The translations under genes were made by a program, and so were the position numbers. Under the pieces are notes generated by a model. It saw nothing but the letters and a program-made list of their open reading frames with translations. It was not told the DNA's origin and did no database searches. A DNA stretch of 64,000 nt from Nitrospira defluvii (lineage in GTDB: Bacteria > Nitrospirota > Nitrospiria > Nitrospirales > Nitrospiraceae): assembly GCA_011525625.1 (NCBI GenBank), contig WYAX01000012.1:496001-560000 (forward strand). The letters are read 5' to 3'. This document shows positions 1-64,000 of the stretch, in pieces. Position 1 is the stretch's first letter. Each line of letters opens with the position of its first letter.

Positions 1-2
1 AT

Positions 3-1190
3 CCGGAGCGCGGTCGGATCATGGTCGATGTGGATCTGGTCGGCGCCCTTGCTTCTCAGGGGCATGAGAAGAGTCGTCCCGGTGTCGCGGGCGGGGATCC
101 GCTGCTGTTGGACGGGGACTACGTGCGGATCGGCATCCTCCCGACGCAGATCACCAACGTGGTGAGTCTCGTCGGGGCGGTGAAAAGCCCCGGTCCCTAT
201 GAATATCGCCCGGGCATGAAGGTCAAGGATCTGCTGGTTCACGATCAGTTGACGATGGATGCCTACGCAGATCGCGCGGAGATCGTCAGGACCGACCCGG
301 TCACCTATCAAACCAAGGTCATTCAATTCAGTCCTCGGGCGCTGCTCGACGGCAACGACGCCGAGAATCATCTGCTTCAACGGCTGGATCAAGTGGTGGT
401 GGCCAGTCAGCATCGTCCGCCCAAATTGGTGTTGGTCGAGGGGGAGCTGCAGCGGCCGGGCTATTTCACGATTGAAACGGGCGAACGCTTGAGCTCGGTG
501 TTGAAGCGGGCGGGCGGCGTCACGGCGAATGCCTTTCCCGCCGGTCTGGTGTTGACGCGCGAGTCCGTCAAGCTCAGGCAACAGGCGGAGCTGGAGCGGT
601 TCATTGCCTCGGAGCGCCAACGATTGACGGCACAGGCGGCGGGCGGAGCGGCAGGGGCCACCGGACTCAGCACCGCCGCGGTCTTGTCTGCCGGAGGGGG
701 CCTTGCCGAGCAGCAGGTCTTGTCCCTGCGTCTGCAGCAACTGGAAGCGATTACGTCGCGATTGGAGTTGGGGCGGGTTGTGATTCGGATGGAATCGATC
801 GAGCATCTGGAAGGCACGGAAGACGACATCATCCTTGAGGCGCGCGACCGAATTTTAATGCCGACGCCGTCGCAGACGGTCAGCATCATCGGCTCGGTGA
901 AGAACCCCAGCACGGTGGTGTATCGGCCCGGTTTTGGGTTGGACGATTACCTGCGTCAGGCCGGGGGCGTGACCGAGGATGCCAACAAGAAAGAAATGTA
1001 TGTGATGCGCGCGAATGGGACCACGGACTCCGCCTATCTCGCCGTCAAAGAATTACGCTCCGGGGACACGATTGTCGTTCCGCAGAAAATCGAAGCCCGG
1101 ACGCCGCAGCTTGCCTTATGGCAAACGGTGGCCAGTATCATCGGCAGCGTGGCCCTCACGGCGGCCGGCATTGCCGTAGTCGGTCGATAA
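3..1190 (+). CDS. SLBB-domain polysaccharide export protein (5'-partial)
   Basis: The reading frame is open to the left edge of the window, so the N-terminus (signal peptide and the PES/Poly_export domain expected in Wza-like proteins) is missing. Three SLBB-type repeats are visible, each with a V-x-G-x-V/L-x-x-P-G/S-x-Y/V core: near residues 55-100, 140-185 and 290-335 of the visible part (VSLVGAVKSPGPYEY, LVEGELQRPGYF, VSIIGSVKNPSTVVY). A hydrophobic segment (WQTVASIIGSVALTAAGIAVV) closes the protein. The family forms the periplasmic/outer-membrane conduit for capsule or exopolysaccharide. A Wzz-like gene follows 16 bases later, which supports a polysaccharide export role. The exact polymer is unknown. 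Confidence 0.85.
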   Translation, partial: PERGRIMVDVDLVGALASQGHEKSRPGVAGGDPLLLDGDYVRIGILPTQITNVVSLVGAVKSPGPYEYRPGMKVKDLLVHDQLTMDAYADRAEIVRTDPVTYQTKVIQFSPRALLDGNDAENHLLQRLDQVVVASQHRPPKLVLVEGELQRPGYFTIETGERLSSVLKRAGGVTANAFPAGLVLTRESVKLRQQAELERFIASERQRLTAQAAGGAAGATGLSTAAVLSAGGGLAEQQVLSLRLQQLEAITSRLELGRVVIRMESIEHLEGTEDDIILEARDRILMPTPSQTVSIIGSVKNPSTVVYRPGFGLDDYLRQAGGVTEDANKKEMYVMRANGTTDSAYLAVKELRSGDTIVVPQKIEARTPQLALWQTVASIIGSVALTAAGIAVVGR

Positions 1191-1206
1191 GCCGGATAGG
1201 ATCGGC

Positions 1207-2451
1207 ATGATGGGTCCAGTGCTGGAATCACACCAGGTTGCCATGACGCCCACTCACGGTCATGGATCCAGTCCGCTCGTCCCTTCGCCGGTCGGGCCGC
1301 TCGACCTCTGGAGCGTGCTGTCGCGGCGGCGTGGGTTGGTGGCAGCGATCGTCCTCGTCTTCCTCCTCGCAACGTATGCGGTGAGCATAGTTCTGCTTCC
1401 CAAGAGGTATGAGTCGACCGCGACGCTCCTGCCCCAGTTGGATTCCAAGGAAAGCGGAGGGCTTGCCGCTCTGCTCACGGCCACAGGCGCCGGAGGGATG
1501 GCGCAGAATCTGGGCGCCACCCTGCCGAATATGCCGACGACACCCACCGATGTGTTTGTGGCGATTCTCAAATCCCGGGTCATGGCGGATGAGGTGATCG
1601 CCAAGTTCGGCCTGATGGCGTTGTATGACGAACGGACGATGCATGACACTCGTCTGGAGTTGGCGGACCGGGTGCGGATCAGCCTGTCGAAAGAGAAGGT
1701 CATCAAGGTGACGGTGGAAGATGTCAGTCCGCAGCGGGCCGCCGACATCGCGGCCTATTTTGTGGCCGGTCTCGACCGGTTGAATCGCACCTTGAATGTG
1801 AGCAAGGCCGGGCAGAATCGTGCCTTCCTGGAACGCCGTCTCAATGAGACGATGGATACGATGGCCAAGGCGGAGGAGGCGCTTCGGGATTTTCAGGCGA
1901 AGAATAAAGCGGTGGCCGTGGAGGCGCAGTCGAAAGCCATGATCGAAGCCGCCGCGCTGATACAGGGCCAAATCACGGCGCAGGAAGTGCAGTTGCAGGT
2001 GATGGAAGGCTATCTCTCGCCCGACAATCCCGATCTCTCCCGTGTCCGCTCCAGCATCCAGGAGTTGCGAAAGCAGTTGGGATTGATGGAATCCGGCAGG
2101 GGAGGCAAAGGGGCACCGGCGGGGGGTAGGTTGCATCCCGCCATGGTGACGGTGCCGGATTTGGCCTTGCAATATGGGCGACTGCTCCGGGAGTTGAAGG
2201 TGCAGGAGACGTTGTATGCGCTACTTACCTCGCAATACGAACAGGCGAAGATCACCGAAGCGCGCGATACGCCCACGGTGCAGGTGTTGGACCCACCGGT
2301 TCCGGCAGATAAACAGATCAAGCCGCGCCCGGTGTTCTATGCGGCCGTCGCCGGCGTGGCAGGCCTCTGCCTTGCGATCGTCCTTGCCTATGCGTTGGAG
2401 TTGCGTGCCCGGAAGACCGGCGGCCTGCCGGACCGATCTCGCCCAAATTGA
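1207..2451 (+). CDS. Wzz/GumC-like polysaccharide chain-length determinant protein
   Basis: Inner-membrane polysaccharide co-polymerase. A first membrane helix lies near residues 43-63 (LVAAIVLVFLLATYAVSIVLL), followed by a large periplasmic part with predicted coiled coil (residues about 200-290, rich in E, K, A and Q) and a second helix near 377-397. The PxxP stretch just before the second helix (DPPVPADKQIKPRP) is typical of Wzz proteins. There is no C-terminal Walker kinase domain, so this is the kinase-less form (414 aa). It lies 16 bases behind the export gene and probably shares its transcript. These proteins set the length of the exported glycan; the glycan is not identifiable here. 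Confidence 0.85.
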   Translation: MMGPVLESHQVAMTPTHGHGSSPLVPSPVGPLDLWSVLSRRRGLVAAIVLVFLLATYAVSIVLLPKRYESTATLLPQLDSKESGGLAALLTATGAGGMAQNLGATLPNMPTTPTDVFVAILKSRVMADEVIAKFGLMALYDERTMHDTRLELADRVRISLSKEKVIKVTVEDVSPQRAADIAAYFVAGLDRLNRTLNVSKAGQNRAFLERRLNETMDTMAKAEEALRDFQAKNKAVAVEAQSKAMIEAAALIQGQITAQEVQLQVMEGYLSPDNPDLSRVRSSIQELRKQLGLMESGRGGKGAPAGGRLHPAMVTVPDLALQYGRLLRELKVQETLYALLTSQYEQAKITEARDTPTVQVLDPPVPADKQIKPRPVFYAAVAGVAGLCLAIVLAYALELRARKTGGLPDRSRPN

Positions 2452-2477
2452 CGATTTTTCAGTCGCAATGGTACAAT
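2448..2477 (+). promoter_or_regulatory. Predicted sigma70-type promoter of hpnH
   Basis: TTGACG (2448-2453) and TACAAT (2472-2477) are separated by 18 bases. The -35 box overlaps the stop codon of the upstream Wzz-like gene. The start codon of hpnH lies 78 bases downstream, behind an AGGAGA ribosome binding site. Prediction from sequence only. Confidence 0.5.
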
Positions 2478-2554
2478 CCGCGCGATTTCTCTGCTAGAAG
2501 GCCGGAAGTCTCAGTCGGTACTCACATTCACATTTATCAGAATAGGAGAACGGG

Positions 2555-3571
2555 ATGGCTGTTCCAGTCTCCCAGATGTATACAGTGACCAAGTACGTGT
2601 TGACCCAGAAACTCCGGGGGGTCAAACGGTATCCGCTCGTGCTCATGCTCGAGCCGCTGTTTCGCTGCAATCTCGCCTGTGCGGGGTGCGGCAAGATTCA
2701 GTATCCGGATCATGTGTTGGATAAGCGGTTGACGCCGGCGCAATGCTGGGCGGCCGCAGACGAGTGCGACGCCCCGATCATCAGTATCCCGGGCGGCGAA
2801 CCGCTGATCCATCCGGAAATGCCGGAGATCGTGCGCGGCCTCGTGGAGCGCAAGAAGTACGTGTATCTCTGCACGAACGCGATCTTGATGGAGCGGAAAC
2901 TCGATGACTATCCGCCGTCGAAGTTTCTCACCTTCAGCGTCCATATGGATGGCTTGCGCGACGAGCACGATTTGGCGGTCTGCCGCGACGGGGTCTACGA
3001 TGTGGCGGTGAAGGCGATTAAGGCGGCACTCAAACGTGGCCATCGGGTCACGACCAATACGACGCTGTTCGACGATGCCAACCCGGAACGCGTCCGAAAG
3101 TTCTTCGATGAAATGATGGGGCTGGGTGTTGAGGGCATGATGATCTCGCCGGGCTACAGCTACCAGAAGGCCCCGGATCAGCAGCATTTTCTCAAGCGCA
3201 GCCGGACGACCGAATTGTTTTCGAAGATCCTCAGCAATCGAAAGCGCGACTGGCAGTTCAATCAGTCTCCGTTGTTCCTGGAGTTCCTCATGGGCAAGCG
3301 CGAGTACCAGTGCACGCCCTGGGGGAACCCCACCTACAACGTGTTCGGGTGGCAACGGCCGTGTTATTTGCTGCAAGAGGGCTATGCGTCAAGCTTTCGC
3401 GAGCTGATGGAGAAGACCGATTGGGAGGCCTATGGCACCGGGCGGAATGAAAAGTGCGCAGACTGCATGGTGCACTGCGGCTATGAGGCGTCAGCGGTGG
3501 AGGACACCTTCGGCTCCCTGTCCGGATTCACGAAAACCGTCAAAATCACCCTGTTGCCCAACGCGCGATAA
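2555..3571 (+). CDS. hpnH: Hopanoid biosynthesis radical SAM protein HpnH
   Basis: Radical SAM enzyme that joins the 5'-deoxyadenosyl group to diploptene, giving adenosylhopane, the first step of extended hopanoid side-chain synthesis. The cluster motif C-NLA-C-AG-C lies near residues 34-42 and the SAM-binding GGEP near residue 80. Length (338 aa) and the C-terminal cysteine cluster (EKCADCMVHCGYEA) fit the HpnH family. The start ATG has AGGAGA about 6 bases upstream. No other hopanoid genes adjoin it here. Identification rests on whole-protein recognition and motifs. Confidence 0.9.
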   Translation: MAVPVSQMYTVTKYVLTQKLRGVKRYPLVLMLEPLFRCNLACAGCGKIQYPDHVLDKRLTPAQCWAAADECDAPIISIPGGEPLIHPEMPEIVRGLVERKKYVYLCTNAILMERKLDDYPPSKFLTFSVHMDGLRDEHDLAVCRDGVYDVAVKAIKAALKRGHRVTTNTTLFDDANPERVRKFFDEMMGLGVEGMMISPGYSYQKAPDQQHFLKRSRTTELFSKILSNRKRDWQFNQSPLFLEFLMGKREYQCTPWGNPTYNVFGWQRPCYLLQEGYASSFRELMEKTDWEAYGTGRNEKCADCMVHCGYEASAVEDTFGSLSGFTKTVKITLLPNAR

Positions 3572-3679
3572 CCGGGTGGTTGATCTCGATGACCGCCACA
3601 GTGACGTGGTTCGGCCGCCCGGCCGGCCGAACGCGTCGCCCAACATCTATCACATTGTACGAGGCGATGAGCACCGACC

Positions 3680-4069
3680 ATGACTGATGCGAAATACCAT
3701 GCGCCGGAGACCGGGAGTTTGGAAGGGCGGGTCTTCCGGCCCGCCACCCCTGAAGAGTTAGCTGGGGCGATCGAGCTCGCCTTCGACTACCGGGGGGATA
3801 TCACCGTTGAGCTGAAGTCGGGCGATCGAGTGATCGGGTATCTCTTCAATCGAGCGTCGACGGGTGACCAACCGACGATTGAACTGTTTCCTGCAACCAG
3901 CAGCGGGACGATGACCATTCCTTATTCCGAGATTGCAGCGATCGCCTTTACCGGGGAAGACACGGCGACTGGAAAGTCGTGGGAAGCGTGGATGGCCAAG
4001 AAAGATACGGAGCGACGTCAGGAGGTGGATCGTGTCGCTGCCGATGCGAAGGCGCGGGGGCATTTGTAG
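3680..4069 (+). CDS. Conserved small hypothetical protein
   Basis: A 129-residue soluble protein without signal peptide or membrane helix. The first 95 residues look like a compact alpha/beta domain (FRPATPEELAGAIELAFDYR, then GDITVELKSGDRVIGYLFNR) and the tail is charged and helical (MAKKDTERRQEVDRVAADAK). The phrase about a displayed expression (ELKSGDRVIGYLFNR) is reminiscent of SH3-like/LSm-like small beta barrels, but I cannot name a family. Codon use matches the neighbouring core genes, which argues for a real gene. No clear ribosome binding site is visible. Confidence 0.6.
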   Translation: MTDAKYHAPETGSLEGRVFRPATPEELAGAIELAFDYRGDITVELKSGDRVIGYLFNRASTGDQPTIELFPATSSGTMTIPYSEIAAIAFTGEDTATGKSWEAWMAKKDTERRQEVDRVAADAKARGHL

Positions 4070-4218
4070 TCGTCGATCTGGTCTGTGTACGGGCGCCGAT
4101 CCCGCCGCGCATCGCACGGTGATTTCTGCTCCGATGGCTTCCCGTTTTATCCGTCCCGCGTGATCAGTTTTGCCCGCTTCTTCCGTCGTTTCTCCATCCG
4201 TTTGACTCCATCCATTTG

Positions 4219-4247
4219 TTGACAAAGAGGGGGGGCTGTGCTAGAAG
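4219..4247 (+). promoter_or_regulatory. Predicted sigma70-type promoter
   Basis: A perfect TTGACA (4219-4224) is followed after 17 bases by TAGAAG (4242-4247). It lies 108 bases upstream of the secreted-protein gene that starts at 4355, in a 285-base gap that otherwise holds no gene. Confidence 0.45.
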
Positions 4248-4354
4248 AGTCGGCCTCAAAATTGGCGCGAATCCGTGTCGAAGAGGCCTCTCGAAGCATG
4301 GCATTTCTCAAGATGTGTGTGAGGCCAATAACGAGTCCGGCACGGGTCGAGTAG

Positions 4355-4888
4355 ATGCAAGAACGGAGGAGAATTGCTGGTCATTCCGTTCGGCAGGCCT
4401 GTTGGGGATTGATCGGTGCGCTGCTCGTTCCTTCGGTGGTGTTTGCGAGTCATGCAGCCGACCACCGGTTTACGGTCGAAGGGTTTGTTTGCGGAAATGA
4501 CGGCCGCCCCAGTACCAAGGTCGAGGTGCTGGTTAAGGACACCCGAATCACGGTTGGTCAGACCGTGGAGACCGATGATGACGGGTACTATAAAGTCACC
4601 CTGCATCTTCATAACGACAATGTCGGTGACCCGCTGCTCGTTGAAGCCGGCGGGGAGCAGAAGAATCTAAAGATTGAGTTCGATCCGAACGATCTGGAGA
4701 CCGAACGGAAGCTTCGGGTCGATTTCGGCAGTGGGTGTGAGCGCGATCTCGGTCCTCCGCAGTGGTTGTTGTACGGGCTGGGGGTTGCGGCTGTTGCTAT
4801 TGTGGGATGGATTGGGCTAAAGATCTCCCGCAAGCGGATGCGTGAAGAGCAACGGCGAAGGAAGGGGCAGGGCAAGCGGCAGAAATAG
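4355..4888 (+). CDS. Secreted, membrane-anchored protein with carboxypeptidase-regulatory-like beta domain
   Basis: An N-terminal signal peptide (residues about 14-34, ending FASHA) leads into a beta-rich domain (FTVEGFVCGNDGRPSTKVEV ... ETDDDGYYKVTLHLHN). This has the layout of carboxypeptidase regulatory-like/transthyretin-like repeats (GxVxxxxGxPxxxxxVxV ... TDxxGxYxV). A single membrane helix near residues 132-153 (WLLYGLGVAAVAIVGWIGL) and a very basic tail (SRKRMREEQRRRKGQGKRQK) follow, so the domain should face the periplasm with the tail in the cytoplasm. It sits between a predicted promoter and a strong terminator, so it is probably transcribed alone rather than with the respiratory operon. 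Function unknown. Confidence 0.7.
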   Translation: MQERRRIAGHSVRQACWGLIGALLVPSVVFASHAADHRFTVEGFVCGNDGRPSTKVEVLVKDTRITVGQTVETDDDGYYKVTLHLHNDNVGDPLLVEAGGEQKNLKIEFDPNDLETERKLRVDFGSGCERDLGPPQWLLYGLGVAAVAIVGWIGLKISRKRMREEQRRRKGQGKRQK

Positions 4889-4980
4889 GGCACGGTCCGT
4901 GGGGCATTGTTCCTCGCCGGATCGAATAGCAGGAAGCAGGCGGGGAAGTCCAAACGTGACCTCGTTGTATTGTGAGTCTT

Positions 4981-5031
4981 GACGCTTTTGCTGAGGCTGC
5001 TGTGTGTGCCTCAGGGAAGCGTCTTTTTTTT
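4981..5031 (+). terminator. Strong intrinsic terminator
   Basis: The outer stem GACGCTT (4981-4987) pairs with AAGCGTC (5017-5023) and the inner stem CTGAGG (4991-4996) pairs with CCTCAG (5009-5014). Eight T residues follow. It ends transcription of the upstream secreted-protein gene and insulates the respiratory operon. Confidence 0.85.
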
Positions 5032-5099
5032 CTGTCGATGGTAATGGGTGTCTGCACTTGAAGGGGTGCAGACATGAAGAAAGGAGCGGGAGTTCTTCT

Positions 5100-5603
5100 A
5101 TGAAACAAGCAGGCATGAAGAGGTTGGCGTTGATGGTCGGCATTCTCGGATTCGGTTTCGGTGTGGTCGGATGCGGTGGTGGTGAGGGGGGCGGTGAAGG
5201 TCCGGTCGTTCCGCCGCCTCCGGCTCCTGCGGAGTATGCCGATAAGCACATGCCTGCCGGCTGGTGGACTGATCCGAAGATCCTGGAAGAAGGGAAAGAG
5301 TTGTACATCGGCGGGAAGAATCCCGATGTCAATTGCGCCAGCTGTCACGGCAAGGACGGCAAGCCGGTGAAGGCGGGTGCGCGTGACTTCCGCGTCGGCG
5401 ACCGCATGAAGCTGTATTCGGACTCCGTCTGGTTCTGGCGTATTTCGGAAGGCGTGCCGAACACGAAGATGAAACCGTGGAAGAGCAAGTTGTCTGAAGA
5501 GGATCGATGGAAGATCCTGGCGTTCGAGCGGTCCTTCGGCCTGGCCGGCAAAGGCTGGGATGTCAATAAGAAGGAGTGGGTGCCCGCGGATCAGGTGAAG
5601 TAA
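5100..5603 (+). CDS. Monohaem c-type cytochrome lipoprotein
   Basis: First gene of the respiratory operon. The chosen ATG has AAGGAG 13 bases upstream; a second in-frame ATG lies 15 bases further in. The N-terminus is a lipoprotein signal with lipobox VVGC, followed by a Gly/Pro-rich linker. One haem c motif, CASCH, is visible near residue 80, with the distal Met probably in the NTKMKPWKSKLSE segment, as in small class I cytochromes. The protein should be anchored on the periplasmic face and shuttle electrons to or from the membrane complexes encoded downstream. Confidence 0.8.
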   Translation: MKQAGMKRLALMVGILGFGFGVVGCGGGEGGGEGPVVPPPPAPAEYADKHMPAGWWTDPKILEEGKELYIGGKNPDVNCASCHGKDGKPVKAGARDFRVGDRMKLYSDSVWFWRISEGVPNTKMKPWKSKLSEEDRWKILAFERSFGLAGKGWDVNKKEWVPADQVK

Positions 5604-5670
5604 CTCGCGCCTGGCGTGCGGTTCGAGTCAGGGGTCAATCGGTTGGAATGAGGAGGAGCGGCGAGACATC

Positions 5671-7374
5671 ATGAAAATCTGGCAGCGCTGTTTGTTGGTT
5701 ATGTTCGCGCTAGTGGCGGTATTGGGAGGGGTGGCCTACGCCCAGGCTCCCAGTGCGCCCCCTGTGGAATTCCCGTATACCGGGAATCGCACGGCGGTAT
5801 GGATCGTCGCTCAACTCCACATTCTTTTTGCGGGATTCATTCTGGGTGCCCCGATTTTCGTGGTCATCTCGGAATGGCTGGGGTACCGCAAACAGGATCC
5901 TCGCTATGACCGATTGGCGAAAGAGGTCACGAAAGTCACGGTCATCCTGTACAGCATGACCGCGTTGACCGGAGGCCTCTTCATTTTCGTGTTGCTGGCG
6001 ACCTATCCGCAATTTACGACCTGGCTCATCAATCACTTCTTCTTGATCTTCGCGGTCGTGTACCCGCTCTTGTTTATCGGCGAAACGATCGTTCTGTACA
6101 TGTATTTCTACACGTGGGATGCGTGGAAAGGTGAAAAGAAGGCGCGCCACATTGCTCTTGGGGTGCTGCTCAATCTCATCGGTTCAATCACCCTGTTTGT
6201 GATCGACGCTCCCACTTCCTTTATGAACACCCCGGTGCGTGCCGAGGGTATCTCCCCGGCCGAATTTTTGGCGACCGCCTCTCTGTGGGATAAGGTCTTC
6301 AATTACAGCTGGATGCCGCTGAATTTGCACCGCCTCGTCGGCAACGTGACGTTCGGAGGCTTCGTGGCCGGACTTATCGCTGCGTATATGTTCATGGGCT
6401 CGAAGAAGGAAGAGGATCGGGCCTACTACGACTGGATGGGGTTTGTCGGCAATATGATCGGCGTCGGCGCCTTGTTGTTCTTGCCATTCATGGGCTACTT
6501 GCTCGCGTACGAATTGTGCGACTATGACGCGTCCATCTGTCCGTACATGATGGCCGACCAGTTGTCGATGTTTTTCGAAATGCAGGGCGCAATGATCGGG
6601 CTGATCTTCCTAGCCAGCAACTACTACATCTGGCTCAGCATGAAACGTATCGAAGGCGTGGAGCGGGTTCGGATGACGGTGGTTGCGCCGATGGTCATGG
6701 TCCTGTTGCCGATCGTCATGACAAAGGTTCTGACCGACTATCCCGTGCCGGATCCCACGTCCCTGGCGTTCTTGTTGCCGCTCTTGCTTGCGCCGGTGAT
6801 TCTTGGCCGCTTTGTCCCGTTGACCGTCTCATCAAGTACGGTCATCAAGATCGGCTTCCTGATGGTGGTCGTGGGTAATGCGATCTGGATGACGCCGCAC
6901 GGCTTCGTGCCCACGGGCGCAAAGTTGGTGGCGGAGTTGGAGTTGCCGTCAGATTGGAACTTCCTCGCGCTCATGCCGGCGAAGAATTCTGCCGCCTTCA
7001 CGCTGGTGTTTGTCACGGTCGTCAACTACGTCATCTACAACCGAGCCGTCTCGCAGGGGACGATCGTGTGGGGCAAGATCGACTTTGCATCTCAATTCGT
7101 TCTGGTCTTCCTGGCATTCAGTGCGATTTGGACCATGGGTCTGATGGGTGCTGTGCGATCCCTCTTGCGGAAGTACTTCCATACGTACAACCTGCTGCCG
7201 GATTTCACCGCGGAATCCTTCACGCCGACGCTGTCGTATTCCGCCTGGTGGATCACCGGCATTACCATCGTGTTTTATGCAGTGGTTAGCTTCGCGATCA
7301 TCGTGACCTTGCGCCCATCGGATTCAAAGGGCCATGCGCACGAGGGGAGCCCGGTTCCGGCAGGGGCCAAGTAG
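5671..7374 (+). CDS. Cytochrome bd-like (CydA-like) membrane oxidase subunit, copy 1
   Basis: A polytopic membrane protein of 567 aa with a cleavable-looking signal segment (ends AYAQA) before the first helix. It carries the CydA-type haem-ligand positions: H50 in IVAQLHILFAGF (like the first-helix His) and H220 in LNLHRLVGNVTFGG (like His186 of E. coli CydA). The GRQPW motif of the quinol-binding Q-loop is absent, so it is not a classical quinol oxidase. No CydB gene is nearby. Such divergent bd-like proteins are a known peculiarity of Nitrospira, where a role as terminal oxidase or in electron transfer to or from quinone has been discussed. It is paralogous to the protein starting at 11347. 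The role in this complex is inference. Confidence 0.75.
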   Translation: MKIWQRCLLVMFALVAVLGGVAYAQAPSAPPVEFPYTGNRTAVWIVAQLHILFAGFILGAPIFVVISEWLGYRKQDPRYDRLAKEVTKVTVILYSMTALTGGLFIFVLLATYPQFTTWLINHFFLIFAVVYPLLFIGETIVLYMYFYTWDAWKGEKKARHIALGVLLNLIGSITLFVIDAPTSFMNTPVRAEGISPAEFLATASLWDKVFNYSWMPLNLHRLVGNVTFGGFVAGLIAAYMFMGSKKEEDRAYYDWMGFVGNMIGVGALLFLPFMGYLLAYELCDYDASICPYMMADQLSMFFEMQGAMIGLIFLASNYYIWLSMKRIEGVERVRMTVVAPMVMVLLPIVMTKVLTDYPVPDPTSLAFLLPLLLAPVILGRFVPLTVSSSTVIKIGFLMVVVGNAIWMTPHGFVPTGAKLVAELELPSDWNFLALMPAKNSAAFTLVFVTVVNYVIYNRAVSQGTIVWGKIDFASQFVLVFLAFSAIWTMGLMGAVRSLLRKYFHTYNLLPDFTAESFTPTLSYSAWWITGITIVFYAVVSFAIIVTLRPSDSKGHAHEGSPVPAGAK

Positions 7375-7414
7375 GGCGGTCACCATACTGGAAGGGCGCT
7401 AAACGAGGGCATTC

Positions 7415-8221
7415 ATGGGAAACATTATTAAAAAGTTAGTCGTGGGAGTCGTCATCGGCGGCATTCTGTTCGGTGCCACCAATGCGCTGGGTTTTCCGTT
7501 CGTCTTTCAGGCGCTGTTTTTCGGCTATGCCATGCTTGGCGCCGTGGTCTTCATGATCCTCGATTTTCCGACGCTCAAGCCATTTGGTGGAGTGAAGGCC
7601 GTCGGGGCCTTACTCGTATTTTATGCCATTCTCTCTGTGGTCTATATCGCCGGTGCCTCCATGTGGCCGCAATATGATCCTGAGGACGAAAAGGGGAAGA
7701 TCGAAAAAATCCTGAAGCCGAAGCGCGAGCATTATGAGGCCGGCAAGGTCGAGGTGTTGATGCAGCGCGCCAAGGCGCTCGACGAGAAAGCGAAGGAGTT
7801 GACCGCTCGATTGCAGGCGTTGGGGGCTGCTACCGCTCCTGCCGATCAAAAGGCCGGCGGCGAGAGCGCGCCAACCGCGACCACCGCGGCTGCGAGCGGA
7901 GATATCGCGAAACTCGGCGAAGAGCAGTGGCAACTGCAGGAGTGCTACAACTGCCACAAGCTGAACGGCGAAGGCGGAAAGAAGCGCGGTCCTGAGCTGG
8001 ATAACATCGGTAATCTGTTGCCCGCCGCGGAAATTGCCCGAAAGATTCTCGATCCGAAGAGCTACAAGGCGGAAGGTTTTGAGCAGGAGTACGAGAAGGG
8101 CAAAATGCCCGACAAGTACAAGGATCTCATGGAGCCGAAAGACGTCGATGCCTTGGCGGCCTGGTTGGCTGGATATAAGAATGCTTCGGTGAATACTCCG
8201 AAGCCGATCAAGATGAAGTGA
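7415..8221 (+). CDS. Membrane-anchored monohaem cytochrome c
   Basis: Three hydrophobic helices (about residues 7-26, 30-50 and 62-82) anchor a periplasmic part. This begins with a charged coiled-coil stretch (residues about 90-140, KIEKILKPKREHYEAGKVEV), then an Ala/Thr-rich linker, then one haem c motif CYNCH near residue 176. A KMPDKYKD segment offers the distal Met. The coding region overlaps the next gene by 4 bases (GTGA), which points to translational coupling with the Rieske protein. It probably receives electrons from the Rieske/cytochrome b complex. Confidence 0.8.
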   Translation: MGNIIKKLVVGVVIGGILFGATNALGFPFVFQALFFGYAMLGAVVFMILDFPTLKPFGGVKAVGALLVFYAILSVVYIAGASMWPQYDPEDEKGKIEKILKPKREHYEAGKVEVLMQRAKALDEKAKELTARLQALGAATAPADQKAGGESAPTATTAAASGDIAKLGEEQWQLQECYNCHKLNGEGGKKRGPELDNIGNLLPAAEIARKILDPKSYKAEGFEQEYEKGKMPDKYKDLMEPKDVDALAAWLAGYKNASVNTPKPIKMK

Positions 8222-9165
8222 GTATGATGCAGCCGAAACTCAAATCAAAAGTTCGATGTACGGATGGTGAAGTCGGGGAAGTCAGTCGGGTCATCATGGA
8301 CCCGTTGTCCCACGACATCAGTCATATCGTCGTGGGTGGCGGTCCCGGAGCTGCTCCGGAGCGGCAGGTGCCTATGGGGCAGGTCCAGGCAGTGACGCAA
8401 GACGCCGTGTCGCTGCGCCTGAGCTTGGCCGAGTATGCGGCGCTCCCGTTGTTCAATCGCGACGAGTATGTGACCACCCACGAGGTGGAAATCGCTCACC
8501 TTGAGGAGCGTATCCACGTCACGCCGGGAGAAGTCTTGGTCCCGTTCCCTGAGCTGGAGCGAAGCGTCAAGCGCCGGACCTTCTTTGCCAACTTTACCCA
8601 TGCCATCGGCTTTCTGATCGGCTTTCCCTTGGCGTTCCCGGTCCTGCGCTATCTCATGAAGCCCATGTATTCCCCGTTCGACAACGAATGGCTCAAGATC
8701 GGAAATTCCGGGAAGATCAAGCAGGACGATGTCGGGGTTCAGTTCAAGTATAAGCGCAAGGTGAAAGAAGCGTACATGCCGGAACAGGAAATCGACAAGA
8801 ACGTCTGGGTCCTAAAGGCGACTCCGAAGGTCCTGGAGTCCATTTATCAGGGGAAGGATATGGAGTTCCGGGATTCGGCCGGCAAGCATATCTGGACGAA
8901 CAAGAAAGATGTCCCATTTGTCGCGTATTCAGGTAAATGTCCGCACTTGGGTTGCGGATTCAAATGGCGGACGCACAAAATACTCGGCCAGGTGTTTCTC
9001 TGTCCTTGTCACCTGAGCATCTATGATGCGGCAGGTAAAGTGCTCGATGGGCCGGCGCCGCGGCCACTCGACCCACTTCCGATTAAGGTTACGGCAACCG
9101 GTGACATCACCATTATCGATATGGAATTCAAGGCGGGCACCAAGGCCCAGGTTCGGATTGTCTAA
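8218..9165 (+). CDS. Rieske iron-sulfur protein with N-terminal PRC-barrel-like extension
   Basis: The C-terminal 150 residues hold the [2Fe-2S] Rieske motifs CPHLGC and CPCH, here with an unusually long insertion before them. One membrane-spanning stretch (AIGFLIGFPLAFPVLRYL) lies near residues 130-148. Ahead of it, residues 5-100 resemble a PRC-barrel: KLKSKVRCTDGEVGEVSRVI, then DISHIVVGGG, PMGQVQAVTQDAVSLRL. That domain is not part of ordinary Rieske subunits. The start is GTG in the overlap with the upstream cytochrome; an in-frame ATG lies 6 bases on. The protein passes electrons from quinol at cytochrome b to cytochrome c. Confidence 0.85.
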   Translation: MSMMQPKLKSKVRCTDGEVGEVSRVIMDPLSHDISHIVVGGGPGAAPERQVPMGQVQAVTQDAVSLRLSLAEYAALPLFNRDEYVTTHEVEIAHLEERIHVTPGEVLVPFPELERSVKRRTFFANFTHAIGFLIGFPLAFPVLRYLMKPMYSPFDNEWLKIGNSGKIKQDDVGVQFKYKRKVKEAYMPEQEIDKNVWVLKATPKVLESIYQGKDMEFRDSAGKHIWTNKKDVPFVAYSGKCPHLGCGFKWRTHKILGQVFLCPCHLSIYDAAGKVLDGPAPRPLDPLPIKVTATGDITIIDMEFKAGTKAQVRIV

Positions 9166-10280
9166 TGGATACGACTACGCAGCCGACGACCACGCAGCCC
9201 TCAGCCATTGAAAAAGTCTTTGCCTTTGTCGACGAGCGCGTCGGGCTAAAGACGTTGCAGGCCAAAATGCTCAATGAGCCCGTCCCTGGCGGGTCACGAT
9301 GGGCGTATGTCTTTGGCTCTGTATTGCTCTTCATCTTCATTATGCAGGCGGTGACCGGCATTCTGTTGATGTTTTATTACGTGCCGACCGCCGACCACGC
9401 GTATGCCAGCACCCAATACATCATTCATACGGTCGACTATGGATGGTTTTTGCTGAGTTATCACTTCTGGGGCTCAACGGCGATGGTGGTATGCGTGTTT
9501 GCGCATATGTCCCAAGTCTTCCTCTGGGGGGCGTACAAAAAACCGCGTGAGCTGATCTGGTTGGTTGGTTTGGCTCTCTTCGGCATCGTCATGGGCTTCG
9601 GGTTCACCGGATATCTGCTTCCCTGGGACCAGCGGGCCTATTGGGCCACGACGGTCGGCGTGGAAATCATGGATAAAACGCCGCTCCTCGGCGACTTCAT
9701 GGCTCGTTTCCTCAAAGGCGGCGCCACACCCGGGCAGATGACATTGAGCCGGTTCTTTGTCATCCACGTCATGGTCTTGCCGGCTGCGTTGATGGGATTG
9801 GCCGGTCTCCATCTCTTTCTGTTCCGCAAGGCCGGACCGGCTGGTCCGTTCCGTGGAAGCGTGGAAGAAATCAAGGCCAAGACTGATTACTTCTTCCCGC
9901 GTCAGATTTGGAAAGACATTGTCGGCATGGTTGCCGTCTTCTTGTGCATCTGCAGCCTGGCATTCTGGGAGCCGATTGTGCTGCTGGAAGAAGCGACACC
10001 CGATCCGGGCGATTATCATCCAGAGCCGGAATGGTACTTCCTCTTTCTCTTTCAGCTGTTGCGTCTCAAGGTGTTCGCCGGAGAGTTTGGTCAGTTTCTT
10101 GGCGCCATCGCGCTCCCCGGTGCCTTTATGGCGCTTCTAGCGGCGTTGCCATTCATTGACCGTGACCCAGAGCGCAACATCTTTAAACGGCCGATCGCCT
10201 TGATCAGCTGGATCGTGGTCATGGCGAGCATTTTGATTTTCACCGTGGCGGCAATCATCAACCGCGAATTTTTGGAATAG
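9165..10280 (+). CDS. Cytochrome b of a bc-type complex
   Basis: A polytopic protein of 371 aa with the two pairs of haem b ligands: histidines in the LLSYHFWGSTAMVVCVFAH stretch and in RFFVIHVMVLPAALMGLAG followed by LH. The quinol-site motif PEWY occurs in DYHPEPEWYFLFLF. The length and the single-chain N- plus C-terminal arrangement lie between b6/subunit IV and full-length cytochrome b. The start overlaps the Rieske stop (TAATG). With the Rieske protein and the c-type cytochromes it forms complex III of this organism. Confidence 0.9.
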   Translation: MDTTTQPTTTQPSAIEKVFAFVDERVGLKTLQAKMLNEPVPGGSRWAYVFGSVLLFIFIMQAVTGILLMFYYVPTADHAYASTQYIIHTVDYGWFLLSYHFWGSTAMVVCVFAHMSQVFLWGAYKKPRELIWLVGLALFGIVMGFGFTGYLLPWDQRAYWATTVGVEIMDKTPLLGDFMARFLKGGATPGQMTLSRFFVIHVMVLPAALMGLAGLHLFLFRKAGPAGPFRGSVEEIKAKTDYFFPRQIWKDIVGMVAVFLCICSLAFWEPIVLLEEATPDPGDYHPEPEWYFLFLFQLLRLKVFAGEFGQFLGAIALPGAFMALLAALPFIDRDPERNIFKRPIALISWIVVMASILIFTVAAIINREFLE

Positions 10281-10298
10281 GCGGAGGGTCTTGGGCAC

Positions 10299-11318
10299 AT
10301 GACTGGTCGAGAGACGATGTCGTCATTCAAATTGGGGCTGAGTATTCTCTGGGCCGCCTCCTGGACCTCCTTGCCGATCAAGATGGCATTCGCCATGTTA
10401 TTCATGGCGATGGGGACGATCCATCTGGAGACTAAGCTCGGGATTACCTTCCTGATGCTGCTGATCAGTCCGGTCAGCGTCTTCGCGTTTTTTCTGATTA
10501 CGCTCTTCACCGGATTTCATTTCGGCGAAGGCACCGGTCTTCCCCTCCTGTTCCTTGTTTCAATTCCCATTGATATCTGGGCAATCGGGTTGGTCGCACG
10601 CACGGTGTTTCTCGAACGCCTGCGGTTGGAGCCACCGGATTCGCTCGGTATCAGCCTGTGGGTACGCTTCGCCCTGGCTGGAGCCCTCTATCTTCCTCTA
10701 CTGTGGGTGATAGAAAGCGGCGCGACGGATCTTGCCCAGTCCATCACCAAGTCAATCTTAGACCTCGATATGCTGAAGGGTCTTCCGGTTGCCGAACGGA
10801 TCGGTTTGGAGTTTACGGCGTGGGGTAGCGCTTCCCTACTGGTCTTGTTGGCCCTCACCTACATCGGCCTTATCATTCTGGGAAAACTTGTTGAGGGCCG
10901 GGCGGCAAGCGCACAACCGGCCTCCGATACCTATCAAGCCTTGATCTGGCGCTGGGATATGTTTCGTGTGCCCACAGACCAAAGTCTCATGCTGACGGCA
11001 TTCACTGCCGCCGGTGCCGTCATGAGCGTGCTGTTCTGGATGGTCCTGCCAGTGTCGACTCCCCATCCGCATGAATGTTGTAAGCCTGAAGCTGTCGCCC
11101 CCGCGCCTCCATTCGACCCACAGAAATCCCTGACCAAAGGTGAGAAGGCCTTTAAGGACGCCGAGGTGAAGATCGCCGCGCTGGAGCAGAAGACTGCGGA
11201 AGACGAGAAGGACAAGCAAAAAGGCGGAAAAGAAAAAGCCAGTGTCAAAGATGGAGCGACGAAACACGAGGCGAAGGCTCCGCAGCCAGCGGCCGCAAAA
11301 CCGGCGGGAAGCAAGTGA
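10299..11318 (+). CDS. Multi-spanning membrane protein with charged C-terminal tail
   Basis: About six hydrophobic helices are visible (for example ITFLMLLISPVSVFAFFLI, FALAGALYLPLLWVI, SASLLVLLALTYIGLIIL). They are followed by a roughly 75-residue tail rich in Lys, Glu and Ala (KALEQKTAEDEKDKQKGGK region). No haem-binding motif is seen. It is embedded in the respiratory operon between cytochrome b and the second bd-like protein, so a structural or assembly role in that complex is likely. I do not recognise the family. GGAGG lies 12 bases before the chosen ATG; a second in-frame ATG is 18 bases further on. Confidence 0.7.
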   Translation: MTGRETMSSFKLGLSILWAASWTSLPIKMAFAMLFMAMGTIHLETKLGITFLMLLISPVSVFAFFLITLFTGFHFGEGTGLPLLFLVSIPIDIWAIGLVARTVFLERLRLEPPDSLGISLWVRFALAGALYLPLLWVIESGATDLAQSITKSILDLDMLKGLPVAERIGLEFTAWGSASLLVLLALTYIGLIILGKLVEGRAASAQPASDTYQALIWRWDMFRVPTDQSLMLTAFTAAGAVMSVLFWMVLPVSTPHPHECCKPEAVAPAPPFDPQKSLTKGEKAFKDAEVKIAALEQKTAEDEKDKQKGGKEKASVKDGATKHEAKAPQPAAAKPAGSK

Positions 11319-11346
11319 CATCATGGCGAACGACGAGGTGAGAACA

Positions 11347-13227
11347 ATGAGAACCCAAGGGCGGACTATCGAAAATCAGGTGCGCCACAAGGCGGGGAAT
11401 ATCGCAATGCTGGCCGGATGCGCCGCTGTGCTCGGCTGGATGGGGGTGCCGGACCTGGTGATGGCTCAGGATGTGGCTGCCCAAGCACCGACCGCCTATC
11501 GGGACATTCCCTATGTCGGAAGTCGGAACCTGGTGTGGATCATCGCGCAGCTACATCTTCTTCTTGCGGGATTTGTGCTTGGTGTGCCGATTTTCGCCTG
11601 GTTATGTGAAGTCGTCGGCTGGAAGTCCGGTGAGAAGCGTTACGATAAGTTGGCCAAGGAGTTCACCAAACTGCTCACGTCGTCGTACGCTACCACCGCT
11701 TTGTTCGGGGGCATTCTTCTGTTCCTTTTGATCGGCTTCTATCCGAAACTGATGGCCTATTTGACGGATATCTTCTTCCCTTCATTCCTCGTCTATTGCG
11801 GACTCTTCCTCGTAGAAACCGCCACGTTGTACCTCTACTGGTACGGCTGGGATGCCATGTCCGAAGGCAATGGGAAGAAATTCCACATTTTCTTGGGCTT
11901 TATGCTGAACGTGTTTGCCTTTTTCATCATGATCGTTCCCAACTCCTGGGCGACTTTTCAGGCGAGCCCGGTCGTCATTGCAGAAGGGACGGATTTTGAA
12001 CGGGCCTGGGCTGCGACCTGGAATCCTACCTGGTGGCCGGTGAACATTCACCGCATCATCGCGAACGTGGTGCTAGGGGGCTACATCTGCGGAGCCTACG
12101 CAGGTATTCGTTACTTGTCGGCCAAGAGCGCGGAAGAACGCTATCACTACGATTGGATGGGCTACGTCGGGAACTTCATCGGTGTGTTCGGTCTGTTGCC
12201 GCTCCCCTTCGCAGGGTATTGGTTGATGCGCGAAATTTACCAGTACAACCAACAGATGGGCATCACCCTCATGGGCGGGTTTCTTTCGTGGTTGTTTATC
12301 CTGCAAGCCATGTTGATCGGCGTGCTCTTCCTTGGATCCAATTACTATTTTTGGATGGGTATCACGCATCGAATACCAGGGTCGGAGTCGCAGTATCGAA
12401 AACCGATTATGGCGATGCTGATTATCCTGTTGATGTGTCTTGCCGTCTGGATGACGCCCCACTCCTTGGTCGCCAGCCTGGAAGAAGCCCAGAAAATGGG
12501 CGGGACGCACCATCCTCTTCTCGGCGTTTTCGGCGTCATGTCGGCCAAGATGACGGTGTCGAATCTCATGGTGCTCGTTACCTTTATGAGCTTCATCATG
12601 TACTGGCGCGCCGGGAAAGAAGACACCGCAGGGTGGGCCAAAGTGGCAAAGTCTGTGATGGGTGCCGTGTTGGTCCTCGCCGGACTTGCCGTGATCGTGC
12701 TTGGTGTGTGGGGCTACTTCGTCCCCGCCATTATTCGCATCAACTACTTCTCGACGTCTCAGGTCGCCATCGTCATTTTCGTGATGTTGACCATCACTCC
12801 GCTGACGGCGTTGCTCCTGAAAAGTGCCAAGACGACCACCGAAATGGTGTGGGGGCGCATGCCGCCACGGGCGGGCTATTCACTGGTGTTGAATGCGGTT
12901 ATGGTCATCCTGTTGATGACTCTGATGGGGTATGCCCGTTCCTCATCCCGAGTCCACTGGCACGTCTACGGTGTCATGCGCGATTCTTCTCAGTACGCCT
13001 TCTCTCCTGCGCTCGGCTATGCCGCCGCGCTGATGGCGCTGAACACGTTCCTCTTCTGCTTACTTGTGGCCTTCATTTTTTGGGTCGCTACCATGGGCGA
13101 CAAGGCCAAGGCTGCCGCGAGCGCCAAGAGTTCCACCGAACCCGGTGGGATACCGGCCATGGCGGGAGGCTCGCCGGTGTTGGACGGTCCTGCCACCGAC
13201 GGCAATGAAGGGCAGCGTCAGGTTTGA
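11347..13227 (+). CDS. Cytochrome bd-like (CydA-like) membrane oxidase subunit, copy 2
   Basis: Paralogue of the protein starting at 5671, with the same YVGSRNLVWIIAQLHLLLAG opening and NIHRIIANVVLGG block. Ligand candidates are H70 and H235. A signal-peptide-like N-terminus (ends VMAQ) precedes the first helix. The ATG at 11347 is chosen because GAGGTGA lies five bases upstream; in-frame ATGs at 11323 and 11242 are possible but weaker. The C-terminus is longer than in copy 1 and ends in a low-complexity Ala/Gly/Pro tail. No GRQPW Q-loop motif is present. Two bd-like chains in one operon could form a heterodimer in place of CydA/CydB; that is inference. Confidence 0.75.
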   Translation: MRTQGRTIENQVRHKAGNIAMLAGCAAVLGWMGVPDLVMAQDVAAQAPTAYRDIPYVGSRNLVWIIAQLHLLLAGFVLGVPIFAWLCEVVGWKSGEKRYDKLAKEFTKLLTSSYATTALFGGILLFLLIGFYPKLMAYLTDIFFPSFLVYCGLFLVETATLYLYWYGWDAMSEGNGKKFHIFLGFMLNVFAFFIMIVPNSWATFQASPVVIAEGTDFERAWAATWNPTWWPVNIHRIIANVVLGGYICGAYAGIRYLSAKSAEERYHYDWMGYVGNFIGVFGLLPLPFAGYWLMREIYQYNQQMGITLMGGFLSWLFILQAMLIGVLFLGSNYYFWMGITHRIPGSESQYRKPIMAMLIILLMCLAVWMTPHSLVASLEEAQKMGGTHHPLLGVFGVMSAKMTVSNLMVLVTFMSFIMYWRAGKEDTAGWAKVAKSVMGAVLVLAGLAVIVLGVWGYFVPAIIRINYFSTSQVAIVIFVMLTITPLTALLLKSAKTTTEMVWGRMPPRAGYSLVLNAVMVILLMTLMGYARSSSRVHWHVYGVMRDSSQYAFSPALGYAAALMALNTFLFCLLVAFIFWVATMGDKAKAAASAKSSTEPGGIPAMAGGSPVLDGPATDGNEGQRQV

Positions 13228-13292
13228 ATGTGCCGAGCCTCCTCTTCAGATACGCAGAGGAAGCCGTGATCATTATCCTTTGTTGAGGACTT

Positions 13293-13913
13293 ATGAGCGA
13301 AGTTGTCAAACTGCAGCTAATCGGTCTGTGTGTAGTCGGACTCGGGGTTGTGATTCTGCTCTTCATCAAGAGCCAATTCCTACGGGTCATCGGCTTTGTC
13401 GCGATTGTCCTCGGCCTATTTTCACTCGTTGCTTTGGCGGTCCCGCAGATGGCCTCGTTGCCGCCGGCCGAAGAGAGTATCAATATCGCCGACATCAAGA
13501 CTCCGACGGACATGGCTTCCATCGGACAGAAGATCTTCTTTAGCAAGGGGCAATGTGCGCTCTGCCATTCAATTGGCCCGAGCGAATCGGCCCGTTGTCC
13601 TGATCTTAAAGGTATCGGCGCGAAGCTCTCCCGTGAATTCATCTTCGAAAGCCTGACGGAACCCCAGGCGTACCTGTATTTGGATTATCGCCATGAAGGA
13701 GTGCCGAAGGAGTATCCGGCCAGGATGCCGTACATCAATAAGAACCCGATTGGCCTATCGAAGAACGAAATTCTCTCGGTCATCGCGTTCCTACAGCAAA
13801 TGAGCGGTGAGCCGATCAGCGTGAACCCTTCCGAGCTGGATCTACCGCGCCCCAGCGCGGCACCGGTGAAGGCTGCGGATGCCGGTACGGTCGCAGTGGC
13901 CCAGGCACGATAA
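13293..13913 (+). CDS. Membrane-anchored monohaem cytochrome c
   Basis: Two N-terminal helices (LIGLCVVGLGVVILLFI and VIGFVAIVLGLFSLVALAV) place the rest in the periplasm. One haem c site, CALCH, lies near residue 88, followed by a class I-like fold with PARMPYINKNPIGLS supplying the likely axial Met. The C-terminus is an Ala/Val-rich tail. AGGACTT lies just before the start. It belongs to the same run of co-directional genes as the bc complex. Confidence 0.78.
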   Translation: MSEVVKLQLIGLCVVGLGVVILLFIKSQFLRVIGFVAIVLGLFSLVALAVPQMASLPPAEESINIADIKTPTDMASIGQKIFFSKGQCALCHSIGPSESARCPDLKGIGAKLSREFIFESLTEPQAYLYLDYRHEGVPKEYPARMPYINKNPIGLSKNEILSVIAFLQQMSGEPISVNPSELDLPRPSAAPVKAADAGTVAVAQAR

Positions 13914-13943
13914 GTTATTGTCGGCGAAGTAGAGGAGGATGGT

Positions 13944-14669
13944 ATGGGAGGCGTACTTATCAGACCCATCATTCTGACGGTCTGTATCTATCTGTTCTTG
14001 AAATTTATCGTTCCGGTCTTGCCGCATAGCGCGCCGCTGCCGTCTAGCTTGATTTTTCTCTACCTGATGCTGGTGATGTCAGGTGCGGTGCTCTTTGCCA
14101 CCTTGAGCGGCGAATCGAAAGATGCGTTTTTTCAGCCCATCTTGCGCTTTTTAACCGGAGAAAGCGGGGGCGCGTTGAGTAGCGCGCGCTATCTCGTGCT
14201 GGCCCTCTTTCCCATTCTCGTCGGATGGCAGACTTACGGGAGTACGGCTTCCAGCGATGCGCCTCCCGGTGAAAATCGCACGATTCACCCTGCTCCTCCC
14301 GGCGAATACACCGGACTCTCGAACCCGGTACCGAAGACGCCGGAAAATATTATGTATGGCAAAGGCTTGTACGCGTCGCGTTGCGCCCCTTGCCACGGCA
14401 ACTTTGATGGCAAGGGTTTCGCGGCCGCGGGATTTACGCCACCGCCCGCCAATTTTAAGGACCCGACAACCATTGCCATGCTGCAGGAAAGCTATCTGTT
14501 CTGGCGCATCAAGAAGGGAGGCGTCGGCCTTCCTGTCGAAGGGATGCCATGGAAAACGGCGATGCCGCGATGGGAACTGGAAATGTCCGACGAGGACATC
14601 TGGAAAGTGATTATGGGCGAATATGACGGAGCCGGACAGAAACCGAGAACCTGGGATGAGTCCGAGTAA
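13944..14669 (+). CDS. Membrane-anchored monohaem cytochrome c
   Basis: Three hydrophobic segments occupy the first 95 residues (IILTVCIYLFLKFIVPVL; LIFLYLMLVMSGAVLFATL; YLVLALFPILVGWQTY). A periplasmic cytochrome domain follows, with CAPCH near residue 147 and a GMPWKTAMPRWELEM segment for the distal Met. AGAGGAGG precedes the ATG. The fold of the haem domain is similar to that of the lipoprotein cytochrome at the head of the operon (both have VxFWRI-like and KxxMPWK segments), which suggests they arose from a common module. Confidence 0.78.
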   Translation: MGGVLIRPIILTVCIYLFLKFIVPVLPHSAPLPSSLIFLYLMLVMSGAVLFATLSGESKDAFFQPILRFLTGESGGALSSARYLVLALFPILVGWQTYGSTASSDAPPGENRTIHPAPPGEYTGLSNPVPKTPENIMYGKGLYASRCAPCHGNFDGKGFAAAGFTPPPANFKDPTTIAMLQESYLFWRIKKGGVGLPVEGMPWKTAMPRWELEMSDEDIWKVIMGEYDGAGQKPRTWDESE

Positions 14670-14711
14670 TTTCTCCGATCAGAGATTGCGGAGTAATTTT
14701 AAGGGGAACGT

Positions 14712-15545
14712 ATGGCACGAGTGAGGAGAGTAGGAAAGAGATGGTGGGTTGGAGCCGTCGGCCTTCTAGCGCTGTGCGTGGCGGCGGAAGTGCAGCCCGC
14801 CTATAGTCAGCAAAGCGTCGCGGTGCGCGCGGGACTTGTGAAGGGGCCCCTTCCGGCCGACGATCCCACGGCCGCGGCATGGGCTACTGCCTCCGTGTCC
14901 GAATTCCCCATGTCTCCTCAAGTCCACTGGCCGGTTCGGATCACGGAAGTGACCGCGAAAAGTGTGAAGGTCCGTGGCCTCCACGATGGCACCACCGTCG
15001 CCATTATGCTGGAATATTCGGATCCCTCTGAAGATCCCGATGATGCGGCCGCCTTGGAGTTTATGGTCGGAGATACCAAGGCGCACTTCGCGCACGGTCA
15101 GCCTATGGCGCAGGTCGAGGGCGGGCCGGTCAATATTTGGTACTGGAAAAATAAAGACGGGAAAGGCTCGGACCTGGGTGCGAAAGGATTCGGCACGCTC
15201 AAGCCGCACAGTCATCAGGATGTGAAGGCCAAGGGGGTCTATCAGGCCGGTGTGTGGAAGGTCGTGTTTTCGCGTCCATTGAACACGGAGCATGTTGCAG
15301 AGGATACCCAATTCAAGCCCGGGGAATTCGGCAGCATCGCCTTCGCTGTCTGGGACGGCAAAAAAATGGAGAGCGGCCAGCCGAAAGAAAAGGGCTCTGA
15401 AAAAGCGATCTCATCCTGGTGGTATTTCCGTGCCGATGCACCACCGGACTATTCGCCGTACATGTACGCATTACTCGCGGTGGGCCTCGCGCTGGGATTC
15501 GAGATGGCTCTCGTGAGACGTTTAAAGAAAGGGTCGGGAGCATGA
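14712..15545 (+). CDS. Ethylbenzene-dehydrogenase/NXR gamma-like haem b binding protein
   Basis: A signal peptide (cleavage near PAYSQ) is followed by a beta-rich domain with the features of the gamma subunits of ethylbenzene dehydrogenase and related DMSO-reductase-family enzymes: VHWPVRITEVTAKSVKVRGL, HDGTTVAIMLEYSDPSEDPD, VNIWYWKN, GVYQAGVWKVVFSRPLNT. A C-terminal membrane helix (YMYALLAVGLALGFEMALV) anchors it. In Nitrospira a protein of this family is proposed as NxrC, the haem b subunit that carries electrons from nitrite oxidation. No NxrA or NxrB lies in the window, so it may instead serve the bc/bd-like complex directly. The substrate partner is unknown. Confidence 0.75.
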   Translation: MARVRRVGKRWWVGAVGLLALCVAAEVQPAYSQQSVAVRAGLVKGPLPADDPTAAAWATASVSEFPMSPQVHWPVRITEVTAKSVKVRGLHDGTTVAIMLEYSDPSEDPDDAAALEFMVGDTKAHFAHGQPMAQVEGGPVNIWYWKNKDGKGSDLGAKGFGTLKPHSHQDVKAKGVYQAGVWKVVFSRPLNTEHVAEDTQFKPGEFGSIAFAVWDGKKMESGQPKEKGSEKAISSWWYFRADAPPDYSPYMYALLAVGLALGFEMALVRRLKKGSGA

Positions 15546-16555
15546 GGGCGTGGCGAAGAATACGCGTCTTTGGAGCGGTCGTCGGGGTAGTGGGACTCTC
15601 GGGCCTCATCGGTGCCGGTTGTTCGATGATGCAGAGTGAGCAGGCTGCCAAGGGCAAAAAGCTCTACGCGCACTACTGCATGCACTGTCACGGCGAAACG
15701 GGGAAGCAGAACGAGGGCTTCAACTGGTCCTCAATGTCCGACCCGAAGCCGAAAGACCTCTCGAACAAGTCGGAAATGGGTACCTTCAAGGACGAAGATA
15801 TCTTCAATACCATTTCTCGCGACATGAAGGACACGAGCCCGAACGGCGACAAGATCGGTGACGACGAGTTCGCCGTCCCGACCATGCCGACCTTCAAGTA
15901 CACGTTGTCAGAGGAAGAGATTTGGGGCATCGTCGGATACGTGCGCTCCTTACACGGCAAAAAATTGGAATTCAACGTGGAAGGCCGCAAGAAAGAACTC
16001 CAAGAAGCCAAGCAGTCTGCCGAGCAAAAATATCAGGAGGCAGAACGTTTGGAGCAGGAAGCCGAAAAGAAAGCCAACGACGAGGCCGAAAAGAAAGGCG
16101 TGGAAGTCGACGACAACGCCTATGCCAAGGAAGTTCAGGCCATGGGCCAGGCGAAGAAGGAACTCGATCAGGCTACCGCGGCCCTCGCGAACTTCACCAC
16201 GAGACCAGGGAAGGGCGTCAACATTGCGCGTCCTGATCTCAACATGAAGCCGGATGTGGCCGCCAAAATGACGGAGATCGGAAAGCAGCTCTACGTGACC
16301 AAGTACGGCTGTAACGGATGCCATAAGATCGGGGAAGATGGTGGAAAGGTCGGTCCCGCGCTGGATCGGGCGGGCTACCGACTCAATCCGACCTGGGTGT
16401 ATCGGTGGCTACGAAATCCGCAGGCGATGAAACCCGATACCCGCATGCCGAGCCTGGGCCTCAATGATGCCGATGCCAAGGCGGTCGCCCTGTATCTCAA
16501 GACTCTTCGCGCGCCAAAGCCGGATAAGCCGTTGGGCAAGGTCAGCGAGGAATAG
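15542..16555 (+). CDS. Dihaem c-type cytochrome lipoprotein
   Basis: The ATG overlaps the preceding stop (ATGA), a better choice than an upstream start because a lipoprotein signal then begins correctly: GLSGLIGAGC lipobox. Two haem c motifs are visible: CMHCH near residue 43 and CNGCH near residue 258. Between them lies a long Glu/Lys/Ala-rich helix-forming stretch (residues about 140-215), presumably a coiled coil that spaces the two haem domains. It is the last gene of the respiratory operon. It should accept electrons in the periplasm and could bridge distant partners. Confidence 0.82.
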   Translation: MRAWRRIRVFGAVVGVVGLSGLIGAGCSMMQSEQAAKGKKLYAHYCMHCHGETGKQNEGFNWSSMSDPKPKDLSNKSEMGTFKDEDIFNTISRDMKDTSPNGDKIGDDEFAVPTMPTFKYTLSEEEIWGIVGYVRSLHGKKLEFNVEGRKKELQEAKQSAEQKYQEAERLEQEAEKKANDEAEKKGVEVDDNAYAKEVQAMGQAKKELDQATAALANFTTRPGKGVNIARPDLNMKPDVAAKMTEIGKQLYVTKYGCNGCHKIGEDGGKVGPALDRAGYRLNPTWVYRWLRNPQAMKPDTRMPSLGLNDADAKAVALYLKTLRAPKPDKPLGKVSEE

Positions 16556-16556
16556 G

Positions 16557-17471
16557 TCACGGTGATGTGCCGAACGTGCCGATCCATAGCGCGATGAGGA
16601 TAGCGGCTCCGACATACACGTGCTGATAAAACATTTCGAAGGCTGCGTGCGGCGCGATGGAGAACCCCAAGCGCCGCACCTGCCGGAGAAAGATCCCTCC
16701 GACTAGGGCGAGCATCAGATAGTATCCCATTCCAAGGCCGGACAGGTATCCGGCCGTCAGCAGACATCCCATCATTCCAGTCAAGAAGAGCCCGACCGCC
16801 AGTGGAACTGTTGGGCCAAAGAGCAGCGCGGACGATTTCACGCCGATGCGTTGGTCATCCTCACGGTCTTGCAGCGCATAAATCGTGTCGTACGCAACCG
16901 CCCAGCAGGTTGTTGCGCCGAAAAGCCACCAGGCCTGCGGATCAATCGTGGCGCGAGAGGCCGCCCAGGCCATAATGGCGCCCCAGCCAAACGCGATGCC
17001 CAAGACTGCTTGCGGCATGTGGATCCATCGTTTGCAGAACGGATAGACCGCTGCCAGGAGCAGGGCGATCGGACTGAGGCTGATGGTCAACCAGTTGAGT
17101 GTAGAGACCAGGCCTGCGGCGATCAGCGTCAACCAGAGCGCGACCACCAAGGCATGCCCGACGGTCAATCTGCCGGCCGCCAGTGGCCGCTGACTCGTGC
17201 GCGCCACATGCTTGTCGAAATCGCGATCGGCCATGTCATTGATCACCACGCCGAGACTGCGCATCACGAACGAACCAAGGGCGAAGACGCACACCAACCA
17301 GAGAGGCGGGCGACCGTGATTGGCCAGGACCAGCGCCCACAGGCTTGGCCACATCAACAGCCAGGTGCCTGATTGATTGCGTAGCCGGATCAGGTCGGCC
17401 ACAGCGGTCCAAGACCATGAGGGCGGCGAACAGTTGGTCGATGCGTTGGTCGGAACCACGCGCTGGACCAT
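16557..17471 (-). CDS. UbiA-family prenyltransferase (quinone biosynthesis)
   Basis: Polytopic membrane enzyme that attaches a polyprenyl chain to an aromatic acid. Both Mg-binding Asp motifs are visible: NDMADRDFD and DREDDQRIGVKS. About eight hydrophobic helices follow the first motif region. Length is 305 aa from the chosen ATG; earlier in-frame starts would add an unlikely basic, Cys-containing leader. The protein is UbiA/MqnP-like. Nitrospira makes menaquinone, so a menaquinone (futalosine-route) role is as likely as a ubiquinone one. It is convergent with the respiratory operon (1-base gap) and divergent from the lipoprotein gene behind it. Confidence 0.85.
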   Translation of the reverse strand: MVQRVVPTNASTNCSPPSWSWTAVADLIRLRNQSGTWLLMWPSLWALVLANHGRPPLWLVCVFALGSFVMRSLGVVINDMADRDFDKHVARTSQRPLAAGRLTVGHALVVALWLTLIAAGLVSTLNWLTISLSPIALLLAAVYPFCKRWIHMPQAVLGIAFGWGAIMAWAASRATIDPQAWWLFGATTCWAVAYDTIYALQDREDDQRIGVKSSALLFGPTVPLAVGLFLTGMMGCLLTAGYLSGLGMGYYLMLALVGGIFLRQVRRLGFSIAPHAAFEMFYQHVYVGAAILIALWIGTFGTSP

Positions 17472-17550
17472 AGCGGAGCAGGCTGTGGCTGTCAACGCGA
17501 TCGCCCTGCGGTTGTTATGTCTTTGCCGGATTGGGTATAACACCATTATT

Positions 17551-19521
17551 GTGCAGCAATTGATCGGCGGTTGGATCAGGTGTCGCGGTAGGCGGTCTTC
17601 CCGGTGTGCTCTTGCGGCGCTCATGGCGATGCTGCTTCTGTCATCCGGATGCCAGTACTTCAGTCCACGTCACGTGTCTACGAACTACAATCTTCCATTG
17701 ACGGTGTTGCTCCGTCTGGACCCGAGCATCGGTGCAGCAGCCTTGGACTATCGCGATGCCTGTGCCGAGCCGTCGGTCCTACCCATCCATGAACCATTGG
17801 CAGCCGAACTCAAGAAGCGCTTGGGCCAGGTATTCGAGCGGGTGTTGATTCAAGCCGGACCGTCGGATGCGGCAATCGATGGCGTGGTGGATGTGGCGTT
17901 AGGCCTTCGACGGGTAGACATGTTCGTCGTGCGCAAAGCCAATAAATCCTATCCCGCCACGGTGACGCTGGGGCTCGACGTGGCGTACGCCGATCCCGCA
18001 GGTGTCGTGCTGCATACCAAGAAATTGCAAAGCGTGATCACGGGCGAGGTAGATGCGCGGGCGGAGACCTGCGACATCAGTGGACTCGATACGGTGGCGA
18101 AAGACGTGATCACCACAGTGGTGGAAGGTATTGCGCAACAGCTCGGCACCGCCACAAAAATCCGGGAACAGGCCCAGTTCAAGAAAGCTCAGCGAGGAGC
18201 GACGGTCTCCGATGGGTCGTTCGCGCAGAGTGCTCCTCCCCCGCCGCCCGCTGTGACTGCATCGCGTGCGCCGATCGCTTCACCGCCGGTGGCAGCCGGG
18301 ATGGACGGCGTGCCTCCGGCGTCATCCCCCCCCGCCGGTACTACACAACTGTCATTCCGCACCATTCTGCGAGACCAGAACCAAAACCATGTGTTGGAGC
18401 AGCATGAACGCTTCAGCGTGGATGTCGAAGTCACAAACGAAGGGGCGACAGCGGCCGACGCCGTCGCCGTGGATCTCAGCGGGCATCCTGCCATCGTCGC
18501 ATCAGTGACGACTCCTGTGTCCGTAGGCCGGTTGCTACCGGGGGAAGTTCGCCGAGTGACGGTAGAAGGTATCGTCGGAAACGTGTCAGCGGCAGAGCAG
18601 GCGGAACTGATCTGTGCCCTGCAGGCTGCAGCGAACGTTGCGCTGCCATCAGCGAAAAAATTTGTGCTAGCCATCAAGCCCGATGCGGACGATGCGACCG
18701 AAGTCTTGTCGGTAGACGTCGATCAACTCCCTGAAAAAAAGGGGAAGCCGGCGCAGCCGCATGCCGTCGCCATCGCAATCGGAGTCGGTACGTTCCGGGA
18801 TACGGCCATGCCGACGATGAAATTCGCCGCGCACGATGCCGAAGTCATGAGCGGGTACTTCACGACCGTGATGGGGATTCCGGCGCAGAAGGTCAAGGTC
18901 ATGCTGGATGCCAAGGGATTGAAGGACGATTGGATCGAGGTGCTCGAACAATGGCTACCCAAGCATGTGGGCCCGCAAACGACGGCCTACGTGTACGTCG
19001 CCGGACGAGCGATTGTGGATCATGAGACGGGGGCCGTGTCGCTGCTGCCGCATGATGCGACGGTATCCGGATCGACCCGCGCCGTTTCCCTGGCCAGGCT
19101 CCGGCGAGCGCTGACCAATGCACCCGTCAAACAAGCCGTCGTGATGTTGGATCTCTCCCTGGAACCATCGTTGGGTTCGGATCCCGCTCGAGTCGCCCAA
19201 CCGCGGTGGGTCTCGCAGGAACCCGATGCGGAACAGGAGCGGGTGCTGCTGATGGTCGGCAATGCCACCATGCAGGACGCGCAGGCATACCAACCGGGCC
19301 AACATGGCCTCTTTACGTACTTTCTGCTGAAGGGCCTTCGCGGCGCCGCCGATCTGGATAAAAATGGCTCGGTGCTCACCGGCGAACTGTGCGCCTACGT
19401 GCAGAGACAGGTCACGGCCGTTGGTCGGTCGACATCGGGAGAGACGCAGCAGCTGCTCTGTCTTCCGGATGCCAACGGAGCCTCTCCACTCAGACAGCTG
19501 CCTCTCAGTAAGTTTCCCTGA
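17551..19521 (+). CDS. Lipoprotein with CARDB-like domain and inactive caspase-like (C14) domain
   Basis: From the GTG chosen here, a basic N-terminus leads to a lipobox LLSSGC (C34). Residues about 40-220 form a DUF-like lipoprotein domain; a Pro/Ala linker follows. Residues about 265-385 look like a CARDB/beta-sandwich domain (FRTILRDQNQNHVLEQHE, VDVEVTNEGATAADAVAVDL). The last 250 residues follow the bacterial caspase-like fold (AVAIAIGVGTFRDTAMPTMK, KFAAHDAEVMSGYF, GLFTYFLLKGLRGAADLD). The catalytic His position (SGHG in active enzymes) reads AGRA and the catalytic Cys position (DACRSG) reads LDLSLE, so the peptidase should be dead. The start is uncertain; an upstream ATG at 17377 would overlap the divergent gene. 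Confidence 0.7.
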   Translation: MQQLIGGWIRCRGRRSSRCALAALMAMLLLSSGCQYFSPRHVSTNYNLPLTVLLRLDPSIGAAALDYRDACAEPSVLPIHEPLAAELKKRLGQVFERVLIQAGPSDAAIDGVVDVALGLRRVDMFVVRKANKSYPATVTLGLDVAYADPAGVVLHTKKLQSVITGEVDARAETCDISGLDTVAKDVITTVVEGIAQQLGTATKIREQAQFKKAQRGATVSDGSFAQSAPPPPPAVTASRAPIASPPVAAGMDGVPPASSPPAGTTQLSFRTILRDQNQNHVLEQHERFSVDVEVTNEGATAADAVAVDLSGHPAIVASVTTPVSVGRLLPGEVRRVTVEGIVGNVSAAEQAELICALQAAANVALPSAKKFVLAIKPDADDATEVLSVDVDQLPEKKGKPAQPHAVAIAIGVGTFRDTAMPTMKFAAHDAEVMSGYFTTVMGIPAQKVKVMLDAKGLKDDWIEVLEQWLPKHVGPQTTAYVYVAGRAIVDHETGAVSLLPHDATVSGSTRAVSLARLRRALTNAPVKQAVVMLDLSLEPSLGSDPARVAQPRWVSQEPDAEQERVLLMVGNATMQDAQAYQPGQHGLFTYFLLKGLRGAADLDKNGSVLTGELCAYVQRQVTAVGRSTSGETQQLLCLPDANGASPLRQLPLSKFP

Positions 19522-19621
19522 CGGCTCGTTTCTGGTTTTGATCACGAAACAGTATGCTGAACGGACTCATTCGTGGTCCGCCTGGTCGTGCGCGCTCCGT
19601 TGATTGTGCTCACGGAAGACG

Positions 19622-20785
19622 ATGCGAATACGCAGCCTCGCACATCCTCTTGTCATCACACTGCTCGTTTTCGCCAGCCTTGGCCTTTCCGTCACGCTGT
19701 TGGAAGTGGCAACAGGGTACCTCTATGAGCGTGCGGGCCTGGCCAACGGAAAACGGATGGTCGATCTCTATTTAGGCCGGACGACAGAGGTTCGTGCAGG
19801 AGTCACAGCGACGAGGAATGCGTCGATTGCACCCCATCCGTACCTGCTCTTTGTGCAAGCGCCCAATATGGTGGCAGATGGGTACCAACAGACGAATTCG
19901 CTTGGGTATCGCAACAAGGAATTTACGGTGGAGAAACCGGCCGACACGATTCGAATTGTGGTCTTGGGTGGTTCCACCACGTTCATGTGGCCATACGTCA
20001 AGAATCCCGCCGACACCTGGGTGGCGCGCCTGGAAGCGAAACTCCAAGCGATTTCGAGCAAACGCGTCCAGGTCGTCAACGCCGGAATCAGCTATGGCAC
20101 GAGCGCGGAATCCTTAGCCGGCTACGTGTTCCGGCATCGGTTTCTGCAGCCGGATATTGTGATCTACCACGGCGGGGGAAATGACGTTTTGCCGTTATTC
20201 TTCGATCACTACAATCCTGAATATACGCATTTCAGAAGCGCCGGCAGCGGCAGTGCGCCGCGACCGGGAGAGCAGTTCCTTCTCGCGAACAGCAATACCG
20301 TCCGATATCTGTATGCGAGATGGCTTGAGTCGGTTGGGTCGGTGGTAGTGACGAAACCGTTTTGGGAAGTGGACCCTCTGGTCGCACTCGAACGGGCCCG
20401 GCAACAAGCGCCGATCGGGTTTGAGCGCAATGTCGAGACTCTTATTACCCTCAGTAAAAATTCAGGAGCAGACGTGGTCCTTTTCGGGTTTCTGCAAGCG
20501 AGAAGGCAATTTCTCAGCAGGAATGCGGAGGCATTCAAAGGCTATGAAGATGCGCTTGTCCTCGGGCTGGAGAAAAATTACGACGTGCTGGCAAGGGCCG
20601 GGCGCCGGCACCATGTGCCCTTCGTCATTCCAGCTCAGGAGCGATTTCAAGACGAGTGGTTTCAAGACAATTGCCACCTCACGCCCGAAGGGGAAGAGGT
20701 GAAGGCGCAGATCATGTTTGAAGAGTTGAGTGCGCATCCTCAATTTTTAACGACGGCGAACTCGGCAGCACCTTTCGCGCATTGA
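19622..20785 (+). CDS. Membrane-anchored SGNH/GDSL-family hydrolase
   Basis: One N-terminal membrane helix (LVITLLVFASLGLSVTLLEV) anchors an extracytoplasmic SGNH domain. Motifs in order: GGSTTFMW near residue 116 (nucleophile Ser), NAGISYGTSAES, GGGND near residue 185 (block III Gly-Asn) and DNCHLTPEG near residue 350 (Asp-His pair). The family removes acyl groups from polysaccharides, lipids or peptidoglycan; the substrate is not evident. ATG is preferred over an in-frame TTG 18 bases upstream because GGAAG precedes it. It ends 44 bases before the tRNA gene and is the last core gene before the island. Confidence 0.75.
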   Translation: MRIRSLAHPLVITLLVFASLGLSVTLLEVATGYLYERAGLANGKRMVDLYLGRTTEVRAGVTATRNASIAPHPYLLFVQAPNMVADGYQQTNSLGYRNKEFTVEKPADTIRIVVLGGSTTFMWPYVKNPADTWVARLEAKLQAISSKRVQVVNAGISYGTSAESLAGYVFRHRFLQPDIVIYHGGGNDVLPLFFDHYNPEYTHFRSAGSGSAPRPGEQFLLANSNTVRYLYARWLESVGSVVVTKPFWEVDPLVALERARQQAPIGFERNVETLITLSKNSGADVVLFGFLQARRQFLSRNAEAFKGYEDALVLGLEKNYDVLARAGRRHHVPFVIPAQERFQDEWFQDNCHLTPEGEEVKAQIMFEELSAHPQFLTTANSAAPFAH

Positions 20786-20811
20786 CAGGCGTTTCGCCGT
20801 CTGAGTAATAT
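20782..20811 (+). promoter_or_regulatory. Predicted promoter of the tRNA-Thr gene
   Basis: TTGACA (20782-20787) and TAATAT (20806-20811) have an 18-base spacer. The -35 box overlaps the stop codon of the SGNH hydrolase gene. The mature tRNA begins 18 bases after the -10 box. Confidence 0.6.
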
Positions 20812-20828
20812 TGCGCCTTACCCGCCTG

Positions 20829-20904
20829 GCCGGCGTAGCTCAGTTGGCAGAGCAGCGGTTTCGTAAACCGCAGGTCGGTGGTTCGATTCCACTCGCCGGC
20901 TCCA
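20829..20904 (+). tRNA. tRNA-Thr (anticodon CGT), CCA encoded
   Basis: A 76-base cloverleaf including the encoded CCA. The acceptor stem GCCGGCG pairs with CGCCGGC. The D-loop has AGCTCAGTTGGCAGAGC, the anticodon arm is GCGGTTTCGTAAACCGC with CGT in the loop, and the T arm is GGTGGTTCGATTCCACTC. The 3' half borders an integrase gene, so this tRNA is the likely attachment site of the island to its right. Confidence 0.95.
20886..20904 (+). other. Presumed left attachment site (attL) in the 3' end of tRNA-Thr
   Basis: The integrase stop codon lies 7 bases beyond the CCA end, the usual layout for elements that integrate into the 3' end of a tRNA gene and rebuild it. The duplicated copy (attR) was not seen elsewhere in the window, so the exact core cannot be fixed and the far end probably lies beyond position 64000. 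Confidence 0.4.
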
Positions 20905-20910
20905 GTTTTT

Positions 20911-22020
20911 TCAACCGGTTACACCTGCCGTGCCTGGTGTCGCCGGTGCCTCTCGGCTGCCACCGTGACATAATCGTGACAGATGCGCCACGAAGCGCTC
21001 ATCGAGCGCCCGCATGCCGGGCCGTAACGACTCCGTACAATGATGGGCGTACCGTTGGGTCATTTTCGGATCCTGATGTCCCAGCAGACGTTGCACCACA
21101 TACAGGTCCACGCCAGCTTGGCAGAGGCGAGTGGCGAACGTATGCCGCAAATCATGGAACCGAACGTTCGTGAGCGCCGCACGGCCCCGTGAACGCCGGA
21201 ATGCTCGGTTCACGGTCCCTTCGGTAATCATCCGTCCGCTCCGCGTGGAGAAGACGTGCGGACTGCCCGTGGGCTTTCTCCCATACAGCTCACGGATGGT
21301 CGCTTCCGCTCGTGAGCTCAATGGAATCGTCCGTGGCAGCGCATTTTTGGTGGTTCCCGCCTCGACGTAAATGACCTTGCGGACCAGGTCGACGTTCTTC
21401 CGTTCGAGGCCGAGGAGTTCACCCAAGCGCATGCCGGTTTCAAGGGCCACTTCCGTCAACTCGCCCAACCAGCGCGGGCAAGTAGCGAGAAACAGCACCT
21501 CTTCCTCATCGCGCAGCCACCGGTCTCGCCCTTTTGGCTCGATTTCGCTCCGGACCATCTCAAACGGATTGCGACTGGTCCACTCCCACTCCCGCTTGGC
21601 CAGATTGTAGGCATGACGAGCCAAGCCCAATTCACGATTCACCGTTCCCGCTGACGCGCCTGCCTGACGCCGCGCCGTTTTGTACGCCGCAATATGGGCT
21701 GGCGCGATGTCCACCAGGAGACGTGTCCCGAACGCCGCCAACAGGTGCGTTTTCAGGCTCTTGTCCCGACGGTGGGATTTCGGTTTTTTCTGAATGGCCG
21801 AGTGTTCCGCCATATAGCGCTCGATCAAGTCGCCAAACGTCTTCGAGTGTTCCGGCAGTTTGGGAAAGTACGTCTCCGTCTGCACCTCAAGCAGGACCTT
21901 GGCGTAAATCTTCTCCGCCAATTTCCGATTGGTCGTGCCCGTGCTCACCCGAACTCGCTGGCCCTGGTGACTAAATGACATCCACCACTGTTCACTATCT
22001 TTTCTTTGGAAGATCCCCAT
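20911..22020 (-). CDS. Tyrosine-family site-specific integrase of the island
   Basis: Full set of catalytic residues in the chosen 369-aa frame: R198 (TGMRLGE), K225, H289-x-x-R292 (HDLRHTF), H315 (LLGHQD) and Y324 (QRYAHH). The N-terminal arm and core-binding domain occupy residues 1-165. The start at 22020 is chosen because AAAGGAG lies 8 bases upstream and the protein then begins MGIFQRKDSEQWW, typical of this integrase group; the longer frame adds 30 unlikely residues. The gene reads towards the tRNA it probably targets. An AlpA-like regulator follows upstream, the usual partner for excision control. Confidence 0.92.
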   Translation of the reverse strand: MGIFQRKDSEQWWMSFSHQGQRVRVSTGTTNRKLAEKIYAKVLLEVQTETYFPKLPEHSKTFGDLIERYMAEHSAIQKKPKSHRRDKSLKTHLLAAFGTRLLVDIAPAHIAAYKTARRQAGASAGTVNRELGLARHAYNLAKREWEWTSRNPFEMVRSEIEPKGRDRWLRDEEEVLFLATCPRWLGELTEVALETGMRLGELLGLERKNVDLVRKVIYVEAGTTKNALPRTIPLSSRAEATIRELYGRKPTGSPHVFSTRSGRMITEGTVNRAFRRSRGRAALTNVRFHDLRHTFATRLCQAGVDLYVVQRLLGHQDPKMTQRYAHHCTESLRPGMRALDERFVAHLSRLCHGGSREAPATPGTAGVTG

Positions 22021-22124
22021 CGTGTGCACTCCTTTCGTGCGATGCGGGTCTCCCGGACGGCCAAGAGTGTAGCGAACCCAGTCTGGCCAGTACAACGGGG
22101 GACCCATCATGGCGTTGTGTTCAG

Positions 22125-22427
22125 TTAATTATTCGATGACGGCTGGATCAGGCGTTTCACGCGCGCCATGACTGCTGGGATATCCGGCTGATGGCTCTGG
22201 CGCGGAGGCCTCGGTGCGGCTAGGCGGTCCGGCGGTGTCACGCGGCAGGACTCCACGAATGCGGTGAGATCCTCGCGCCGGAACCGCAGTGCGCCCTGAA
22301 CTTTTAGGGCCGGAATCGCCTGACGCGACGCCCAACCGTAGACGGTTTTCGGGTGGACCTTAAGCCAGGTGGCCACATCGCGCACCGTCAGGAGCGCGCA
22401 GGGATCGGTGGTGGATAACTCGGACAT
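22125..22427 (-). CDS. AlpA/excisionase-like helix-turn-helix protein
   Basis: A 100-residue protein whose first 65 residues match the MerR/excisionase type HTH (LLTVRDVATWLKVHPKTVYG, then AIPALKVQGALRFRREDLTA). The rest is a Pro-rich, basic tail. Such proteins bind near attachment sites and promote excision or regulate the integrase. Position directly upstream of the integrase on the same strand supports this. Confidence 0.8.
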   Translation of the reverse strand: MSELSTTDPCALLTVRDVATWLKVHPKTVYGWASRQAIPALKVQGALRFRREDLTAFVESCRVTPPDRLAAPRPPRQSHQPDIPAVMARVKRLIQPSSNN

Positions 22428-22475
22428 GGTCTCTCTCCTTCTGAAGTCGCTGCGCGGGAATTCGCGAACAGCCGA

Positions 22476-22967
22476 TTACGCAGCCACCTGCTGTTGGCTC
22501 GTTCCTTCCGAGGCGGCAGAAGGCCCATGTGTCCGCGGTGCGAATTCCGCGCGAACCTCCGGCAGGCCGAGGAGGGAGACCATCACCTGTTCGAGGAGCG
22601 AGGCGAAGCGGGCAGGGGAGAGAAAGTCGTAGGGCAGGGCCTGGTTTTCGCCATAGCCGTCCCCGGAATGCAGGGCCCAGAGGAGCCGATCGGGATCGGT
22701 GGATGTCCAGAAATACACCGCCACCCCACGGTCGTCCAGGCGCAGTGCGAGATGCGATGGATCGGCGTCTAGTCCGACGACCACCGAGGCGGGGACCCCT
22801 TCCAGCCAGAGGACATGGGCTGCATGGCGGAGCATCGGGCCGAGCACGCTCTCGGCCACGGCGTGAAAGCGTGGCGTTGCAATATCCGGTGGGGTGATGA
22901 GGCAGCCTTGAGCGCGAGCTTCGCGGAGACGGGCACGCAGGGAATCGAACGGTGGATATGTTGTCAT
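22476..22967 (-). CDS. Hypothetical island protein
   Basis: A 163-residue soluble protein starting MTTYPPFDSLRARLREARAQ. The ATG has GGAGG 7 bases upstream, which rejects the longer open frame that runs through the next gene. It has an alpha/beta pattern with WTSTDPDRLLWALHSGDG and an aliphatic C-terminal helix (FASLLEQVMVSLLGLP). No known motif is seen. It lies between the HTH gene and the SSB-like gene and probably belongs to the mobile element backbone. Confidence 0.6.
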   Translation of the reverse strand: MTTYPPFDSLRARLREARAQGCLITPPDIATPRFHAVAESVLGPMLRHAAHVLWLEGVPASVVVGLDADPSHLALRLDDRGVAVYFWTSTDPDRLLWALHSGDGYGENQALPYDFLSPARFASLLEQVMVSLLGLPEVRAEFAPRTHGPSAASEGTSQQQVAA

Positions 22968-23064
22968 CGTGGACCTCCAATTAGAAAGAAGAACCCAAAT
23001 CAGAGCCTGGGCCGTCCGTGGCCCCAGCAGATTGATTTGAAGAAGGCGGAACAGACCGTTCAGG

Positions 23065-23436
23065 TTAGGCATGCAGTGCGAGTTCGTCGATGTGGATCGA
23101 GAGGACCACTCGTTCCGCCGGGGTGGGTGCGTCGCTGCGATAAAGATAGTCCAGCGACCCCAAAATGCGGACGCGGGTGCCGGCCGGCATCGTGGCCAAC
23201 CACTCCGCGATGGGACCGAGGCCCCACGCATGGATAAAGTAGGTGTGGCGAATGGTGGTCCCCCAGGGGCTCGCATGCAGCCTGCCTTCCACGGCAAGCA
23301 TGATGACTGCGACCAGTTCGCCCGCGGCCCCAGTCAGGAGGTCTGGGTCCTGCACAAGCGTCCCGGTCATCGTGAGAGCATTGAGATCGGCGACGGGTTG
23401 AGAGTTGGTCGGGTCAACATTCATCTGTGTGTCCAT
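23065..23436 (-). CDS. SSB-like OB-fold protein
   Basis: A 123-residue protein that follows the single-stranded DNA binding fold: NALTMTGTLVQDPDLLTG, then VIMLAVEGRL, a strand pair around TIRHTYFIHAWG, and TRVRILGSLDYLYRS. It lacks the acidic DDxxF-like tip of housekeeping SSB. GAGGAGA precedes the ATG. Mobile elements often carry such proteins for replication or transfer. PriB or another OB-fold protein is possible. Confidence 0.6.
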   Translation of the reverse strand: MDTQMNVDPTNSQPVADLNALTMTGTLVQDPDLLTGAAGELVAVIMLAVEGRLHASPWGTTIRHTYFIHAWGLGPIAEWLATMPAGTRVRILGSLDYLYRSDAPTPAERVVLSIHIDELALHA

Positions 23437-23508
23437 GACAGTCTCCTCAGAAAAGGTGAATGATGACCGACGATCTGAAGCTGGCCCCTGCCCGAGAATG
23501 GGGAGGAA

Positions 23509-24717
23509 TCAGCGGCCAGCCGATGTGGAGGGAGCCAATTGACGGAGCACGTCTTGAAAACGTGCGGCGAGGACGTCCAAGGCACCCGACAGCCCCTCCG
23601 GCCCAGCAGTCACATCGATCCGCACCAACACTTCTCGGGTTTGGATGTTGAGGCAGGAGAGGCTGACCTCAGAACGGTCTACTCCCCGGGAGCCAGTGAT
23701 CAGAACCAGCACGGTAGCGGCGCGCCAATGGCCCGGTCCGACGGCGGGGTCGTCCTCGACGAGACCGCTGAGGTTCTGCGTGAGTGCCTGCCGGATCAGG
23801 GTTTGTTGGGCCTCCGAGGCGACGACAGTTAGCCCCTGCTGCACGAGCAACGCTTGTACGGTGTTGAAGGGATCGGGCAGATCTGTAGGCAGAGATTCAC
23901 TCGCCAACTTAAATGCCAGGGACCGTGGCCAACGATTGCGGGGAGCCATGATGGGTACTTCGGTCCGAATCGTTGCCTCAAGTTGAGCAGCTGTGACCGT
24001 AACCGGCCATCGCTGAAGCACGTGATCGCGATGCCAGACGACCAGTTCAGTGCGGCCATGCGGAATAGCCTCAAGTGAAACACCGTGCTGCCGTACCGCC
24101 GTGGCCAAATGGCTCAATCGAACAATGGTCCGACCATTTCCAGTGGCGGCATATGGCACGATGACCTCATGTGTCCCCTCCCACGAGAGGGTGACGCGCC
24201 CTTCCGTGAGCGGCCGCGAATCGGGCTCCAGCTTGTGCTCGACGACCGTCTCGAGGTCAGTCGTCCTCCGGTCCGTGCGGACAATCGACAAGGCCATCAG
24301 ACAACTCGTGAACGTGAAATCCGCCAGTGCCTGTCTTTGTTTAAGTTGCCGCTTTGGATCTGGGATGGTGGCAACGGCATTCCAAAACCATCCCCATGCC
24401 GAGGATGGGCAGGCGAACAGGCCGGCGGGAATCGCCAGGGGATTGGGATAATAGAAATGCTGCTCCTTCTTCTCCGATCGTACGATCTCGACGTGACGGA
24501 GCAGAGGCTGAGTCAGACTGACGGTCCACCCTTGACCGTCCGGATGCAGGAGCAGTTCGGCGTGAGGTGCGGCTTCTGATGGGAGGCCAGTTTCCCGTAT
24601 GACGCTTGGACCAGGGAGTATCCGATCCGTGATTGTGAGGCAAGAGGCCTGGCTCACGGAGAGGCAGGCCAGCATCAGATAGGAAAGAGTTGTTAACAGG
24701 TTCTTGTAGCACAGCAT
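23509..24717 (-). CDS. Exported hypothetical protein (possible lipoprotein)
   Basis: From the ATG with AAGGAGG upstream, the protein (402 aa) begins with a signal segment LSYLMLACLSVSQASC, where ASC could be a lipobox. The body is beta-rich (for example GQGWTVSLTQPLLRHVEIV, GRVTLSWEGTHEVIVPYA, GRTELVVWHRDHVLQRWP). A second half carries a GNA1162/curli-CsgG-like arrangement: DPFNTVQALLVQQGLTVVAS, then WRAATVLVLITGS and NIQTREVLVRIDVTAG. This suggests an outer-membrane lipoprotein with a CsgG-like domain, but the match is by eye. The open frame extends 121 codons further upstream without signal features and is not used. Confidence 0.6.
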   Translation of the reverse strand: MLCYKNLLTTLSYLMLACLSVSQASCLTITDRILPGPSVIRETGLPSEAAPHAELLLHPDGQGWTVSLTQPLLRHVEIVRSEKKEQHFYYPNPLAIPAGLFACPSSAWGWFWNAVATIPDPKRQLKQRQALADFTFTSCLMALSIVRTDRRTTDLETVVEHKLEPDSRPLTEGRVTLSWEGTHEVIVPYAATGNGRTIVRLSHLATAVRQHGVSLEAIPHGRTELVVWHRDHVLQRWPVTVTAAQLEATIRTEVPIMAPRNRWPRSLAFKLASESLPTDLPDPFNTVQALLVQQGLTVVASEAQQTLIRQALTQNLSGLVEDDPAVGPGHWRAATVLVLITGSRGVDRSEVSLSCLNIQTREVLVRIDVTAGPEGLSGALDVLAARFQDVLRQLAPSTSAGR

Positions 24718-24843
24718 ATCGTCCTCCTTGTTACGGTCGGCGACCTTACCGGAGTCACGTGCTGTCACGGTTTTGCACGGACTTTCCAAACTCAGTCCTG
24801 ATGGCCCGAGGCGTGGTGAGTGGATGAGGACAAAGCGGGATGA

Positions 24844-25086
24844 GAGGGTTCTGGTAAAAACCGACGTTGGACTGATTATTTCGAGGCAGAAGACCGGACC
24901 TGGCACCCTAGCCAGCAAGCGACCCTCCTTAAGACCGGCCAGCTCCTTATGATCCTCCAAGTGGCCAATACCCGGGAGCTTCTCGGCTGGATTCTCAGCT
25001 TCGGCAGTGGGGTGAAGGTCCTCAAGCCCGAGCGGCTCAAACAGGCTGTGAAAGAGGAAGCGAAGAAACTTCTCGCTCAACCGTGA
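24844..25086 (+). pseudogene. Remnant of a WYL-domain transcriptional regulator
   Basis: Only the C-terminal end of a WYL protein survives. In one frame after a stop at 24841-24843 one reads WHPSQQATLLKTGQLLMIL, then ELLGWILSFGSGVKVLKPER and a closing helix LKQAVKEEAKKLLAQP. The WHPSQ, WILsFG and VLxP signatures are the hallmark of the last 60 residues of WYL regulators. The HTH, the WYL core and any start codon are missing. WYL regulators often control defence islands, so this looks like the decayed regulator of a former neighbour. Confidence 0.65.
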
Positions 25087-25251
25087 CCCCGGATGTCACA
25101 CTCCCTCAAGCGATTTCGTGGAACCTGTTCGCATAACTCCCTGTAAAGTTTAACTTCGCTGTTCGTTCACCCTTCTTTCCGCTGAGTGACCTCAGTTGTC
25201 ATCCTTCCCGCCTATGATGGGCCCATCTATCACCCTGTAATGGAGGTCACC

Positions 25252-25965
25252 ATGGAGAGGTCAGCACAGGGACAATCGAGTCAGGCGGCGCAGTCCCTCT
25301 ACATCACCCTCATTGTCGATGAAAGTGGCTCAATGCAATCGTGCAAAGGCGCCGCTCTTGCCGGGTTCAACCACTATCTTGCTGGTCTGCGAGAAGAGCC
25401 AGCTGATACACGTTTCACGTTGACCCTCTTCAATGCTGGAAAGACCGAAGTGCGCTACCAATCAGCCCCGGTTGCCAGCGTGTGTGAATTGGATGCAGAG
25501 ACCTATCGCCATCAGGATGGCACACCGCTTTACGACGCCATCGGGCGCACCTTGTCTCTGGCTAGGCAGGAGACACCGGCGGCCGCGAAGAAACTCTGCG
25601 TCATCCTGACGGACGGGCGGGAAAACGCCTCTCAAGAATACACGCGGACGCAGGTGTTTGATCTCATCAAGGCCTGCGAGGAGCAGGGGTGGGCCTTTCT
25701 CTATCTGGGGGCCGATCACGATGTGTGGGCGGCCGGCGGCGACCTCGGCATTGCGGGAGACAGCCGCATTTTCTTCTGCCGGCGAGATATCGATCACACC
25801 TTCGATCAATTGAGCGAAGCCACGGCGCAGTATCGCCGCGGCGAGAGGCAACCGGCCGTCGATGCATTCAGGCCGAAGGAGACCACGCCCTCGCCGGAAC
25901 AGCCCTCCATCGATCCCGATCTGCCGACATTTCTGAAATGTCGCAGCCAAAGGAGGTCGTCATGA
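25252..25965 (+). CDS. VWA-domain protein (cytoplasmic)
   Basis: A von Willebrand factor type A domain fills residues 15-200, with a complete MIDAS metal site: D23-x-S25-x-S27 (DESGS), T91 (DGTPLYDA) and D121 (LTDGREN). No signal peptide or membrane helix is present. The ATG with GGAGGT four bases upstream is used; two earlier in-frame ATGs exist. The C-terminal 40 residues are Pro/Thr-rich. It overlaps the next gene by 4 bases (ATGA). VWA proteins of this size mediate metal-dependent protein binding, sometimes in tellurite/TerY-like or defence contexts; the partner is unknown. Confidence 0.75.
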   Translation: MERSAQGQSSQAAQSLYITLIVDESGSMQSCKGAALAGFNHYLAGLREEPADTRFTLTLFNAGKTEVRYQSAPVASVCELDAETYRHQDGTPLYDAIGRTLSLARQETPAAAKKLCVILTDGRENASQEYTRTQVFDLIKACEEQGWAFLYLGADHDVWAAGGDLGIAGDSRIFFCRRDIDHTFDQLSEATAQYRRGERQPAVDAFRPKETTPSPEQPSIDPDLPTFLKCRSQRRSS

Positions 25966-26393
25966 CACTGATCCGCCTGTTGATGATCATCCTGCTCTGG
26001 ACGCCACTCTCGATCCAGGCGGAAGACCTGGGCAATCTCAGCGCGAATCCCTTCGATGCTGAGTCCACGGCCAATCCCTTCGGGAAAGGGAGCCACTTCG
26101 CGCCCAATGGCATCAACAATCCCTTTAGTCCATATGGCAGCCCGTTTAGTAATTCGTCGGCGACCAATCCCTTCGCCACCGAGGCTCCGCGACTCTACGA
26201 TCAACAGGGCCAGTACCGTGGCAAGCTGAGCGCCAATCCGTTCGATTCGGACTCAACGAGCAACCCGTTTGGCCGGTATGGCTTGCCCTTTTCGCAGGAG
26301 TCACTCTCTAATCCCTATGGCCCAGGAAGTCCCTATCGACAAGACTCGCCGAAGAATCCTTATGGGAAGGGATGGAGAATTGAGGGGCGGTAA
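25962..26393 (+). CDS. Secreted NPF/NPY-repeat protein
   Basis: A signal peptide (MTLIRLLMIILLWTPLSIQA) is followed by about ten degenerate repeats of 8-14 residues centred on NPF or NPY: SANPFDAESTANPFGKGS, NNPFSPYGSPF, SATNPFATE, LSANPFDSDSTSNPFGR, LSNPYGPGSPY, PKNPYGKG. The two LSANPFD-x-x-ST-x-NPFG units are near-identical, which shows internal duplication. A strong AGGAGGT precedes the ATG, which overlaps the VWA stop. Secreted proteins with such short repeats occur widely but without known function. Confidence 0.7.
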   Translation: MTLIRLLMIILLWTPLSIQAEDLGNLSANPFDAESTANPFGKGSHFAPNGINNPFSPYGSPFSNSSATNPFATEAPRLYDQQGQYRGKLSANPFDSDSTSNPFGRYGLPFSQESLSNPYGPGSPYRQDSPKNPYGKGWRIEGR

Positions 26394-26724
26394 TGAACCG
26401 AAGCAGAAGCCGATCCGATACGACAGAGTTCTTGGGTGCCTAATGGGCGGGAATTTGATGATCAGCATGGTGGTGGCAGATAAAGGTGGTTTCGGTTGTT
26501 CTTCTCATTCGTCCAAATAGGAATATTCCCGCGAGCGACAGTATCAATGAGGAGTTGAACCTGTGCGGAAGCAGATGGCTCAGCGGGAATTCGATCGCAA
26601 GCTTGACCATTAGCCTTGCCGGTATTGGCGACGTATAGTCCCGTTTTGACTCTCTTCCGAAGCATTGTTTTGTCGAAGTGATACCGGTGATGGGATCTAG
26701 TTGCAAAAAAACTGGGAGGCATGA
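26394..26724. other. Intergenic region, no gene recognised
   Basis: About 330 bases between the NPF-repeat gene and the nuclease-helicase gene. Short open frames on the minus strand here have no family resemblance and no ribosome binding site. The sequence turns visibly more AT-rich here. GGGAGG near the right end is the ribosome binding site of the next gene. Confidence 0.5.
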
Positions 26725-29700
26725 ATGAAGAAAAAGAGCTCAGGAGAGGTGGTGTACTCGCCCAGCGATCTCATCCGTTATTTGGCATCACCGTTTTCGT
26801 CTTGGATGGATCGATATTATTTGGAGAACCCAGGCGCCATCATTCCTGATGAAGCTACTGAGGATGAGGAGCTGGTGGCTCAAACTGGCGATCTGCATGA
26901 ACAAACTGTGCTCAGCGATCTTAAATCCTCAACTGCCACTGTAATCGAGATCTCCAAAAACGACACCTCCCGTGCCCGAGAGCAGACGCTATCGGCGATC
27001 AGTGCAAAAGTCCCAATTATTTACCAGGCAGCCTTAGAAGGTGGACAGTTCTCGGGCTTTGCCGACTTTCTCATGCTTGATGAATCGGGGCGCTATCAGG
27101 TGTGGGACACCAAGTTGGCTCGTACGCCGAAGCCTTATTATGCGGTTCAGCTCTGCTGCTATTCAGAAATGCTTGTGGTCATGGCCGGCGCACAGATCTC
27201 GGATAAGTTCGGGATCATCCTAGGCACCAAAGAAAAGGTGGAATTCCGGCTCGAACACTTTCGGCACTACTATCAGCATATCAAGAAAGCCTTTCTCGAT
27301 ATGCTGGATGGTTTTACCGGAAGGCTGGAGGATCGCCCAGAGCCGCTTCCCCGTGCGGATCACGGTCGCTGGACGTCCTATGCAGACAAGTTCTTTCAGG
27401 ACTCGGACCATATCGTGCGGGTGGCTGGTATCAGCGTCGGCCAGATCAAAAAGCTGAAGAAGGCTGGCATTACCACCATGGCGCAATTAGCCCAGGCCTC
27501 TGGGCAACACGTGCCAAGACTCGATCAGGACTTGCTCGAGAAGCTGGCCTCCCAAGCACGGCTTCAATGCCAGACAGCAGAGGACCGGATCAGAATGCCG
27601 GAGGCGCCGCCGCGATACCAGGTCCTGTCACAATCTGGACTAAATGGAGAACCCGTCGGTCTGGCTGCTCTGCCGCCAGACCATCCAGCCGATGTGTGGT
27701 TCGATATGGAGGGCTATCCCCTAGTTCCTGGAGGACTTGAATACCTATTTGGTGTCTGCATCTGGAATGGTCCAGCGCTGTCCTATGATTTTATGGATTG
27801 GTGGGCACACGACCGCAATGAGGAAAAGGTGGCCTTTGAGCGATTCGTGGATTGGGTCTTCCATCGGTGGCAGGACAATCAGGGCATGCATATCTATCAT
27901 TACGCCAACTATGAAGTCAGCGCAGTAAGACGATTGAGCACGCGTCACGACACTCGGCAGGACGAGGTGGATCAGCTGTTGCGACATGAGGTCTTCGTGG
28001 ATCTCTATCAAGTTGTCCGGCAGGGCCTTCGCATTGGCGAGGACAGCTACTCGATCAAGTCGGTCGAGCACCTGTACCGACCAAGACGCGCTACCCAGGT
28101 GGCTACAGCGGCTGATTCCATTGTCCAATATAACCGCTGGATCGAAAGCCAACAATCAGGCGATTGGAACAAGAGTTCCATTCTCAAGGGCATCCGTGAC
28201 TACAATGAAGATGATTGCCGGTCGACGGCCCAATTGCTCAATTGGTTGAGACTGGTGGCAAAGGAACATCATATTGCTGGCACACCCTCGAATGCCATTA
28301 CTGCACCATCAACGCCAGCGGAACTGTCGCCTGAGGTTGTGGCTCGACTGAATGCGGCGATACAGCTCCGTCAGCAGGAGGATGCAGCTTCCATCGTATT
28401 GGCTGATGTCATTGACTTTCATCGCCGCGAACAGAAGCCCATGTGGTGGCGCATGTTTGATCGGGCATCGGCTACTCCCGAAGAACGCCGTGATGATCCA
28501 GGGTGCCTCGAGGGGCTGCAAGCTGATGAGCCGTGCATTACCGAAAAGAAATCGTTTGTGCAGGCCTACCACTTCGATGCATCCCAGGAATGCAAATTGG
28601 CCCAGGATGACAAGGTGAAATTCACCCACAATTTGGATGCCAACTTTACGCTCGCTGAAATCGACACTTCTGCCAGCCGGTTGAAGTTGAAAATCGGCAA
28701 GAAGAGTCTAGACGAGAAATGCGCAGGCAGATTCCCCGCACAAGGTGCACTGTTGGTGGACGAATTTATCTCTCCGGCCGGAATACCCGATGCGCTCGCA
28801 GCGGTCGCAACTAAGCATCTGTCAGGTCAATTACATCCTCCAGTAGCGGCGCTGTTAGAGCGTCGCCCGCCTGCCATGCCGATGCAGATGGCTGGGGAGC
28901 TAGTCATTGATGCCGCCATACGAATCACTGGTTCGATGGCGGGAGATTGTCTTGTCATTCAAGGGCCTCCTGGAACGGGGAAGACGTTTGCCGCCTCACG
29001 GGTCGTCACCGCACTCCTCGCTAAAAATAAGAAAATAGGCATCAGTTCTAATAGTCATAAAGCGGTGGTGAATCTCCTAACGGCCTGCGGTGAAGCCTCC
29101 CGGGAGTTGGGGACAATCCTTTTGGGCATGAAGGTTGGTGGTGAAGTGGACTCAGACGTATTGGCGGCGAATCCAGGGATACAATTTATCGCCAGTTCGG
29201 CAGATGCACGAGGACACTATCACGGGGGCGTAGTGGGCGGCACGGCCTGGCTCTTTACTCGGCCGGAGTGGGAAGACGTGCTTGATTTCCTGTTCATCGA
29301 CGAAGCTGGTCAGGTTCCCCTCGCCAATGCTATTGCTATGGCGCGATGTGCCAAGAATCTCGTGCTCCTTGGTGATCAAATGCAGCTTGAACAGCCGATT
29401 CAGGGATCGCATCCCGGTGATGCCGGGCTCTCTGTGCTGCAATATGCTCTGAAGGATACCGTTGCGAGCCTGCCCGATGTGCCACGGTTCCATGCTGTAG
29501 TGCCTTCGGAGTATGGTCTGTTTCTTGGCGAATCCCGACGTATGCACCCCTCCGTCTGTCGGTTCATTTCCGAAAGCATCTACGAAAGCCGCCTGCGATC
29601 ACATTCCGACTGCACGAGACAGAAGATTAGCATCCCGGCCGGGTCAAACGGTCTGATTGCTAGCGAAAGCGGAATCGTCTTCGTTCGAGTGGAACACGAT

Positions 29701-30159
29701 GGAAACATCCAGCAAAGCGAGGAGGAAGTTGAGCAAGTAAAAGCGATTTACAACGAACTATCCGGTCGAATCTATACCGACAAAGTTGGATCAGTTAGGC
29801 AACTAGAATTGAAAGATTTTCTCTTTATTGCTCCGTATAACGCCCAGGTGCGTGCACTGCACGCCGCGCTCCCCCCAGGCGCGCGCGTTGGAAGCGTCGA
29901 CAAGTTTCAGGGGCAGGAAGCCCCGATTTCCATCCTGTCGCTCTGTTCCAGTTATGGTGAATACGGATCTCGTGGCCTAGCGTTCATTTTGGATCGAAAC
30001 CGTCTCAACGTGGCAATATCGCGCGCTCAATGCCTGGCAATTGTGGTTGCTGATCCGCGGATTGCCTCGGCCATCCCAGGTTCTCTCGATGAAATGACAT
30101 TACTGAATCTGTTCTGCAAATTAGCCAATTACTCGAATGAATTTAGCGATCGCTACTGA
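26725..30159 (+). CDS. TM0106-type RecB-like nuclease fused to SF1 (UPF1-like) helicase
   Basis: An 1144-residue two-part enzyme. Residues about 1-230 hold a RecB-like PD-(D/E)XK nuclease: GFADFLMLDESGRYQVWDTK near residue 111, then YAVQLCCYSEML. Residues about 320-510 hold an RNase H-like exonuclease block (VWFDMEGYPLV, HYANYEVSAVRRL, YNEDDCRSTAQLL). The C-terminal 420 residues are an SF1B helicase: Walker A GPPGTGKT near residue 747, Walker B IDEAGQV near residue 859, LLGDQMQLEQP, and the C-terminal VDKFQGQEAPI, NRLNVAISRAQ motifs. The architecture is known from the TM0106 family. It acts on DNA or RNA ends; a defence role is inferred from the island. GGGAGG precedes the ATG. Probably monocistronic. 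Confidence 0.85.
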   Translation: MKKKSSGEVVYSPSDLIRYLASPFSSWMDRYYLENPGAIIPDEATEDEELVAQTGDLHEQTVLSDLKSSTATVIEISKNDTSRAREQTLSAISAKVPIIYQAALEGGQFSGFADFLMLDESGRYQVWDTKLARTPKPYYAVQLCCYSEMLVVMAGAQISDKFGIILGTKEKVEFRLEHFRHYYQHIKKAFLDMLDGFTGRLEDRPEPLPRADHGRWTSYADKFFQDSDHIVRVAGISVGQIKKLKKAGITTMAQLAQASGQHVPRLDQDLLEKLASQARLQCQTAEDRIRMPEAPPRYQVLSQSGLNGEPVGLAALPPDHPADVWFDMEGYPLVPGGLEYLFGVCIWNGPALSYDFMDWWAHDRNEEKVAFERFVDWVFHRWQDNQGMHIYHYANYEVSAVRRLSTRHDTRQDEVDQLLRHEVFVDLYQVVRQGLRIGEDSYSIKSVEHLYRPRRATQVATAADSIVQYNRWIESQQSGDWNKSSILKGIRDYNEDDCRSTAQLLNWLRLVAKEHHIAGTPSNAITAPSTPAELSPEVVARLNAAIQLRQQEDAASIVLADVIDFHRREQKPMWWRMFDRASATPEERRDDPGCLEGLQADEPCITEKKSFVQAYHFDASQECKLAQDDKVKFTHNLDANFTLAEIDTSASRLKLKIGKKSLDEKCAGRFPAQGALLVDEFISPAGIPDALAAVATKHLSGQLHPPVAALLERRPPAMPMQMAGELVIDAAIRITGSMAGDCLVIQGPPGTGKTFAASRVVTALLAKNKKIGISSNSHKAVVNLLTACGEASRELGTILLGMKVGGEVDSDVLAANPGIQFIASSADARGHYHGGVVGGTAWLFTRPEWEDVLDFLFIDEAGQVPLANAIAMARCAKNLVLLGDQMQLEQPIQGSHPGDAGLSVLQYALKDTVASLPDVPRFHAVVPSEYGLFLGESRRMHPSVCRFISESIYESRLRSHSDCTRQKISIPAGSNGLIASESGIVFVRVEHDGNIQQSEEEVEQVKAIYNELSGRIYTDKVGSVRQLELKDFLFIAPYNAQVRALHAALPPGARVGSVDKFQGQEAPISILSLCSSYGEYGSRGLAFILDRNRLNVAISRAQCLAIVVADPRIASAIPGSLDEMTLLNLFCKLANYSNEFSDRY

Positions 30160-30536
30160 AGTGGACCGAAAACCTAATAATAATACGGGTTCCATTTTGT
30201 GGAAAACCTATCGTTCTCGCTAGGCAACTGGCTGAATAATTGATTTTTAGATTAGAAGGGCGTATGCGATGACGCCATCTTAAGGGAAGCCTTACTTGCG
30301 GTCGATGTCAGAAACCCACGGATGTTTCATCCGTTTGTTGCCGCCTTCTAAAAAGCGTTCGGCTTGGATATCAGGCGATATTTAGAGGCCAGACCATATC
30401 GCAAGATGAGCCATGGGAAGCAAGCTCGGAGCGGATCAGGCGGCTAGACGCTCTAGGCGAGGAGTTCTTCCAGCAGCTTTCGAGCAGTGTGTCCAATCAA
30501 CGACACACTGGGAAGAATCATGCAGGGTGCCCGCTG
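30160..30536. other. Intergenic region with a small perfect hairpin
   Basis: About 375 bases upstream of the PLD/helicase operon. No convincing gene. ACGGATG (30318-30324) and CATCCGT (30328-30334) form a perfect 7-bp inverted repeat around TTT, which could be an operator or a small hairpin; there is no following T tract, so it is not a standard terminator. An alternative GTG start of the next gene lies at 30489. Confidence 0.45.
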
Positions 30537-31865
30537 ATGTTAATGCCCCTTCTTTCAGCTAAGGATCCCGTCGTTACTGCCGAAGGTACTCTTGACCCGC
30601 TCGGCCTCTATCAGATTGCAGATGCTTTGGGTGTTAAATTGATTCCCGGCGTTCGAGAGCGCATGAGCCATCCTCGCTTTTTGACTCTGACGGCCGTGTC
30701 GGCTGCGATCTGTCACGCATACGATGACGAAGTGCTTGCGAAGGACGATGTGAGTCCACCTTGGCAGGTGTTCGAGTGGTATGTGGTTGAAGGGCTGGTC
30801 CGATGTATCAAGGATGGGAAGCGTTTGTCCGGGCTTCCCGGTCGGGATAAGGCCAATCGTGCCATTGCCGATCGCGTTCCACTCTCAGCTCGACGGTACC
30901 TTAAAACTCCCAACGTGTTTGGCTTTCATGGTGTCTATCGCCTTCTCGCTCAGACATTGGATGTTGTAGACGACGGGAGGCTGAGCGAAATGGGGTATCG
31001 CCTGCTCGGAATTTGGCGGGATGAACAGGATCTTCCAGGGTTCTACGAGTCGACGACCGGACGGGGAGCCGAGTTGTTTCGATTGTGGCGAGGAGCCGTC
31101 GAAGACGGGCTGAAGCAAGGCGCAGTTGACCGTTCGTCCTCCTGGCCAGGCTGGCAGCAGATTGCTGACCATTTGAGGCCTTATGACGCGGGACCCAAAG
31201 AGCGTCGGATATTAGCATCGATGCTCGTGGGGCGGGAGCATGGCTTCACGCGCGAAGTGATGGACTTTCTCCGGTCTCCCGATGGCATCACGGCTTACCG
31301 CCAAGTCACGAAGCACAAGGAGAATGAAAAGGTGTGGTCGGAACGACCATTCCACCACGCGTTGCGTCCTGTATCATCACCGTCGTTGAAAGAGCTGTTG
31401 CTAGCTGTCGATGCGTATGAGGTGTTCTCTCGCCTGCTTCAAGATGCTTTTAATGAGTGCCTATACGTGCTCTCAAAGAGCAAGTCTCGAACGTCCGTAG
31501 GCGAACTCGCGCAAGGTAAACATGTCCGCAAAGCAGGCGACCGAGTACCGGAGCAGTTTGGCGTGGTCACGGATGTCTTGGCCACGATTGGAGCATCCAC
31601 CAGATTCATTCAGTCTTTCCAATTTGTGTCTGAAAAGTGTTCTCCAAAGAATTGGGTCGAACGTCTCCTTGAACACCACAGAAAGGTGCAGGCCGCAAAA
31701 CCACCGAACGGAAAGCTCCCTTGGGTGGAGCGATTCGACGATGGAAGTTATATGGTTCGACCGGGGTACATGCGAGAAGAGGGTGGGATTGGAGACGACA
31801 GTTATGTCCACGCCTATCGATTGAGTTCCTTGTGGTCCTTTGCTGAAGACTTGAGGCTGGTGTAG
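30537..31865 (+). CDS. Unknown protein, first gene of the PLD/helicase operon
   Basis: A 442-residue soluble protein (458 if the GTG at 30489 is used). I do not recognise the family. The N-terminal region (LDPLGLYQIADALGVKLIPG, VRERMSHPRFLTLTAVSAAI) is conserved-looking and resembles the opening of large uncharacterised proteins found next to helicases. The rest is mostly helical, with RRILASMLVGREHGFTREVM and SLKELLLAVDAYEVFSRLL. No catalytic motif is visible. Stop and next start are 2 bases apart, so it is co-translated with the PLD gene and probably forms a complex or supplies target recognition. Confidence 0.65.
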   Translation: MLMPLLSAKDPVVTAEGTLDPLGLYQIADALGVKLIPGVRERMSHPRFLTLTAVSAAICHAYDDEVLAKDDVSPPWQVFEWYVVEGLVRCIKDGKRLSGLPGRDKANRAIADRVPLSARRYLKTPNVFGFHGVYRLLAQTLDVVDDGRLSEMGYRLLGIWRDEQDLPGFYESTTGRGAELFRLWRGAVEDGLKQGAVDRSSSWPGWQQIADHLRPYDAGPKERRILASMLVGREHGFTREVMDFLRSPDGITAYRQVTKHKENEKVWSERPFHHALRPVSSPSLKELLLAVDAYEVFSRLLQDAFNECLYVLSKSKSRTSVGELAQGKHVRKAGDRVPEQFGVVTDVLATIGASTRFIQSFQFVSEKCSPKNWVERLLEHHRKVQAAKPPNGKLPWVERFDDGSYMVRPGYMREEGGIGDDSYVHAYRLSSLWSFAEDLRLV

Positions 31866-31867
31866 GA

Positions 31868-33934
31868 GTGGGGGATCAGAATTCTATCCCCGCAGGCCAG
31901 GGCAGGCTTCTCGATGCCTGGGAGCCTCCAGGTGATGCCGGTGATCCAATCGGATGCATCGCCACGACGTTCACATTTTCGCCCGCTTTTTTTGAGGAAG
32001 AGTGTCTTGGTCGTTTCCTGAAGGTGGAAACGGCCGCCACAGAAGACGGCCCGGTCTATCTGGTTGAGCGAGAGGAGAAGCTCTCGCAGGTTGCTTGCGC
32101 AGCGGTCCTTGTTGACCAACATCACTGTAAGGGAGCACGAAGTCTTCGGTGGGATCTCCATCCTGTTCGGCCTGATCGCGGCATTCTCCACGCCAAAATC
32201 TCGCTTCTTTGCTGGTCCAGATTGGTCCGTCTCATTATCGGCTCGGCAAACCTCACAGAGGACGGGTATCGCCGTAATCGGGAAGTCTATGGCGTGGTGG
32301 ATTTCCATGAGGGCTCAGAATCCCCAAGACCGGTTCTCCAGGAGGTTCTTCAATACCTTCGCCAAACGTCGGATGTCGCCGTCGCTGACAATGAGTCCCT
32401 CCCGTTGCAGCGTATGCGTCGGTTTCTTGATCGTGTTCAGGCACTCTCCCGGTCGTGGGGAACAACAGAAGATGAACATGCCCGAGAGCCCGTTCGTGTC
32501 ACCACGCTGCTCATAGGGCCAGGACGTCCCGATCTGTTCACGCAATTGTCATCAGTCTGGCCTGGCAACAGCCCGCCAAACTCGGCCTCGGTCGTCAGTC
32601 CATTTTTCGACCCGTCAGAGGCTCAAACCAACAAACCGGCTGCGTCGTTATGGAACATCATGCGAAAACGAGGAAAGACGGAAGTCGACTACTGTGTGGA
32701 AACCGAAGACCATCCGAACTCGAAGCAGTTGCTCGCTCGCGCCCCAGCCTCGCTCTTAGCAACTCGGCCTTCGCGAGATTCGTGTTCAGTAGCATTCAGC
32801 AGGCTTACCACCGAGCTTGAACGGCCATTGCATGCCAAGCAGATCTGGCTCAAAGACGAGCGTTGGATGCTGTTTCTAATTGGATCCTCCAATTTCACAT
32901 CTGCTGGAACGGGCGTAGGGAAGGCCATCAACTACGAAGCCAACCTGGCGTACCTGGTTGATAGGGATCGTGCTCCGCATGGAACGTACGCTGATTTTGA
33001 ACGCAGATTCCCGGCGATCCAATCTATTTCAGATCCGGAAACCACCCTGCAATTCCTGCCCGCTTCCGATGTTGGTATTGACTCGGCCCAGGAGACCGTC
33101 CTGTTACCCACGGGCTTCCTGAACGCCATTTACCGGACAAAGAACGGCAGGGAGGGAGAGGTGCTCCTTACCTTTGGCGATGACCTGCCCTCTGGGTGGA
33201 GGATCTGTGATGAGCAAGAGTTGACACGAGTGACGGAGGCGGAATGGCATAGTGTTGCGAGCCCAAGGTCCTATTCCCTCATTTGGGAGGGACGACCACC
33301 TTCCGGGTTCTTGGTGACGTGGGACAAGGCCCACGGCCTTGCCTGGTGGCCCATCAATGTCGCTTCGGCCGGGGATTTACCTCCGCCCGACGAGCTTCGG
33401 GACCTCCCTCTTGACGTGCTGATCGACATCCTCACATCTGCGCGGCCGCTCCATGACATCATGCGGGGGTATCTAAGGAGGAAAGCGAGAGAGCGTAACA
33501 CCAATTCCATAGCGCCCATCGATCTTGATCCCCATAAGCGAGTGGATACCAACGGATTCTTGTTGCAGCGAACTCGACGCTTTTCCTCAGCCCTTAGAGG
33601 GCTGCGCTCACGGCTCGAACGACCGGTATCCAGCGAAGAATGTCTGGAGTGGCGTATCAATGGACCGGTCGGTATCAAAGCCGTTGCGGCTGCGCTTACT
33701 CGTGAAGCCAGGTCAGATGATGAACGCGTTTTTCTCCTGGCAGAATTGGCATTGGAATTAACGAGAGTGAAGCCTAAGGGTGCGCCAGGAGCACTCTCTG
33801 CGCATGAAATTCGAGAGGCACTGCATGCGGTATCGCAAGACCTGCAGCAATGCCTCTCGCTGCCGGACGATCGCCGCCAGGGGCATCTCGCTCAATATTT
33901 GGATCGCGTGTCTCAGTGCCTTACGAGGAGATAA
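31868..33934 (+). CDS. Double-HKD phospholipase D-like nuclease
   Basis: A 688-residue protein with two HKD-type half sites, as needed for one PLD active site. The first is ILHAKISLL followed by IIGSANLTEDGY (residues about 105-140). The second is PLHAKQIWL followed by LIGSSNFTSAG (residues about 320-345). Lysine and Ser/Asn positions are intact in both. PLD enzymes in defence islands act as nucleases. The C-terminal 250 residues are unassigned and helical. The start is GTG directly after the upstream stop, with TAGGAG in front. The helicase gene follows after 3 bases. Confidence 0.75.
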   Translation: MGDQNSIPAGQGRLLDAWEPPGDAGDPIGCIATTFTFSPAFFEEECLGRFLKVETAATEDGPVYLVEREEKLSQVACAAVLVDQHHCKGARSLRWDLHPVRPDRGILHAKISLLCWSRLVRLIIGSANLTEDGYRRNREVYGVVDFHEGSESPRPVLQEVLQYLRQTSDVAVADNESLPLQRMRRFLDRVQALSRSWGTTEDEHAREPVRVTTLLIGPGRPDLFTQLSSVWPGNSPPNSASVVSPFFDPSEAQTNKPAASLWNIMRKRGKTEVDYCVETEDHPNSKQLLARAPASLLATRPSRDSCSVAFSRLTTELERPLHAKQIWLKDERWMLFLIGSSNFTSAGTGVGKAINYEANLAYLVDRDRAPHGTYADFERRFPAIQSISDPETTLQFLPASDVGIDSAQETVLLPTGFLNAIYRTKNGREGEVLLTFGDDLPSGWRICDEQELTRVTEAEWHSVASPRSYSLIWEGRPPSGFLVTWDKAHGLAWWPINVASAGDLPPPDELRDLPLDVLIDILTSARPLHDIMRGYLRRKARERNTNSIAPIDLDPHKRVDTNGFLLQRTRRFSSALRGLRSRLERPVSSEECLEWRINGPVGIKAVAAALTREARSDDERVFLLAELALELTRVKPKGAPGALSAHEIREALHAVSQDLQQCLSLPDDRRQGHLAQYLDRVSQCLTRR

Positions 33935-33937
33935 GCG

Positions 33938-36751
33938 ATGTCTCATTTCTATCCGTTCTATCGAGACATCAATCTGCACGTAAAGGATCGAATCTCGCCT
34001 GAAGATGCCGAACGACAAGAGAGGACGGCAAAAGAAATCCTCCGCCGGCTCAAGGACCAACCGGGAGTGGTGTTGGCGGACGAAGTTGGTATGGGAAAGA
34101 CTTTTGTCGCCCTTGCAGTGGCAATGTCCGTTGCCGTGGCTAATCGGCGCAAGCGGCCGGTCGTCGTGATGGTGCCTCCTTCACTGCAAGACAAATGGCC
34201 AAGGGATTTGTCTCTTTTCCTATCTCGTTGTCTGCCGGACTCAAGAAGCCAGTCCATCCGGTATGGCAAAGCCACATGCGCTGAAGAGTTTCTCAAGTAC
34301 CTGGAACAGCGTGCGATCATCTTTGTGACCTATGGAGCTATGAGTAGAGGCCTCTCAGATGAGTGGGTAAAACTGGCTCTCATTCGTCAAGCGCTCCATC
34401 GTCGGCACGCCACACAAGATCTTAAGCGGGACCTATGCAAAATTCTGGGGAGCCTTCTTCGCCTCACATGGATGGATAATCGCTATGGATCTGATCTGTG
34501 GAGCGATTTGCTGAGGGAGTACCCAGGCAACTGGCTGACGTTGCTCAGGAAATGGGAAGTCCCATTTCAGGCGGACGGAGTCGCTTCCGTGGATAACGAT
34601 CCCGTTCCCGTTCCTCGAGCGGTGGTAGATGCTCTTGATCGTGTAAACACCGATGAGCTGTTTGAGGCGCTCAAGAAGATTCCTCGTCGACAATCAGACA
34701 ACTTTGCTGATCGCCTCCAAGATGCGCGCAGGGCCATCCAGGCTGCTCTCCGTCCCATGTGGAAGGAATGCCTACAGATCGCCAACCTTCGTTTGCCTCT
34801 TCTTATCCTTGATGAAGCTCATCATCTCAAGAACGGAGATACGCAACTGGCCTCATTATTCCGAAGTCAGCAGGCGTCCAATGACATTGACGAAGTTGAA
34901 AAGGGGGCCTTGGCGGGTGTGTTTGAGCGCATGCTCTTTCTCACGGCCACGCCATTTCAGCTGGGACACAGTGAGCTCTGTGCAGTGCTCGATCGGTTTA
35001 AAGGCATTAAATGGAATTTGCCTCATCGTGGGAAGCAATGGTTCGAGGACAAACTGGGGGCGGTGCGGAAAACGCTGGATGCCGCTCAGGAATCAGCGTT
35101 GCGCTTGGACGACGCGTGGGGGCGGTTGAGAGATGAGCATCTCGCTGTTGATGGACAGATCATAGATGATATCGAGAAGTGGTGGGAAACGGTTCATAGC
35201 CGAAGAGATAATCCCGCGGAAGTCGAACGTGTGCTCCGGTGCTACCAAGCGGCGCACGATAAGATGCGAGAGGCTGAGCAGCTCCTGAAACCTTGGGTTA
35301 TCCGTCATTTGAAGCCAAGGCAGTTGCCGACTCCCAATCACTCAATATCTCGCCGGATCAGGCTCCCTGGTCGTGCGATCGTGGACGAAGCAGCTGGCAA
35401 GCTTGTCAACGGCCTAGAGGTAACTGGAGAAGCAATTGTGCCGTTTCTGCTGGCCGCTCGGGCGACCACGTGCTCTTCCAACAGCAGGGCGCTGTTTGCC
35501 GAAGGATTGGCCTCAAGCTATGAGGCGTTTCTTCATACGCGCCATGAATCCGAATTAAGAGCTGTAACTAAAGCCATCGATATAGACGACGATGCATCAG
35601 CCGAGGTTTCTGGTGACGACGAACTAGCCTGGTACCTGGATCAATTGGACTCATTTGTGCCATGGAATCTCGCAACGGCTTCCATGACCCATCCTAAGGT
35701 GGCAGCAACAGCGAGACGCGTGGTTGAAACGTGGCGGCGTGGTGAAAAAATGCTAGTGTTCTGCCATTTCATAGCGACAGGCAAAGCTCTGCGCCGGGCG
35801 ATTTCCCATGCCATAAAGGAAGAGATCTCTGAGCTCGGTTCGATGAAGCTTGAATGTAAACCTTCCCTGGTTTTTGAAGAACTTGATCGGATTGGAAAAA
35901 GATTTTTCGACGAAGACTCGCCAGTTCGCCGATCGTGCGACTCTGAAGTCGAGAATATTCTAAAGGCTTACCCCTCGCTGGCTGATAGAAGTGGCGACTT
36001 GTCTGATGCGGCTCGCCGTGTAGTTCGCACACCATCGTTTCTGGTCAGGTTTTTCCCGCTACACAAGGGGAAGCTGCTGGAAAGCGACATGCAACAGGCG
36101 CTACGGACGCCAGATCAGTCAGGTATGACGCTGAGCACGTTGCTGCACGATTTCTTTCGGTTCTTGGAGACTCACTGTGACAGTGTGAGCCGGAATGCTT
36201 TTATCGAAGCTGCTTGTAAGGTTCAGACCGGTTCTCAGGTAGAACGTGGGAGGCAGGCGATATACAAGGATGATGAACTACAAGGAGAAGATTCGCATCT
36301 TCTGCTGCCGAATGTGCGGCTTGTAAATGGTACGACGGATCATGAAACGCGGCAGCGGTTAATGTTGGCGTTCAATACACCGTTTTATCCCGAGATCCTC
36401 GTGGCAAGCAGTGTGATGGCAGAAGGTGTCGATCTTCACCTGAACTGTCGCCATATCATTCATCATGACTTGTGCTGGAATCCCAGTACCCTTGAGCAAC
36501 GCACGGGACGTGTGGATCGCGTGGGGGCCAAAGCCGAACGATCCGGAAAGTCTATTTATGTGTATCTGCCGTATCTGAGCGAGACGCAGGATGAAAAGAT
36601 GTTTAAGGTTGTCACTGATCGCGAGCGCTGGTTTAGCGTCGTGATGGGGGAAAAATATGACCTCACTGAGAAAGCCACGGAACGGTTATCAAGAAGGATT
36701 CCTCTTCCGGAATCGCTGGCGCATCAACTTGCACTAAGGTTGGAAGTGTAA
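33938..36751 (+). CDS. SNF2-like (SF2) helicase of the PLD operon
   Basis: A 937-residue ATP-dependent translocase. Motif I is DEVGMGKTF (K54), motif II DEAHHL near residue 292, motif III LTATPFQL; a long insertion with helical content sits between the two RecA lobes. In the second lobe: FCHFIATGKAL, LVASSVMAEGVDLHLNC and QRTGRVDRVG (motif VI). This is the SWI2/SNF2 type that remodels or translocates on double-stranded DNA. GAGGAG precedes the ATG. With a PLD nuclease beside it, the pair recalls DISARM (DrmA plus DrmC), but DrmB and a methylase are absent. It would power or position the nuclease. Confidence 0.8.
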   Translation: MSHFYPFYRDINLHVKDRISPEDAERQERTAKEILRRLKDQPGVVLADEVGMGKTFVALAVAMSVAVANRRKRPVVVMVPPSLQDKWPRDLSLFLSRCLPDSRSQSIRYGKATCAEEFLKYLEQRAIIFVTYGAMSRGLSDEWVKLALIRQALHRRHATQDLKRDLCKILGSLLRLTWMDNRYGSDLWSDLLREYPGNWLTLLRKWEVPFQADGVASVDNDPVPVPRAVVDALDRVNTDELFEALKKIPRRQSDNFADRLQDARRAIQAALRPMWKECLQIANLRLPLLILDEAHHLKNGDTQLASLFRSQQASNDIDEVEKGALAGVFERMLFLTATPFQLGHSELCAVLDRFKGIKWNLPHRGKQWFEDKLGAVRKTLDAAQESALRLDDAWGRLRDEHLAVDGQIIDDIEKWWETVHSRRDNPAEVERVLRCYQAAHDKMREAEQLLKPWVIRHLKPRQLPTPNHSISRRIRLPGRAIVDEAAGKLVNGLEVTGEAIVPFLLAARATTCSSNSRALFAEGLASSYEAFLHTRHESELRAVTKAIDIDDDASAEVSGDDELAWYLDQLDSFVPWNLATASMTHPKVAATARRVVETWRRGEKMLVFCHFIATGKALRRAISHAIKEEISELGSMKLECKPSLVFEELDRIGKRFFDEDSPVRRSCDSEVENILKAYPSLADRSGDLSDAARRVVRTPSFLVRFFPLHKGKLLESDMQQALRTPDQSGMTLSTLLHDFFRFLETHCDSVSRNAFIEAACKVQTGSQVERGRQAIYKDDELQGEDSHLLLPNVRLVNGTTDHETRQRLMLAFNTPFYPEILVASSVMAEGVDLHLNCRHIIHHDLCWNPSTLEQRTGRVDRVGAKAERSGKSIYVYLPYLSETQDEKMFKVVTDRERWFSVVMGEKYDLTEKATERLSRRIPLPESLAHQLALRLEV

Positions 36752-37293
36752 AGGTTAAAAGTGTATCGGGCGTGACAGTCAAAAAACCTGCAGCTCAGGC
36801 CGTTGGTGCAATTCCTCCTAGAAGTCGATGGTATTTCATAGCCAGTGCACACTAACAGATTTCCTGGCCGAAATGGTGCCACATTGGCTGACCGTCTACT
36901 AATAGCGCGGCATGAGTGCTGCCACCTTCGAGCCCTTAAAAAATATGCTCTGCTTCGGCGCGCGTGATCTGCGCTGCCGCGACCTGAAAAAACCGCTCGC
37001 TGAAATGACGACACTCTCGATGCGAGGGACCAGAGGTGTGGGTCGGTAAGATGGTCCAATGGGCAAGTGGACGCCTGTGGGTACCGAGACGACAACTTGG
37101 ATGCCTTCTCGAAGGATGTTTTTCTGAAGGGATTCGATCCATTACCGTCGCACAGATGCACCGTTGGGACGCTAGAGAAGAAGACTCCGGCAGTCTGCGG
37201 ATGGGTTCGGATGATATGCACCAACGATCCCCTTGCTATGTCTTCCAGGGAAAAGAGTGACGGCCAAGTCGGCCTTTGTGGTATCAGATGAGC
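36752..37293. other. Intergenic region, probable left edge of a nested element
   Basis: About 540 bases between the helicase stop and the converging recombinase trio. Minus-strand open frames (largest about 165 codons) lack start signals and family resemblance, so I do not call a gene. No clear terminator is seen. Since recombinase operons of this type usually sit at one end of their island, an attachment site may lie here. Confidence 0.4.
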
Positions 37294-39981
37294 TCATTGT
37301 CTTGTTTGGCGTTTCAATATCTTGCGACGGAGCTTGTCCAGAATGTCCGGCAGTGGAACACAATTGTCCGTAATGTTATCGCCACGATTTTTGCGCGATT
37401 CGTACATGCGAGTGATCTCCGAAGGTGCTGATACAAGGAGTCGAGCTGCTTGAACGCGGCTGATGTTCTTGAATAGATCTGGAACGTGATCATGATTTTG
37501 CATAAGTAAATACTCAAGGAAGGAGAGGCTATGAACATAACATTGAATGCTGGTTTGCGGGCTGGAGTGTCCCAAAATTCGGCTTAGAACATGGAACGGA
37601 TTGGTTTCGAAGGGCTGATGAGCATTGTCGAGCCGACGGTCGTACGGCAGGAAAAGCTGACGAAAGCGGATCAGGTGATCTGGCTCGAACATTGGATGGC
37701 GAAAATCAAAGCCCAGGGTACTGTGTGGGAGTTGATGGAAGGCGCAGTACCACACGAGGGGAAACCATGAGGCGCCTTGGTGGCGTAGAGGATGGAGAGA
37801 GTTGACCTCCAGCTGGGCTTTTTTCATTCGCCGCCCTATGCGGTCGCCGAGTCGTTCTTCTGTGAACGGATTTCCTTGCTCATCGACCAGGAGGGGAGCC
37901 CCTCTATACGAGGAGGCCTGCGTTAGCCGAGCGTCCCGATACATCATGAGTGTGTGGAGGTAGGCAGTTGGGACCAAAGCCCACAGAGGGACTCGGCGGA
38001 TTCCAGCGCGTGTTTTGCTGCTACAGATCAATAAGGACAAATCATGGACGTTGCCCACGAGATCCCCGAGGCGTAACCGAGCCAGTTCGCCTCGGCGAGC
38101 CATTCCATAGCTGCCTAAGATGCTTGCAACTTTATCCAACGGCGAAAGCGCGTGGATATAGGCATCGAGCTCTTGCGGAGCGAGCAGGGGGAAAGGATGG
38201 ATTTCGGCGCCAACCCACAACTCCTCGTTGGTAAGGTCGACTTGGGCTACGTCGTACCCATATTTCTTGTATTCTCGATGAAGAAACTCAAATAGATGGA
38301 CGAAATGAGCTCTCTGCGTTCGAAGTGTTCCGCCCTCCAGGTCCCCCGAAAGCATACTGCCGACCACCTCTGCGACATCATCCTGGTGCGTAAGAGTGAG
38401 GATATTCCGCGCCCCAAGGGCATCAATGAGCCGTGTTTGCACGGTGAGGTAGTAGTTCCGTACGGAGATTGGCGCAAGTGCATCGTTCCCTGGATAGTGG
38501 GATGTGAGCATTTTGATAAGCCATTCGAGTTGCACGCGGAGGTTGGAAAGCGGGGCACGCTCTGAGCTAACCACTGCCGAAGAAAGACGGGGGAGGTTTC
38601 GGGTTAGGCTCGCTATATTCCTGGCCATGGCCATCCGCACCGACATGGTGGTTGTCTTTCCGAGTGAACGAAGGATTGGTGCCACTAGGTGTTGAAGTTG
38701 CGTGAGTCTTGAGGCGCAGGCGGCGAGCGCCGCGTCATGTTCTTGGCACTGTGTCATGGTTGCAGAAATGTCGGGAGTACCGCCGGCTTGAGGAACATTG
38801 ATCGGCGCAGTCGAGACAGCTGCTGCTGGCACGATGGGTATCCTTTGTTGGGTAATCTGGCGTGGTTGTCTACCGAGGATGACTCTGTCCCAGGAACCTG
38901 CGGTGGGCGGCCGAGTCAGGATCAGACGGCTCCGAAGTGCTGTGAAGATAGGACCGACAGTAGTGATACGCTCAGCCCGCCGAGCATCAATGAGTTGTCC
39001 CAAAACCGTGCGTTTTGTCCTGACTCCATTCATGAAAGGCGCCAACTCAGATGTAATCTCGTGTGCCCGAAATTTGGGGGGATAGCTATGGAGCCATTCG
39101 ATAAACTGAGCAGGGTTATCACGAATGCTATCGTGGAAAATACATGAACGAGGATTGGTCAGGACTAGAGGGACACCAAGTTTCTTTCCCCACAACAGGC
39201 GCATCCGAATGTATCGGAACAACAGGAGCTGAGCGATTGGAGGAAGCCAAAATGGTTCGCTCAGATACTCCGGAGCCGCTTCGTTTCCGTCCTCTCCCAA
39301 TCGTGGTTTGAATCTCCGTGGGGTCAGGCGAGTCTGAAGAAATCCATGATCCACATCCAGGTCGCTCACGCGAAGTCGAGCAAGCGGAACAATCTGGTGT
39401 GAGATAAGAATGTCACCCCCCACGATCAGGCCTAATAGCGCAACATAGCCACCTTCGGTGAGCGTTCGTAGAAGCGTGTCGTTGTCTCCTTTGGACTTGG
39501 GTAATTCCTTTTTGAGTGTCTCTTCAAGAATCGGTCTCCACCACGTGTCGGTGCGCGACCAGAAGGGCACTTGATTGGGATGGAAGGATGCAGCGAGATC
39601 TCGTTCGGTATCGAGTCGGATGCGAGGCATAGGGCATGTAATAAGGTCGTGCTGGCGAAGATGGTGCAGGAGATGGGCCAGTACGTATTCGGCCAGATTG
39701 CGCTTGGATTGTCTAAAGTTGATTGCACTACAAATTTGCTGAAGTTTGGCGACGTCTTCGCGTGATAACGACATAGGGAGCGAAAGGGTCGTGGTGCTCT
39801 GGACGATGCTCTCCACGTAATTGAGAACGGCGAGGTTCACGCTCATGGCGAGATCCGCCACGGCAGAGTACCGGTTTTGAGCAGTTGTCTGAAGTGCATC
39901 CAATGTCCCTGCAACTAGCTTTAAAAATTGTTTGGAAGATAAGTGGGTAGCCATAGAAGCGTTATTCTGAGAGTAGCTCAT
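37294..39981 (-). CDS. Large tyrosine recombinase, third gene of the trio
   Basis: An 895-residue protein. The N-terminal 470 residues are unassigned and helical. Residues about 490-600 look like a SAM-like core-binding domain. The catalytic domain has R629/R630 (GMARRGELARL), K656, H730-x-x-R733 (LHPLRHQG), H805 (ILGHSS) and Y815 (SIQCYVHS), a complete tyrosine-recombinase set. The protein is about twice the size of usual integrases. Its start overlaps the stop of the upstream gene by 4 bases (ATGA), as expected for translational coupling. It probably mobilises the element that carries the defence genes to the right. Confidence 0.85.
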   Translation of the reverse strand: MSYSQNNASMATHLSSKQFLKLVAGTLDALQTTAQNRYSAVADLAMSVNLAVLNYVESIVQSTTTLSLPMSLSREDVAKLQQICSAINFRQSKRNLAEYVLAHLLHHLRQHDLITCPMPRIRLDTERDLAASFHPNQVPFWSRTDTWWRPILEETLKKELPKSKGDNDTLLRTLTEGGYVALLGLIVGGDILISHQIVPLARLRVSDLDVDHGFLQTRLTPRRFKPRLGEDGNEAAPEYLSEPFWLPPIAQLLLFRYIRMRLLWGKKLGVPLVLTNPRSCIFHDSIRDNPAQFIEWLHSYPPKFRAHEITSELAPFMNGVRTKRTVLGQLIDARRAERITTVGPIFTALRSRLILTRPPTAGSWDRVILGRQPRQITQQRIPIVPAAAVSTAPINVPQAGGTPDISATMTQCQEHDAALAACASRLTQLQHLVAPILRSLGKTTTMSVRMAMARNIASLTRNLPRLSSAVVSSERAPLSNLRVQLEWLIKMLTSHYPGNDALAPISVRNYYLTVQTRLIDALGARNILTLTHQDDVAEVVGSMLSGDLEGGTLRTQRAHFVHLFEFLHREYKKYGYDVAQVDLTNEELWVGAEIHPFPLLAPQELDAYIHALSPLDKVASILGSYGMARRGELARLRLGDLVGNVHDLSLLICSSKTRAGIRRVPLWALVPTAYLHTLMMYRDARLTQASSYRGAPLLVDEQGNPFTEERLGDRIGRRMKKAQLEVNSLHPLRHQGASWFPLVWYCAFHQLPHSTLGFDFRHPMFEPDHLIRFRQLFLPYDRRLDNAHQPFETNPFHVLSRILGHSSPQTSIQCYVHSLSFLEYLLMQNHDHVPDLFKNISRVQAARLLVSAPSEITRMYESRKNRGDNITDNCVPLPDILDKLRRKILKRQTRQ

Positions 39982-42563
39982 TGATGAGACTTGAAGCTCA
40001 CCGGGACAATGTTGAGAGCGACAAGCATGTCATCAATGTGTCCTGTTAATAAATCGCGTGCCTTCTCTAGATCGCTCACAGATATGCGGCCCATCCATTC
40101 GCTGCCTTGGTGTTGATGGCCCAAGATTGCGTGTAGCAGACGCGAGGGCACCAGAGGCCACAGATGTGTCCGGAAGTAGTGCCGATTGGCATTGAGCGGC
40201 ACTCGATAGCGGTTGCCTAGGTTGACATCGTCTAAGTGCTCGCGAATGTTCTTTGGCCTTAGTAGGTCGACCCGAAAGTCTGGCTGAAAGAGAAAGAAAA
40301 TGGGCCACTCCTCCTGAGCGAGGTCGACATAACGCAACATGCCTTGCCGATTCAGATACTCAATGAGTGATTTTCTCCCTTCGATTACGCTGGTGATTAG
40401 CTGATACGCCATGGGTGAGAGGGGGATAAAGCGACTCTCTGCATAGCGTTGATTGGCCTTGTCTGCGACGAGAATCGTGCTCGTATTGTAAGTCTGTTTT
40501 CTGAGTTGGTTGTCGGGGATAGTGGCATCGCTCACAGGCCTGATTGCGGTCGCATATCCGAAGGCCAAGAAGGAATAAATCATGAAATGATTAAAGTAGA
40601 CACGATGGTCATCGAGCGACGGTTTTCGCGCCAGATCGGCAAGAAGTGTTCGATAGTCCTGGAAGAATGCTGATACGGTGTCTGAACGCGGGATTGCTTT
40701 CGAGCCAAATGCAATAGGGGATGAAAGAATATCGTCCGGTAGTTGCTGATTCGTGTTCACCAGCGTGCGCAGAGTGGTGACGGCGTCGTCAGGGCAGTTG
40801 TCGGCATTGAGTTCTTCGAGGCCCTTTGCATATAGCATAGACGCATTCCAGTACCTTTGCGCGAGGTCAGCTTGGCGGACTCTCGTGTAAAACATCGGCG
40901 CTCTCAGAAAGTATGGGACTCGTCCGGAGATGTAACAGGTCACGATCTCGTCGAGCCCAAAGCGCCCTCCGTAGAGGAGTCTGAAAGAACGAGAGAGCGA
41001 GTGGAGAGTGATGGATGTCGGTGCGGACAGTTCTCTGCGGAGGAACCGATTCACTTTGTTAAGGGTCAACGGCTGAAATGGCTCAGTATCAGTAATGAAG
41101 AAACGATCATGAAGCGCTGTTCTGGTAAGACGACCATCGGCGGGGCGATGGTGACAGTACGGTTCCAGCCCTTGCCAAACTAGTGGTGGTAGCGGAATGG
41201 CAACGTCTCTGCTGCTCTCCTCACATCCGTCTATTGAGATCAGGAAGCGGTCGCTATTATATCCGCACCATTCCAATGGGCGTTTATATCGGATCGCACG
41301 ATTCCGCAAGTCAAGGAACATGGCCTCATCAGGCAGTGCTTGGTCCTCCTGTAGCAGCTTGAGGCCAAGTGCGTGGTGCGGGGCAAGGCCAGTGTGCTTG
41401 ATGAGCCATGCCACCGCAGCCTCAGGACTTCCGGATTGGGTTAGCCGCCAGAGATTTATATCAATGGCGAGTGTTGGACAGGACCGGTCCCACCAATAGG
41501 AGATGCTTGAGTTGATACGAGCATTTCTCGCAAGCGCCTGGTGCCGAATCCATGAAAATAGATCTTGGACTGGGAGGTCTTCCTCTGGCGCAATGAGAGA
41601 CCATCGGCTATGTTCTTCAGCAGACTCGCCTTCCTGCAATGCGGACTGGGTCACAGAGCCGTATGAATGGAGAAGTGTTCTGTTGCCCTCGGCAGACTCT
41701 TCATCGTCATCATCGAATAGATGTTCCGATGGTCCAGGGATTTCAGTACAGATCTGATTGTTATCGGCAGCGAGAGTGCTAAGGGGCGCCGGATGCGGCG
41801 CGACTGGTTTGAGATGAGCCTTTCGAATAGTCTGCCGCCACGTGAAGGCATAATGCGCTGCTGTTTCGTCCTTGGGGTGGATTCCGTTCTTTCCGTAGGC
41901 ATGCAAGATATACAGAGCGGCATCGACATAGTCAGTTCTTTGATCAGGCACAAAGTCACGTGGGGCTGTGGGAGGAAGAGGAACGCAATCCAGGAATGTT
42001 TCGAGGTGCAGAGCTAAATCATATTTTCGACTTCTTAATATGCATTTCGGATCCGTGGGTGCATTCAGGAGCGCGTCGTGGCAAATGACGCCAAAGTATT
42101 CAAAAGAACTCCTCTTCGAACAGTTCAAGAGGAAAGAGTACAAGGCATTGTGTTTTCTGGTGATGCGTGTGTTCGAGGGAAGAGTTGGATGGGAAAGAGT
42201 CGCGCTCATGCGCTGCCGTGTAATAGCTCGAATCAGCAGGCGACTGAGAGCAATCAACGTTCGTGCGTCATCGGGGGAGACGCTCGCCGTTTCGCAAAAT
42301 CTGCTTAAGAGAAGCGCGATAGGGCGTCGAAGCTCTTCAATTCTTGCGGCTCCGAACGGGGCATCCACGAAGTTGAGAATGAAGGCGAAGGCAAGAAGGC
42401 AATCTTCACGACGCGAGGGATGGAGACCATTCGGGAGGTATCCACTGACTTGGGAAGGGCCGAAGTACCTTCCTGAGGTCCCTAGGGTGGGATTAGAAGA
42501 TGAAATATTTGCAAGGGAATTTCTTAGCGACCTCAGCGATTTCATAGGTCGAGTTCTTCTCAT
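39978..42563 (-). CDS. Large recombinase-like protein, second gene of the trio
   Basis: An 861-residue protein with degenerate tyrosine-recombinase features. The C-terminal part has AFGYATAIRPVSD (Arg box), NRHYFRTHLW (H-x-x-R box) and LLHAILGHQHQG (third-box His), but no clear nucleophilic Tyr in the expected place after it. A middle stretch (residues about 385-560) repeats the pattern in weaker form: TGLAPHHALGLKL, ITLHSLSRSFRLLY, CYISGRVPYF. So it may contain two recombinase-like folds. It overlaps both neighbours by 4 bases. It is likely to work as a non-catalytic or half-active partner of the third gene. Assignment is by pattern only. Confidence 0.65.
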   Translation of the reverse strand: MRRTRPMKSLRSLRNSLANISSSNPTLGTSGRYFGPSQVSGYLPNGLHPSRREDCLLAFAFILNFVDAPFGAARIEELRRPIALLLSRFCETASVSPDDARTLIALSRLLIRAITRQRMSATLSHPTLPSNTRITRKHNALYSFLLNCSKRSSFEYFGVICHDALLNAPTDPKCILRSRKYDLALHLETFLDCVPLPPTAPRDFVPDQRTDYVDAALYILHAYGKNGIHPKDETAAHYAFTWRQTIRKAHLKPVAPHPAPLSTLAADNNQICTEIPGPSEHLFDDDDEESAEGNRTLLHSYGSVTQSALQEGESAEEHSRWSLIAPEEDLPVQDLFSWIRHQALARNARINSSISYWWDRSCPTLAIDINLWRLTQSGSPEAAVAWLIKHTGLAPHHALGLKLLQEDQALPDEAMFLDLRNRAIRYKRPLEWCGYNSDRFLISIDGCEESSRDVAIPLPPLVWQGLEPYCHHRPADGRLTRTALHDRFFITDTEPFQPLTLNKVNRFLRRELSAPTSITLHSLSRSFRLLYGGRFGLDEIVTCYISGRVPYFLRAPMFYTRVRQADLAQRYWNASMLYAKGLEELNADNCPDDAVTTLRTLVNTNQQLPDDILSSPIAFGSKAIPRSDTVSAFFQDYRTLLADLARKPSLDDHRVYFNHFMIYSFLAFGYATAIRPVSDATIPDNQLRKQTYNTSTILVADKANQRYAESRFIPLSPMAYQLITSVIEGRKSLIEYLNRQGMLRYVDLAQEEWPIFFLFQPDFRVDLLRPKNIREHLDDVNLGNRYRVPLNANRHYFRTHLWPLVPSRLLHAILGHQHQGSEWMGRISVSDLEKARDLLTGHIDDMLVALNIVPVSFKSHQ

Positions 42564-43408
42564 TTGTATGGGCAGGGGAATGCTGATCTTGTCGAAGCCT
42601 GCTGCTGTTTGCGGCGGACTGTCGAGGGGGCTAATTGCAGAATGTGTTTCTGGATATGCTTTTCGGAGAAAGAGCCGAAGAAATACGAACCCAATCCCAA
42701 TCGGCGGAGAACGATATACAGCTGCTCGCGCACCTCTGATCGGCGATCAAGAGGTTCCCCCCTAAGATTTTCGAATGCGATCTGTGCGGTCAGCGCGACC
42801 GTCTCCTCGTAGAGTTCTGAGTGGTCCACGCGTTGTAAGCGTGGCATCACCAAAAATGGAATCTCTGCAATGCCAATCGCTTTTAGCGCGTCCAAATAGG
42901 TCGGTGACCCAAGGTACAGGTATTTGTTACGGTCCAGCTTAATGCATGGGAGAGGACGAACTTGGTAGTTACGCTTCAAATCGTCCGTGTCGTAGTACTT
43001 CTCAGATGGAAGTATCTCAATCATGGGAGCCTTGCGTGAAGCCTCCTGCGGTTTGGCGATGCCTCGAGGCTGTGGAGCAGGAATCTTCTGCACAATTGCC
43101 AGGTACAGTTGATGAACTGGATGGGGCAACATGTCATTTGTAATGAGATTGAGTCTTTGCAAGTCTGGAGGCTTTATCGGTTCGAATCGAACCCCAGTAA
43201 ACAATACAGGGGAAGGTATCGGTGGTGGACGGGAGGGATTCTTTACCCACGCAATCGCCTTCTGGATATGGTCGTTAATCGAAGTGCTGAGCGGTTTGGC
43301 AACGAGCCGATAAGGACAGGCCAATCCCCGTGATCCATCTTGCGTGGGCCGATGGCAGGGGGGGGCGACGCCTCGGCTGCGAATCTTGCTTTTCGAAGGT
43401 ATCTGCAC
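42560..43408 (-). CDS. Unknown protein, first gene of the recombinase trio
   Basis: A 282-residue protein with basic, Pro-rich N-terminus (QIPSKSKIRSRGVAPPCH) and a mixed alpha/beta body (CIKLDRNKYLYLGSPTYLDA, LYEETVALTAQIAFENL). It ends with a helical basic tail (KHILQLAPSTVRRKQQQAS). No recombinase boxes are visible. It overlaps the second gene by 4 bases and is the promoter-proximal member. By analogy with multi-recombinase islands it could be a DNA-binding or directionality protein. The start is uncertain; the first 90 residues are of low complexity and a later Met is possible. Confidence 0.6.
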   Translation of the reverse strand: MQIPSKSKIRSRGVAPPCHRPTQDGSRGLACPYRLVAKPLSTSINDHIQKAIAWVKNPSRPPPIPSPVLFTGVRFEPIKPPDLQRLNLITNDMLPHPVHQLYLAIVQKIPAPQPRGIAKPQEASRKAPMIEILPSEKYYDTDDLKRNYQVRPLPCIKLDRNKYLYLGSPTYLDALKAIGIAEIPFLVMPRLQRVDHSELYEETVALTAQIAFENLRGEPLDRRSEVREQLYIVLRRLGLGSYFFGSFSEKHIQKHILQLAPSTVRRKQQQASTRSAFPCPYK

Positions 43409-43491
43409 GTGGATCTCGATTGGTTTTGTTCTGGATGCATGTCTCTCGTACTCCCTGAAGCATAGCCGGCATATGTCGCAAGTGCATGATA

Positions 43492-43525
43492 AATAAGGTT
43501 AAAGTAAGGTTTATTTAATCTTATT
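43492..43525. promoter_or_regulatory. Inverted repeat in the divergent promoter region
   Basis: AATAAGGTTAAA (43492-43503) and TTTAATCTTATT (43514-43525) match as an inverted repeat in 11 of 12 positions, with a 10-base centre that holds a second copy of TAAGGTT. The region is AT-rich and lies between the divergent trio (minus) and the membrane-protein gene at 43632 (plus). It could be an operator or a recombinase-binding site. Confidence 0.5.
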
Positions 43526-43631
43526 CGCTTGTTGTTTAAGGTGTGAGACAGGCACTCAGAGAATTAAAGTCTCGTGCACTGGTGTCCGACAAGGGACAAC
43601 TAATCGAAGTTTTTCAGATACTTGCTCCCAG

Positions 43632-44609
43632 ATGAAATCTGACTACGGCCGCATCATTAAGGAACTCGACTTTCTTATTGGAAGTCAGTTCTTTGATCTC
43701 AAAAAAAAACAAAAGGAGGTTTTGCAACATTATCTGCGGGCATACAAAGAGCAGAGAAAGATTGTGCCGGTGTCAGTCAGCGAACTGAGCCAGTCTCTTT
43801 ACAAAAACGATGTCGCCGGTGGTGACAACGTTTCAGTCCAGTTACATGTGTTACAGAAGAACCTCGAAGCCATCGATAAGACGGAGGAAGGAAAAGGGAG
43901 ACCAGGTATTCGACTTCATCGACCTAAAAAGGGAACCTATCAGCTCGTACTTCTAGAAAGTATCAACAAATCAGCTGCCGATCATGATGCAGCTGGTGCC
44001 AGCCAACCATCAGAGTTAGCTTGCGACAGCGAAATCCTGCTAGAAAATGAGAAAAGCTGCGGCGCTTCAAACCAGTCCGTTGATGAAATAGTCCTGTGGG
44101 CCAAAGAGTTAGACATAAAGGGTGTAACCAGAATTAAGTGGATGGCCGTCGGGGTGTTGTGGAGTTCTATTCTCGCCGGCGTGCCCTTACTCATCTTTCT
44201 GTTGATTGGAATCCCATATTGGCTTGATAAGCCTCTTCAAGGGTTGAGTCTTACAGTTATGCTACTCGTATGTACGTGTATCGCCATACTCGCGAAACCG
44301 CTTTCGAGATTACCTGGAGTGTCATTCGGGCGATGGTGGGGTGAAATCTTTTTCGTTTACAGGCAAGGGGTGCTGACGTTGGCTCGGCATTCTGGAACAT
44401 GCGTTGTCGATGGATGTGGTGGAAGTCTGTCTGTCGAGGTGGACAGAGCAGCACCGGCCAGTTTGTTAAATATGCCTGCGCTGCGCTGGATTATCGTCTG
44501 CAAGAATGTGCCAATGGAGCATCCGCATACACCGTTTGATTTCACAGAATTGGATACATCTCGGCCTCAAAACTCTTCCTTCAGATCCGAATCGGCCCGT
44601 ACTGCATGA
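43632..44609 (+). CDS. Membrane protein with N-terminal winged-helix-like domain
   Basis: A 325-residue protein. Residues 1-115 look like a helical DNA-binding region (KKKQKEVLQHYLRAYKEQRK, VSVSELSQSLYKND, GRPGIRLHRPKKGTYQLVLL), similar in layout to the wHTH of ToxR- or SARP-type proteins. Residues 170-195 and 203-222 are two membrane helices (GVLWSSILAGVPLLIFLLIG; GLSLTVMLLVCTCIAILA). The C-terminal 100 residues carry CVVDGCGG and face the side away from or next to the HTH. It may be a membrane-bound regulator of the island. No known family is recognised with certainty. Confidence 0.6.
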   Translation: MKSDYGRIIKELDFLIGSQFFDLKKKQKEVLQHYLRAYKEQRKIVPVSVSELSQSLYKNDVAGGDNVSVQLHVLQKNLEAIDKTEEGKGRPGIRLHRPKKGTYQLVLLESINKSAADHDAAGASQPSELACDSEILLENEKSCGASNQSVDEIVLWAKELDIKGVTRIKWMAVGVLWSSILAGVPLLIFLLIGIPYWLDKPLQGLSLTVMLLVCTCIAILAKPLSRLPGVSFGRWWGEIFFVYRQGVLTLARHSGTCVVDGCGGSLSVEVDRAAPASLLNMPALRWIIVCKNVPMEHPHTPFDFTELDTSRPQNSSFRSESARTA

Positions 44610-44801
44610 CCGTTTCTGCTACTTACTTTCAGCATTGTTCTTCCGGGTAAAACAACCTAGCCAGTGATGTCCGGTTGAAAACCTGCCTATTTTCGTATTG
44701 TTACCTCCTAGCTCGGATGCTTTTTTAGGTGGAAACAGGTATTCTTTCGTCGAAGAGTCCCCCTCCATATGTAGGTCGTCTTGCTTATATCGAAGCGCTA
44801 A

Positions 44802-47800
44802 ATGAGCACCGATTTCTTCTCCAAGCCGATTCTGAATTCTCCTTACGCATATCCATCCCGCCATTGGGAACTTGATGAGTCGGGCCAGCCGACGCAGCAA
44901 ATTATAGAAAGCCGCCGTCCAGCAGAATTCATCACACCAATCCCGAAGCCAAAAAAGCGCAAGTCCATAGAAAAGCAGGCCTCGATCGTCTTTGACGAAG
45001 GAAAGGGGCTCTCCACACAAGAACAGCAGTACGACATCACGGCCATCATCAACGGGGTGCGCGACCAAGTTGATGCATGGCGGAAATTGCAGAACTCGAA
45101 CGACTGGCAGGTGACGCCAGAAACTGCTCGGCTACTTCAACACTGGCGCCATCACAAATTCAGCAACACCCGGCCGTTCTTCTGCCAAGTCGAGGCAGCT
45201 GAAACAGCCATTTGGCTGACAGAAGTGGCCCCCAATACCAAAGCCGGCAAAGGCTTTCTTGAGCACCTGGCAAATGCCAATCACGACGCGAATCCAGGCT
45301 TAACGAGGCTAGCGTTAAAGCTGGCCACAGGGGCAGGCAAGACCACGGTGATGGCCATGCTCATTGCGTGGCAAACGATCAACGCCGTCCGACGCCCCAA
45401 CAGCAAGAAATTTACACGTGGGTTTCTTGTCGTCGCACCCGGCCTCACCATTAAAGACCGCCTGCGTGTCCTCCAACCGCATGATCCGGACAGTTATTAC
45501 GCCAGCAGGGAATTGGTACCCAATGACCTGTTGGATGAAGTGCGAGACGCCAAGATCGTCATCACCAACTATCACGCATTTAAGCTGCGAGAGCGTCTCG
45601 AACTGTCAAAGGGTGGTCGGTCGTTGCTTCAAGGGCGAGGTGAAGAGCTCAATACCTTTGAAACAGAAGGGCAGATGCTCCAGCGGGTGATGCCTGATTT
45701 GATGGGCATGAAGAATATTCTTGTCTTGAATGATGAGGCACACCATTGCTACCGAGAAAAGCCGGTGGCAAAAGAGGACGAAGAGGATTTGAAAGGGGAT
45801 GAGAAGAAAGAGGCAGAGAAGAATAATGAGGCGGCGAGGCTCTGGATCTCAGGGCTAGAAATCGTCACGCACAAGCTTGGTGTCACACAGATCATTGACC
45901 TATCGGCTACGCCGTTCTTCCTTCGAGGCTCAGGCTATGCGGAGGGCACACTCTTTCCCTGGACCATGAGCGATTTCTCGCTCATGGATGCCATTGAGTG
46001 CGGCATTGTGAAATTGCCGCGCGTGCCAGTGGCAGACAATATCCCAGGCGGGGATATGCCGAAGTTTCGTAATCTCTGGGAGCACATCCGTACCAGGATG
46101 CCAAAGAAAGGCCGTGGGAAGGCCGCAACCCTCGATCCTCTCAGCCTGCCGGTGGAGCTACAGACTGCCCTCGAAGCACTATACGGCCACTACAAGAAGA
46201 CCTTCGATCTGTGGAAAGAGAGCGGCATGCGTGTGCCGCCCTGCTTCATCGTGGTCTGTAACAATACTTCCACCTCGAAGTTGGTATACGACTTCATTTC
46301 CGGCTTTCAACGTGAGAATGAGGACGGATCGACGACACTTGAGAATGGACGCTTGGAATTGTTTCGCAACTTTGATGAGCACGGGAACCCTCTTCCTCGT
46401 CCGAACACACTTCTCATCGACAGTGAGCAGCTCGAGTCCGGAGAAGCGCTGGATGACAACTTCCGGGGAATGGCGGCTGATGAAATCGAGCGCTTCCGTC
46501 GCGAGATCGTTGAGCGCACTGGAGATCAGCGGCAAGCTGAGGGCCTGACAGACCAAGACCTGCTACGTGAAGTTATGAATACGGTTGGCAAGCATGGGCG
46601 CCTAGGGGAGTCGATTCGTTGTGTGGTCTCTGTGTCCATGTTGACTGAAGGTTGGGATGCCAACACCGTGACGCACGTGCTCGGGGTACGGGCCTTCGGC
46701 ACGCAGCTACTCTGCGAGCAAGTGATTGGCCGGGCGTTGCGGCGGGAATCGTATGACCTGAATGATGAAGGTCTGTTCGACGTAAGATATGCGGATGTTC
46801 TCGGCATCCCCTTCGATTTCACGGCGAAGCCGGTCCTGGCGCCTCCACAACCGCCCCGAGAAACCGTGCATATTAAAGCGATTCGCCCCGAACGCGACGC
46901 GCTCGAAGTGTCCTTCCCGCGTGTCGAAGGCTATCGCGTTGAGCTTCCTGAAGAACGGCTCACTGCCAAGTTCAACGAGGATTCGATTCTGGAACTCACT
47001 CCAGATCTTGTGGGGCCTTCGATTACCAAGAACGCGGGCATCATTGGTGAAGCCGTCGATCTGAGCCTTGAACACCTGCAAGACATGAGGCCATCGACAG
47101 TGCTGTTCCATGTGGCCAAACGCTTGCTTTATACCAAGTGGCGTGACCCAGGCGAAGAGCCCAAGCTTCATCTCTTCGGCCAGCTCAAGCGCATCACAAA
47201 AGAGTGGATCGATACCTGTCTTGTCTGCAAAGGCGGCACGTACCCCGCACAGTTGATGTACCAAGAGTTGGCAGACATGGCCTGTGAACGCATTACTGCT
47301 GGGATCACGCGTGCGTTGGTAGGGACGCGGCCCATCAAAGCCTTACTTGATGCCTACAATCCCACTGGTTCGACCAAGCATGTGAACTTCAATACGTCCA
47401 GGCGAGATCGCTGGGAGACAGACGCCCGCCGTTGTCATATCAACTGGATCATTCTCGACAGCGATTGGGAAGGCGAGTTCTGTCGCGTGGCCGAGGCCCA
47501 TCCCAAAGTCAGAGCCTACGTCAAGAATCACAACCTTGGACTCGAAGTGCCGTACCGGTATGGATCAGAGACGCGGAAGTATGTGCCGGACTTCATCGTC
47601 ATGGTTGATGACGGACATGGTGACGAGGATCTCCTGCACCTCATTGTTGAGATCAAAGGCTACCGGCGTGAAGATGCCAAGGAAAAGAAGGCCACCATGG
47701 AAAACTATTGGGTGCCTGGGGTGAATAATCTTGGCACCTATGGAAGGTGGGCTTTCGCCGAGTTCACTGAGGTGTATCAGATTGAGGCCGACTTCAAGGC

Positions 47801-47852
47801 CAAGGTTGAAAGCGAGTTCGAGAACATGATCGCCATAGCCATTCCATTATGA
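44802..47852 (+). CDS. Type III restriction enzyme, Res (helicase-nuclease) subunit
   Basis: A 1016-residue SF2 helicase with nuclease domain. Walker A is ATGAGKTTV near residue 177, Walker B NDEAHHC near residue 311, motif III DLSATPFFL, motif VI EQVIGRALRR. The C-terminal PD-(D/E)XK nuclease is seen in VPDFIVMVDD ... LIVEIKGYR near residue 928. Family-typical N-terminus (PILNSPYAYPSRHWELDESG) supports the chosen ATG, although the ribosome binding site is weak. It cleaves unmodified DNA together with the Mod subunit encoded two genes on. It overlaps the next gene by 4 bases. Confidence 0.9.
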   Translation: MSTDFFSKPILNSPYAYPSRHWELDESGQPTQQIIESRRPAEFITPIPKPKKRKSIEKQASIVFDEGKGLSTQEQQYDITAIINGVRDQVDAWRKLQNSNDWQVTPETARLLQHWRHHKFSNTRPFFCQVEAAETAIWLTEVAPNTKAGKGFLEHLANANHDANPGLTRLALKLATGAGKTTVMAMLIAWQTINAVRRPNSKKFTRGFLVVAPGLTIKDRLRVLQPHDPDSYYASRELVPNDLLDEVRDAKIVITNYHAFKLRERLELSKGGRSLLQGRGEELNTFETEGQMLQRVMPDLMGMKNILVLNDEAHHCYREKPVAKEDEEDLKGDEKKEAEKNNEAARLWISGLEIVTHKLGVTQIIDLSATPFFLRGSGYAEGTLFPWTMSDFSLMDAIECGIVKLPRVPVADNIPGGDMPKFRNLWEHIRTRMPKKGRGKAATLDPLSLPVELQTALEALYGHYKKTFDLWKESGMRVPPCFIVVCNNTSTSKLVYDFISGFQRENEDGSTTLENGRLELFRNFDEHGNPLPRPNTLLIDSEQLESGEALDDNFRGMAADEIERFRREIVERTGDQRQAEGLTDQDLLREVMNTVGKHGRLGESIRCVVSVSMLTEGWDANTVTHVLGVRAFGTQLLCEQVIGRALRRESYDLNDEGLFDVRYADVLGIPFDFTAKPVLAPPQPPRETVHIKAIRPERDALEVSFPRVEGYRVELPEERLTAKFNEDSILELTPDLVGPSITKNAGIIGEAVDLSLEHLQDMRPSTVLFHVAKRLLYTKWRDPGEEPKLHLFGQLKRITKEWIDTCLVCKGGTYPAQLMYQELADMACERITAGITRALVGTRPIKALLDAYNPTGSTKHVNFNTSRRDRWETDARRCHINWIILDSDWEGEFCRVAEAHPKVRAYVKNHNLGLEVPYRYGSETRKYVPDFIVMVDDGHGDEDLLHLIVEIKGYRREDAKEKKATMENYWVPGVNNLGTYGRWAFAEFTEVYQIEADFKAKVESEFENMIAIAIPL

Positions 47853-48952
47853 CGAAGTCGCTCTCTCCCCCAGATTACTCGATCTTCCTCGCGGCGGTGA
47901 AGGATCGCATCCTTCATGCTCGTATTTCTGTCGCCCGTGCTATTAACCGCGACCTGGTCCTGCTCTACTGGGACATCGGTCAAGGTCTTGCGGAGAAACA
48001 ACGGACGGCAGGGTGGGGAGATGCCGTAATAGAAAAGCTTGCCGCCGACCTGCGGACCGAGTTTCCCGACATGCGAGGCTTCTCGGTTGTGAATTTGTGG
48101 AGAATGAAACAGCTCTATCTCGTCCATACTGCGCCTGAATTTCTCTCACAGGCTGTGAAGGAATTGAAGGTCGGAGGAGCTGCTCAGGAGAAACTCTCAC
48201 AAACTGTGAGAGAATTGGTTGCCTCGATTCCTTGGGGACATCACGCCAATCTACTGGCCAAGTTGTCCGACCCCGCCGCTCGTCTGTACTATCTTCGCGC
48301 CACGGCCCAATTCGGTTGGAGCAGGAGCGTCCTGCTCAATCAAATCAAAGCCGGAGCCTACGAGCGGGCCGTGAAGGAAAAGAAGACGCATAACTTCGCT
48401 CTCGCCCTCCCGGAGCACTTCGCGGAGCAGGCGGGCGAGATGATGAAGAGCCGTTACAACCTCGAATTTCTCGGCATCAACCGTGCCGTCAAAGAACGTG
48501 AACTCGAAGACCGACTTGTCTCCCATCTTCAGCGCTTCATCCTCGAGCTGGGCTATGGCTTTTGCTTCGTGGGCCGCCAATACCGGCTCGCGCTTGGACG
48601 GAAGGAATACTTCGTGGACTTGCTCTTCTACCATCGCTTCATCAAGGCGCTGGTGGCATTCGACCTCAAGATCGGCCCCTTCGAGCCGGAGCATGCGGGC
48701 AAGATGGACTTTTATCTCAACCTCTTGAACGAAAAAGAGCGCGGTTCGGCCGACGGCCCGTCTATTGGTATCATCCTCTGCGCCGAAAAGGATGACATCG
48801 AAGTCGAGTTTGCGCTCAAAACTAAACACAATCCGATCGGCGTCGCCGAATATCGATTGCAGGCCAGACTGCCTGCCAAGTTGAAGGGACGCCTGCCTAG
48901 CGCCAAACAGCTGGCCGACGCTGTGCGCGAAGTTCTCCCATCGAGGAAATAA
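47849..48952 (+). CDS. DUF1016/YhcG-family PD-(D/E)XK nuclease
   Basis: A 367-residue protein. The N-terminal DUF1016 domain (ARAINRDLVLLYWDIGQGLA, FSVVNLWRMKQLY) precedes the YhcG nuclease domain with FCFVGRQYRLALGRKEYFVD, LLFYHRFIKALVAFDLKIG (D and D-x-K catalytic positions) and SIGIILCAEKDD. Such genes are common inside restriction-modification loci, where they may cleave DNA at replication or break sites. Here it sits between Res and Mod with a 4-base overlap and a 2-base gap, so the three genes form one operon. Confidence 0.88.
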   Translation: MTKSLSPPDYSIFLAAVKDRILHARISVARAINRDLVLLYWDIGQGLAEKQRTAGWGDAVIEKLAADLRTEFPDMRGFSVVNLWRMKQLYLVHTAPEFLSQAVKELKVGGAAQEKLSQTVRELVASIPWGHHANLLAKLSDPAARLYYLRATAQFGWSRSVLLNQIKAGAYERAVKEKKTHNFALALPEHFAEQAGEMMKSRYNLEFLGINRAVKERELEDRLVSHLQRFILELGYGFCFVGRQYRLALGRKEYFVDLLFYHRFIKALVAFDLKIGPFEPEHAGKMDFYLNLLNEKERGSADGPSIGIILCAEKDDIEVEFALKTKHNPIGVAEYRLQARLPAKLKGRLPSAKQLADAVREVLPSRK

Positions 48953-48954
48953 TC

Positions 48955-51735
48955 ATGGCCAAGAAGCAAGGGACGACCAAGACGGTCAAAGCCCTGAAGC
49001 ACGACGAAGCCAAGCGAAAGAATATTCCCACGGCGGAATATCAGTCTGTCTTACGGAAAGAAGAGCAAAGCCCTGTCAGGATCGCGTACGAACGGCGCAA
49101 TCGCGATTTAGATCCTCAACTTGTCTGGCATGGCAAGGATGAGCAGGACTGGTCCGACCTCGTCGTCCATGCGCCGCCGCTCTACATCCAAGAAAAGGTC
49201 CATCCCAAGGCATTGATCGATGATCTGCTGCGAGAGACCAAAGAACGCGAGCATGAAGCAGGGCTCCTCACACCGGATCTGTTTGCTGACTTCAATGGTA
49301 TCCCTAAGGGAGTCGACAAGACTGAGTTCTATCAGCACGATCAAAACTGGTCGAACCGGATGATCCTCGGTGACTCGTTACAAGTGATGGCAAGTTTAGC
49401 CGAGAGAGAAGGGCTGCGGGGCAAAGTTCAGTGCATCTACTTCGATCCACCCTACGGCATCAAATTCAACAGCAACTTCCAGTGGAGCACGGCGAGCCGC
49501 GACGTGAAGGACGGCAACGCCGGCCATATCACCCGCGAACCGGAGCAGGTGAAAGCCTTCCGCGATACCTGGCGCGACGGGATTCATAGCTACCTCACTT
49601 ATCTGCGTGACCGTCTCACCGTGGCTCGTGATTTGCTGACTGAGTCCGGTTCCATCTTTGTGCAGATTGGCGATGAAAATGTCCATCGTGTGCGGGCTTT
49701 GATGGATGAAGTGTTTGGGGAGGACAATTTCGTTGTGACATTCGTCGTAAAGAAGAAAGGAGGGACAACGCCGACGGACCCAGTGAATGATTACATAATC
49801 TGGGCTTGCAAAACCCGTGATTTGCTCAAGCTTCGCCCGACCTACGAGAGGCGAAAGACCCCAGGCAACGGATCAAAGTTCACGACCGTCATTTTTCCGA
49901 ATGGGAATCGGTGTCCTACTTCGCGCCTTTCGGATGAAGAGATAGATTCCATTTGTCAAGACGGAGCGAGGTTTGCACGCGTGGATTGGCCGCTCGTAAG
50001 CCAGGACCCATCAGCGCGTAGCCGTGATTTCCAGTGGCAACAAAAGTCGTATCCCTGCGCGGCCGGAGGCCATTGGCGATATGACCCCGACACGCAGATG
50101 CCTCGCCTTGCAAGAGCGGATCGCCTCAATCTCGAGGCAAAGCGGGTCGCCGGCATAGTATTGTGGGAGGACTGGCCCTATGAATCACGGTCCAATTTGT
50201 GGGACGACACGGGCGCACAGCAAGACTTAGTCTATGTGGTGCAGACTCCGACCAAAGTCGTCGAACGATGTATTCAGATGACCACTGACCCAGGCGATCT
50301 CGTGTTTGACCCGACCTGCGGTTCTGGCACCACTGCGTATGTCGCAGAACAATGGGGCCGTCGATGGATCACGATTGACACCTCCCGCGTGGCCTTGGCC
50401 TTGGCCCGTGCTCGTATCATGGGCGCACGGTACCCATTTTATCTGCTCGCAGATTCCCGCGAAGGCCAGATGAAGGAAGCTGAAGTCACCCGCACAGCCC
50501 CGAGTTCTAAGCCTGTGCAGGGGAATATCCGTCAGGGCTTCGTATATGAGCGCGTGCCACACATTACGCTGAAGTCTATTGCCAACAATGCTGAAATTGA
50601 CGTGATCTGGGACAAATGGCAGGCAACGCTGGAGCCGTTGCGCGAGAAGCTGAACGCTGCGCTCAGGAAGCAATTGCAGGAATGGGAGATTCCGCGCGAA
50701 GCCGATGCCAAGTGGTCAGACGGGGCGAAGAAGCTCCATGGCGACTGGTGGCAGGCCCGCATCGCTCGGCAAACGGAAATCGACAAATCCATCGCTGCTA
50801 AAGCCGAGTTTGAATATCTCTACGACAAGCCTTATGAAAACAAAAAATGTGTCCGCGTGGCTGGTCCCTTTACAGTCGAAAGCTTGTCGCCACATCGCGT
50901 GCTGGGTGTGGATGAGAATGACGAATTAATCGATGCCTCCAAGGAAACCAGATCAGAGTACGGCGCGAAGCAAAGTTTCGCACAGATGATTCTGGAGAAT
51001 CTCAAGGCCGCGGGGGTTCAGCAAGCCCATAAGAATGACAAAATCACCTTTATATCCCTCACTCTCTGGCCTGGCGATCTTGTCTGCGCGGAAGGACGCT
51101 ATCTTGAGGGAGACAAGGAAAAGCGTGCCGCAATCTTCATTGGACCGGAATTTGGGACTGTCACCAGGCCCGATCTGGTAGAAGCGGCTCGCGAGGCAGG
51201 GGACGCTGGGTTCGACGTGCTCATCGCCTGTGCGTTCAATTACGAAGCCCATACCACCGAGTTCAGCAAGCTGGGGCGTATTCCCGTGCTCAAGGCCAGG
51301 ATGAATGCCGACTTGCACATGTCCGACGATCTCAAGAACACCGGCAAGGGCAACCTCTTCGTGATTTTTGGTGAACCAGATATCGATATCCTCAAGGAAA
51401 AAGACGGGAAGATCCGCGTGAATGTCAAAGGTGTGGATGTGTTTAAGCCTCAAACTGGTGAAGTGATCAGCGACAGCGCCGAAGGCATCGCCTGTTGGTT
51501 TATCGACACCGACTATAACGAAGAAAGCTTCTTCGTTCGCCACGCCTACTTTCTGGGCGCGAACGATCCCTATAGTGCCCTGAAGACGACCCTCAAAGCC
51601 GAGATCGACCCCGAAACCTGGGCCACCCTCAACAGCGATACATCAAGAGCGTTCGACAAGCCCAAGTCTGGTCGCATTGGCGTCAAAGTGATCAATCATT
51701 TGGGCGATGAAGTGATGAAGGTGTTCAAGGTGTAG
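48955..51735 (+). CDS. Type III DNA methyltransferase, Mod subunit
   Basis: A 926-residue amino-methyltransferase of the beta class order: DPPY motif (YFDPPYGIKF) near residue 163 comes before the SAM-binding motif FDPTCGSGTTA near residue 451. Such Mod proteins methylate adenine N6 and carry the target-recognition region between the motifs. It is longer than classical Mod subunits (about 600-700 aa); the C-terminal 350 residues (for example FEYLYDKPYENKKCVRVAGP) form an additional domain seen in large Mod proteins of this kind. It follows the YhcG-type gene by 2 bases. Confidence 0.9.
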   Translation: MAKKQGTTKTVKALKHDEAKRKNIPTAEYQSVLRKEEQSPVRIAYERRNRDLDPQLVWHGKDEQDWSDLVVHAPPLYIQEKVHPKALIDDLLRETKEREHEAGLLTPDLFADFNGIPKGVDKTEFYQHDQNWSNRMILGDSLQVMASLAEREGLRGKVQCIYFDPPYGIKFNSNFQWSTASRDVKDGNAGHITREPEQVKAFRDTWRDGIHSYLTYLRDRLTVARDLLTESGSIFVQIGDENVHRVRALMDEVFGEDNFVVTFVVKKKGGTTPTDPVNDYIIWACKTRDLLKLRPTYERRKTPGNGSKFTTVIFPNGNRCPTSRLSDEEIDSICQDGARFARVDWPLVSQDPSARSRDFQWQQKSYPCAAGGHWRYDPDTQMPRLARADRLNLEAKRVAGIVLWEDWPYESRSNLWDDTGAQQDLVYVVQTPTKVVERCIQMTTDPGDLVFDPTCGSGTTAYVAEQWGRRWITIDTSRVALALARARIMGARYPFYLLADSREGQMKEAEVTRTAPSSKPVQGNIRQGFVYERVPHITLKSIANNAEIDVIWDKWQATLEPLREKLNAALRKQLQEWEIPREADAKWSDGAKKLHGDWWQARIARQTEIDKSIAAKAEFEYLYDKPYENKKCVRVAGPFTVESLSPHRVLGVDENDELIDASKETRSEYGAKQSFAQMILENLKAAGVQQAHKNDKITFISLTLWPGDLVCAEGRYLEGDKEKRAAIFIGPEFGTVTRPDLVEAAREAGDAGFDVLIACAFNYEAHTTEFSKLGRIPVLKARMNADLHMSDDLKNTGKGNLFVIFGEPDIDILKEKDGKIRVNVKGVDVFKPQTGEVISDSAEGIACWFIDTDYNEESFFVRHAYFLGANDPYSALKTTLKAEIDPETWATLNSDTSRAFDKPKSGRIGVKVINHLGDEVMKVFKV

Positions 51736-51738
51736 TGG

Positions 51739-51752
51739 TGGAAATATTTCCA
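51739..51752. promoter_or_regulatory. Perfect 14-bp palindrome upstream of the HNH-Argonaute operon
   Basis: TGGAAATATTTCCA is a perfect palindrome in the 49-base gap between the Mod stop and the HNH-APAZ start. It is well placed for an operator or processing site. No strong promoter boxes are visible in the gap, so the pair may also be read from the restriction-modification transcript. Confidence 0.45.
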
Positions 51753-51784
51753 TTTCGATCGCTAAGTAGCAGAGCATCGCGTTA

Positions 51785-53095
51785 ATGGCAATTGATGCAC
51801 GAACTCGCCAGATTCTGTGGGGTAAAGCTGGAGCTATATGCACCTTCCCTGACTGCCGTCGGAGGCTTGTTAGAGACGAAACTGCAAATGACCGAGAGGT
51901 CTTGGTTGGGGAGATTGCTCACATCGTTGCCCAAAGTCCAGGCGGGCCTAGACGTGATGTCGAGGTGCCAGGCGGAGATATCGATGGCTATACCAATCTG
52001 ATTCTCTTCTGTCATGAGCATCATGAGCTGGTTGACCAACAACATCACACTTATTCTGTTGAACGACTACTTCAGTTCAAGCATGACCACGAAGAATGGG
52101 TCCGAATCCGATTATCGAGAAATCAACAGTGCGATGGGCTTTCTCGCCAAGAAAAGACGGTAACAGAGACGGTATGGTCTACCCTTCTGCCTGTCACGCA
52201 ACTTCCGGGTTATGTGTTCTCGGGAGAATGCACGGTTCCTGAGGCCGATGTGAGATCCTCGATTAGGTGGCCTAGTGACAAACGCATAATCACTCCTTTC
52301 ATCGTCCGCGGCGGCCAACTGTACGCATTCAATAATCTAAGAGATCTTGATTCGCCTTTCGCCATGGTCGTTGATCCACTTTCAGTAAAGCGGCACAGCG
52401 TGAGTGACTGGTTGGGACAGCCGGATTACGAACGATGGTTTGTAGAACTGCTTAATCGTACGATCAATAAGATCACCGGTCGTTTAGGGTTAAAGCTCGA
52501 CAGAAATCATCACCGTTATTACTTTGAACCTGATGAGCCTGGTAAGGAAAAGCGAGTGTCATATCTGTCAGTCGGTGGCGGTAGGTCTGAGCGGAATGTC
52601 GCATGGAATCCACACTTTAGACATAATGATGAAGCAAAAAGACATTGGGAACACTTAGCAATCGGCCTTCGGTTTCACAAGCTCGTACAGTCTTCGTGGG
52701 GTTTAGCAATTCGACCTGAGCGGAGGTTCACGTCTGATGGATTTGCGTCGCTCGAAGGCAAGGCGACGGGGAAGAGAAGTACGAAACGTAAGTCGCGCAT
52801 GTACAATTTTGATGTCTTAAAGGAGGTGCAGTTCTGGCGCGACTTTCTCTCTCAGGGAAGGCCTCGGATTACTTGCCTGTTTGGCAAACAAGCCCTGGTT
52901 ATCGAAAATGCACTAATGAGCGGAAGTATTACGTGGCCAGAGGTGGCCGGTGATGAGGCTGTTCGAATGGCCGCAAGTTATGAAGACGATTTACTTACGC
53001 TTGCAGAACTCTATGAGGCTAACGATTTTGATGAATTCGATGATGATGCTGCTGGTGATATAGACACGGATCAAGGAGAACCGCTTGAGGACTGA
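51785..53095 (+). CDS. HNH nuclease-APAZ partner of a short Argonaute (SPARHA-type)
   Basis: Residues 1-115 are an HNH nuclease with a zinc knuckle: C19 and C24 (CTFPDC), H46 in GEIAHIVAQ, N71 in GYTNLILFC (C76) and H79/H80. Residues about 140-400 match an APAZ region by layout: LPGYVFSGECTVPEADV, FAMVVDPLSVKRHSVSDW, RFHKLVQSSWGLAIRPERR, and the closing YNFDVLKEVQFWRDFLSQG, ITCLFGKQALVIEN. The tail is acidic. In short-Argonaute systems the APAZ protein binds the Argonaute and carries the effector; an HNH effector should degrade DNA after guide-target recognition. It overlaps the Argonaute gene by 11 bases. Confidence 0.82.
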   Translation: MAIDARTRQILWGKAGAICTFPDCRRRLVRDETANDREVLVGEIAHIVAQSPGGPRRDVEVPGGDIDGYTNLILFCHEHHELVDQQHHTYSVERLLQFKHDHEEWVRIRLSRNQQCDGLSRQEKTVTETVWSTLLPVTQLPGYVFSGECTVPEADVRSSIRWPSDKRIITPFIVRGGQLYAFNNLRDLDSPFAMVVDPLSVKRHSVSDWLGQPDYERWFVELLNRTINKITGRLGLKLDRNHHRYYFEPDEPGKEKRVSYLSVGGGRSERNVAWNPHFRHNDEAKRHWEHLAIGLRFHKLVQSSWGLAIRPERRFTSDGFASLEGKATGKRSTKRKSRMYNFDVLKEVQFWRDFLSQGRPRITCLFGKQALVIENALMSGSITWPEVAGDEAVRMAASYEDDLLTLAELYEANDFDEFDDDAAGDIDTDQGEPLED

Positions 53096-54500
53096 TCCCG
53101 TAGCTGTGCGATGCGAGTATTTCAACGAGCCACCATTGCAGTTTGCCTCGGATAGGCTGCATTTGTGTCCCAAGCGAGGCATCTCCCTCTTTGGCCCGCG
53201 CTCTTTGGATATGGGCAAGCGGCATCCGGAAACCATTCGGGTTGGTTTTATTGGTACAGGTGAGAGTGTTGAATCAGCGCTAGGTTGGTTGGACTCATGC
53301 TCAGCAGGAGTCGTTGGAGATGAGAAAAACTATCGCTTCCCCGGCTTCAAGTCAGATCGTGGATTTTTTAGCCAGTTAGCATTTGAAAACGAAACCGTGG
53401 AGAAGTTGACCATAAGCGAGTTGGAATCTATAGGAAAGATCCGGTCTAAGAGGGAAAGATTTGAGGCGACAGTGGAGCTGATTGGCGACAAGCTGCGATT
53501 GCTTGCGCAACGAGATCGTCCTCCTGAATACATCGTGCTCGCGTTGCCTGGCAGCTTGGTTAGAGCCAGCGGTAAGGTCGATTATTTCGATAAGCAATAT
53601 GGCCAGGTTCATCGCGATCTTCGACGAGCGACTAAGGCAGTTGCTATGAAGTACCGGCTTCCAACGCAAATTCTGCTTCAAAGAACGACTGAAGCGAGCT
53701 CTCAAAGCAGGAATGTTGATCATCGATCAAAATGTGCGTGGAACTTCTTTACCGCCCTCTACTACAAGTCAGGTGGTATCCCATGGATGCCTTATGGTTT
53801 GAATGATGGAACTTGCTATGTTGGCATCAGTTTTCATCGGGTAACAGGATCGAGGAGTACTTCCTACTTCACGGGGCTTGCCCAGGCATTTGACGAGCAA
53901 GGAAATGGCTTGGTGCTTCGTGGGCAGGATTTCGTCTGGGATGTTAGCAAGCATGGCAATTCGCCACATATGCCCGCTCAAGTGGCTGAAGAGCTGGTGT
54001 CGCTGGCTCTCAAACGCTATCGAGATGAGCTGAAACAGTCGCCGCGTCGGGTTGTCATCCATAAGACATCTGAATACTGGCCTGATGAGCGTGAGGGGCT
54101 ACGAGTCGCGCTAAAAGGGGTCAATCAATTTGATCTGGTGGCTGTTCGTTCTACAGAGGATGTTCGTCTTCTACGCGAGGCTAGATATCCCATTCTACGA
54201 GGAAGTTACATTGCCATGGGCGATATGCATCTGCTCTATACCACGGGATACATCAGTGCACTCCAAGCCTTCCCGCACGGACACGTGCCGGTACCGCTAA
54301 AACTTACCGATCATGTTGGCGATAGCTCAATCAAGGACGTTTTGCGTGAATTGATGGTTTTGACAAAAATGAATTGGAATTCGTCAAACTTTGGTGGGGC
54401 GTTGCCAATCACTCTGCGTTTTGCTGGGCTTGTCGGCGAAATTATGAAAGAAGTGCCGCCAAATGTAGATCCATTGCCACAATTCAAGTACTACATGTAA
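53085..54500 (+). CDS. Short prokaryotic Argonaute (MID-PIWI), catalytically inactive
   Basis: A 471-residue protein of short-pAgo length, without N and PAZ domains. MID-region features include PEYIVLALPGSLVR and the PIWI part has LPTQILLQRTT, then WNFFTALYYKSGGIPWMPYG and YVGISFHRV near residue 245. In active PIWI domains the last block carries the first catalytic Asp (G-x-D); here it is Ser, so the slicer site is lost. RRVVIHKTSEYWPDE is the conserved block near residue 325. The TTG start is chosen because AAGGAG lies 6 bases upstream; it overlaps the partner gene. It should load a small nucleic-acid guide and activate the HNH-APAZ effector. Confidence 0.85.
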   Translation: MRTDPVAVRCEYFNEPPLQFASDRLHLCPKRGISLFGPRSLDMGKRHPETIRVGFIGTGESVESALGWLDSCSAGVVGDEKNYRFPGFKSDRGFFSQLAFENETVEKLTISELESIGKIRSKRERFEATVELIGDKLRLLAQRDRPPEYIVLALPGSLVRASGKVDYFDKQYGQVHRDLRRATKAVAMKYRLPTQILLQRTTEASSQSRNVDHRSKCAWNFFTALYYKSGGIPWMPYGLNDGTCYVGISFHRVTGSRSTSYFTGLAQAFDEQGNGLVLRGQDFVWDVSKHGNSPHMPAQVAEELVSLALKRYRDELKQSPRRVVIHKTSEYWPDEREGLRVALKGVNQFDLVAVRSTEDVRLLREARYPILRGSYIAMGDMHLLYTTGYISALQAFPHGHVPVPLKLTDHVGDSSIKDVLRELMVLTKMNWNSSNFGGALPITLRFAGLVGEIMKEVPPNVDPLPQFKYYM

Positions 54501-54514
54501 CGATCTGATTCCTC

Positions 54515-56590
54515 ATGGACTTTCGCATTGCCGACACCTTTACTGATAGCCTCTCCCGCCTGACCGGCGATGAGCAGAAGGCCGTTAAGACAACAGCCTT
54601 TGATTTACAGCTTAACCCTGCCAATCCTGGTTTTAGCTTCCACAAGCTCGATAAAGCGAAGGACAAAAACTTCTGGTCGGTTCGTGTCAGCAGCGATCTT
54701 CGTCTGATTGTCCACCGCACGTCAGAAAGCTTGCTCCTCTGCTACGTTGACCACCACGACAAAGCCTACGAGTGGGCAGAGCGACGCAGGCTGGAGACCC
54801 ACCCCAAAACTGGCGCGGCTCAGTTCGTCGAGATTCGCGAAAAGGTTCAGGAGATTGTCGTTCCGAAATATGTCGAAACGCCCAAGGTCAAAGTTAAACG
54901 GCAGAAGCTGTTTTCTCAGATTCCTGACGCCGAGTTGCTGGGGTTTGGCGTACCTACCGAGTGGCTTCCGGATGTGCGTCAGGCTACGGAAGACACACTT
55001 TTAATATTGGCCGATCATTTGCCTGGGGAAGCCGCGGAGGCTCTATTAGAGCTGGCCACCGGGGGGAAGCCACGTCTGCCTCAGCCTGTGACCGAGGCGA
55101 CAAATCCGTTTGATCACCCGGACGCCCAGCGCCGATTCCGGGTGATGACAAATGTCGAAGAGTTGGAGCGTGCTCTTGAGTTCCCCTGGGAGAAATGGAC
55201 AGTCTTTCTTCATTCGGAGCAACGGCAGTGGGTGGAACGGGACTACAATGGCCCAACACGAGTGTCCGGTTCAGCGGGGACGGGTAAAACGATTGTGGCG
55301 TTGCATCGCGCCGCGTTTCTTGCTCGTACCAATCCCGATGCGCGGGTATTGCTGGCAACCTTTTCTGACACGCTCTCCCATGCGCTTCATACAAAGTTGC
55401 GACGGTTGATCGGCAGCGAACCACGCCTTGGGGAACGCATCGACGTTCATTCGCTAAATACGCTAGGAATACGACTCCATAAATCTCTGGTAGGTCCGGT
55501 CAAGCTGGCAAACCGAAATGATGTACGAGACATCCTCAAATCGGCCTCTCAATCCGTTGGTGGTCATAAGTTTACGCTTCACTTCCTCATCAGTGAGTGG
55601 GAACAGGTTGTCGATGCCTGGCAGTTGGCAAGCTGGGAGGCTTATCGCAATGTTGCTCGATTAGGTCGCAAGACGAGGTTGTCTGAAGCCCAACGGGCTG
55701 TCTTATGGTCAATCTTTGAGCAGTGTCGTGCCGGGCTCAAGAAGCAAGGGATCACCACAGAAGCCGCAGTGTTTACCAATGTCGCCTCCAAATTAGCGAA
55801 GACAAACAACCGTCCTTTTGACTTTGCTGTGGCGGACGAGGCGCAGGACATTGGGATTCCACAATTGCGGTTCTTTGCTGCATTGGGAGGAAGCCGATCG
55901 AACGCCCTTTTCTTCGCCGGCGACCTTGGCCAGCGGATCTTTCAACAGCCCTTCTCGTGGAAGGCGTTGGGTGTCGATATTCGGGGACGATCGCGCACAC
56001 TCCGAGTCAATTACCGAACATCGCATCAGATTCGAATGCAGGCCGATCGCCTGTTAGGGCCGCAGGTGGCGGATGTTGACGGCAATGTTGATGATCGCCG
56101 GGATACTATTTCGATCTTCAATGGCCCGCCGCCTAAGATCCAGATTCACAACAATGAAAAGGAAGAGAGCAAGACAGTCAGTGCCTGGATATTAGAACAC
56201 ATAAAGGCAGGAGTAGCGCCCCACGAGTTTGGGGTGTTTGTCCGTTCCGAGGCACAGCTACCTCGTGCACGTGCGGCAGTTGAGCAGGCGGGGATTCCAT
56301 TCAAGGTTCTCGATGAGCACGTGGAAACCACCAGCGGGTTCGCTTCGATCAGCACCATGCATTTGTCAAAAGGCTTGGAGTTTCGCGCAGTGACTGTGAT
56401 GGCCTGTGACGATGAAATCATCCCCCTGCAAGAACGAATCGAGACCGTAGGTGATGATGCCGATCTGCAGGAGGTCTATGACACAGAGAGGAATCTGCTC
56501 TACGTTGCGTGCACCCGAGCTCGCGACTATCTGCTTGTGACAAGCGTAGCGCCAGGGTCGGAGTTTCTAAATGATTTGAGGCTAACCTGA
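54515..56590 (+). CDS. RelE-like domain fused to UvrD-type SF1 helicase
   Basis: Residues 1-95 follow the RelE/ParE toxin fold: IADTFTDSLSRLTGDEQKAV, LNPANPGFSFHKLD, NFWSVRVSSDLRLIVHR, LCYVDHHDKAYEWAERR. From residue about 230 on it is an SF1A helicase: GSAGTGKTIVALHRA (motif I) near residue 253, VADEAQDIG (motif II) near residue 440, GDLGQRIFQQPFSWK, LRVNYRTSHQIR, STMHLSKGLEFRAVTVM and LLYVACTRARDYLLV. The gene starts 14 bases after the Argonaute stop on the same strand, so it is probably co-transcribed. It ends at a bidirectional terminator. The family is known as a stand-alone defence-island protein; its function is unknown. Confidence 0.8.
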   Translation: MDFRIADTFTDSLSRLTGDEQKAVKTTAFDLQLNPANPGFSFHKLDKAKDKNFWSVRVSSDLRLIVHRTSESLLLCYVDHHDKAYEWAERRRLETHPKTGAAQFVEIREKVQEIVVPKYVETPKVKVKRQKLFSQIPDAELLGFGVPTEWLPDVRQATEDTLLILADHLPGEAAEALLELATGGKPRLPQPVTEATNPFDHPDAQRRFRVMTNVEELERALEFPWEKWTVFLHSEQRQWVERDYNGPTRVSGSAGTGKTIVALHRAAFLARTNPDARVLLATFSDTLSHALHTKLRRLIGSEPRLGERIDVHSLNTLGIRLHKSLVGPVKLANRNDVRDILKSASQSVGGHKFTLHFLISEWEQVVDAWQLASWEAYRNVARLGRKTRLSEAQRAVLWSIFEQCRAGLKKQGITTEAAVFTNVASKLAKTNNRPFDFAVADEAQDIGIPQLRFFAALGGSRSNALFFAGDLGQRIFQQPFSWKALGVDIRGRSRTLRVNYRTSHQIRMQADRLLGPQVADVDGNVDDRRDTISIFNGPPPKIQIHNNEKEESKTVSAWILEHIKAGVAPHEFGVFVRSEAQLPRARAAVEQAGIPFKVLDEHVETTSGFASISTMHLSKGLEFRAVTVMACDDEIIPLQERIETVGDDADLQEVYDTERNLLYVACTRARDYLLVTSVAPGSEFLNDLRLT

Positions 56591-56727
56591 AAAAGCCTTT
56601 CCTGCGATACTGGCTGGGTAGATAACTGCAATGGTACCTTTTCTTGAAATGTCCGGTGTGACCAAATGTGACGACAACGAATCAACAAATCACACTCTTC
56701 AGTTGACGAGGCCGAAAATGGCCATGG

Positions 56728-56752
56728 AAAGCCCCCTCAGTGTGGCTTTTTT
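56728..56752. terminator. Intrinsic terminator between convergent genes
   Basis: AAAGCC (56728-56733) and GGCTTT (56744-56749) form a stem that can be extended by GGA/TCC, and a run of six T follows on the plus strand. It serves the helicase gene and, read on the other strand with the A-rich side, may also end the SLOG gene. Confidence 0.6.
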
Positions 56753-56775
56753 CCACGCGGACTTCGAGAAAGACA

Positions 56776-57654
56776 CTACCTGTTAGCGGTCGCAAATCGT
56801 CTGCCGAGACCGAGACTGATCAACGCGGCAATTTCGCTGGGCCGGTGTGATGCTGACAGCTTCCTATTTTCTTCCTCGGTGAGTCCATTTTGAAGGCCTG
56901 ACCATTTCTTGCGTTTCTGGATGTCAGCAAGGAGAGCTAGGCCATCAAGTAACCGTTTATCCGGGGGGGCTGCATCTGTCCTCCTGATGAGCCAAGAACC
57001 ATCATCAACACCTAGCGCACGAATGATGTCTGCTGTAACACCACCAAAACCCCCGGCCAAATAAATAGGTTGATTGGATTCCAAGGCCAGTAGAGTTTCT
57101 TCGATAAGTCCTGGTATATAGCCATGAAAGCCTTCCCGTTTGCCTCCAATAAGTATCCGCCCGCTTGTGTGTTTCGACATGAATTGGCGCATGTTCGTAA
57201 GACTCTTTTGGGCCGAATCAGAAGGTGGCTCCGAGACCGGCTCCTCAGAACGATTTAGATACGGATCGATGGGCTCTCCGTTAGGGGCAAGGAAAATGAA
57301 TTTGCCGTGTAACCCCAACGTCTTTTGTTGCTCCCGTAATGTGGCTAGAGATAGATTTCGGTGTTCCTGCCACGCCAGACAAATATGGAGTGGACGGTCT
57401 CGCCGGCTAAACCTATGAAGCTCCTGCATCAGAAAGGCTGTATAACCATCAGGTTTAAGATGGCCCCCATAGGCTAGATGCCCGCCCGAAACTAGAACGC
57501 AGCGTGCAATCTCCCCCAGAGCGAGGCGAAAATGTGTTTCGAGCAGACCCAAGCGGGCTAGGTCAGGGCTATCAGACACGGAAATGCCGAGCCGAACATT
57601 GGCAAGCGCATTTGGTGGAAGCAGGCTTTCTCCTTGCGATTTCTGGTTTCCCAT
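56776..57654 (-). CDS. SLOG-family (TIR-associated, STALD/dSLOG-like) protein
   Basis: A 292-residue Rossmann-like protein of the SLOG superfamily: VRLGISVSDSPDLARLG, then ALGEIARCVLVSGGHLAYGG (the GG-x-x-x-YGG block), a second half with GRILIGGKREGFHGYIPGLI and EETLLALESNQPIYLAGGFG. The last block (AGGFGGVTADIIRALG) is the PGGxGT-like nucleotide-binding turn. SLOG domains bind nucleotide or ADP-ribose-type ligands; in Thoeris, the SLOG part of ThsA senses the TIR-made signal. Here the SLOG stands alone, without SIR2 or membrane effector. It starts directly at the stop of the TIR gene (TAGATG). Confidence 0.7.
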   Translation of the reverse strand: MGNQKSQGESLLPPNALANVRLGISVSDSPDLARLGLLETHFRLALGEIARCVLVSGGHLAYGGHLKPDGYTAFLMQELHRFSRRDRPLHICLAWQEHRNLSLATLREQQKTLGLHGKFIFLAPNGEPIDPYLNRSEEPVSEPPSDSAQKSLTNMRQFMSKHTSGRILIGGKREGFHGYIPGLIEETLLALESNQPIYLAGGFGGVTADIIRALGVDDGSWLIRRTDAAPPDKRLLDGLALLADIQKRKKWSGLQNGLTEEENRKLSASHRPSEIAALISLGLGRRFATANR

Positions 57655-58905
57655 CTAACCTCCCCGCGCCGCTAAGAGTCGTGGGGTCATGATGTCAAGT
57701 TTGGCACCAGGGCGAGCAAGTGATAATACTTCTTCAAGCACAAGCCGTTCGTCCGGGCCTAGCGGCGGGTCGGGATGCAGAACACGTACATCCGAACCTT
57801 CATGTGGCAAAGTTCCATCTCGTTTTGCATTCTCAAACCAATGCACCAGTGTCAAAGGTTCGGGAGCATGATGAGCCCACCACGCGATATGCAGCTCTGG
57901 CCTACCATGCGATAATTCCTTCTGGTGCATCCACAGTGCCCGCTTGAGGCACTCATCTACAAGGAGATTGAGCGCTTGATACACATCTTTCTTACTCCAA
58001 TGGCCATGTTCCCTACGAATGGGGACGCGGGGGACATGATCCATCAAGAATGACCCTCTTTCTTCTCCCTTACCTGGGGCATCCAATATGATGACGGGCA
58101 TGCCATGCCGCTTGGCGATGAGGATCTCGCGTTGACACCATTCACGGCTGGGGTACAGGTCGGTTCGTATTCCTAGTAACGCACTCGTTGAGGCTTTAGC
58201 GCGGAGTTCCTGATCCCAGTCAGTTCCTGGCTGTAGATCGTTTGCATCAAAGAACGATCTCAAGCGCGTCTCCATAATGACTGTTCTTACCAGCGCCACA
58301 AGTGCAGTCGTATCCTCCTCATCGCCCGGAGATGCCCGTTTTGTGTGGCTTATAAAAATGGTTAGCCGCTGATTATCAGGAGAGGAGATCCACTGAGTAA
58401 TCCCTTGGGCCAGATCGCGACATCGCAAAGTCATGTGCGTTTCCCCCTCGACGTGTGCTGCGGAGGCAGCGATACGTTGGTAGGGGTTTAACAACTTCCC
58501 CAGGACTGTGTCATTGGTCGCTTCTTGGTCTATCACATATGGGAATATCCCTATGCGATCAGGCGTCTCGCGTTGTCTGGAGGTAATTCCCTCAATATAG
58601 TCTCGCCAGGTACTCGAGCCGCCCTCAACAGCAGCAGCCATTTCCGTGCCAATGAGTGGGGCAATCGCTGTAAACTTTGCCTGATCCAGTTTGTTGGGAA
58701 GAGGGTTTTGGGTTGTAGGAATGGGGCGAGGTGCATCATCAAGGGAATGCCAACCTTCACTGCGAATAAAGACCTCGACGGCTCCACCAATAAGCCCGGT
58801 GAAGGGAGTGCCGTGGAAATGCTCCACGAATTCTTTGGCGATCGTCAGTCCTGCCACATCCCCGGGATGCCAAATTACGTATAACTCAAGGACTGGCGGC
58901 AGCAT
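57655..58905 (-). CDS. TIR-domain protein with N-terminal TIR-like region
   Basis: A 416-residue protein. The N-terminal 100 residues (LELYVIWHPGDVAGLTIAKE, GLIGGAVEVFIRSEGW) look like a TIR-like domain. A canonical TIR follows at residues about 183-285: RLTIFISHTKRAS, FFDANDLQPGTDWDQEL, SALLGIRTDLYPSREWCQRE (catalytic Glu candidate in CQREI), MPVIILDA. The C-terminus contains VRVLHPDPPLGPDERLVLEE, a block seen in TIR-SLOG partners. AAGGAG precedes the ATG. TIR domains cleave NAD or make ADP-ribose signals. It is co-translated with the SLOG gene and divergent from the Nmad2 operon. Confidence 0.78.
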   Translation of the reverse strand: MLPPVLELYVIWHPGDVAGLTIAKEFVEHFHGTPFTGLIGGAVEVFIRSEGWHSLDDAPRPIPTTQNPLPNKLDQAKFTAIAPLIGTEMAAAVEGGSSTWRDYIEGITSRQRETPDRIGIFPYVIDQEATNDTVLGKLLNPYQRIAASAAHVEGETHMTLRCRDLAQGITQWISSPDNQRLTIFISHTKRASPGDEEDTTALVALVRTVIMETRLRSFFDANDLQPGTDWDQELRAKASTSALLGIRTDLYPSREWCQREILIAKRHGMPVIILDAPGKGEERGSFLMDHVPRVPIRREHGHWSKKDVYQALNLLVDECLKRALWMHQKELSHGRPELHIAWWAHHAPEPLTLVHWFENAKRDGTLPHEGSDVRVLHPDPPLGPDERLVLEEVLSLARPGAKLDIMTPRLLAARGG

Positions 58906-58936
58906 CCAATCTCCTTATCAAAGGGCGAATGATCGA

Positions 58937-58961
58937 ATATTATACCGTTTCGGTATAATAT
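58937..58961. promoter_or_regulatory. Perfect inverted repeat with symmetrical -10 boxes in a divergent promoter
   Basis: ATATTATACCG (58937-58947) and CGGTATAATAT (58951-58961) are a perfect 11-bp inverted repeat around TTT. Each arm contains TATAAT, on the plus strand at 58954-58959 and on the minus strand at 58944-58939. Both -10 boxes point outward, so one repressor dimer could close both promoters. It serves the TIR-SLOG genes to the left and the TIR/Nmad2/MazG/UDG operon to the right. Confidence 0.7.
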
Positions 58962-59012
58962 GGCCACCGGTCGATTTCAGCCGAATAAGAGAAGGATGAC
59001 GAGTGATTGCTG

Positions 59013-59483
59013 ATGAAAACAACAAACGTCTTTATAAGTCATATTCATGAAGATGATGTCGGCCTTGGCAAGCTGAAGGATCTGCTCGGGGGCAATGGCC
59101 TTACGATTAGGGATTACTCAGTCAATTCGGATAATCCGAACAACGCCAAGTCAGAAGGTTACATCAAGTCGCAGATTCTCGCCCCCCGTATACAGCAATC
59201 CAGCACGTTGGTCGTTTATATTACGCCTCACACGAAAGACAGCGACTATGTTAACTGGGAAATAGAATACGCTCACAGTAAGAACAAACGGATCGTTGGT
59301 GTTTGGGCGCATGGAGAAAACGGCTGCGAGGTTCCGGATGCTTTGGATAAATACGCAAATGCTGTAGTGGGCTGGACAGGCAATCGCATAATTGAGGCCA
59401 TAAGCGGGAAGATAGATGGTTGGGAAAACCCCGATGGCACGCAGAGCACGCCCCGTGAGATCAAGCGCTATACGTGTGGCTAG
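59013..59483 (+). CDS. ThsB-like TIR (DUF1863) protein
   Basis: A 156-residue single-domain TIR-like protein: TTNVFISHIHEDDVGLGKLK, LTIRDYSV, IKSQILAPRIQQSSTLVVYI, SDYVNWEIEYAHSKNKRIVG. The W-E-I-E segment supplies the candidate catalytic Glu. This MTH538/DUF1863 layout is that of ThsB in Thoeris, which makes a cyclic ADP-ribose signal on infection. The ATG at 59013 is preferred over an in-frame TTG 6 bases upstream. It is the first gene of the right-hand operon; Nmad2 follows after 11 bases. Confidence 0.8.
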   Translation: MKTTNVFISHIHEDDVGLGKLKDLLGGNGLTIRDYSVNSDNPNNAKSEGYIKSQILAPRIQQSSTLVVYITPHTKDSDYVNWEIEYAHSKNKRIVGVWAHGENGCEVPDALDKYANAVVGWTGNRIIEAISGKIDGWENPDGTQSTPREIKRYTCG

Positions 59484-59494
59484 GGGGAAGCGGT

Positions 59495-60103
59495 TTGAAA
59501 CTATTTTCATACGTGATTGCTCGCGACTACGGTTTTGCCCCTAATCCGTTCTCTGATCGATGCACGCTGGCGACCTGCAAGCCCATGATTCGGAAGACTG
59601 CCAATATAGGCGATTGGGTTGTTGGTACGGGGAGCGCGGAGTGTAAGCGAAAAGGATTTCTTGTGTATGCCATGTGCGTCACCGAGATCATGACATTTAA
59701 TCAGTATTGGGAAAGCCCACGTTTTCAGGAGAAGAAGCCGAATCTCAGAGGAAGCATCAAGCAGGCTTTTGGCGATAATATCTATTGGAGGGATGCCAAA
59801 GGTCGATGGCATCAACAGGATTCTCATCATAGTTATGTAGGGGGTATGCCCAATCCGCATAATATTAAGAACGATACGCAGGTGGACAGAATTCTGGTGA
59901 GCGAGGATTATGCGTATTGGGGTGGTTCTGGGCCTGAAATTCCAGAAAAGTTCAGGAACTGGGGTGGAATCGATATTTGTAGCGGTCGAGGGCACAAAAA
60001 TCAGTTTCCTGATGGTCTCGTCGAGGCATTTATCGCCTGGTTTCGTTCGCTGAGCGCAAGCAGGTACCAAGGTGAGCCTTTCGAATGGTCGAGGACGCCG
60101 TGA
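59495..60103 (+). CDS. Nmad2 (nucleotide modification associated domain 2) protein
   Basis: A 202-residue protein with the Nmad2 signature start KLFSYVIARDYGFAPNPFSD, then CTLATCKPMIRKTANIGDWV and VGTGS, and later WGGSGPEIPEKFRNW and SGRGHKNQFP. TTG is used as start because it places KLFSYV at the N-terminus, as in the family, with AGGGGGAA upstream; the upstream in-frame ATG overlaps the previous gene. Nmad families were defined from loci that make or sense modified nucleobases; the activity of Nmad2 is not established. Its stop overlaps the next gene. Confidence 0.8.
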   Translation: MKLFSYVIARDYGFAPNPFSDRCTLATCKPMIRKTANIGDWVVGTGSAECKRKGFLVYAMCVTEIMTFNQYWESPRFQEKKPNLRGSIKQAFGDNIYWRDAKGRWHQQDSHHSYVGGMPNPHNIKNDTQVDRILVSEDYAYWGGSGPEIPEKFRNWGGIDICSGRGHKNQFPDGLVEAFIAWFRSLSASRYQGEPFEWSRTP

Positions 60104-61275
60104 ACAACAAAGTCTCCTATCAGGACCCACAAGAGACGGAAGCTTCCAGGAACGCAGGTTTGTTACATGACTACAGAAGGAAAATTGAACCTACTGACAA
60201 GCTACCACTGGACGATTTGCGCCCAGTGTTGTTGGGTCTTTTCGGGGAAGTTGGAAGCATCATGGCAACGGCCAAAAAACTACACAGGGAACAACGGGCA
60301 TTTGCCGGCTATCAATACGCTGCGGAGGAGGAGTTCGGAGATGCGTTGTGGTATTTCACGGCATTATGTAAACGCTTGGGGTTTAATGTGGAGGATATTC
60401 TGTCAGGAGCACTGAATCAAAAAGATAAGGGCGGAGTCGCGGCAGCTAACCAAGTTGAAAATAAGACCGTCCCTCAGCTTTTATCACTTGGCGCATTATC
60501 TTCACTGGATGATACCCTAATGATGTTGGGAGAATCGTCTTCCGCGCTGTTTACGATAAACCATATTCGGAATAACGTGGAGGCATTGCTTCTTAGGTTT
60601 GCATCTTATTACGGACAATCCATCCAGTCGGCTCAAGTGTCGTTTGACCAGATTGTTCGTAAGAACATTGAGAAGGCACGGGGACGGTTTCTCGATCAGG
60701 ATCCTTCCTCATTGCCAGTTTTCGATTATTATTGCGCAAAGGAGGAACGGCTTCCCGAGAGTTTTAAGATCGTAATTACCCAGCGCAAAAGTGGGCAAAG
60801 CTATTTGCAATGGAACGATGTTTTCATAGGAGAACCGCTAACTGACAGTATTCTTGATCCAGATGGATATCGTTTTCATGATGTTTTGCATCTTGCACAT
60901 GCTGCAATTCTTCACTGGTCACCCGTTTTTAGGGCTCTGGTAAAACAAAAGCGAAAAAGCTATCCAAAGATTGATGAAGCCCAGGATGGCGGTCGTGCAA
61001 TTGTTGTTGAGGAAGGGCTGACGGCATGGATATTTGCTCATGCTAAGGAAATGAAGTTTTTTGAACAGCAGGATAGTCTCGCCTTTGATCTCTTAAAAGG
61101 GGTTCAGCAATTCGTTCGAGGCTATGAAGTGGAAGCATGTCCCTTGAAGCTGTGGGAGAGCGCCATACTGCGTGGATATGATGTTTTTAGGCAAGTGCGC
61201 GACCACAATGGCGGAATTATAGTCGGTGATCGCAACGCCCGCACTATCTCATATATGCCATTGAACCCCGAGTAA
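60100..61275 (+). CDS. MazG-like nucleotide pyrophosphohydrolase with C-terminal domain
   Basis: A 391-residue protein. The MazG-like metal-binding helices appear as LLGLFGEVGSIMATAKKLHR and AAEEEFGDALWYFTALCKRL, with the E-x-x-x and E-E-x-x-D acidic pattern that holds Mg. The C-terminal half (YRFHDVLHLAHAAILHWSPV, AIVVEEGLTAWIFAHAKEMK) is the extra domain found in phage-defence and phage-borne MazG-like proteins. Known MazG-type enzymes hydrolyse NTPs, dNTPs or (p)ppGpp. GTG in the GTGA overlap with the Nmad2 stop is chosen, with GAGGA in front; an ATG 15 bases earlier is possible. Confidence 0.8.
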   Translation: MNNKVSYQDPQETEASRNAGLLHDYRRKIEPTDKLPLDDLRPVLLGLFGEVGSIMATAKKLHREQRAFAGYQYAAEEEFGDALWYFTALCKRLGFNVEDILSGALNQKDKGGVAAANQVENKTVPQLLSLGALSSLDDTLMMLGESSSALFTINHIRNNVEALLLRFASYYGQSIQSAQVSFDQIVRKNIEKARGRFLDQDPSSLPVFDYYCAKEERLPESFKIVITQRKSGQSYLQWNDVFIGEPLTDSILDPDGYRFHDVLHLAHAAILHWSPVFRALVKQKRKSYPKIDEAQDGGRAIVVEEGLTAWIFAHAKEMKFFEQQDSLAFDLLKGVQQFVRGYEVEACPLKLWESAILRGYDVFRQVRDHNGGIIVGDRNARTISYMPLNPE

Positions 61276-61278
61276 TGT

Positions 61279-61938
61279 ATGAGACCAATTAATTTTGTGG
61301 AAGCATTATGTGCACTGAAATTTGAGAATGCCTTCAATCCGTACTCTGGGAAGTGCGACGTCCACGATCTCGATGACGCACCGCGTCGTAGGGCACATGC
61401 ATTATTGGCTATGCTCGAAGCTGCATCAAATGCTGAAGTGGATGCTATATGGATTGGGCGTGATCTTGGTTATCGGGGCGGAAGACGCACTGGGCTGGCA
61501 CTCACTGACGATGTCCATATTTTTGCACACGCCGCACGGTGGGGTATTACCGCAGAGCGCCCTACCAAAGGGGCGCCAGTTGTAGAACGCACCGCAGCGG
61601 TTATTTGGGACGTTCTCTCACAAATTAAAGCATCTGTTTTCTTATGGAACGTATTCCCTTTGCACCCGCATGAATGTGGTGAGCCGTTTAGCAACAGGTC
61701 TCACAACGCCCAGGAACGAATGGTAGGGGAACAGATTCTCGCCCAACTCATAATCTTGTTGAAGCCGAAGCGGCTTATTGCCATCGGTACTGATGCGGCT
61801 AAAGCTGTAAATCGCCTAGGTGGGAACTTAAAGATTCATGAAATAAGGCATCCCAGCTACGGCGGGCAGACACAGTTTATAAGGCAAACAAGGGAATTGT
61901 ATGGGTTGCCTGAGCGCGAAACCAAGACATTGTTCTGA
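61279..61938 (+). CDS. Uracil-DNA-glycosylase-like protein
   Basis: A 219-residue member of the UDG superfamily by layout: AIWIGRDLGYRGGRRTGLAL with TDDVHIF (motif A region), VFLWNVFPLHPHECGEPFSN (the Asn-containing middle block), RLIAIGTDAAKAVNRLGG and EIRHPSYGG (motif B with HPS). UDG-fold enzymes excise uracil or other odd bases; the motif A Asp/Asn environment (GRDLG) is atypical, so the substrate may be different. It starts 3 bases after the MazG-like stop and ends the operon. Confidence 0.75.
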   Translation: MRPINFVEALCALKFENAFNPYSGKCDVHDLDDAPRRRAHALLAMLEAASNAEVDAIWIGRDLGYRGGRRTGLALTDDVHIFAHAARWGITAERPTKGAPVVERTAAVIWDVLSQIKASVFLWNVFPLHPHECGEPFSNRSHNAQERMVGEQILAQLIILLKPKRLIAIGTDAAKAVNRLGGNLKIHEIRHPSYGGQTQFIRQTRELYGLPERETKTLF

Positions 61939-62305
61939 TTAGATTAAATTAGCGAAGTCTGGTGGAGATTTTTCCTGAGCTGTTCAATCATGGCTGTTGC
62001 GGTGGCATTTCTTGTTTCGTTTCTCAGCAGTATTTTCTGATCCCGATTCAGAACTTGCATATTCCGATGGTGGCGTGCCAATGGTCGACCGGACTTTACT
62101 GGCCACGATGATGGTCCAACGCCCGTGTCGATCATCGAGCAATTCCAACAGATCGTGGCGGTGCTCTTCTGTAGTGCTCCTCTGAAATCAGACCACCGGG
62201 TTGCTTGTTGGAGCCGGTGTTGACGTCGCGTACTCCAGTTTTAATCCGCCGTCGTTTTCCGGGCAGATGTCAGGGTTAGCCGGGCGAGCTTTTCCAGAAA
62301 CTCAA
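61939..62305. other. Intergenic region, no gene recognised
   Basis: About 365 bases between the convergent UDG-like and WD40 genes. Short open frames on both strands (up to about 63 codons on minus, 62 on plus) show no family resemblance. No terminator with a clear T tract was found. Confidence 0.4.
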
Positions 62306-64000
62306 CTATTCCACCTCGGTGGACAGGTGGAGCCTAACCGGTTGATATTCGCATGGACCGGGTGGGGGGTCATTAGGGACAATGATGCCCCAAGCTGTTG
62401 GGGTTGGCTCTTCAAGCATTCTTTCGCAAAGCTGTTTATCGATCCCCATAGATGGCAGAGGTATTAGCTTGAGAGTCTCTACACCTGAGACGGATGTGAG
62501 CACCGCGACAAACTCATCATCCAAGCTGAACGCCATGGCACGACGCTGTGATCCCTCGAAAAATAACCGACGACTAACACTAAGGCTTCCATCGATATGG
62601 TAAACGGCAATGGTCCCGCTATCATCGATTACTGAAAAGTGAGAACTAGAAGGCGAGAATGTAATAGATTGAACGACACCGAAAGTTTCAATCGACTTTA
62701 GCGTTTTGAGGTCTGGAAGCTGGTGAAGCGAAACCTTATTGCCGTCTGCGGAGACAACTGTGCGTCCATCAGGAGCTACTGCGACGAGGATGCCAGGCGA
62801 CCTTCCTTCTGCCGAGCTAATGCGTGTGAGATCGTTTCCTGAGTAAACCCTGATACCGGACGTCGCCTTCCGCCGATCCGCCAACGTTACAACAACATAT
62901 TGCCCCGCCGAATCGAGAGCGATGGAATCTACATCCTCCGTTATTGGAACACGTCGTACTTCTCTCTGCGGTTCACGCCAGATACCAATCCACGCGTCAG
63001 ACTTATTTCCCTCTCTGGGAACCTTGTTCGCATCATATGAGTGATATCCCAGCGCTGCGATGGCTTTTCCGTCAGGTGTTGTGGCAATTTTGTTCGCCCT
63101 GAACTCAGGACCAATTAGAGTTCCGGATAAATCTCTTACAGCGTAAGTATTCGAAAATACGTTGCGCCCTGACAAGAGGGCCTGATGCCCTCCCACTCCT
63201 GCCAATATGTCGTTGGTGTCATATCCGCGTTCTAAAGAATAGGACTTGCTATCTCCAGTCTTCAGATCAACGGAACGCATTCCTGCCACGGTAGTCTCTA
63301 AGAGATGATTGTCTGCATCAAATCCTATTGCCAGCACTTCATCGGAAGCCACGTTGAATGCCGAGGAGAAATCAGCGCTTCCTAATAGGTTCCAGATTAT
63401 GACGAGGCCGGATAATTCGTTGGCTTCTGCTCCAGCCGTTACAAGATGAGTGTCGGTGCTATCGAATGTAATATCGTAAATTGGTCCGCCCGTGCTAGCC
63501 TTCGCCAGCTCACTACCAGTCGCATGGGAATACACAGCAGCCCCTCCCGGTGCACCGGCGGCTAAGAAGCGGCCGTCGTTCGAAAAGACCAACGAGCGCA
63601 AGCCTGGTAAGCTTTGGAACTGGAAATCAACCTTGTTCGTTTTTGGATTAAACAGGTCAATGTGACCGTCTCCCGCGCCAATGGCTAACACATTGCTATT
63701 TAATGCAAAAGCGATCGCTGCAATTCCGCTTTGTTTTTGCGTGGCAAAATGGTGACTGCCGCTTTTCATGTCCATGATAAAGGCAGGGGTCTTTGCACCT
63801 ATGAAGATCGAACTTGGAACAAGGGCTACATATCTGCCGTCAGATGAAACAGCCATCCGCAAAGGTGGCCACCCCTCAAAAGGAAGGGGCACTTTCCTTA
63901 TAATGCCCGTTCCGGTCTCAATCGTAGCCACCTGGTGTTCGTCGGCAATGGCCAAATAATTGCCGAGGTAATCTAGTGATATCTTCGCTTGATTCGAGAA
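62306..64000 (-). CDS. WD40/beta-propeller repeat protein (5'-partial)
   Basis: The frame stays open to the right edge, so the N-terminus lies outside the window. The visible 565 residues consist of degenerate WD40-like blades, for example LRMAVSSDGRYVALVPSS, IAAIAFALNSNVLAIGAGDG, LRSLVFSNDGRFLAAGAPGG, IYDITFDSTDTHLVTAGAEA, IVVEAL-like gaps later, and VQSITFSPSSSHFSVIDDSG. The C-terminus (CERMLEEPTPTAWGIIVPND) is a short cap. In bacteria such C-terminal propellers are often joined to STAND NTPases with TIR, caspase or other effectors, so the missing part may hold such domains. Confidence 0.75.
   Translation of the reverse strand, partial: FSNQAKISLDYLGNYLAIADEHQVATIETGTGIIRKVPLPFEGWPPLRMAVSSDGRYVALVPSSIFIGAKTPAFIMDMKSGSHHFATQKQSGIAAIAFALNSNVLAIGAGDGHIDLFNPKTNKVDFQFQSLPGLRSLVFSNDGRFLAAGAPGGAAVYSHATGSELAKASTGGPIYDITFDSTDTHLVTAGAEANELSGLVIIWNLLGSADFSSAFNVASDEVLAIGFDADNHLLETTVAGMRSVDLKTGDSKSYSLERGYDTNDILAGVGGHQALLSGRNVFSNTYAVRDLSGTLIGPEFRANKIATTPDGKAIAALGYHSYDANKVPREGNKSDAWIGIWREPQREVRRVPITEDVDSIALDSAGQYVVVTLADRRKATSGIRVYSGNDLTRISSAEGRSPGILVAVAPDGRTVVSADGNKVSLHQLPDLKTLKSIETFGVVQSITFSPSSSHFSVIDDSGTIAVYHIDGSLSVSRRLFFEGSQRRAMAFSLDDEFVAVLTSVSGVETLKLIPLPSMGIDKQLCERMLEEPTPTAWGIIVPNDPPPGPCEYQPVRLHLSTEVE

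What the first reader, a model, noticed from the sequence alone, without database searches (positions are those of the whole stretch)
59013..61938. Four-gene operon joining a ThsB-like TIR with Nmad2, MazG-like and UDG-like proteins
Start codons sit 11 bases after, in a 4-base overlap with, and 3 bases after the preceding stops, so the genes form one operon. Known biology: ThsB-type TIRs make NAD-derived signals, Nmad domains come from base-modification loci, MazG-like enzymes hydrolyse (d)NTPs, UDG-fold enzymes excise bases. Inference: this may be a system that detects phages with modified bases or altered nucleotide pools, coupling base or nucleotide clean-up to TIR signalling. I know of no described defence system with this exact set.
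Basis: partly seen in the sequence, partly recalled or inferred. Interest (0 to 1): 0.85.

Follow-up and report, generated by a model that had tools for sequence, protein, structure and literature searches.

The report
TIR defence operon with base-modification sensors
A set of bacterial genes that looks like a single anti-virus alarm, pairing enzymes that make or use NAD-based danger signals with proteins that read or cut out unusual DNA bases, is real, recurs in very different bacteria, and is larger than first noticed, but its function has not been tested.

Summary
Window 59013-61938 encodes a ThsB-like TIR, an Nmad2 protein, a MazG-MazG_C protein and a UDG-superfamily protein, at the spacings reported. 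The same four genes recur in the same order in several phyla. Three things were missed.

(1) The divergent upstream pair, TIR (57655-58905) plus SLOG_cluster2 (56776-57654), probably belongs with them: TIR+SLOG pairs sit beside 13 of 29 TIR-Nmad2 loci, fused and overlapping the operon in one, in a single six-gene operon in another.

(2) The UDG slot holds either UDG or HMUDK_hel, never both, with at least three forced swaps. HMUDK_hel is predicted to have a helix-hairpin-helix glycosylase-like fold. All 15 alphaproteobacterial MazG_C loci have one or the other.

(3) The Nmad2 model resembles PUA-superfamily base readers (ASCH/EVE/YTH).

Best explanation: a Thoeris-like defence in which base or nucleotide readers license a TIR to make an NAD-derived signal for SLOG-coupled effectors. 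That the genes form one system is well supported; trigger, ligand and direction are inferred. DefensePredictor (2026) already lists NMAD, MazG, MazG-C and UDG among predicted, untested systems, so novelty is moderate: a new variant of TIR/SLOG signalling.

The parts
59013..59483 (+). ThsB-like TIR protein (156 aa); F7 and E83 match the catalytic F6/E81 of staphylococcal ThsB2; Cys155 near the C-terminus is invariant
   Evidence: Pfam ThsB_TIR 4.6e-22; PADLOC ThsB PDLC00418 7.5e-63 full length; profile hits to ThsB structures; residue table; ThsB2 F6/E81 from PMC12578639
59495..60103 (+). Nmad2 protein (202 aa, TTG start), predicted PUA-superfamily (ASCH/EVE/YTH-like) fold
   Evidence: Pfam Nmad2 1.4e-71; AF2 pLDDT 86.6, pTM 0.85; Foldseek and VIA hits to ASCH, EVE, McrB-N, YTH
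60085..61275 (+). MazG + MazG_C protein (396 aa from ATG 60085; GTG 60100 overlaps the Nmad2 stop by 4 bases)
   Evidence: Pfam MazG_C 5e-77; MazG-fold structures E 1.3e-7; E55, E82, D86 and H265-D266-H269 invariant, fourth MazG ligand usually Ser
61279..61938 (+). UDG-superfamily protein (219 aa) with invariant RDLG-RGGRRTG--LTD, WN-FP-HP and HPSYGGQ motifs
   Evidence: Pfam UDG 2.7e-6, above cut-off; D62, N124, H191 invariant in 17 of 17
57655..58905 (-). Divergent TIR protein (416 aa, N-terminal 'WHPxD' region, then TIR at 183-266)
   Evidence: Pfam TIR_2 2.3e-6; homologue next to TIR-Nmad2 in 8 loci including the window, fused to SLOG in L020
56776..57654 (-). SLOG cluster2 protein (292 aa), abutting the divergent TIR gene; putative receiver of a nucleotide signal
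   Evidence: Pfam LD_cluster2 2.7e-57; only copy found in the genome; all 5 alphaproteobacterial copies sit by such a TIR
58937..58961 (.). Perfect 11-bp-arm inverted repeat ATATTATACCG-TTT-CGGTATAATAT between the two divergent transcription units, with TATAAT-like -10 hexamers on both strands; putative shared operator/promoter
   Evidence: its core pattern occurs only here in the genome; not conserved in related loci

Best explanation
A single anti-phage system of six genes, built like Thoeris but with a dedicated base/nucleotide-sensing module. A glycosylase-fold enzyme (UDG here, HMUDK_hel elsewhere) and MazG-MazG_C meet phage-made non-canonical pyrimidine bases or nucleotides (such as dU or 5-hydroxymethyl-dU); Nmad2, a PUA-like reader, binds the modified base, nucleotide or DNA and licenses its tightly coupled TIR. 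The TIR converts NAD+ into a cyclic-ADPR-type signal. The SLOG protein senses it and activates its partner TIR (in other loci a SLOG-patatin, SIR2-STALD or SLATT membrane protein is nearby), depleting NAD+ and stopping infection. Shown: domain content, co-occurrence, fusion, slot interchange, conserved catalytic residues, predicted folds. Inferred: ligand, order of events, signal identity, phage protection.
For: Same four genes in order in unrelated bacteria. 27 of 30 TIR-Nmad2 pairs have UDG or HMUDK_hel nearby and never both; the other three are two sequence ends and one second copy in a UDG locus. MazG_C has one of the two in 15 of 15 alphaproteobacterial loci. At least 3 changes of the HMUDK label are forced on the Nmad2 tree. 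The HMUDK_hel model resembles HhH glycosylases, queuosine nucleosidase DUF2419 and phage 5-PmdU glycinyltransferase. The Nmad2 model resembles ASCH/EVE/YTH/McrB-N. TIR F7/E83 match ThsB2 catalytic residues. TIR+SLOG in 13 of 29 loci, by two different SLOG families; fused and overlapping the operon in L020; one six-gene operon in L080. Defence island with pAgo, type III methyltransferase and others.
Against: No functional data. TIR-Nmad2 occurs without TIR+SLOG in over half of the loci, and TIR+SLOG_cluster2 occurs without TIR-Nmad2 in 3 of 5 alphaproteobacterial cases, so the effector link could partly be defence-island neighbourhood. In four loci (L058, L090, L092, L093) the TIR has lost F7, E83 or both, so NADase activity is not always needed. 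Fold matches are weak by Foldseek (E 0.03-0.3). The fourth MazG metal ligand is missing in most members. The window's palindrome is not conserved in relatives.
Confidence: 0.5

Rival explanations
1. Kongming-like logic: the enzymes make the signal and TIR-Nmad2 is the effector. MazG-MazG_C and UDG/HMUDK_hel convert phage-derived nucleotides or bases into a modified nucleotide; Nmad2 binds it and switches on the TIR as an NAD-depleting enzyme. TIR+SLOG is then a second, separate system or an amplifier.
For: Kongming uses dITP made with a phage kinase to activate an NAD-depleting effector (PMC12948488). TIR-Nmad2 is the most constant pair and works with different enzyme sets, including thymidylate synthase, Nmad1 and HMUDK_hel. 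More than half of TIR-Nmad2 loci lack TIR+SLOG.
Against: The TIR resembles signal-making ThsB rather than effector TIRs. TIR+SLOG is fused or co-operonic with it in L020 and L080. Some loci have a TIR without catalytic residues.
Confidence: 0.27
2. The four genes are one defence unit, but the divergent TIR+SLOG pair is a separate defence system that often lies beside it in defence islands.
For: TIR+SLOG_cluster2 occurs without TIR-Nmad2 in 3 of 5 alphaproteobacterial cases; the region is a defence island.
Against: SLOG_cluster2 is rare (5 of 385 genomes), yet its two best full-length copies are both close to TIR-Nmad2-MazG_C-UDG; fusion and single-operon cases in L020 and L080; shared 107-bp divergent region with a unique palindrome in the window.
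Confidence: 0.15
3. Nucleotide-pool or DNA-repair housekeeping (removal of dUTP, oxidised or damaged bases), with the TIR incidental.
For: MazG and UDG families have known clean-up roles; the genome holds six other UDG-superfamily places.
Against: Patchy distribution (Nmad2 in 10 of 395 genomes of the phylum, MazG_C in 13 of 385 alphaproteobacteria), plasmid and defence-island locations, and repeated linkage to TIR. The UDG is far below the family-4 cut-offs.
Confidence: 0.06

Closest known systems
Thoeris (ThsA/ThsB), types I and II
   Same: ThsB-like TIR with the catalytic Phe/Glu pair; SLOG-containing partner as a likely signal receiver; NAD-based signalling plausible. In Cupriavidus (L002) a SIR2-STALD protein (ThsA architecture) follows the UDG gene by 39 bases.
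   Different: No SIR2-STALD or TM-macro ThsA found beside the window operon; effector pair is TIR+SLOG cluster2/3; three extra nucleotide/base proteins (Nmad2, MazG-MazG_C, UDG/HMUDK_hel) are co-operonic with the TIR. Known staphylococcal and streptococcal Thoeris sense capsid protein (PMC12578639).
DefensePredictor predicted systems, Fig. 6F (PMC13092281, 2026)
   Same: Lists NMAD, MazG, MazG-C, UDG and others in predicted, untested systems; the legend of Fig. 3C (validated E. coli systems) names thymidylate synthase, 5-hmdU DNA kinase and NMAD, reminiscent of L081 and L097 here.
   Different: The text gives no gene order, TIR or SLOG link, or mechanism; the figures could not be seen, so the same four-gene set may be drawn there.
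Kongming (KomABC)
   Same: Links non-canonical deoxynucleotides made during infection to NAD depletion (PMC12948488).
   Different: No SIR2 or HAM1-type protein among the genes scanned; here TIR, Nmad2, MazG_C and UDG.
EVE/PUA modification-dependent restriction (e.g. EVE-HNH, McrBC)
   Same: PUA-superfamily reader of modified bases used for defence (PMC7641849, PMC7897488; abstracts).
Phage thymidine hypermodification enzymes (5-hmdU kinase, 5-PmdU glycinyltransferase)
   Same: HMUDK_hel and Nmad families; the HMUDK_hel model matches phage PUGT (8z2m).
   Different: Here carried next to TIR genes on plasmids and chromosomes, interchangeable with a UDG.

Membership tests
Thoeris | ThsB: TIR with catalytic Phe and Glu | tested here: met
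   PADLOC ThsB 7.5e-63; F7 and E83 both kept in 21 of 25, including the window
Thoeris | ThsA effector (SIR2-STALD) next to ThsB | tested here: not met
   No SIR2 or STALD in the ten genes scanned from 51785 to 63955. The genome-wide STALD search found none, but its controls were silent.
Thoeris | TIR makes a cyclic-ADPR-type signal that activates the effector | not testable with these tools
   Needs biochemistry
UDG superfamily | Pfam PF03167 above cut-off, with catalytic Asp/Asn/His motif residues | tested here: met
   28.0 bits against 24.3; D62, N124 and H191 invariant; correspondence to Ung catalytic residues is by motif position, from own knowledge
UDG family 4 | Passes the NCBIfam family-4 models, GEAPG motif | tested here: not met
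   17.5 bits against 250 and 14.9 against 125.3; motif is (A/G)RDLG
MazG all-alpha NTP pyrophosphohydrolase | ExxE...ExxD metal-binding acids | tested here: inconclusive
   E55, E82 and D86 invariant; second E of ExxE is S or G in 19 of 23. Fold match supported by profile.
Nmad2 | Pfam PF18753 above cut-off | tested here: met
   240.6 bits against 26.1
PUA superfamily (EVE/ASCH/YTH) | PUA-like fold | tested here: inconclusive
   pLDDT 86.6; best Foldseek E 0.027 (ASCH); the 50 VIA rows shown, Z 7.3-8.1, are almost all YTH, with one EVE. Consistent, but scores are near background.
HhH DNA glycosylase fold (HMUDK_hel, alternative to UDG) | Helix-hairpin-helix glycosylase fold | tested here: inconclusive
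   pLDDT 93; Foldseek top rows AlkA, PUGT, Ogg (E 0.24-1.6); VIA Z 10.3 DUF2419, 10.1 PUGT, 9.0 AlkA-like; helical models often reach such Z by chance
Kongming | KomB (HAM1-like) and KomC (SIR2-like) beside KomA | tested here: not met
   No SIR2 or HAM1-type domain among the genes scanned; the Kom domain names other than the roles are from own knowledge

The most novel reading that the evidence does not exclude
A family of immune systems in which a two-gene TIR-Nmad2 switch is licensed by interchangeable, structurally unrelated glycosylase-fold enzymes that detect hypermodified or uracil-containing phage DNA or its nucleotides, and signals through an NAD-derived messenger to SLOG-gated effectors: base-excision-type recognition used as an innate immune sensor.
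Probability: 0.35. Interest if true: 0.9.

Novelty: new variant of a known kind. Interest (0 to 1): 0.72.

Why it matters
Phages hide from nucleases by altering their bases. A TIR alarm wired to base readers and glycosylase-fold enzymes would be a way to turn that disguise into a trigger. It would also explain the orphan Nmad2, MazG_C and HMUDK_hel domains, give TIR/SLOG signalling a sensor other than capsid protein, and supply a direct test: phages with and without modified pyrimidines against point mutants.

Tried and rejected
Phage records (INPHARED) hold no tblastn match to the MazG_C protein, so it is not a common phage enzyme set. E. coli complete genomes hold no match to the TIR-Nmad2 DNA, so no E. 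coli homologue could be used. The genome-contig scan with a single Nmad2 query returned only two relatives; the genome search replaced it. Sequence and profile searches of PDB for Nmad2 found nothing useful; structure prediction was needed. HMUDK_hel by sequence profile matched only aquaporin noise. The intergenic palindrome was looked for in related loci and is not conserved, so it is at most a local regulator site. Promoter and terminator scans gave no more sites than shuffles. The STALD genome search was uninformative. Burroughs 2015, Iyer 2013 and one further paper by DOI were not held. That Nmad2 is always linked to a TIR was rejected: of 26 genomes with Nmad2 in three phylum-wide samples, 6 have the TIR beside it, 1 is cut at a contig end, and 10 have Nmad3 instead.
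Full report
OBSERVATION. Pfam names them ThsB_TIR (4.6e-22), Nmad2 (1.4e-71), MazG_C with a weak MazG-like N-terminus (5e-77 and 0.0095) and UDG superfamily (2.7e-6). PADLOC places the TIR in a ThsB model over its full length (7.5e-63) and has no model for the other three. Gaps between genes are 11, -4 and 3 bases. A profile of the third protein matches dCTP pyrophosphatase and MazG structures, so the MazG part is real though remote.

CONSERVATION. A distant DNA search of plasmids found the same set in Tistrella, Cupriavidus, Beijerinckia and Mesorhizobium. Family searches over 395 genomes of the window's phylum, 398 Pseudomonadota, 296 genomes of the phylum of G042 (its record, L007, is titled Bacteroidota) and 385 Alphaproteobacteria, plus viral contigs, gave loci that I scanned with HMMs built here. 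There are 30 TIR-Nmad2 pairs in 29 loci. Gene order TIR-Nmad2-MazG_C-UDG, on one strand and closely packed, is seen in the window, L002, L003, L004, L005, L047, L051, L057, L098 and L099, and in cut form in L006, L007 and L091.

TWO MODULES AND A HUB. TIR-Nmad2 stays together even when the rest is inverted or moved (L046, L090, L092, L093, L094, L102). MazG_C-UDG also occurs alone (L048, L049, L050, L052). The constant link is a glycosylase-fold gene: 17 pairs have UDG, 10 have HMUDK_hel (PF18723), none has both, and the other three are two sequence ends and a second copy in a UDG locus. In the MazG_C sample, all 15 alphaproteobacterial loci have UDG (10) or HMUDK_hel (5) beside them. On the Nmad2 tree the most parsimonious history needs 4 UDG/HMUDK changes, and well-supported branches alone force at least 3 changes of the HMUDK label. 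This is what interchangeable parts look like. Thymidylate synthase accompanies HMUDK_hel in L075, L081 and L097, with Nmad1 in L081.

FOLDS. An AlphaFold2 model of the window's Nmad2 (9 sequences, pLDDT 86.6, pTM 0.85) gives Foldseek hits to ASCH, EVE (2p5d, 2hd9, 1zce, 2eve), McrB N-terminal domain and YTH (best E 0.027), and VIA-align rows that are almost all YTH at Z 7.3-8.1. Scores are modest, but one superfamily, PUA, fills both lists; its members read modified bases (PMC7641849, PMC7897488). An HMUDK_hel model from a viral contig (pLDDT 93) matches AlkA, Ogg, the queuosine nucleosidase DUF2419 and the phage 5-phosphomethyl-dU glycinyltransferase, that is, the helix-hairpin-helix glycosylase fold. 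So both alternatives for the fourth slot are probably glycosylase-like although unrelated to each other. This is inference from predicted structure.

ACTIVE SITES. TIR F7 and E83 align with the residues (F6, E81) needed in staphylococcal ThsB2 (PMC12578639) and are kept together in 21 of 25 proteins; L058, L090, L092 and L093 lack one or both. UDG residues D62, N124 and H191 are invariant in 17 of 17; their match to the Ung catalytic residues is by motif position and from memory. The MazG part keeps E55, E82 and D86, but the fourth metal ligand is usually Ser. MazG_C has an invariant HDxxH and R304/E310, function unknown. Every TIR of the set has an invariant Cys at or near its end, which I cannot explain.

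THE MISSED HALF. Upstream and divergent lie a 416-aa TIR protein and an abutting SLOG_cluster2 protein. Their homologues sit beside TIR-Nmad2 in L005, L020, L047, L051, L075, L080 and L089. In L002, L003, L004, L094 and L099 the place is taken by another TIR with a SLOG_cluster3 protein. In L020 TIR and SLOG_cluster2 are fused in one 701-residue frame that overlaps the ThsB-like TIR start; in L080 MazG_C, TIR, SLOG, HMUDK_hel, TIR and Nmad2 form one six-gene run. SLOG_cluster2 is rare: 5 of 385 alphaproteobacterial genomes, all five next to such a TIR, and the two best in TIR-Nmad2 loci. Three of five stand without TIR-Nmad2, so TIR+SLOG is a unit of its own that is recruited. Elsewhere patatin-SLOG and SIR2-STALD (both in L002) or a SLATT two-TM protein (L057) lie nearby. 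In ThsA the SLOG domain receives the TIR-made signal (PMC12578639, PMC12948488); the same reading here is inference. In the window the two units share 107 bases with a perfect 11-bp-arm palindrome that is unique in the genome but not conserved in relatives.

MECHANISM. The most economical model is a Thoeris-like alarm whose TIR is gated by a base or nucleotide reader. Steps shown: the parts, their linkage, interchangeability, retained active sites. Steps inferred: what Nmad2 binds, whether the glycosylase-fold enzyme acts before it, which signal is made, which effector answers. The main rival reverses the flow as in Kongming. Housekeeping is unlikely given the patchy, often plasmid-borne, defence-island distribution.

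NOVELTY. DefensePredictor (PMC13092281) names MazG, MazG-C, NMAD, dUTPase and aGPT-PPlase as predicted, untested defence domains, lists UDG in the same figure legend, and refers to Burroughs 2015, which I could not read. I found no paper describing the TIR-Nmad2 pair, the UDG/HMUDK exchange or the SLOG link, but the library is partial. I therefore rate it a new variant of TIR/SLOG signalling.

LIMITS. The loci were gathered through these same families, so percentages describe the sampled loci, not all genomes. The chance estimates are rough. Genome taxonomy is by unnamed handles. No function was measured.

Noticed in passing
A2 alignment; window TIR residue 155, about 59475-59477: All 25 TIR proteins paired with Nmad2, including those without the catalytic residues, have an invariant cysteine at or within a few residues of the C-terminus. 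Unexplained.
   Followed up: partly
L058, L090, L092, L093: The TIR slot next to Nmad2 is filled by a protein that has lost F7, E83 or both; L092 and L093 also carry a metallophosphoesterase gene in the locus.
   Followed up: partly
L021-L024, L077, L078, L083-L085: Away from TIRs, Nmad2 is often paired with Nmad3 (PF18754), a second conserved two-gene unit of unknown function.
   Followed up: partly
L081, L097, L075: TIR-Nmad2 with a thymidylate synthase homologue and HMUDK_hel, in L081 also Nmad1; resembles a phage thymidine-hypermodification set carried by bacteria.
   Followed up: partly
L046:8190-8846, L054:6391-7038: An unassigned family of about 217 aa with an N-terminal membrane segment sits by TIR-Nmad2 or MazG_C genes; no Pfam match.
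   Followed up: no
window 51785-54500: Class I pAgo-type PIWI protein preceded by an HNH protein with a pAgo-associated (PNTD-type) region.
   Followed up: partly
window 54515-56590: UvrD-type helicase with a weak N-terminal HigB/RelE-like segment.
   Followed up: partly
window 44802-51735: A type III methyltransferase gene (48955-51735), a PADLOC PDC-S02 candidate (47849-48952), and before them a large gene (44802-47852) that looks like the restriction subunit (judged by eye).
   Followed up: partly
window 37294-43408, minus strand: Three overlapping genes that look like a tyrosine-recombinase trio, perhaps marking a mobile element; judged by eye only.
   Followed up: no
L002:4313-5929: Patatin phospholipase with a SLOG_cluster2 segment near TIR genes on a Cupriavidus plasmid.
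   Followed up: partly
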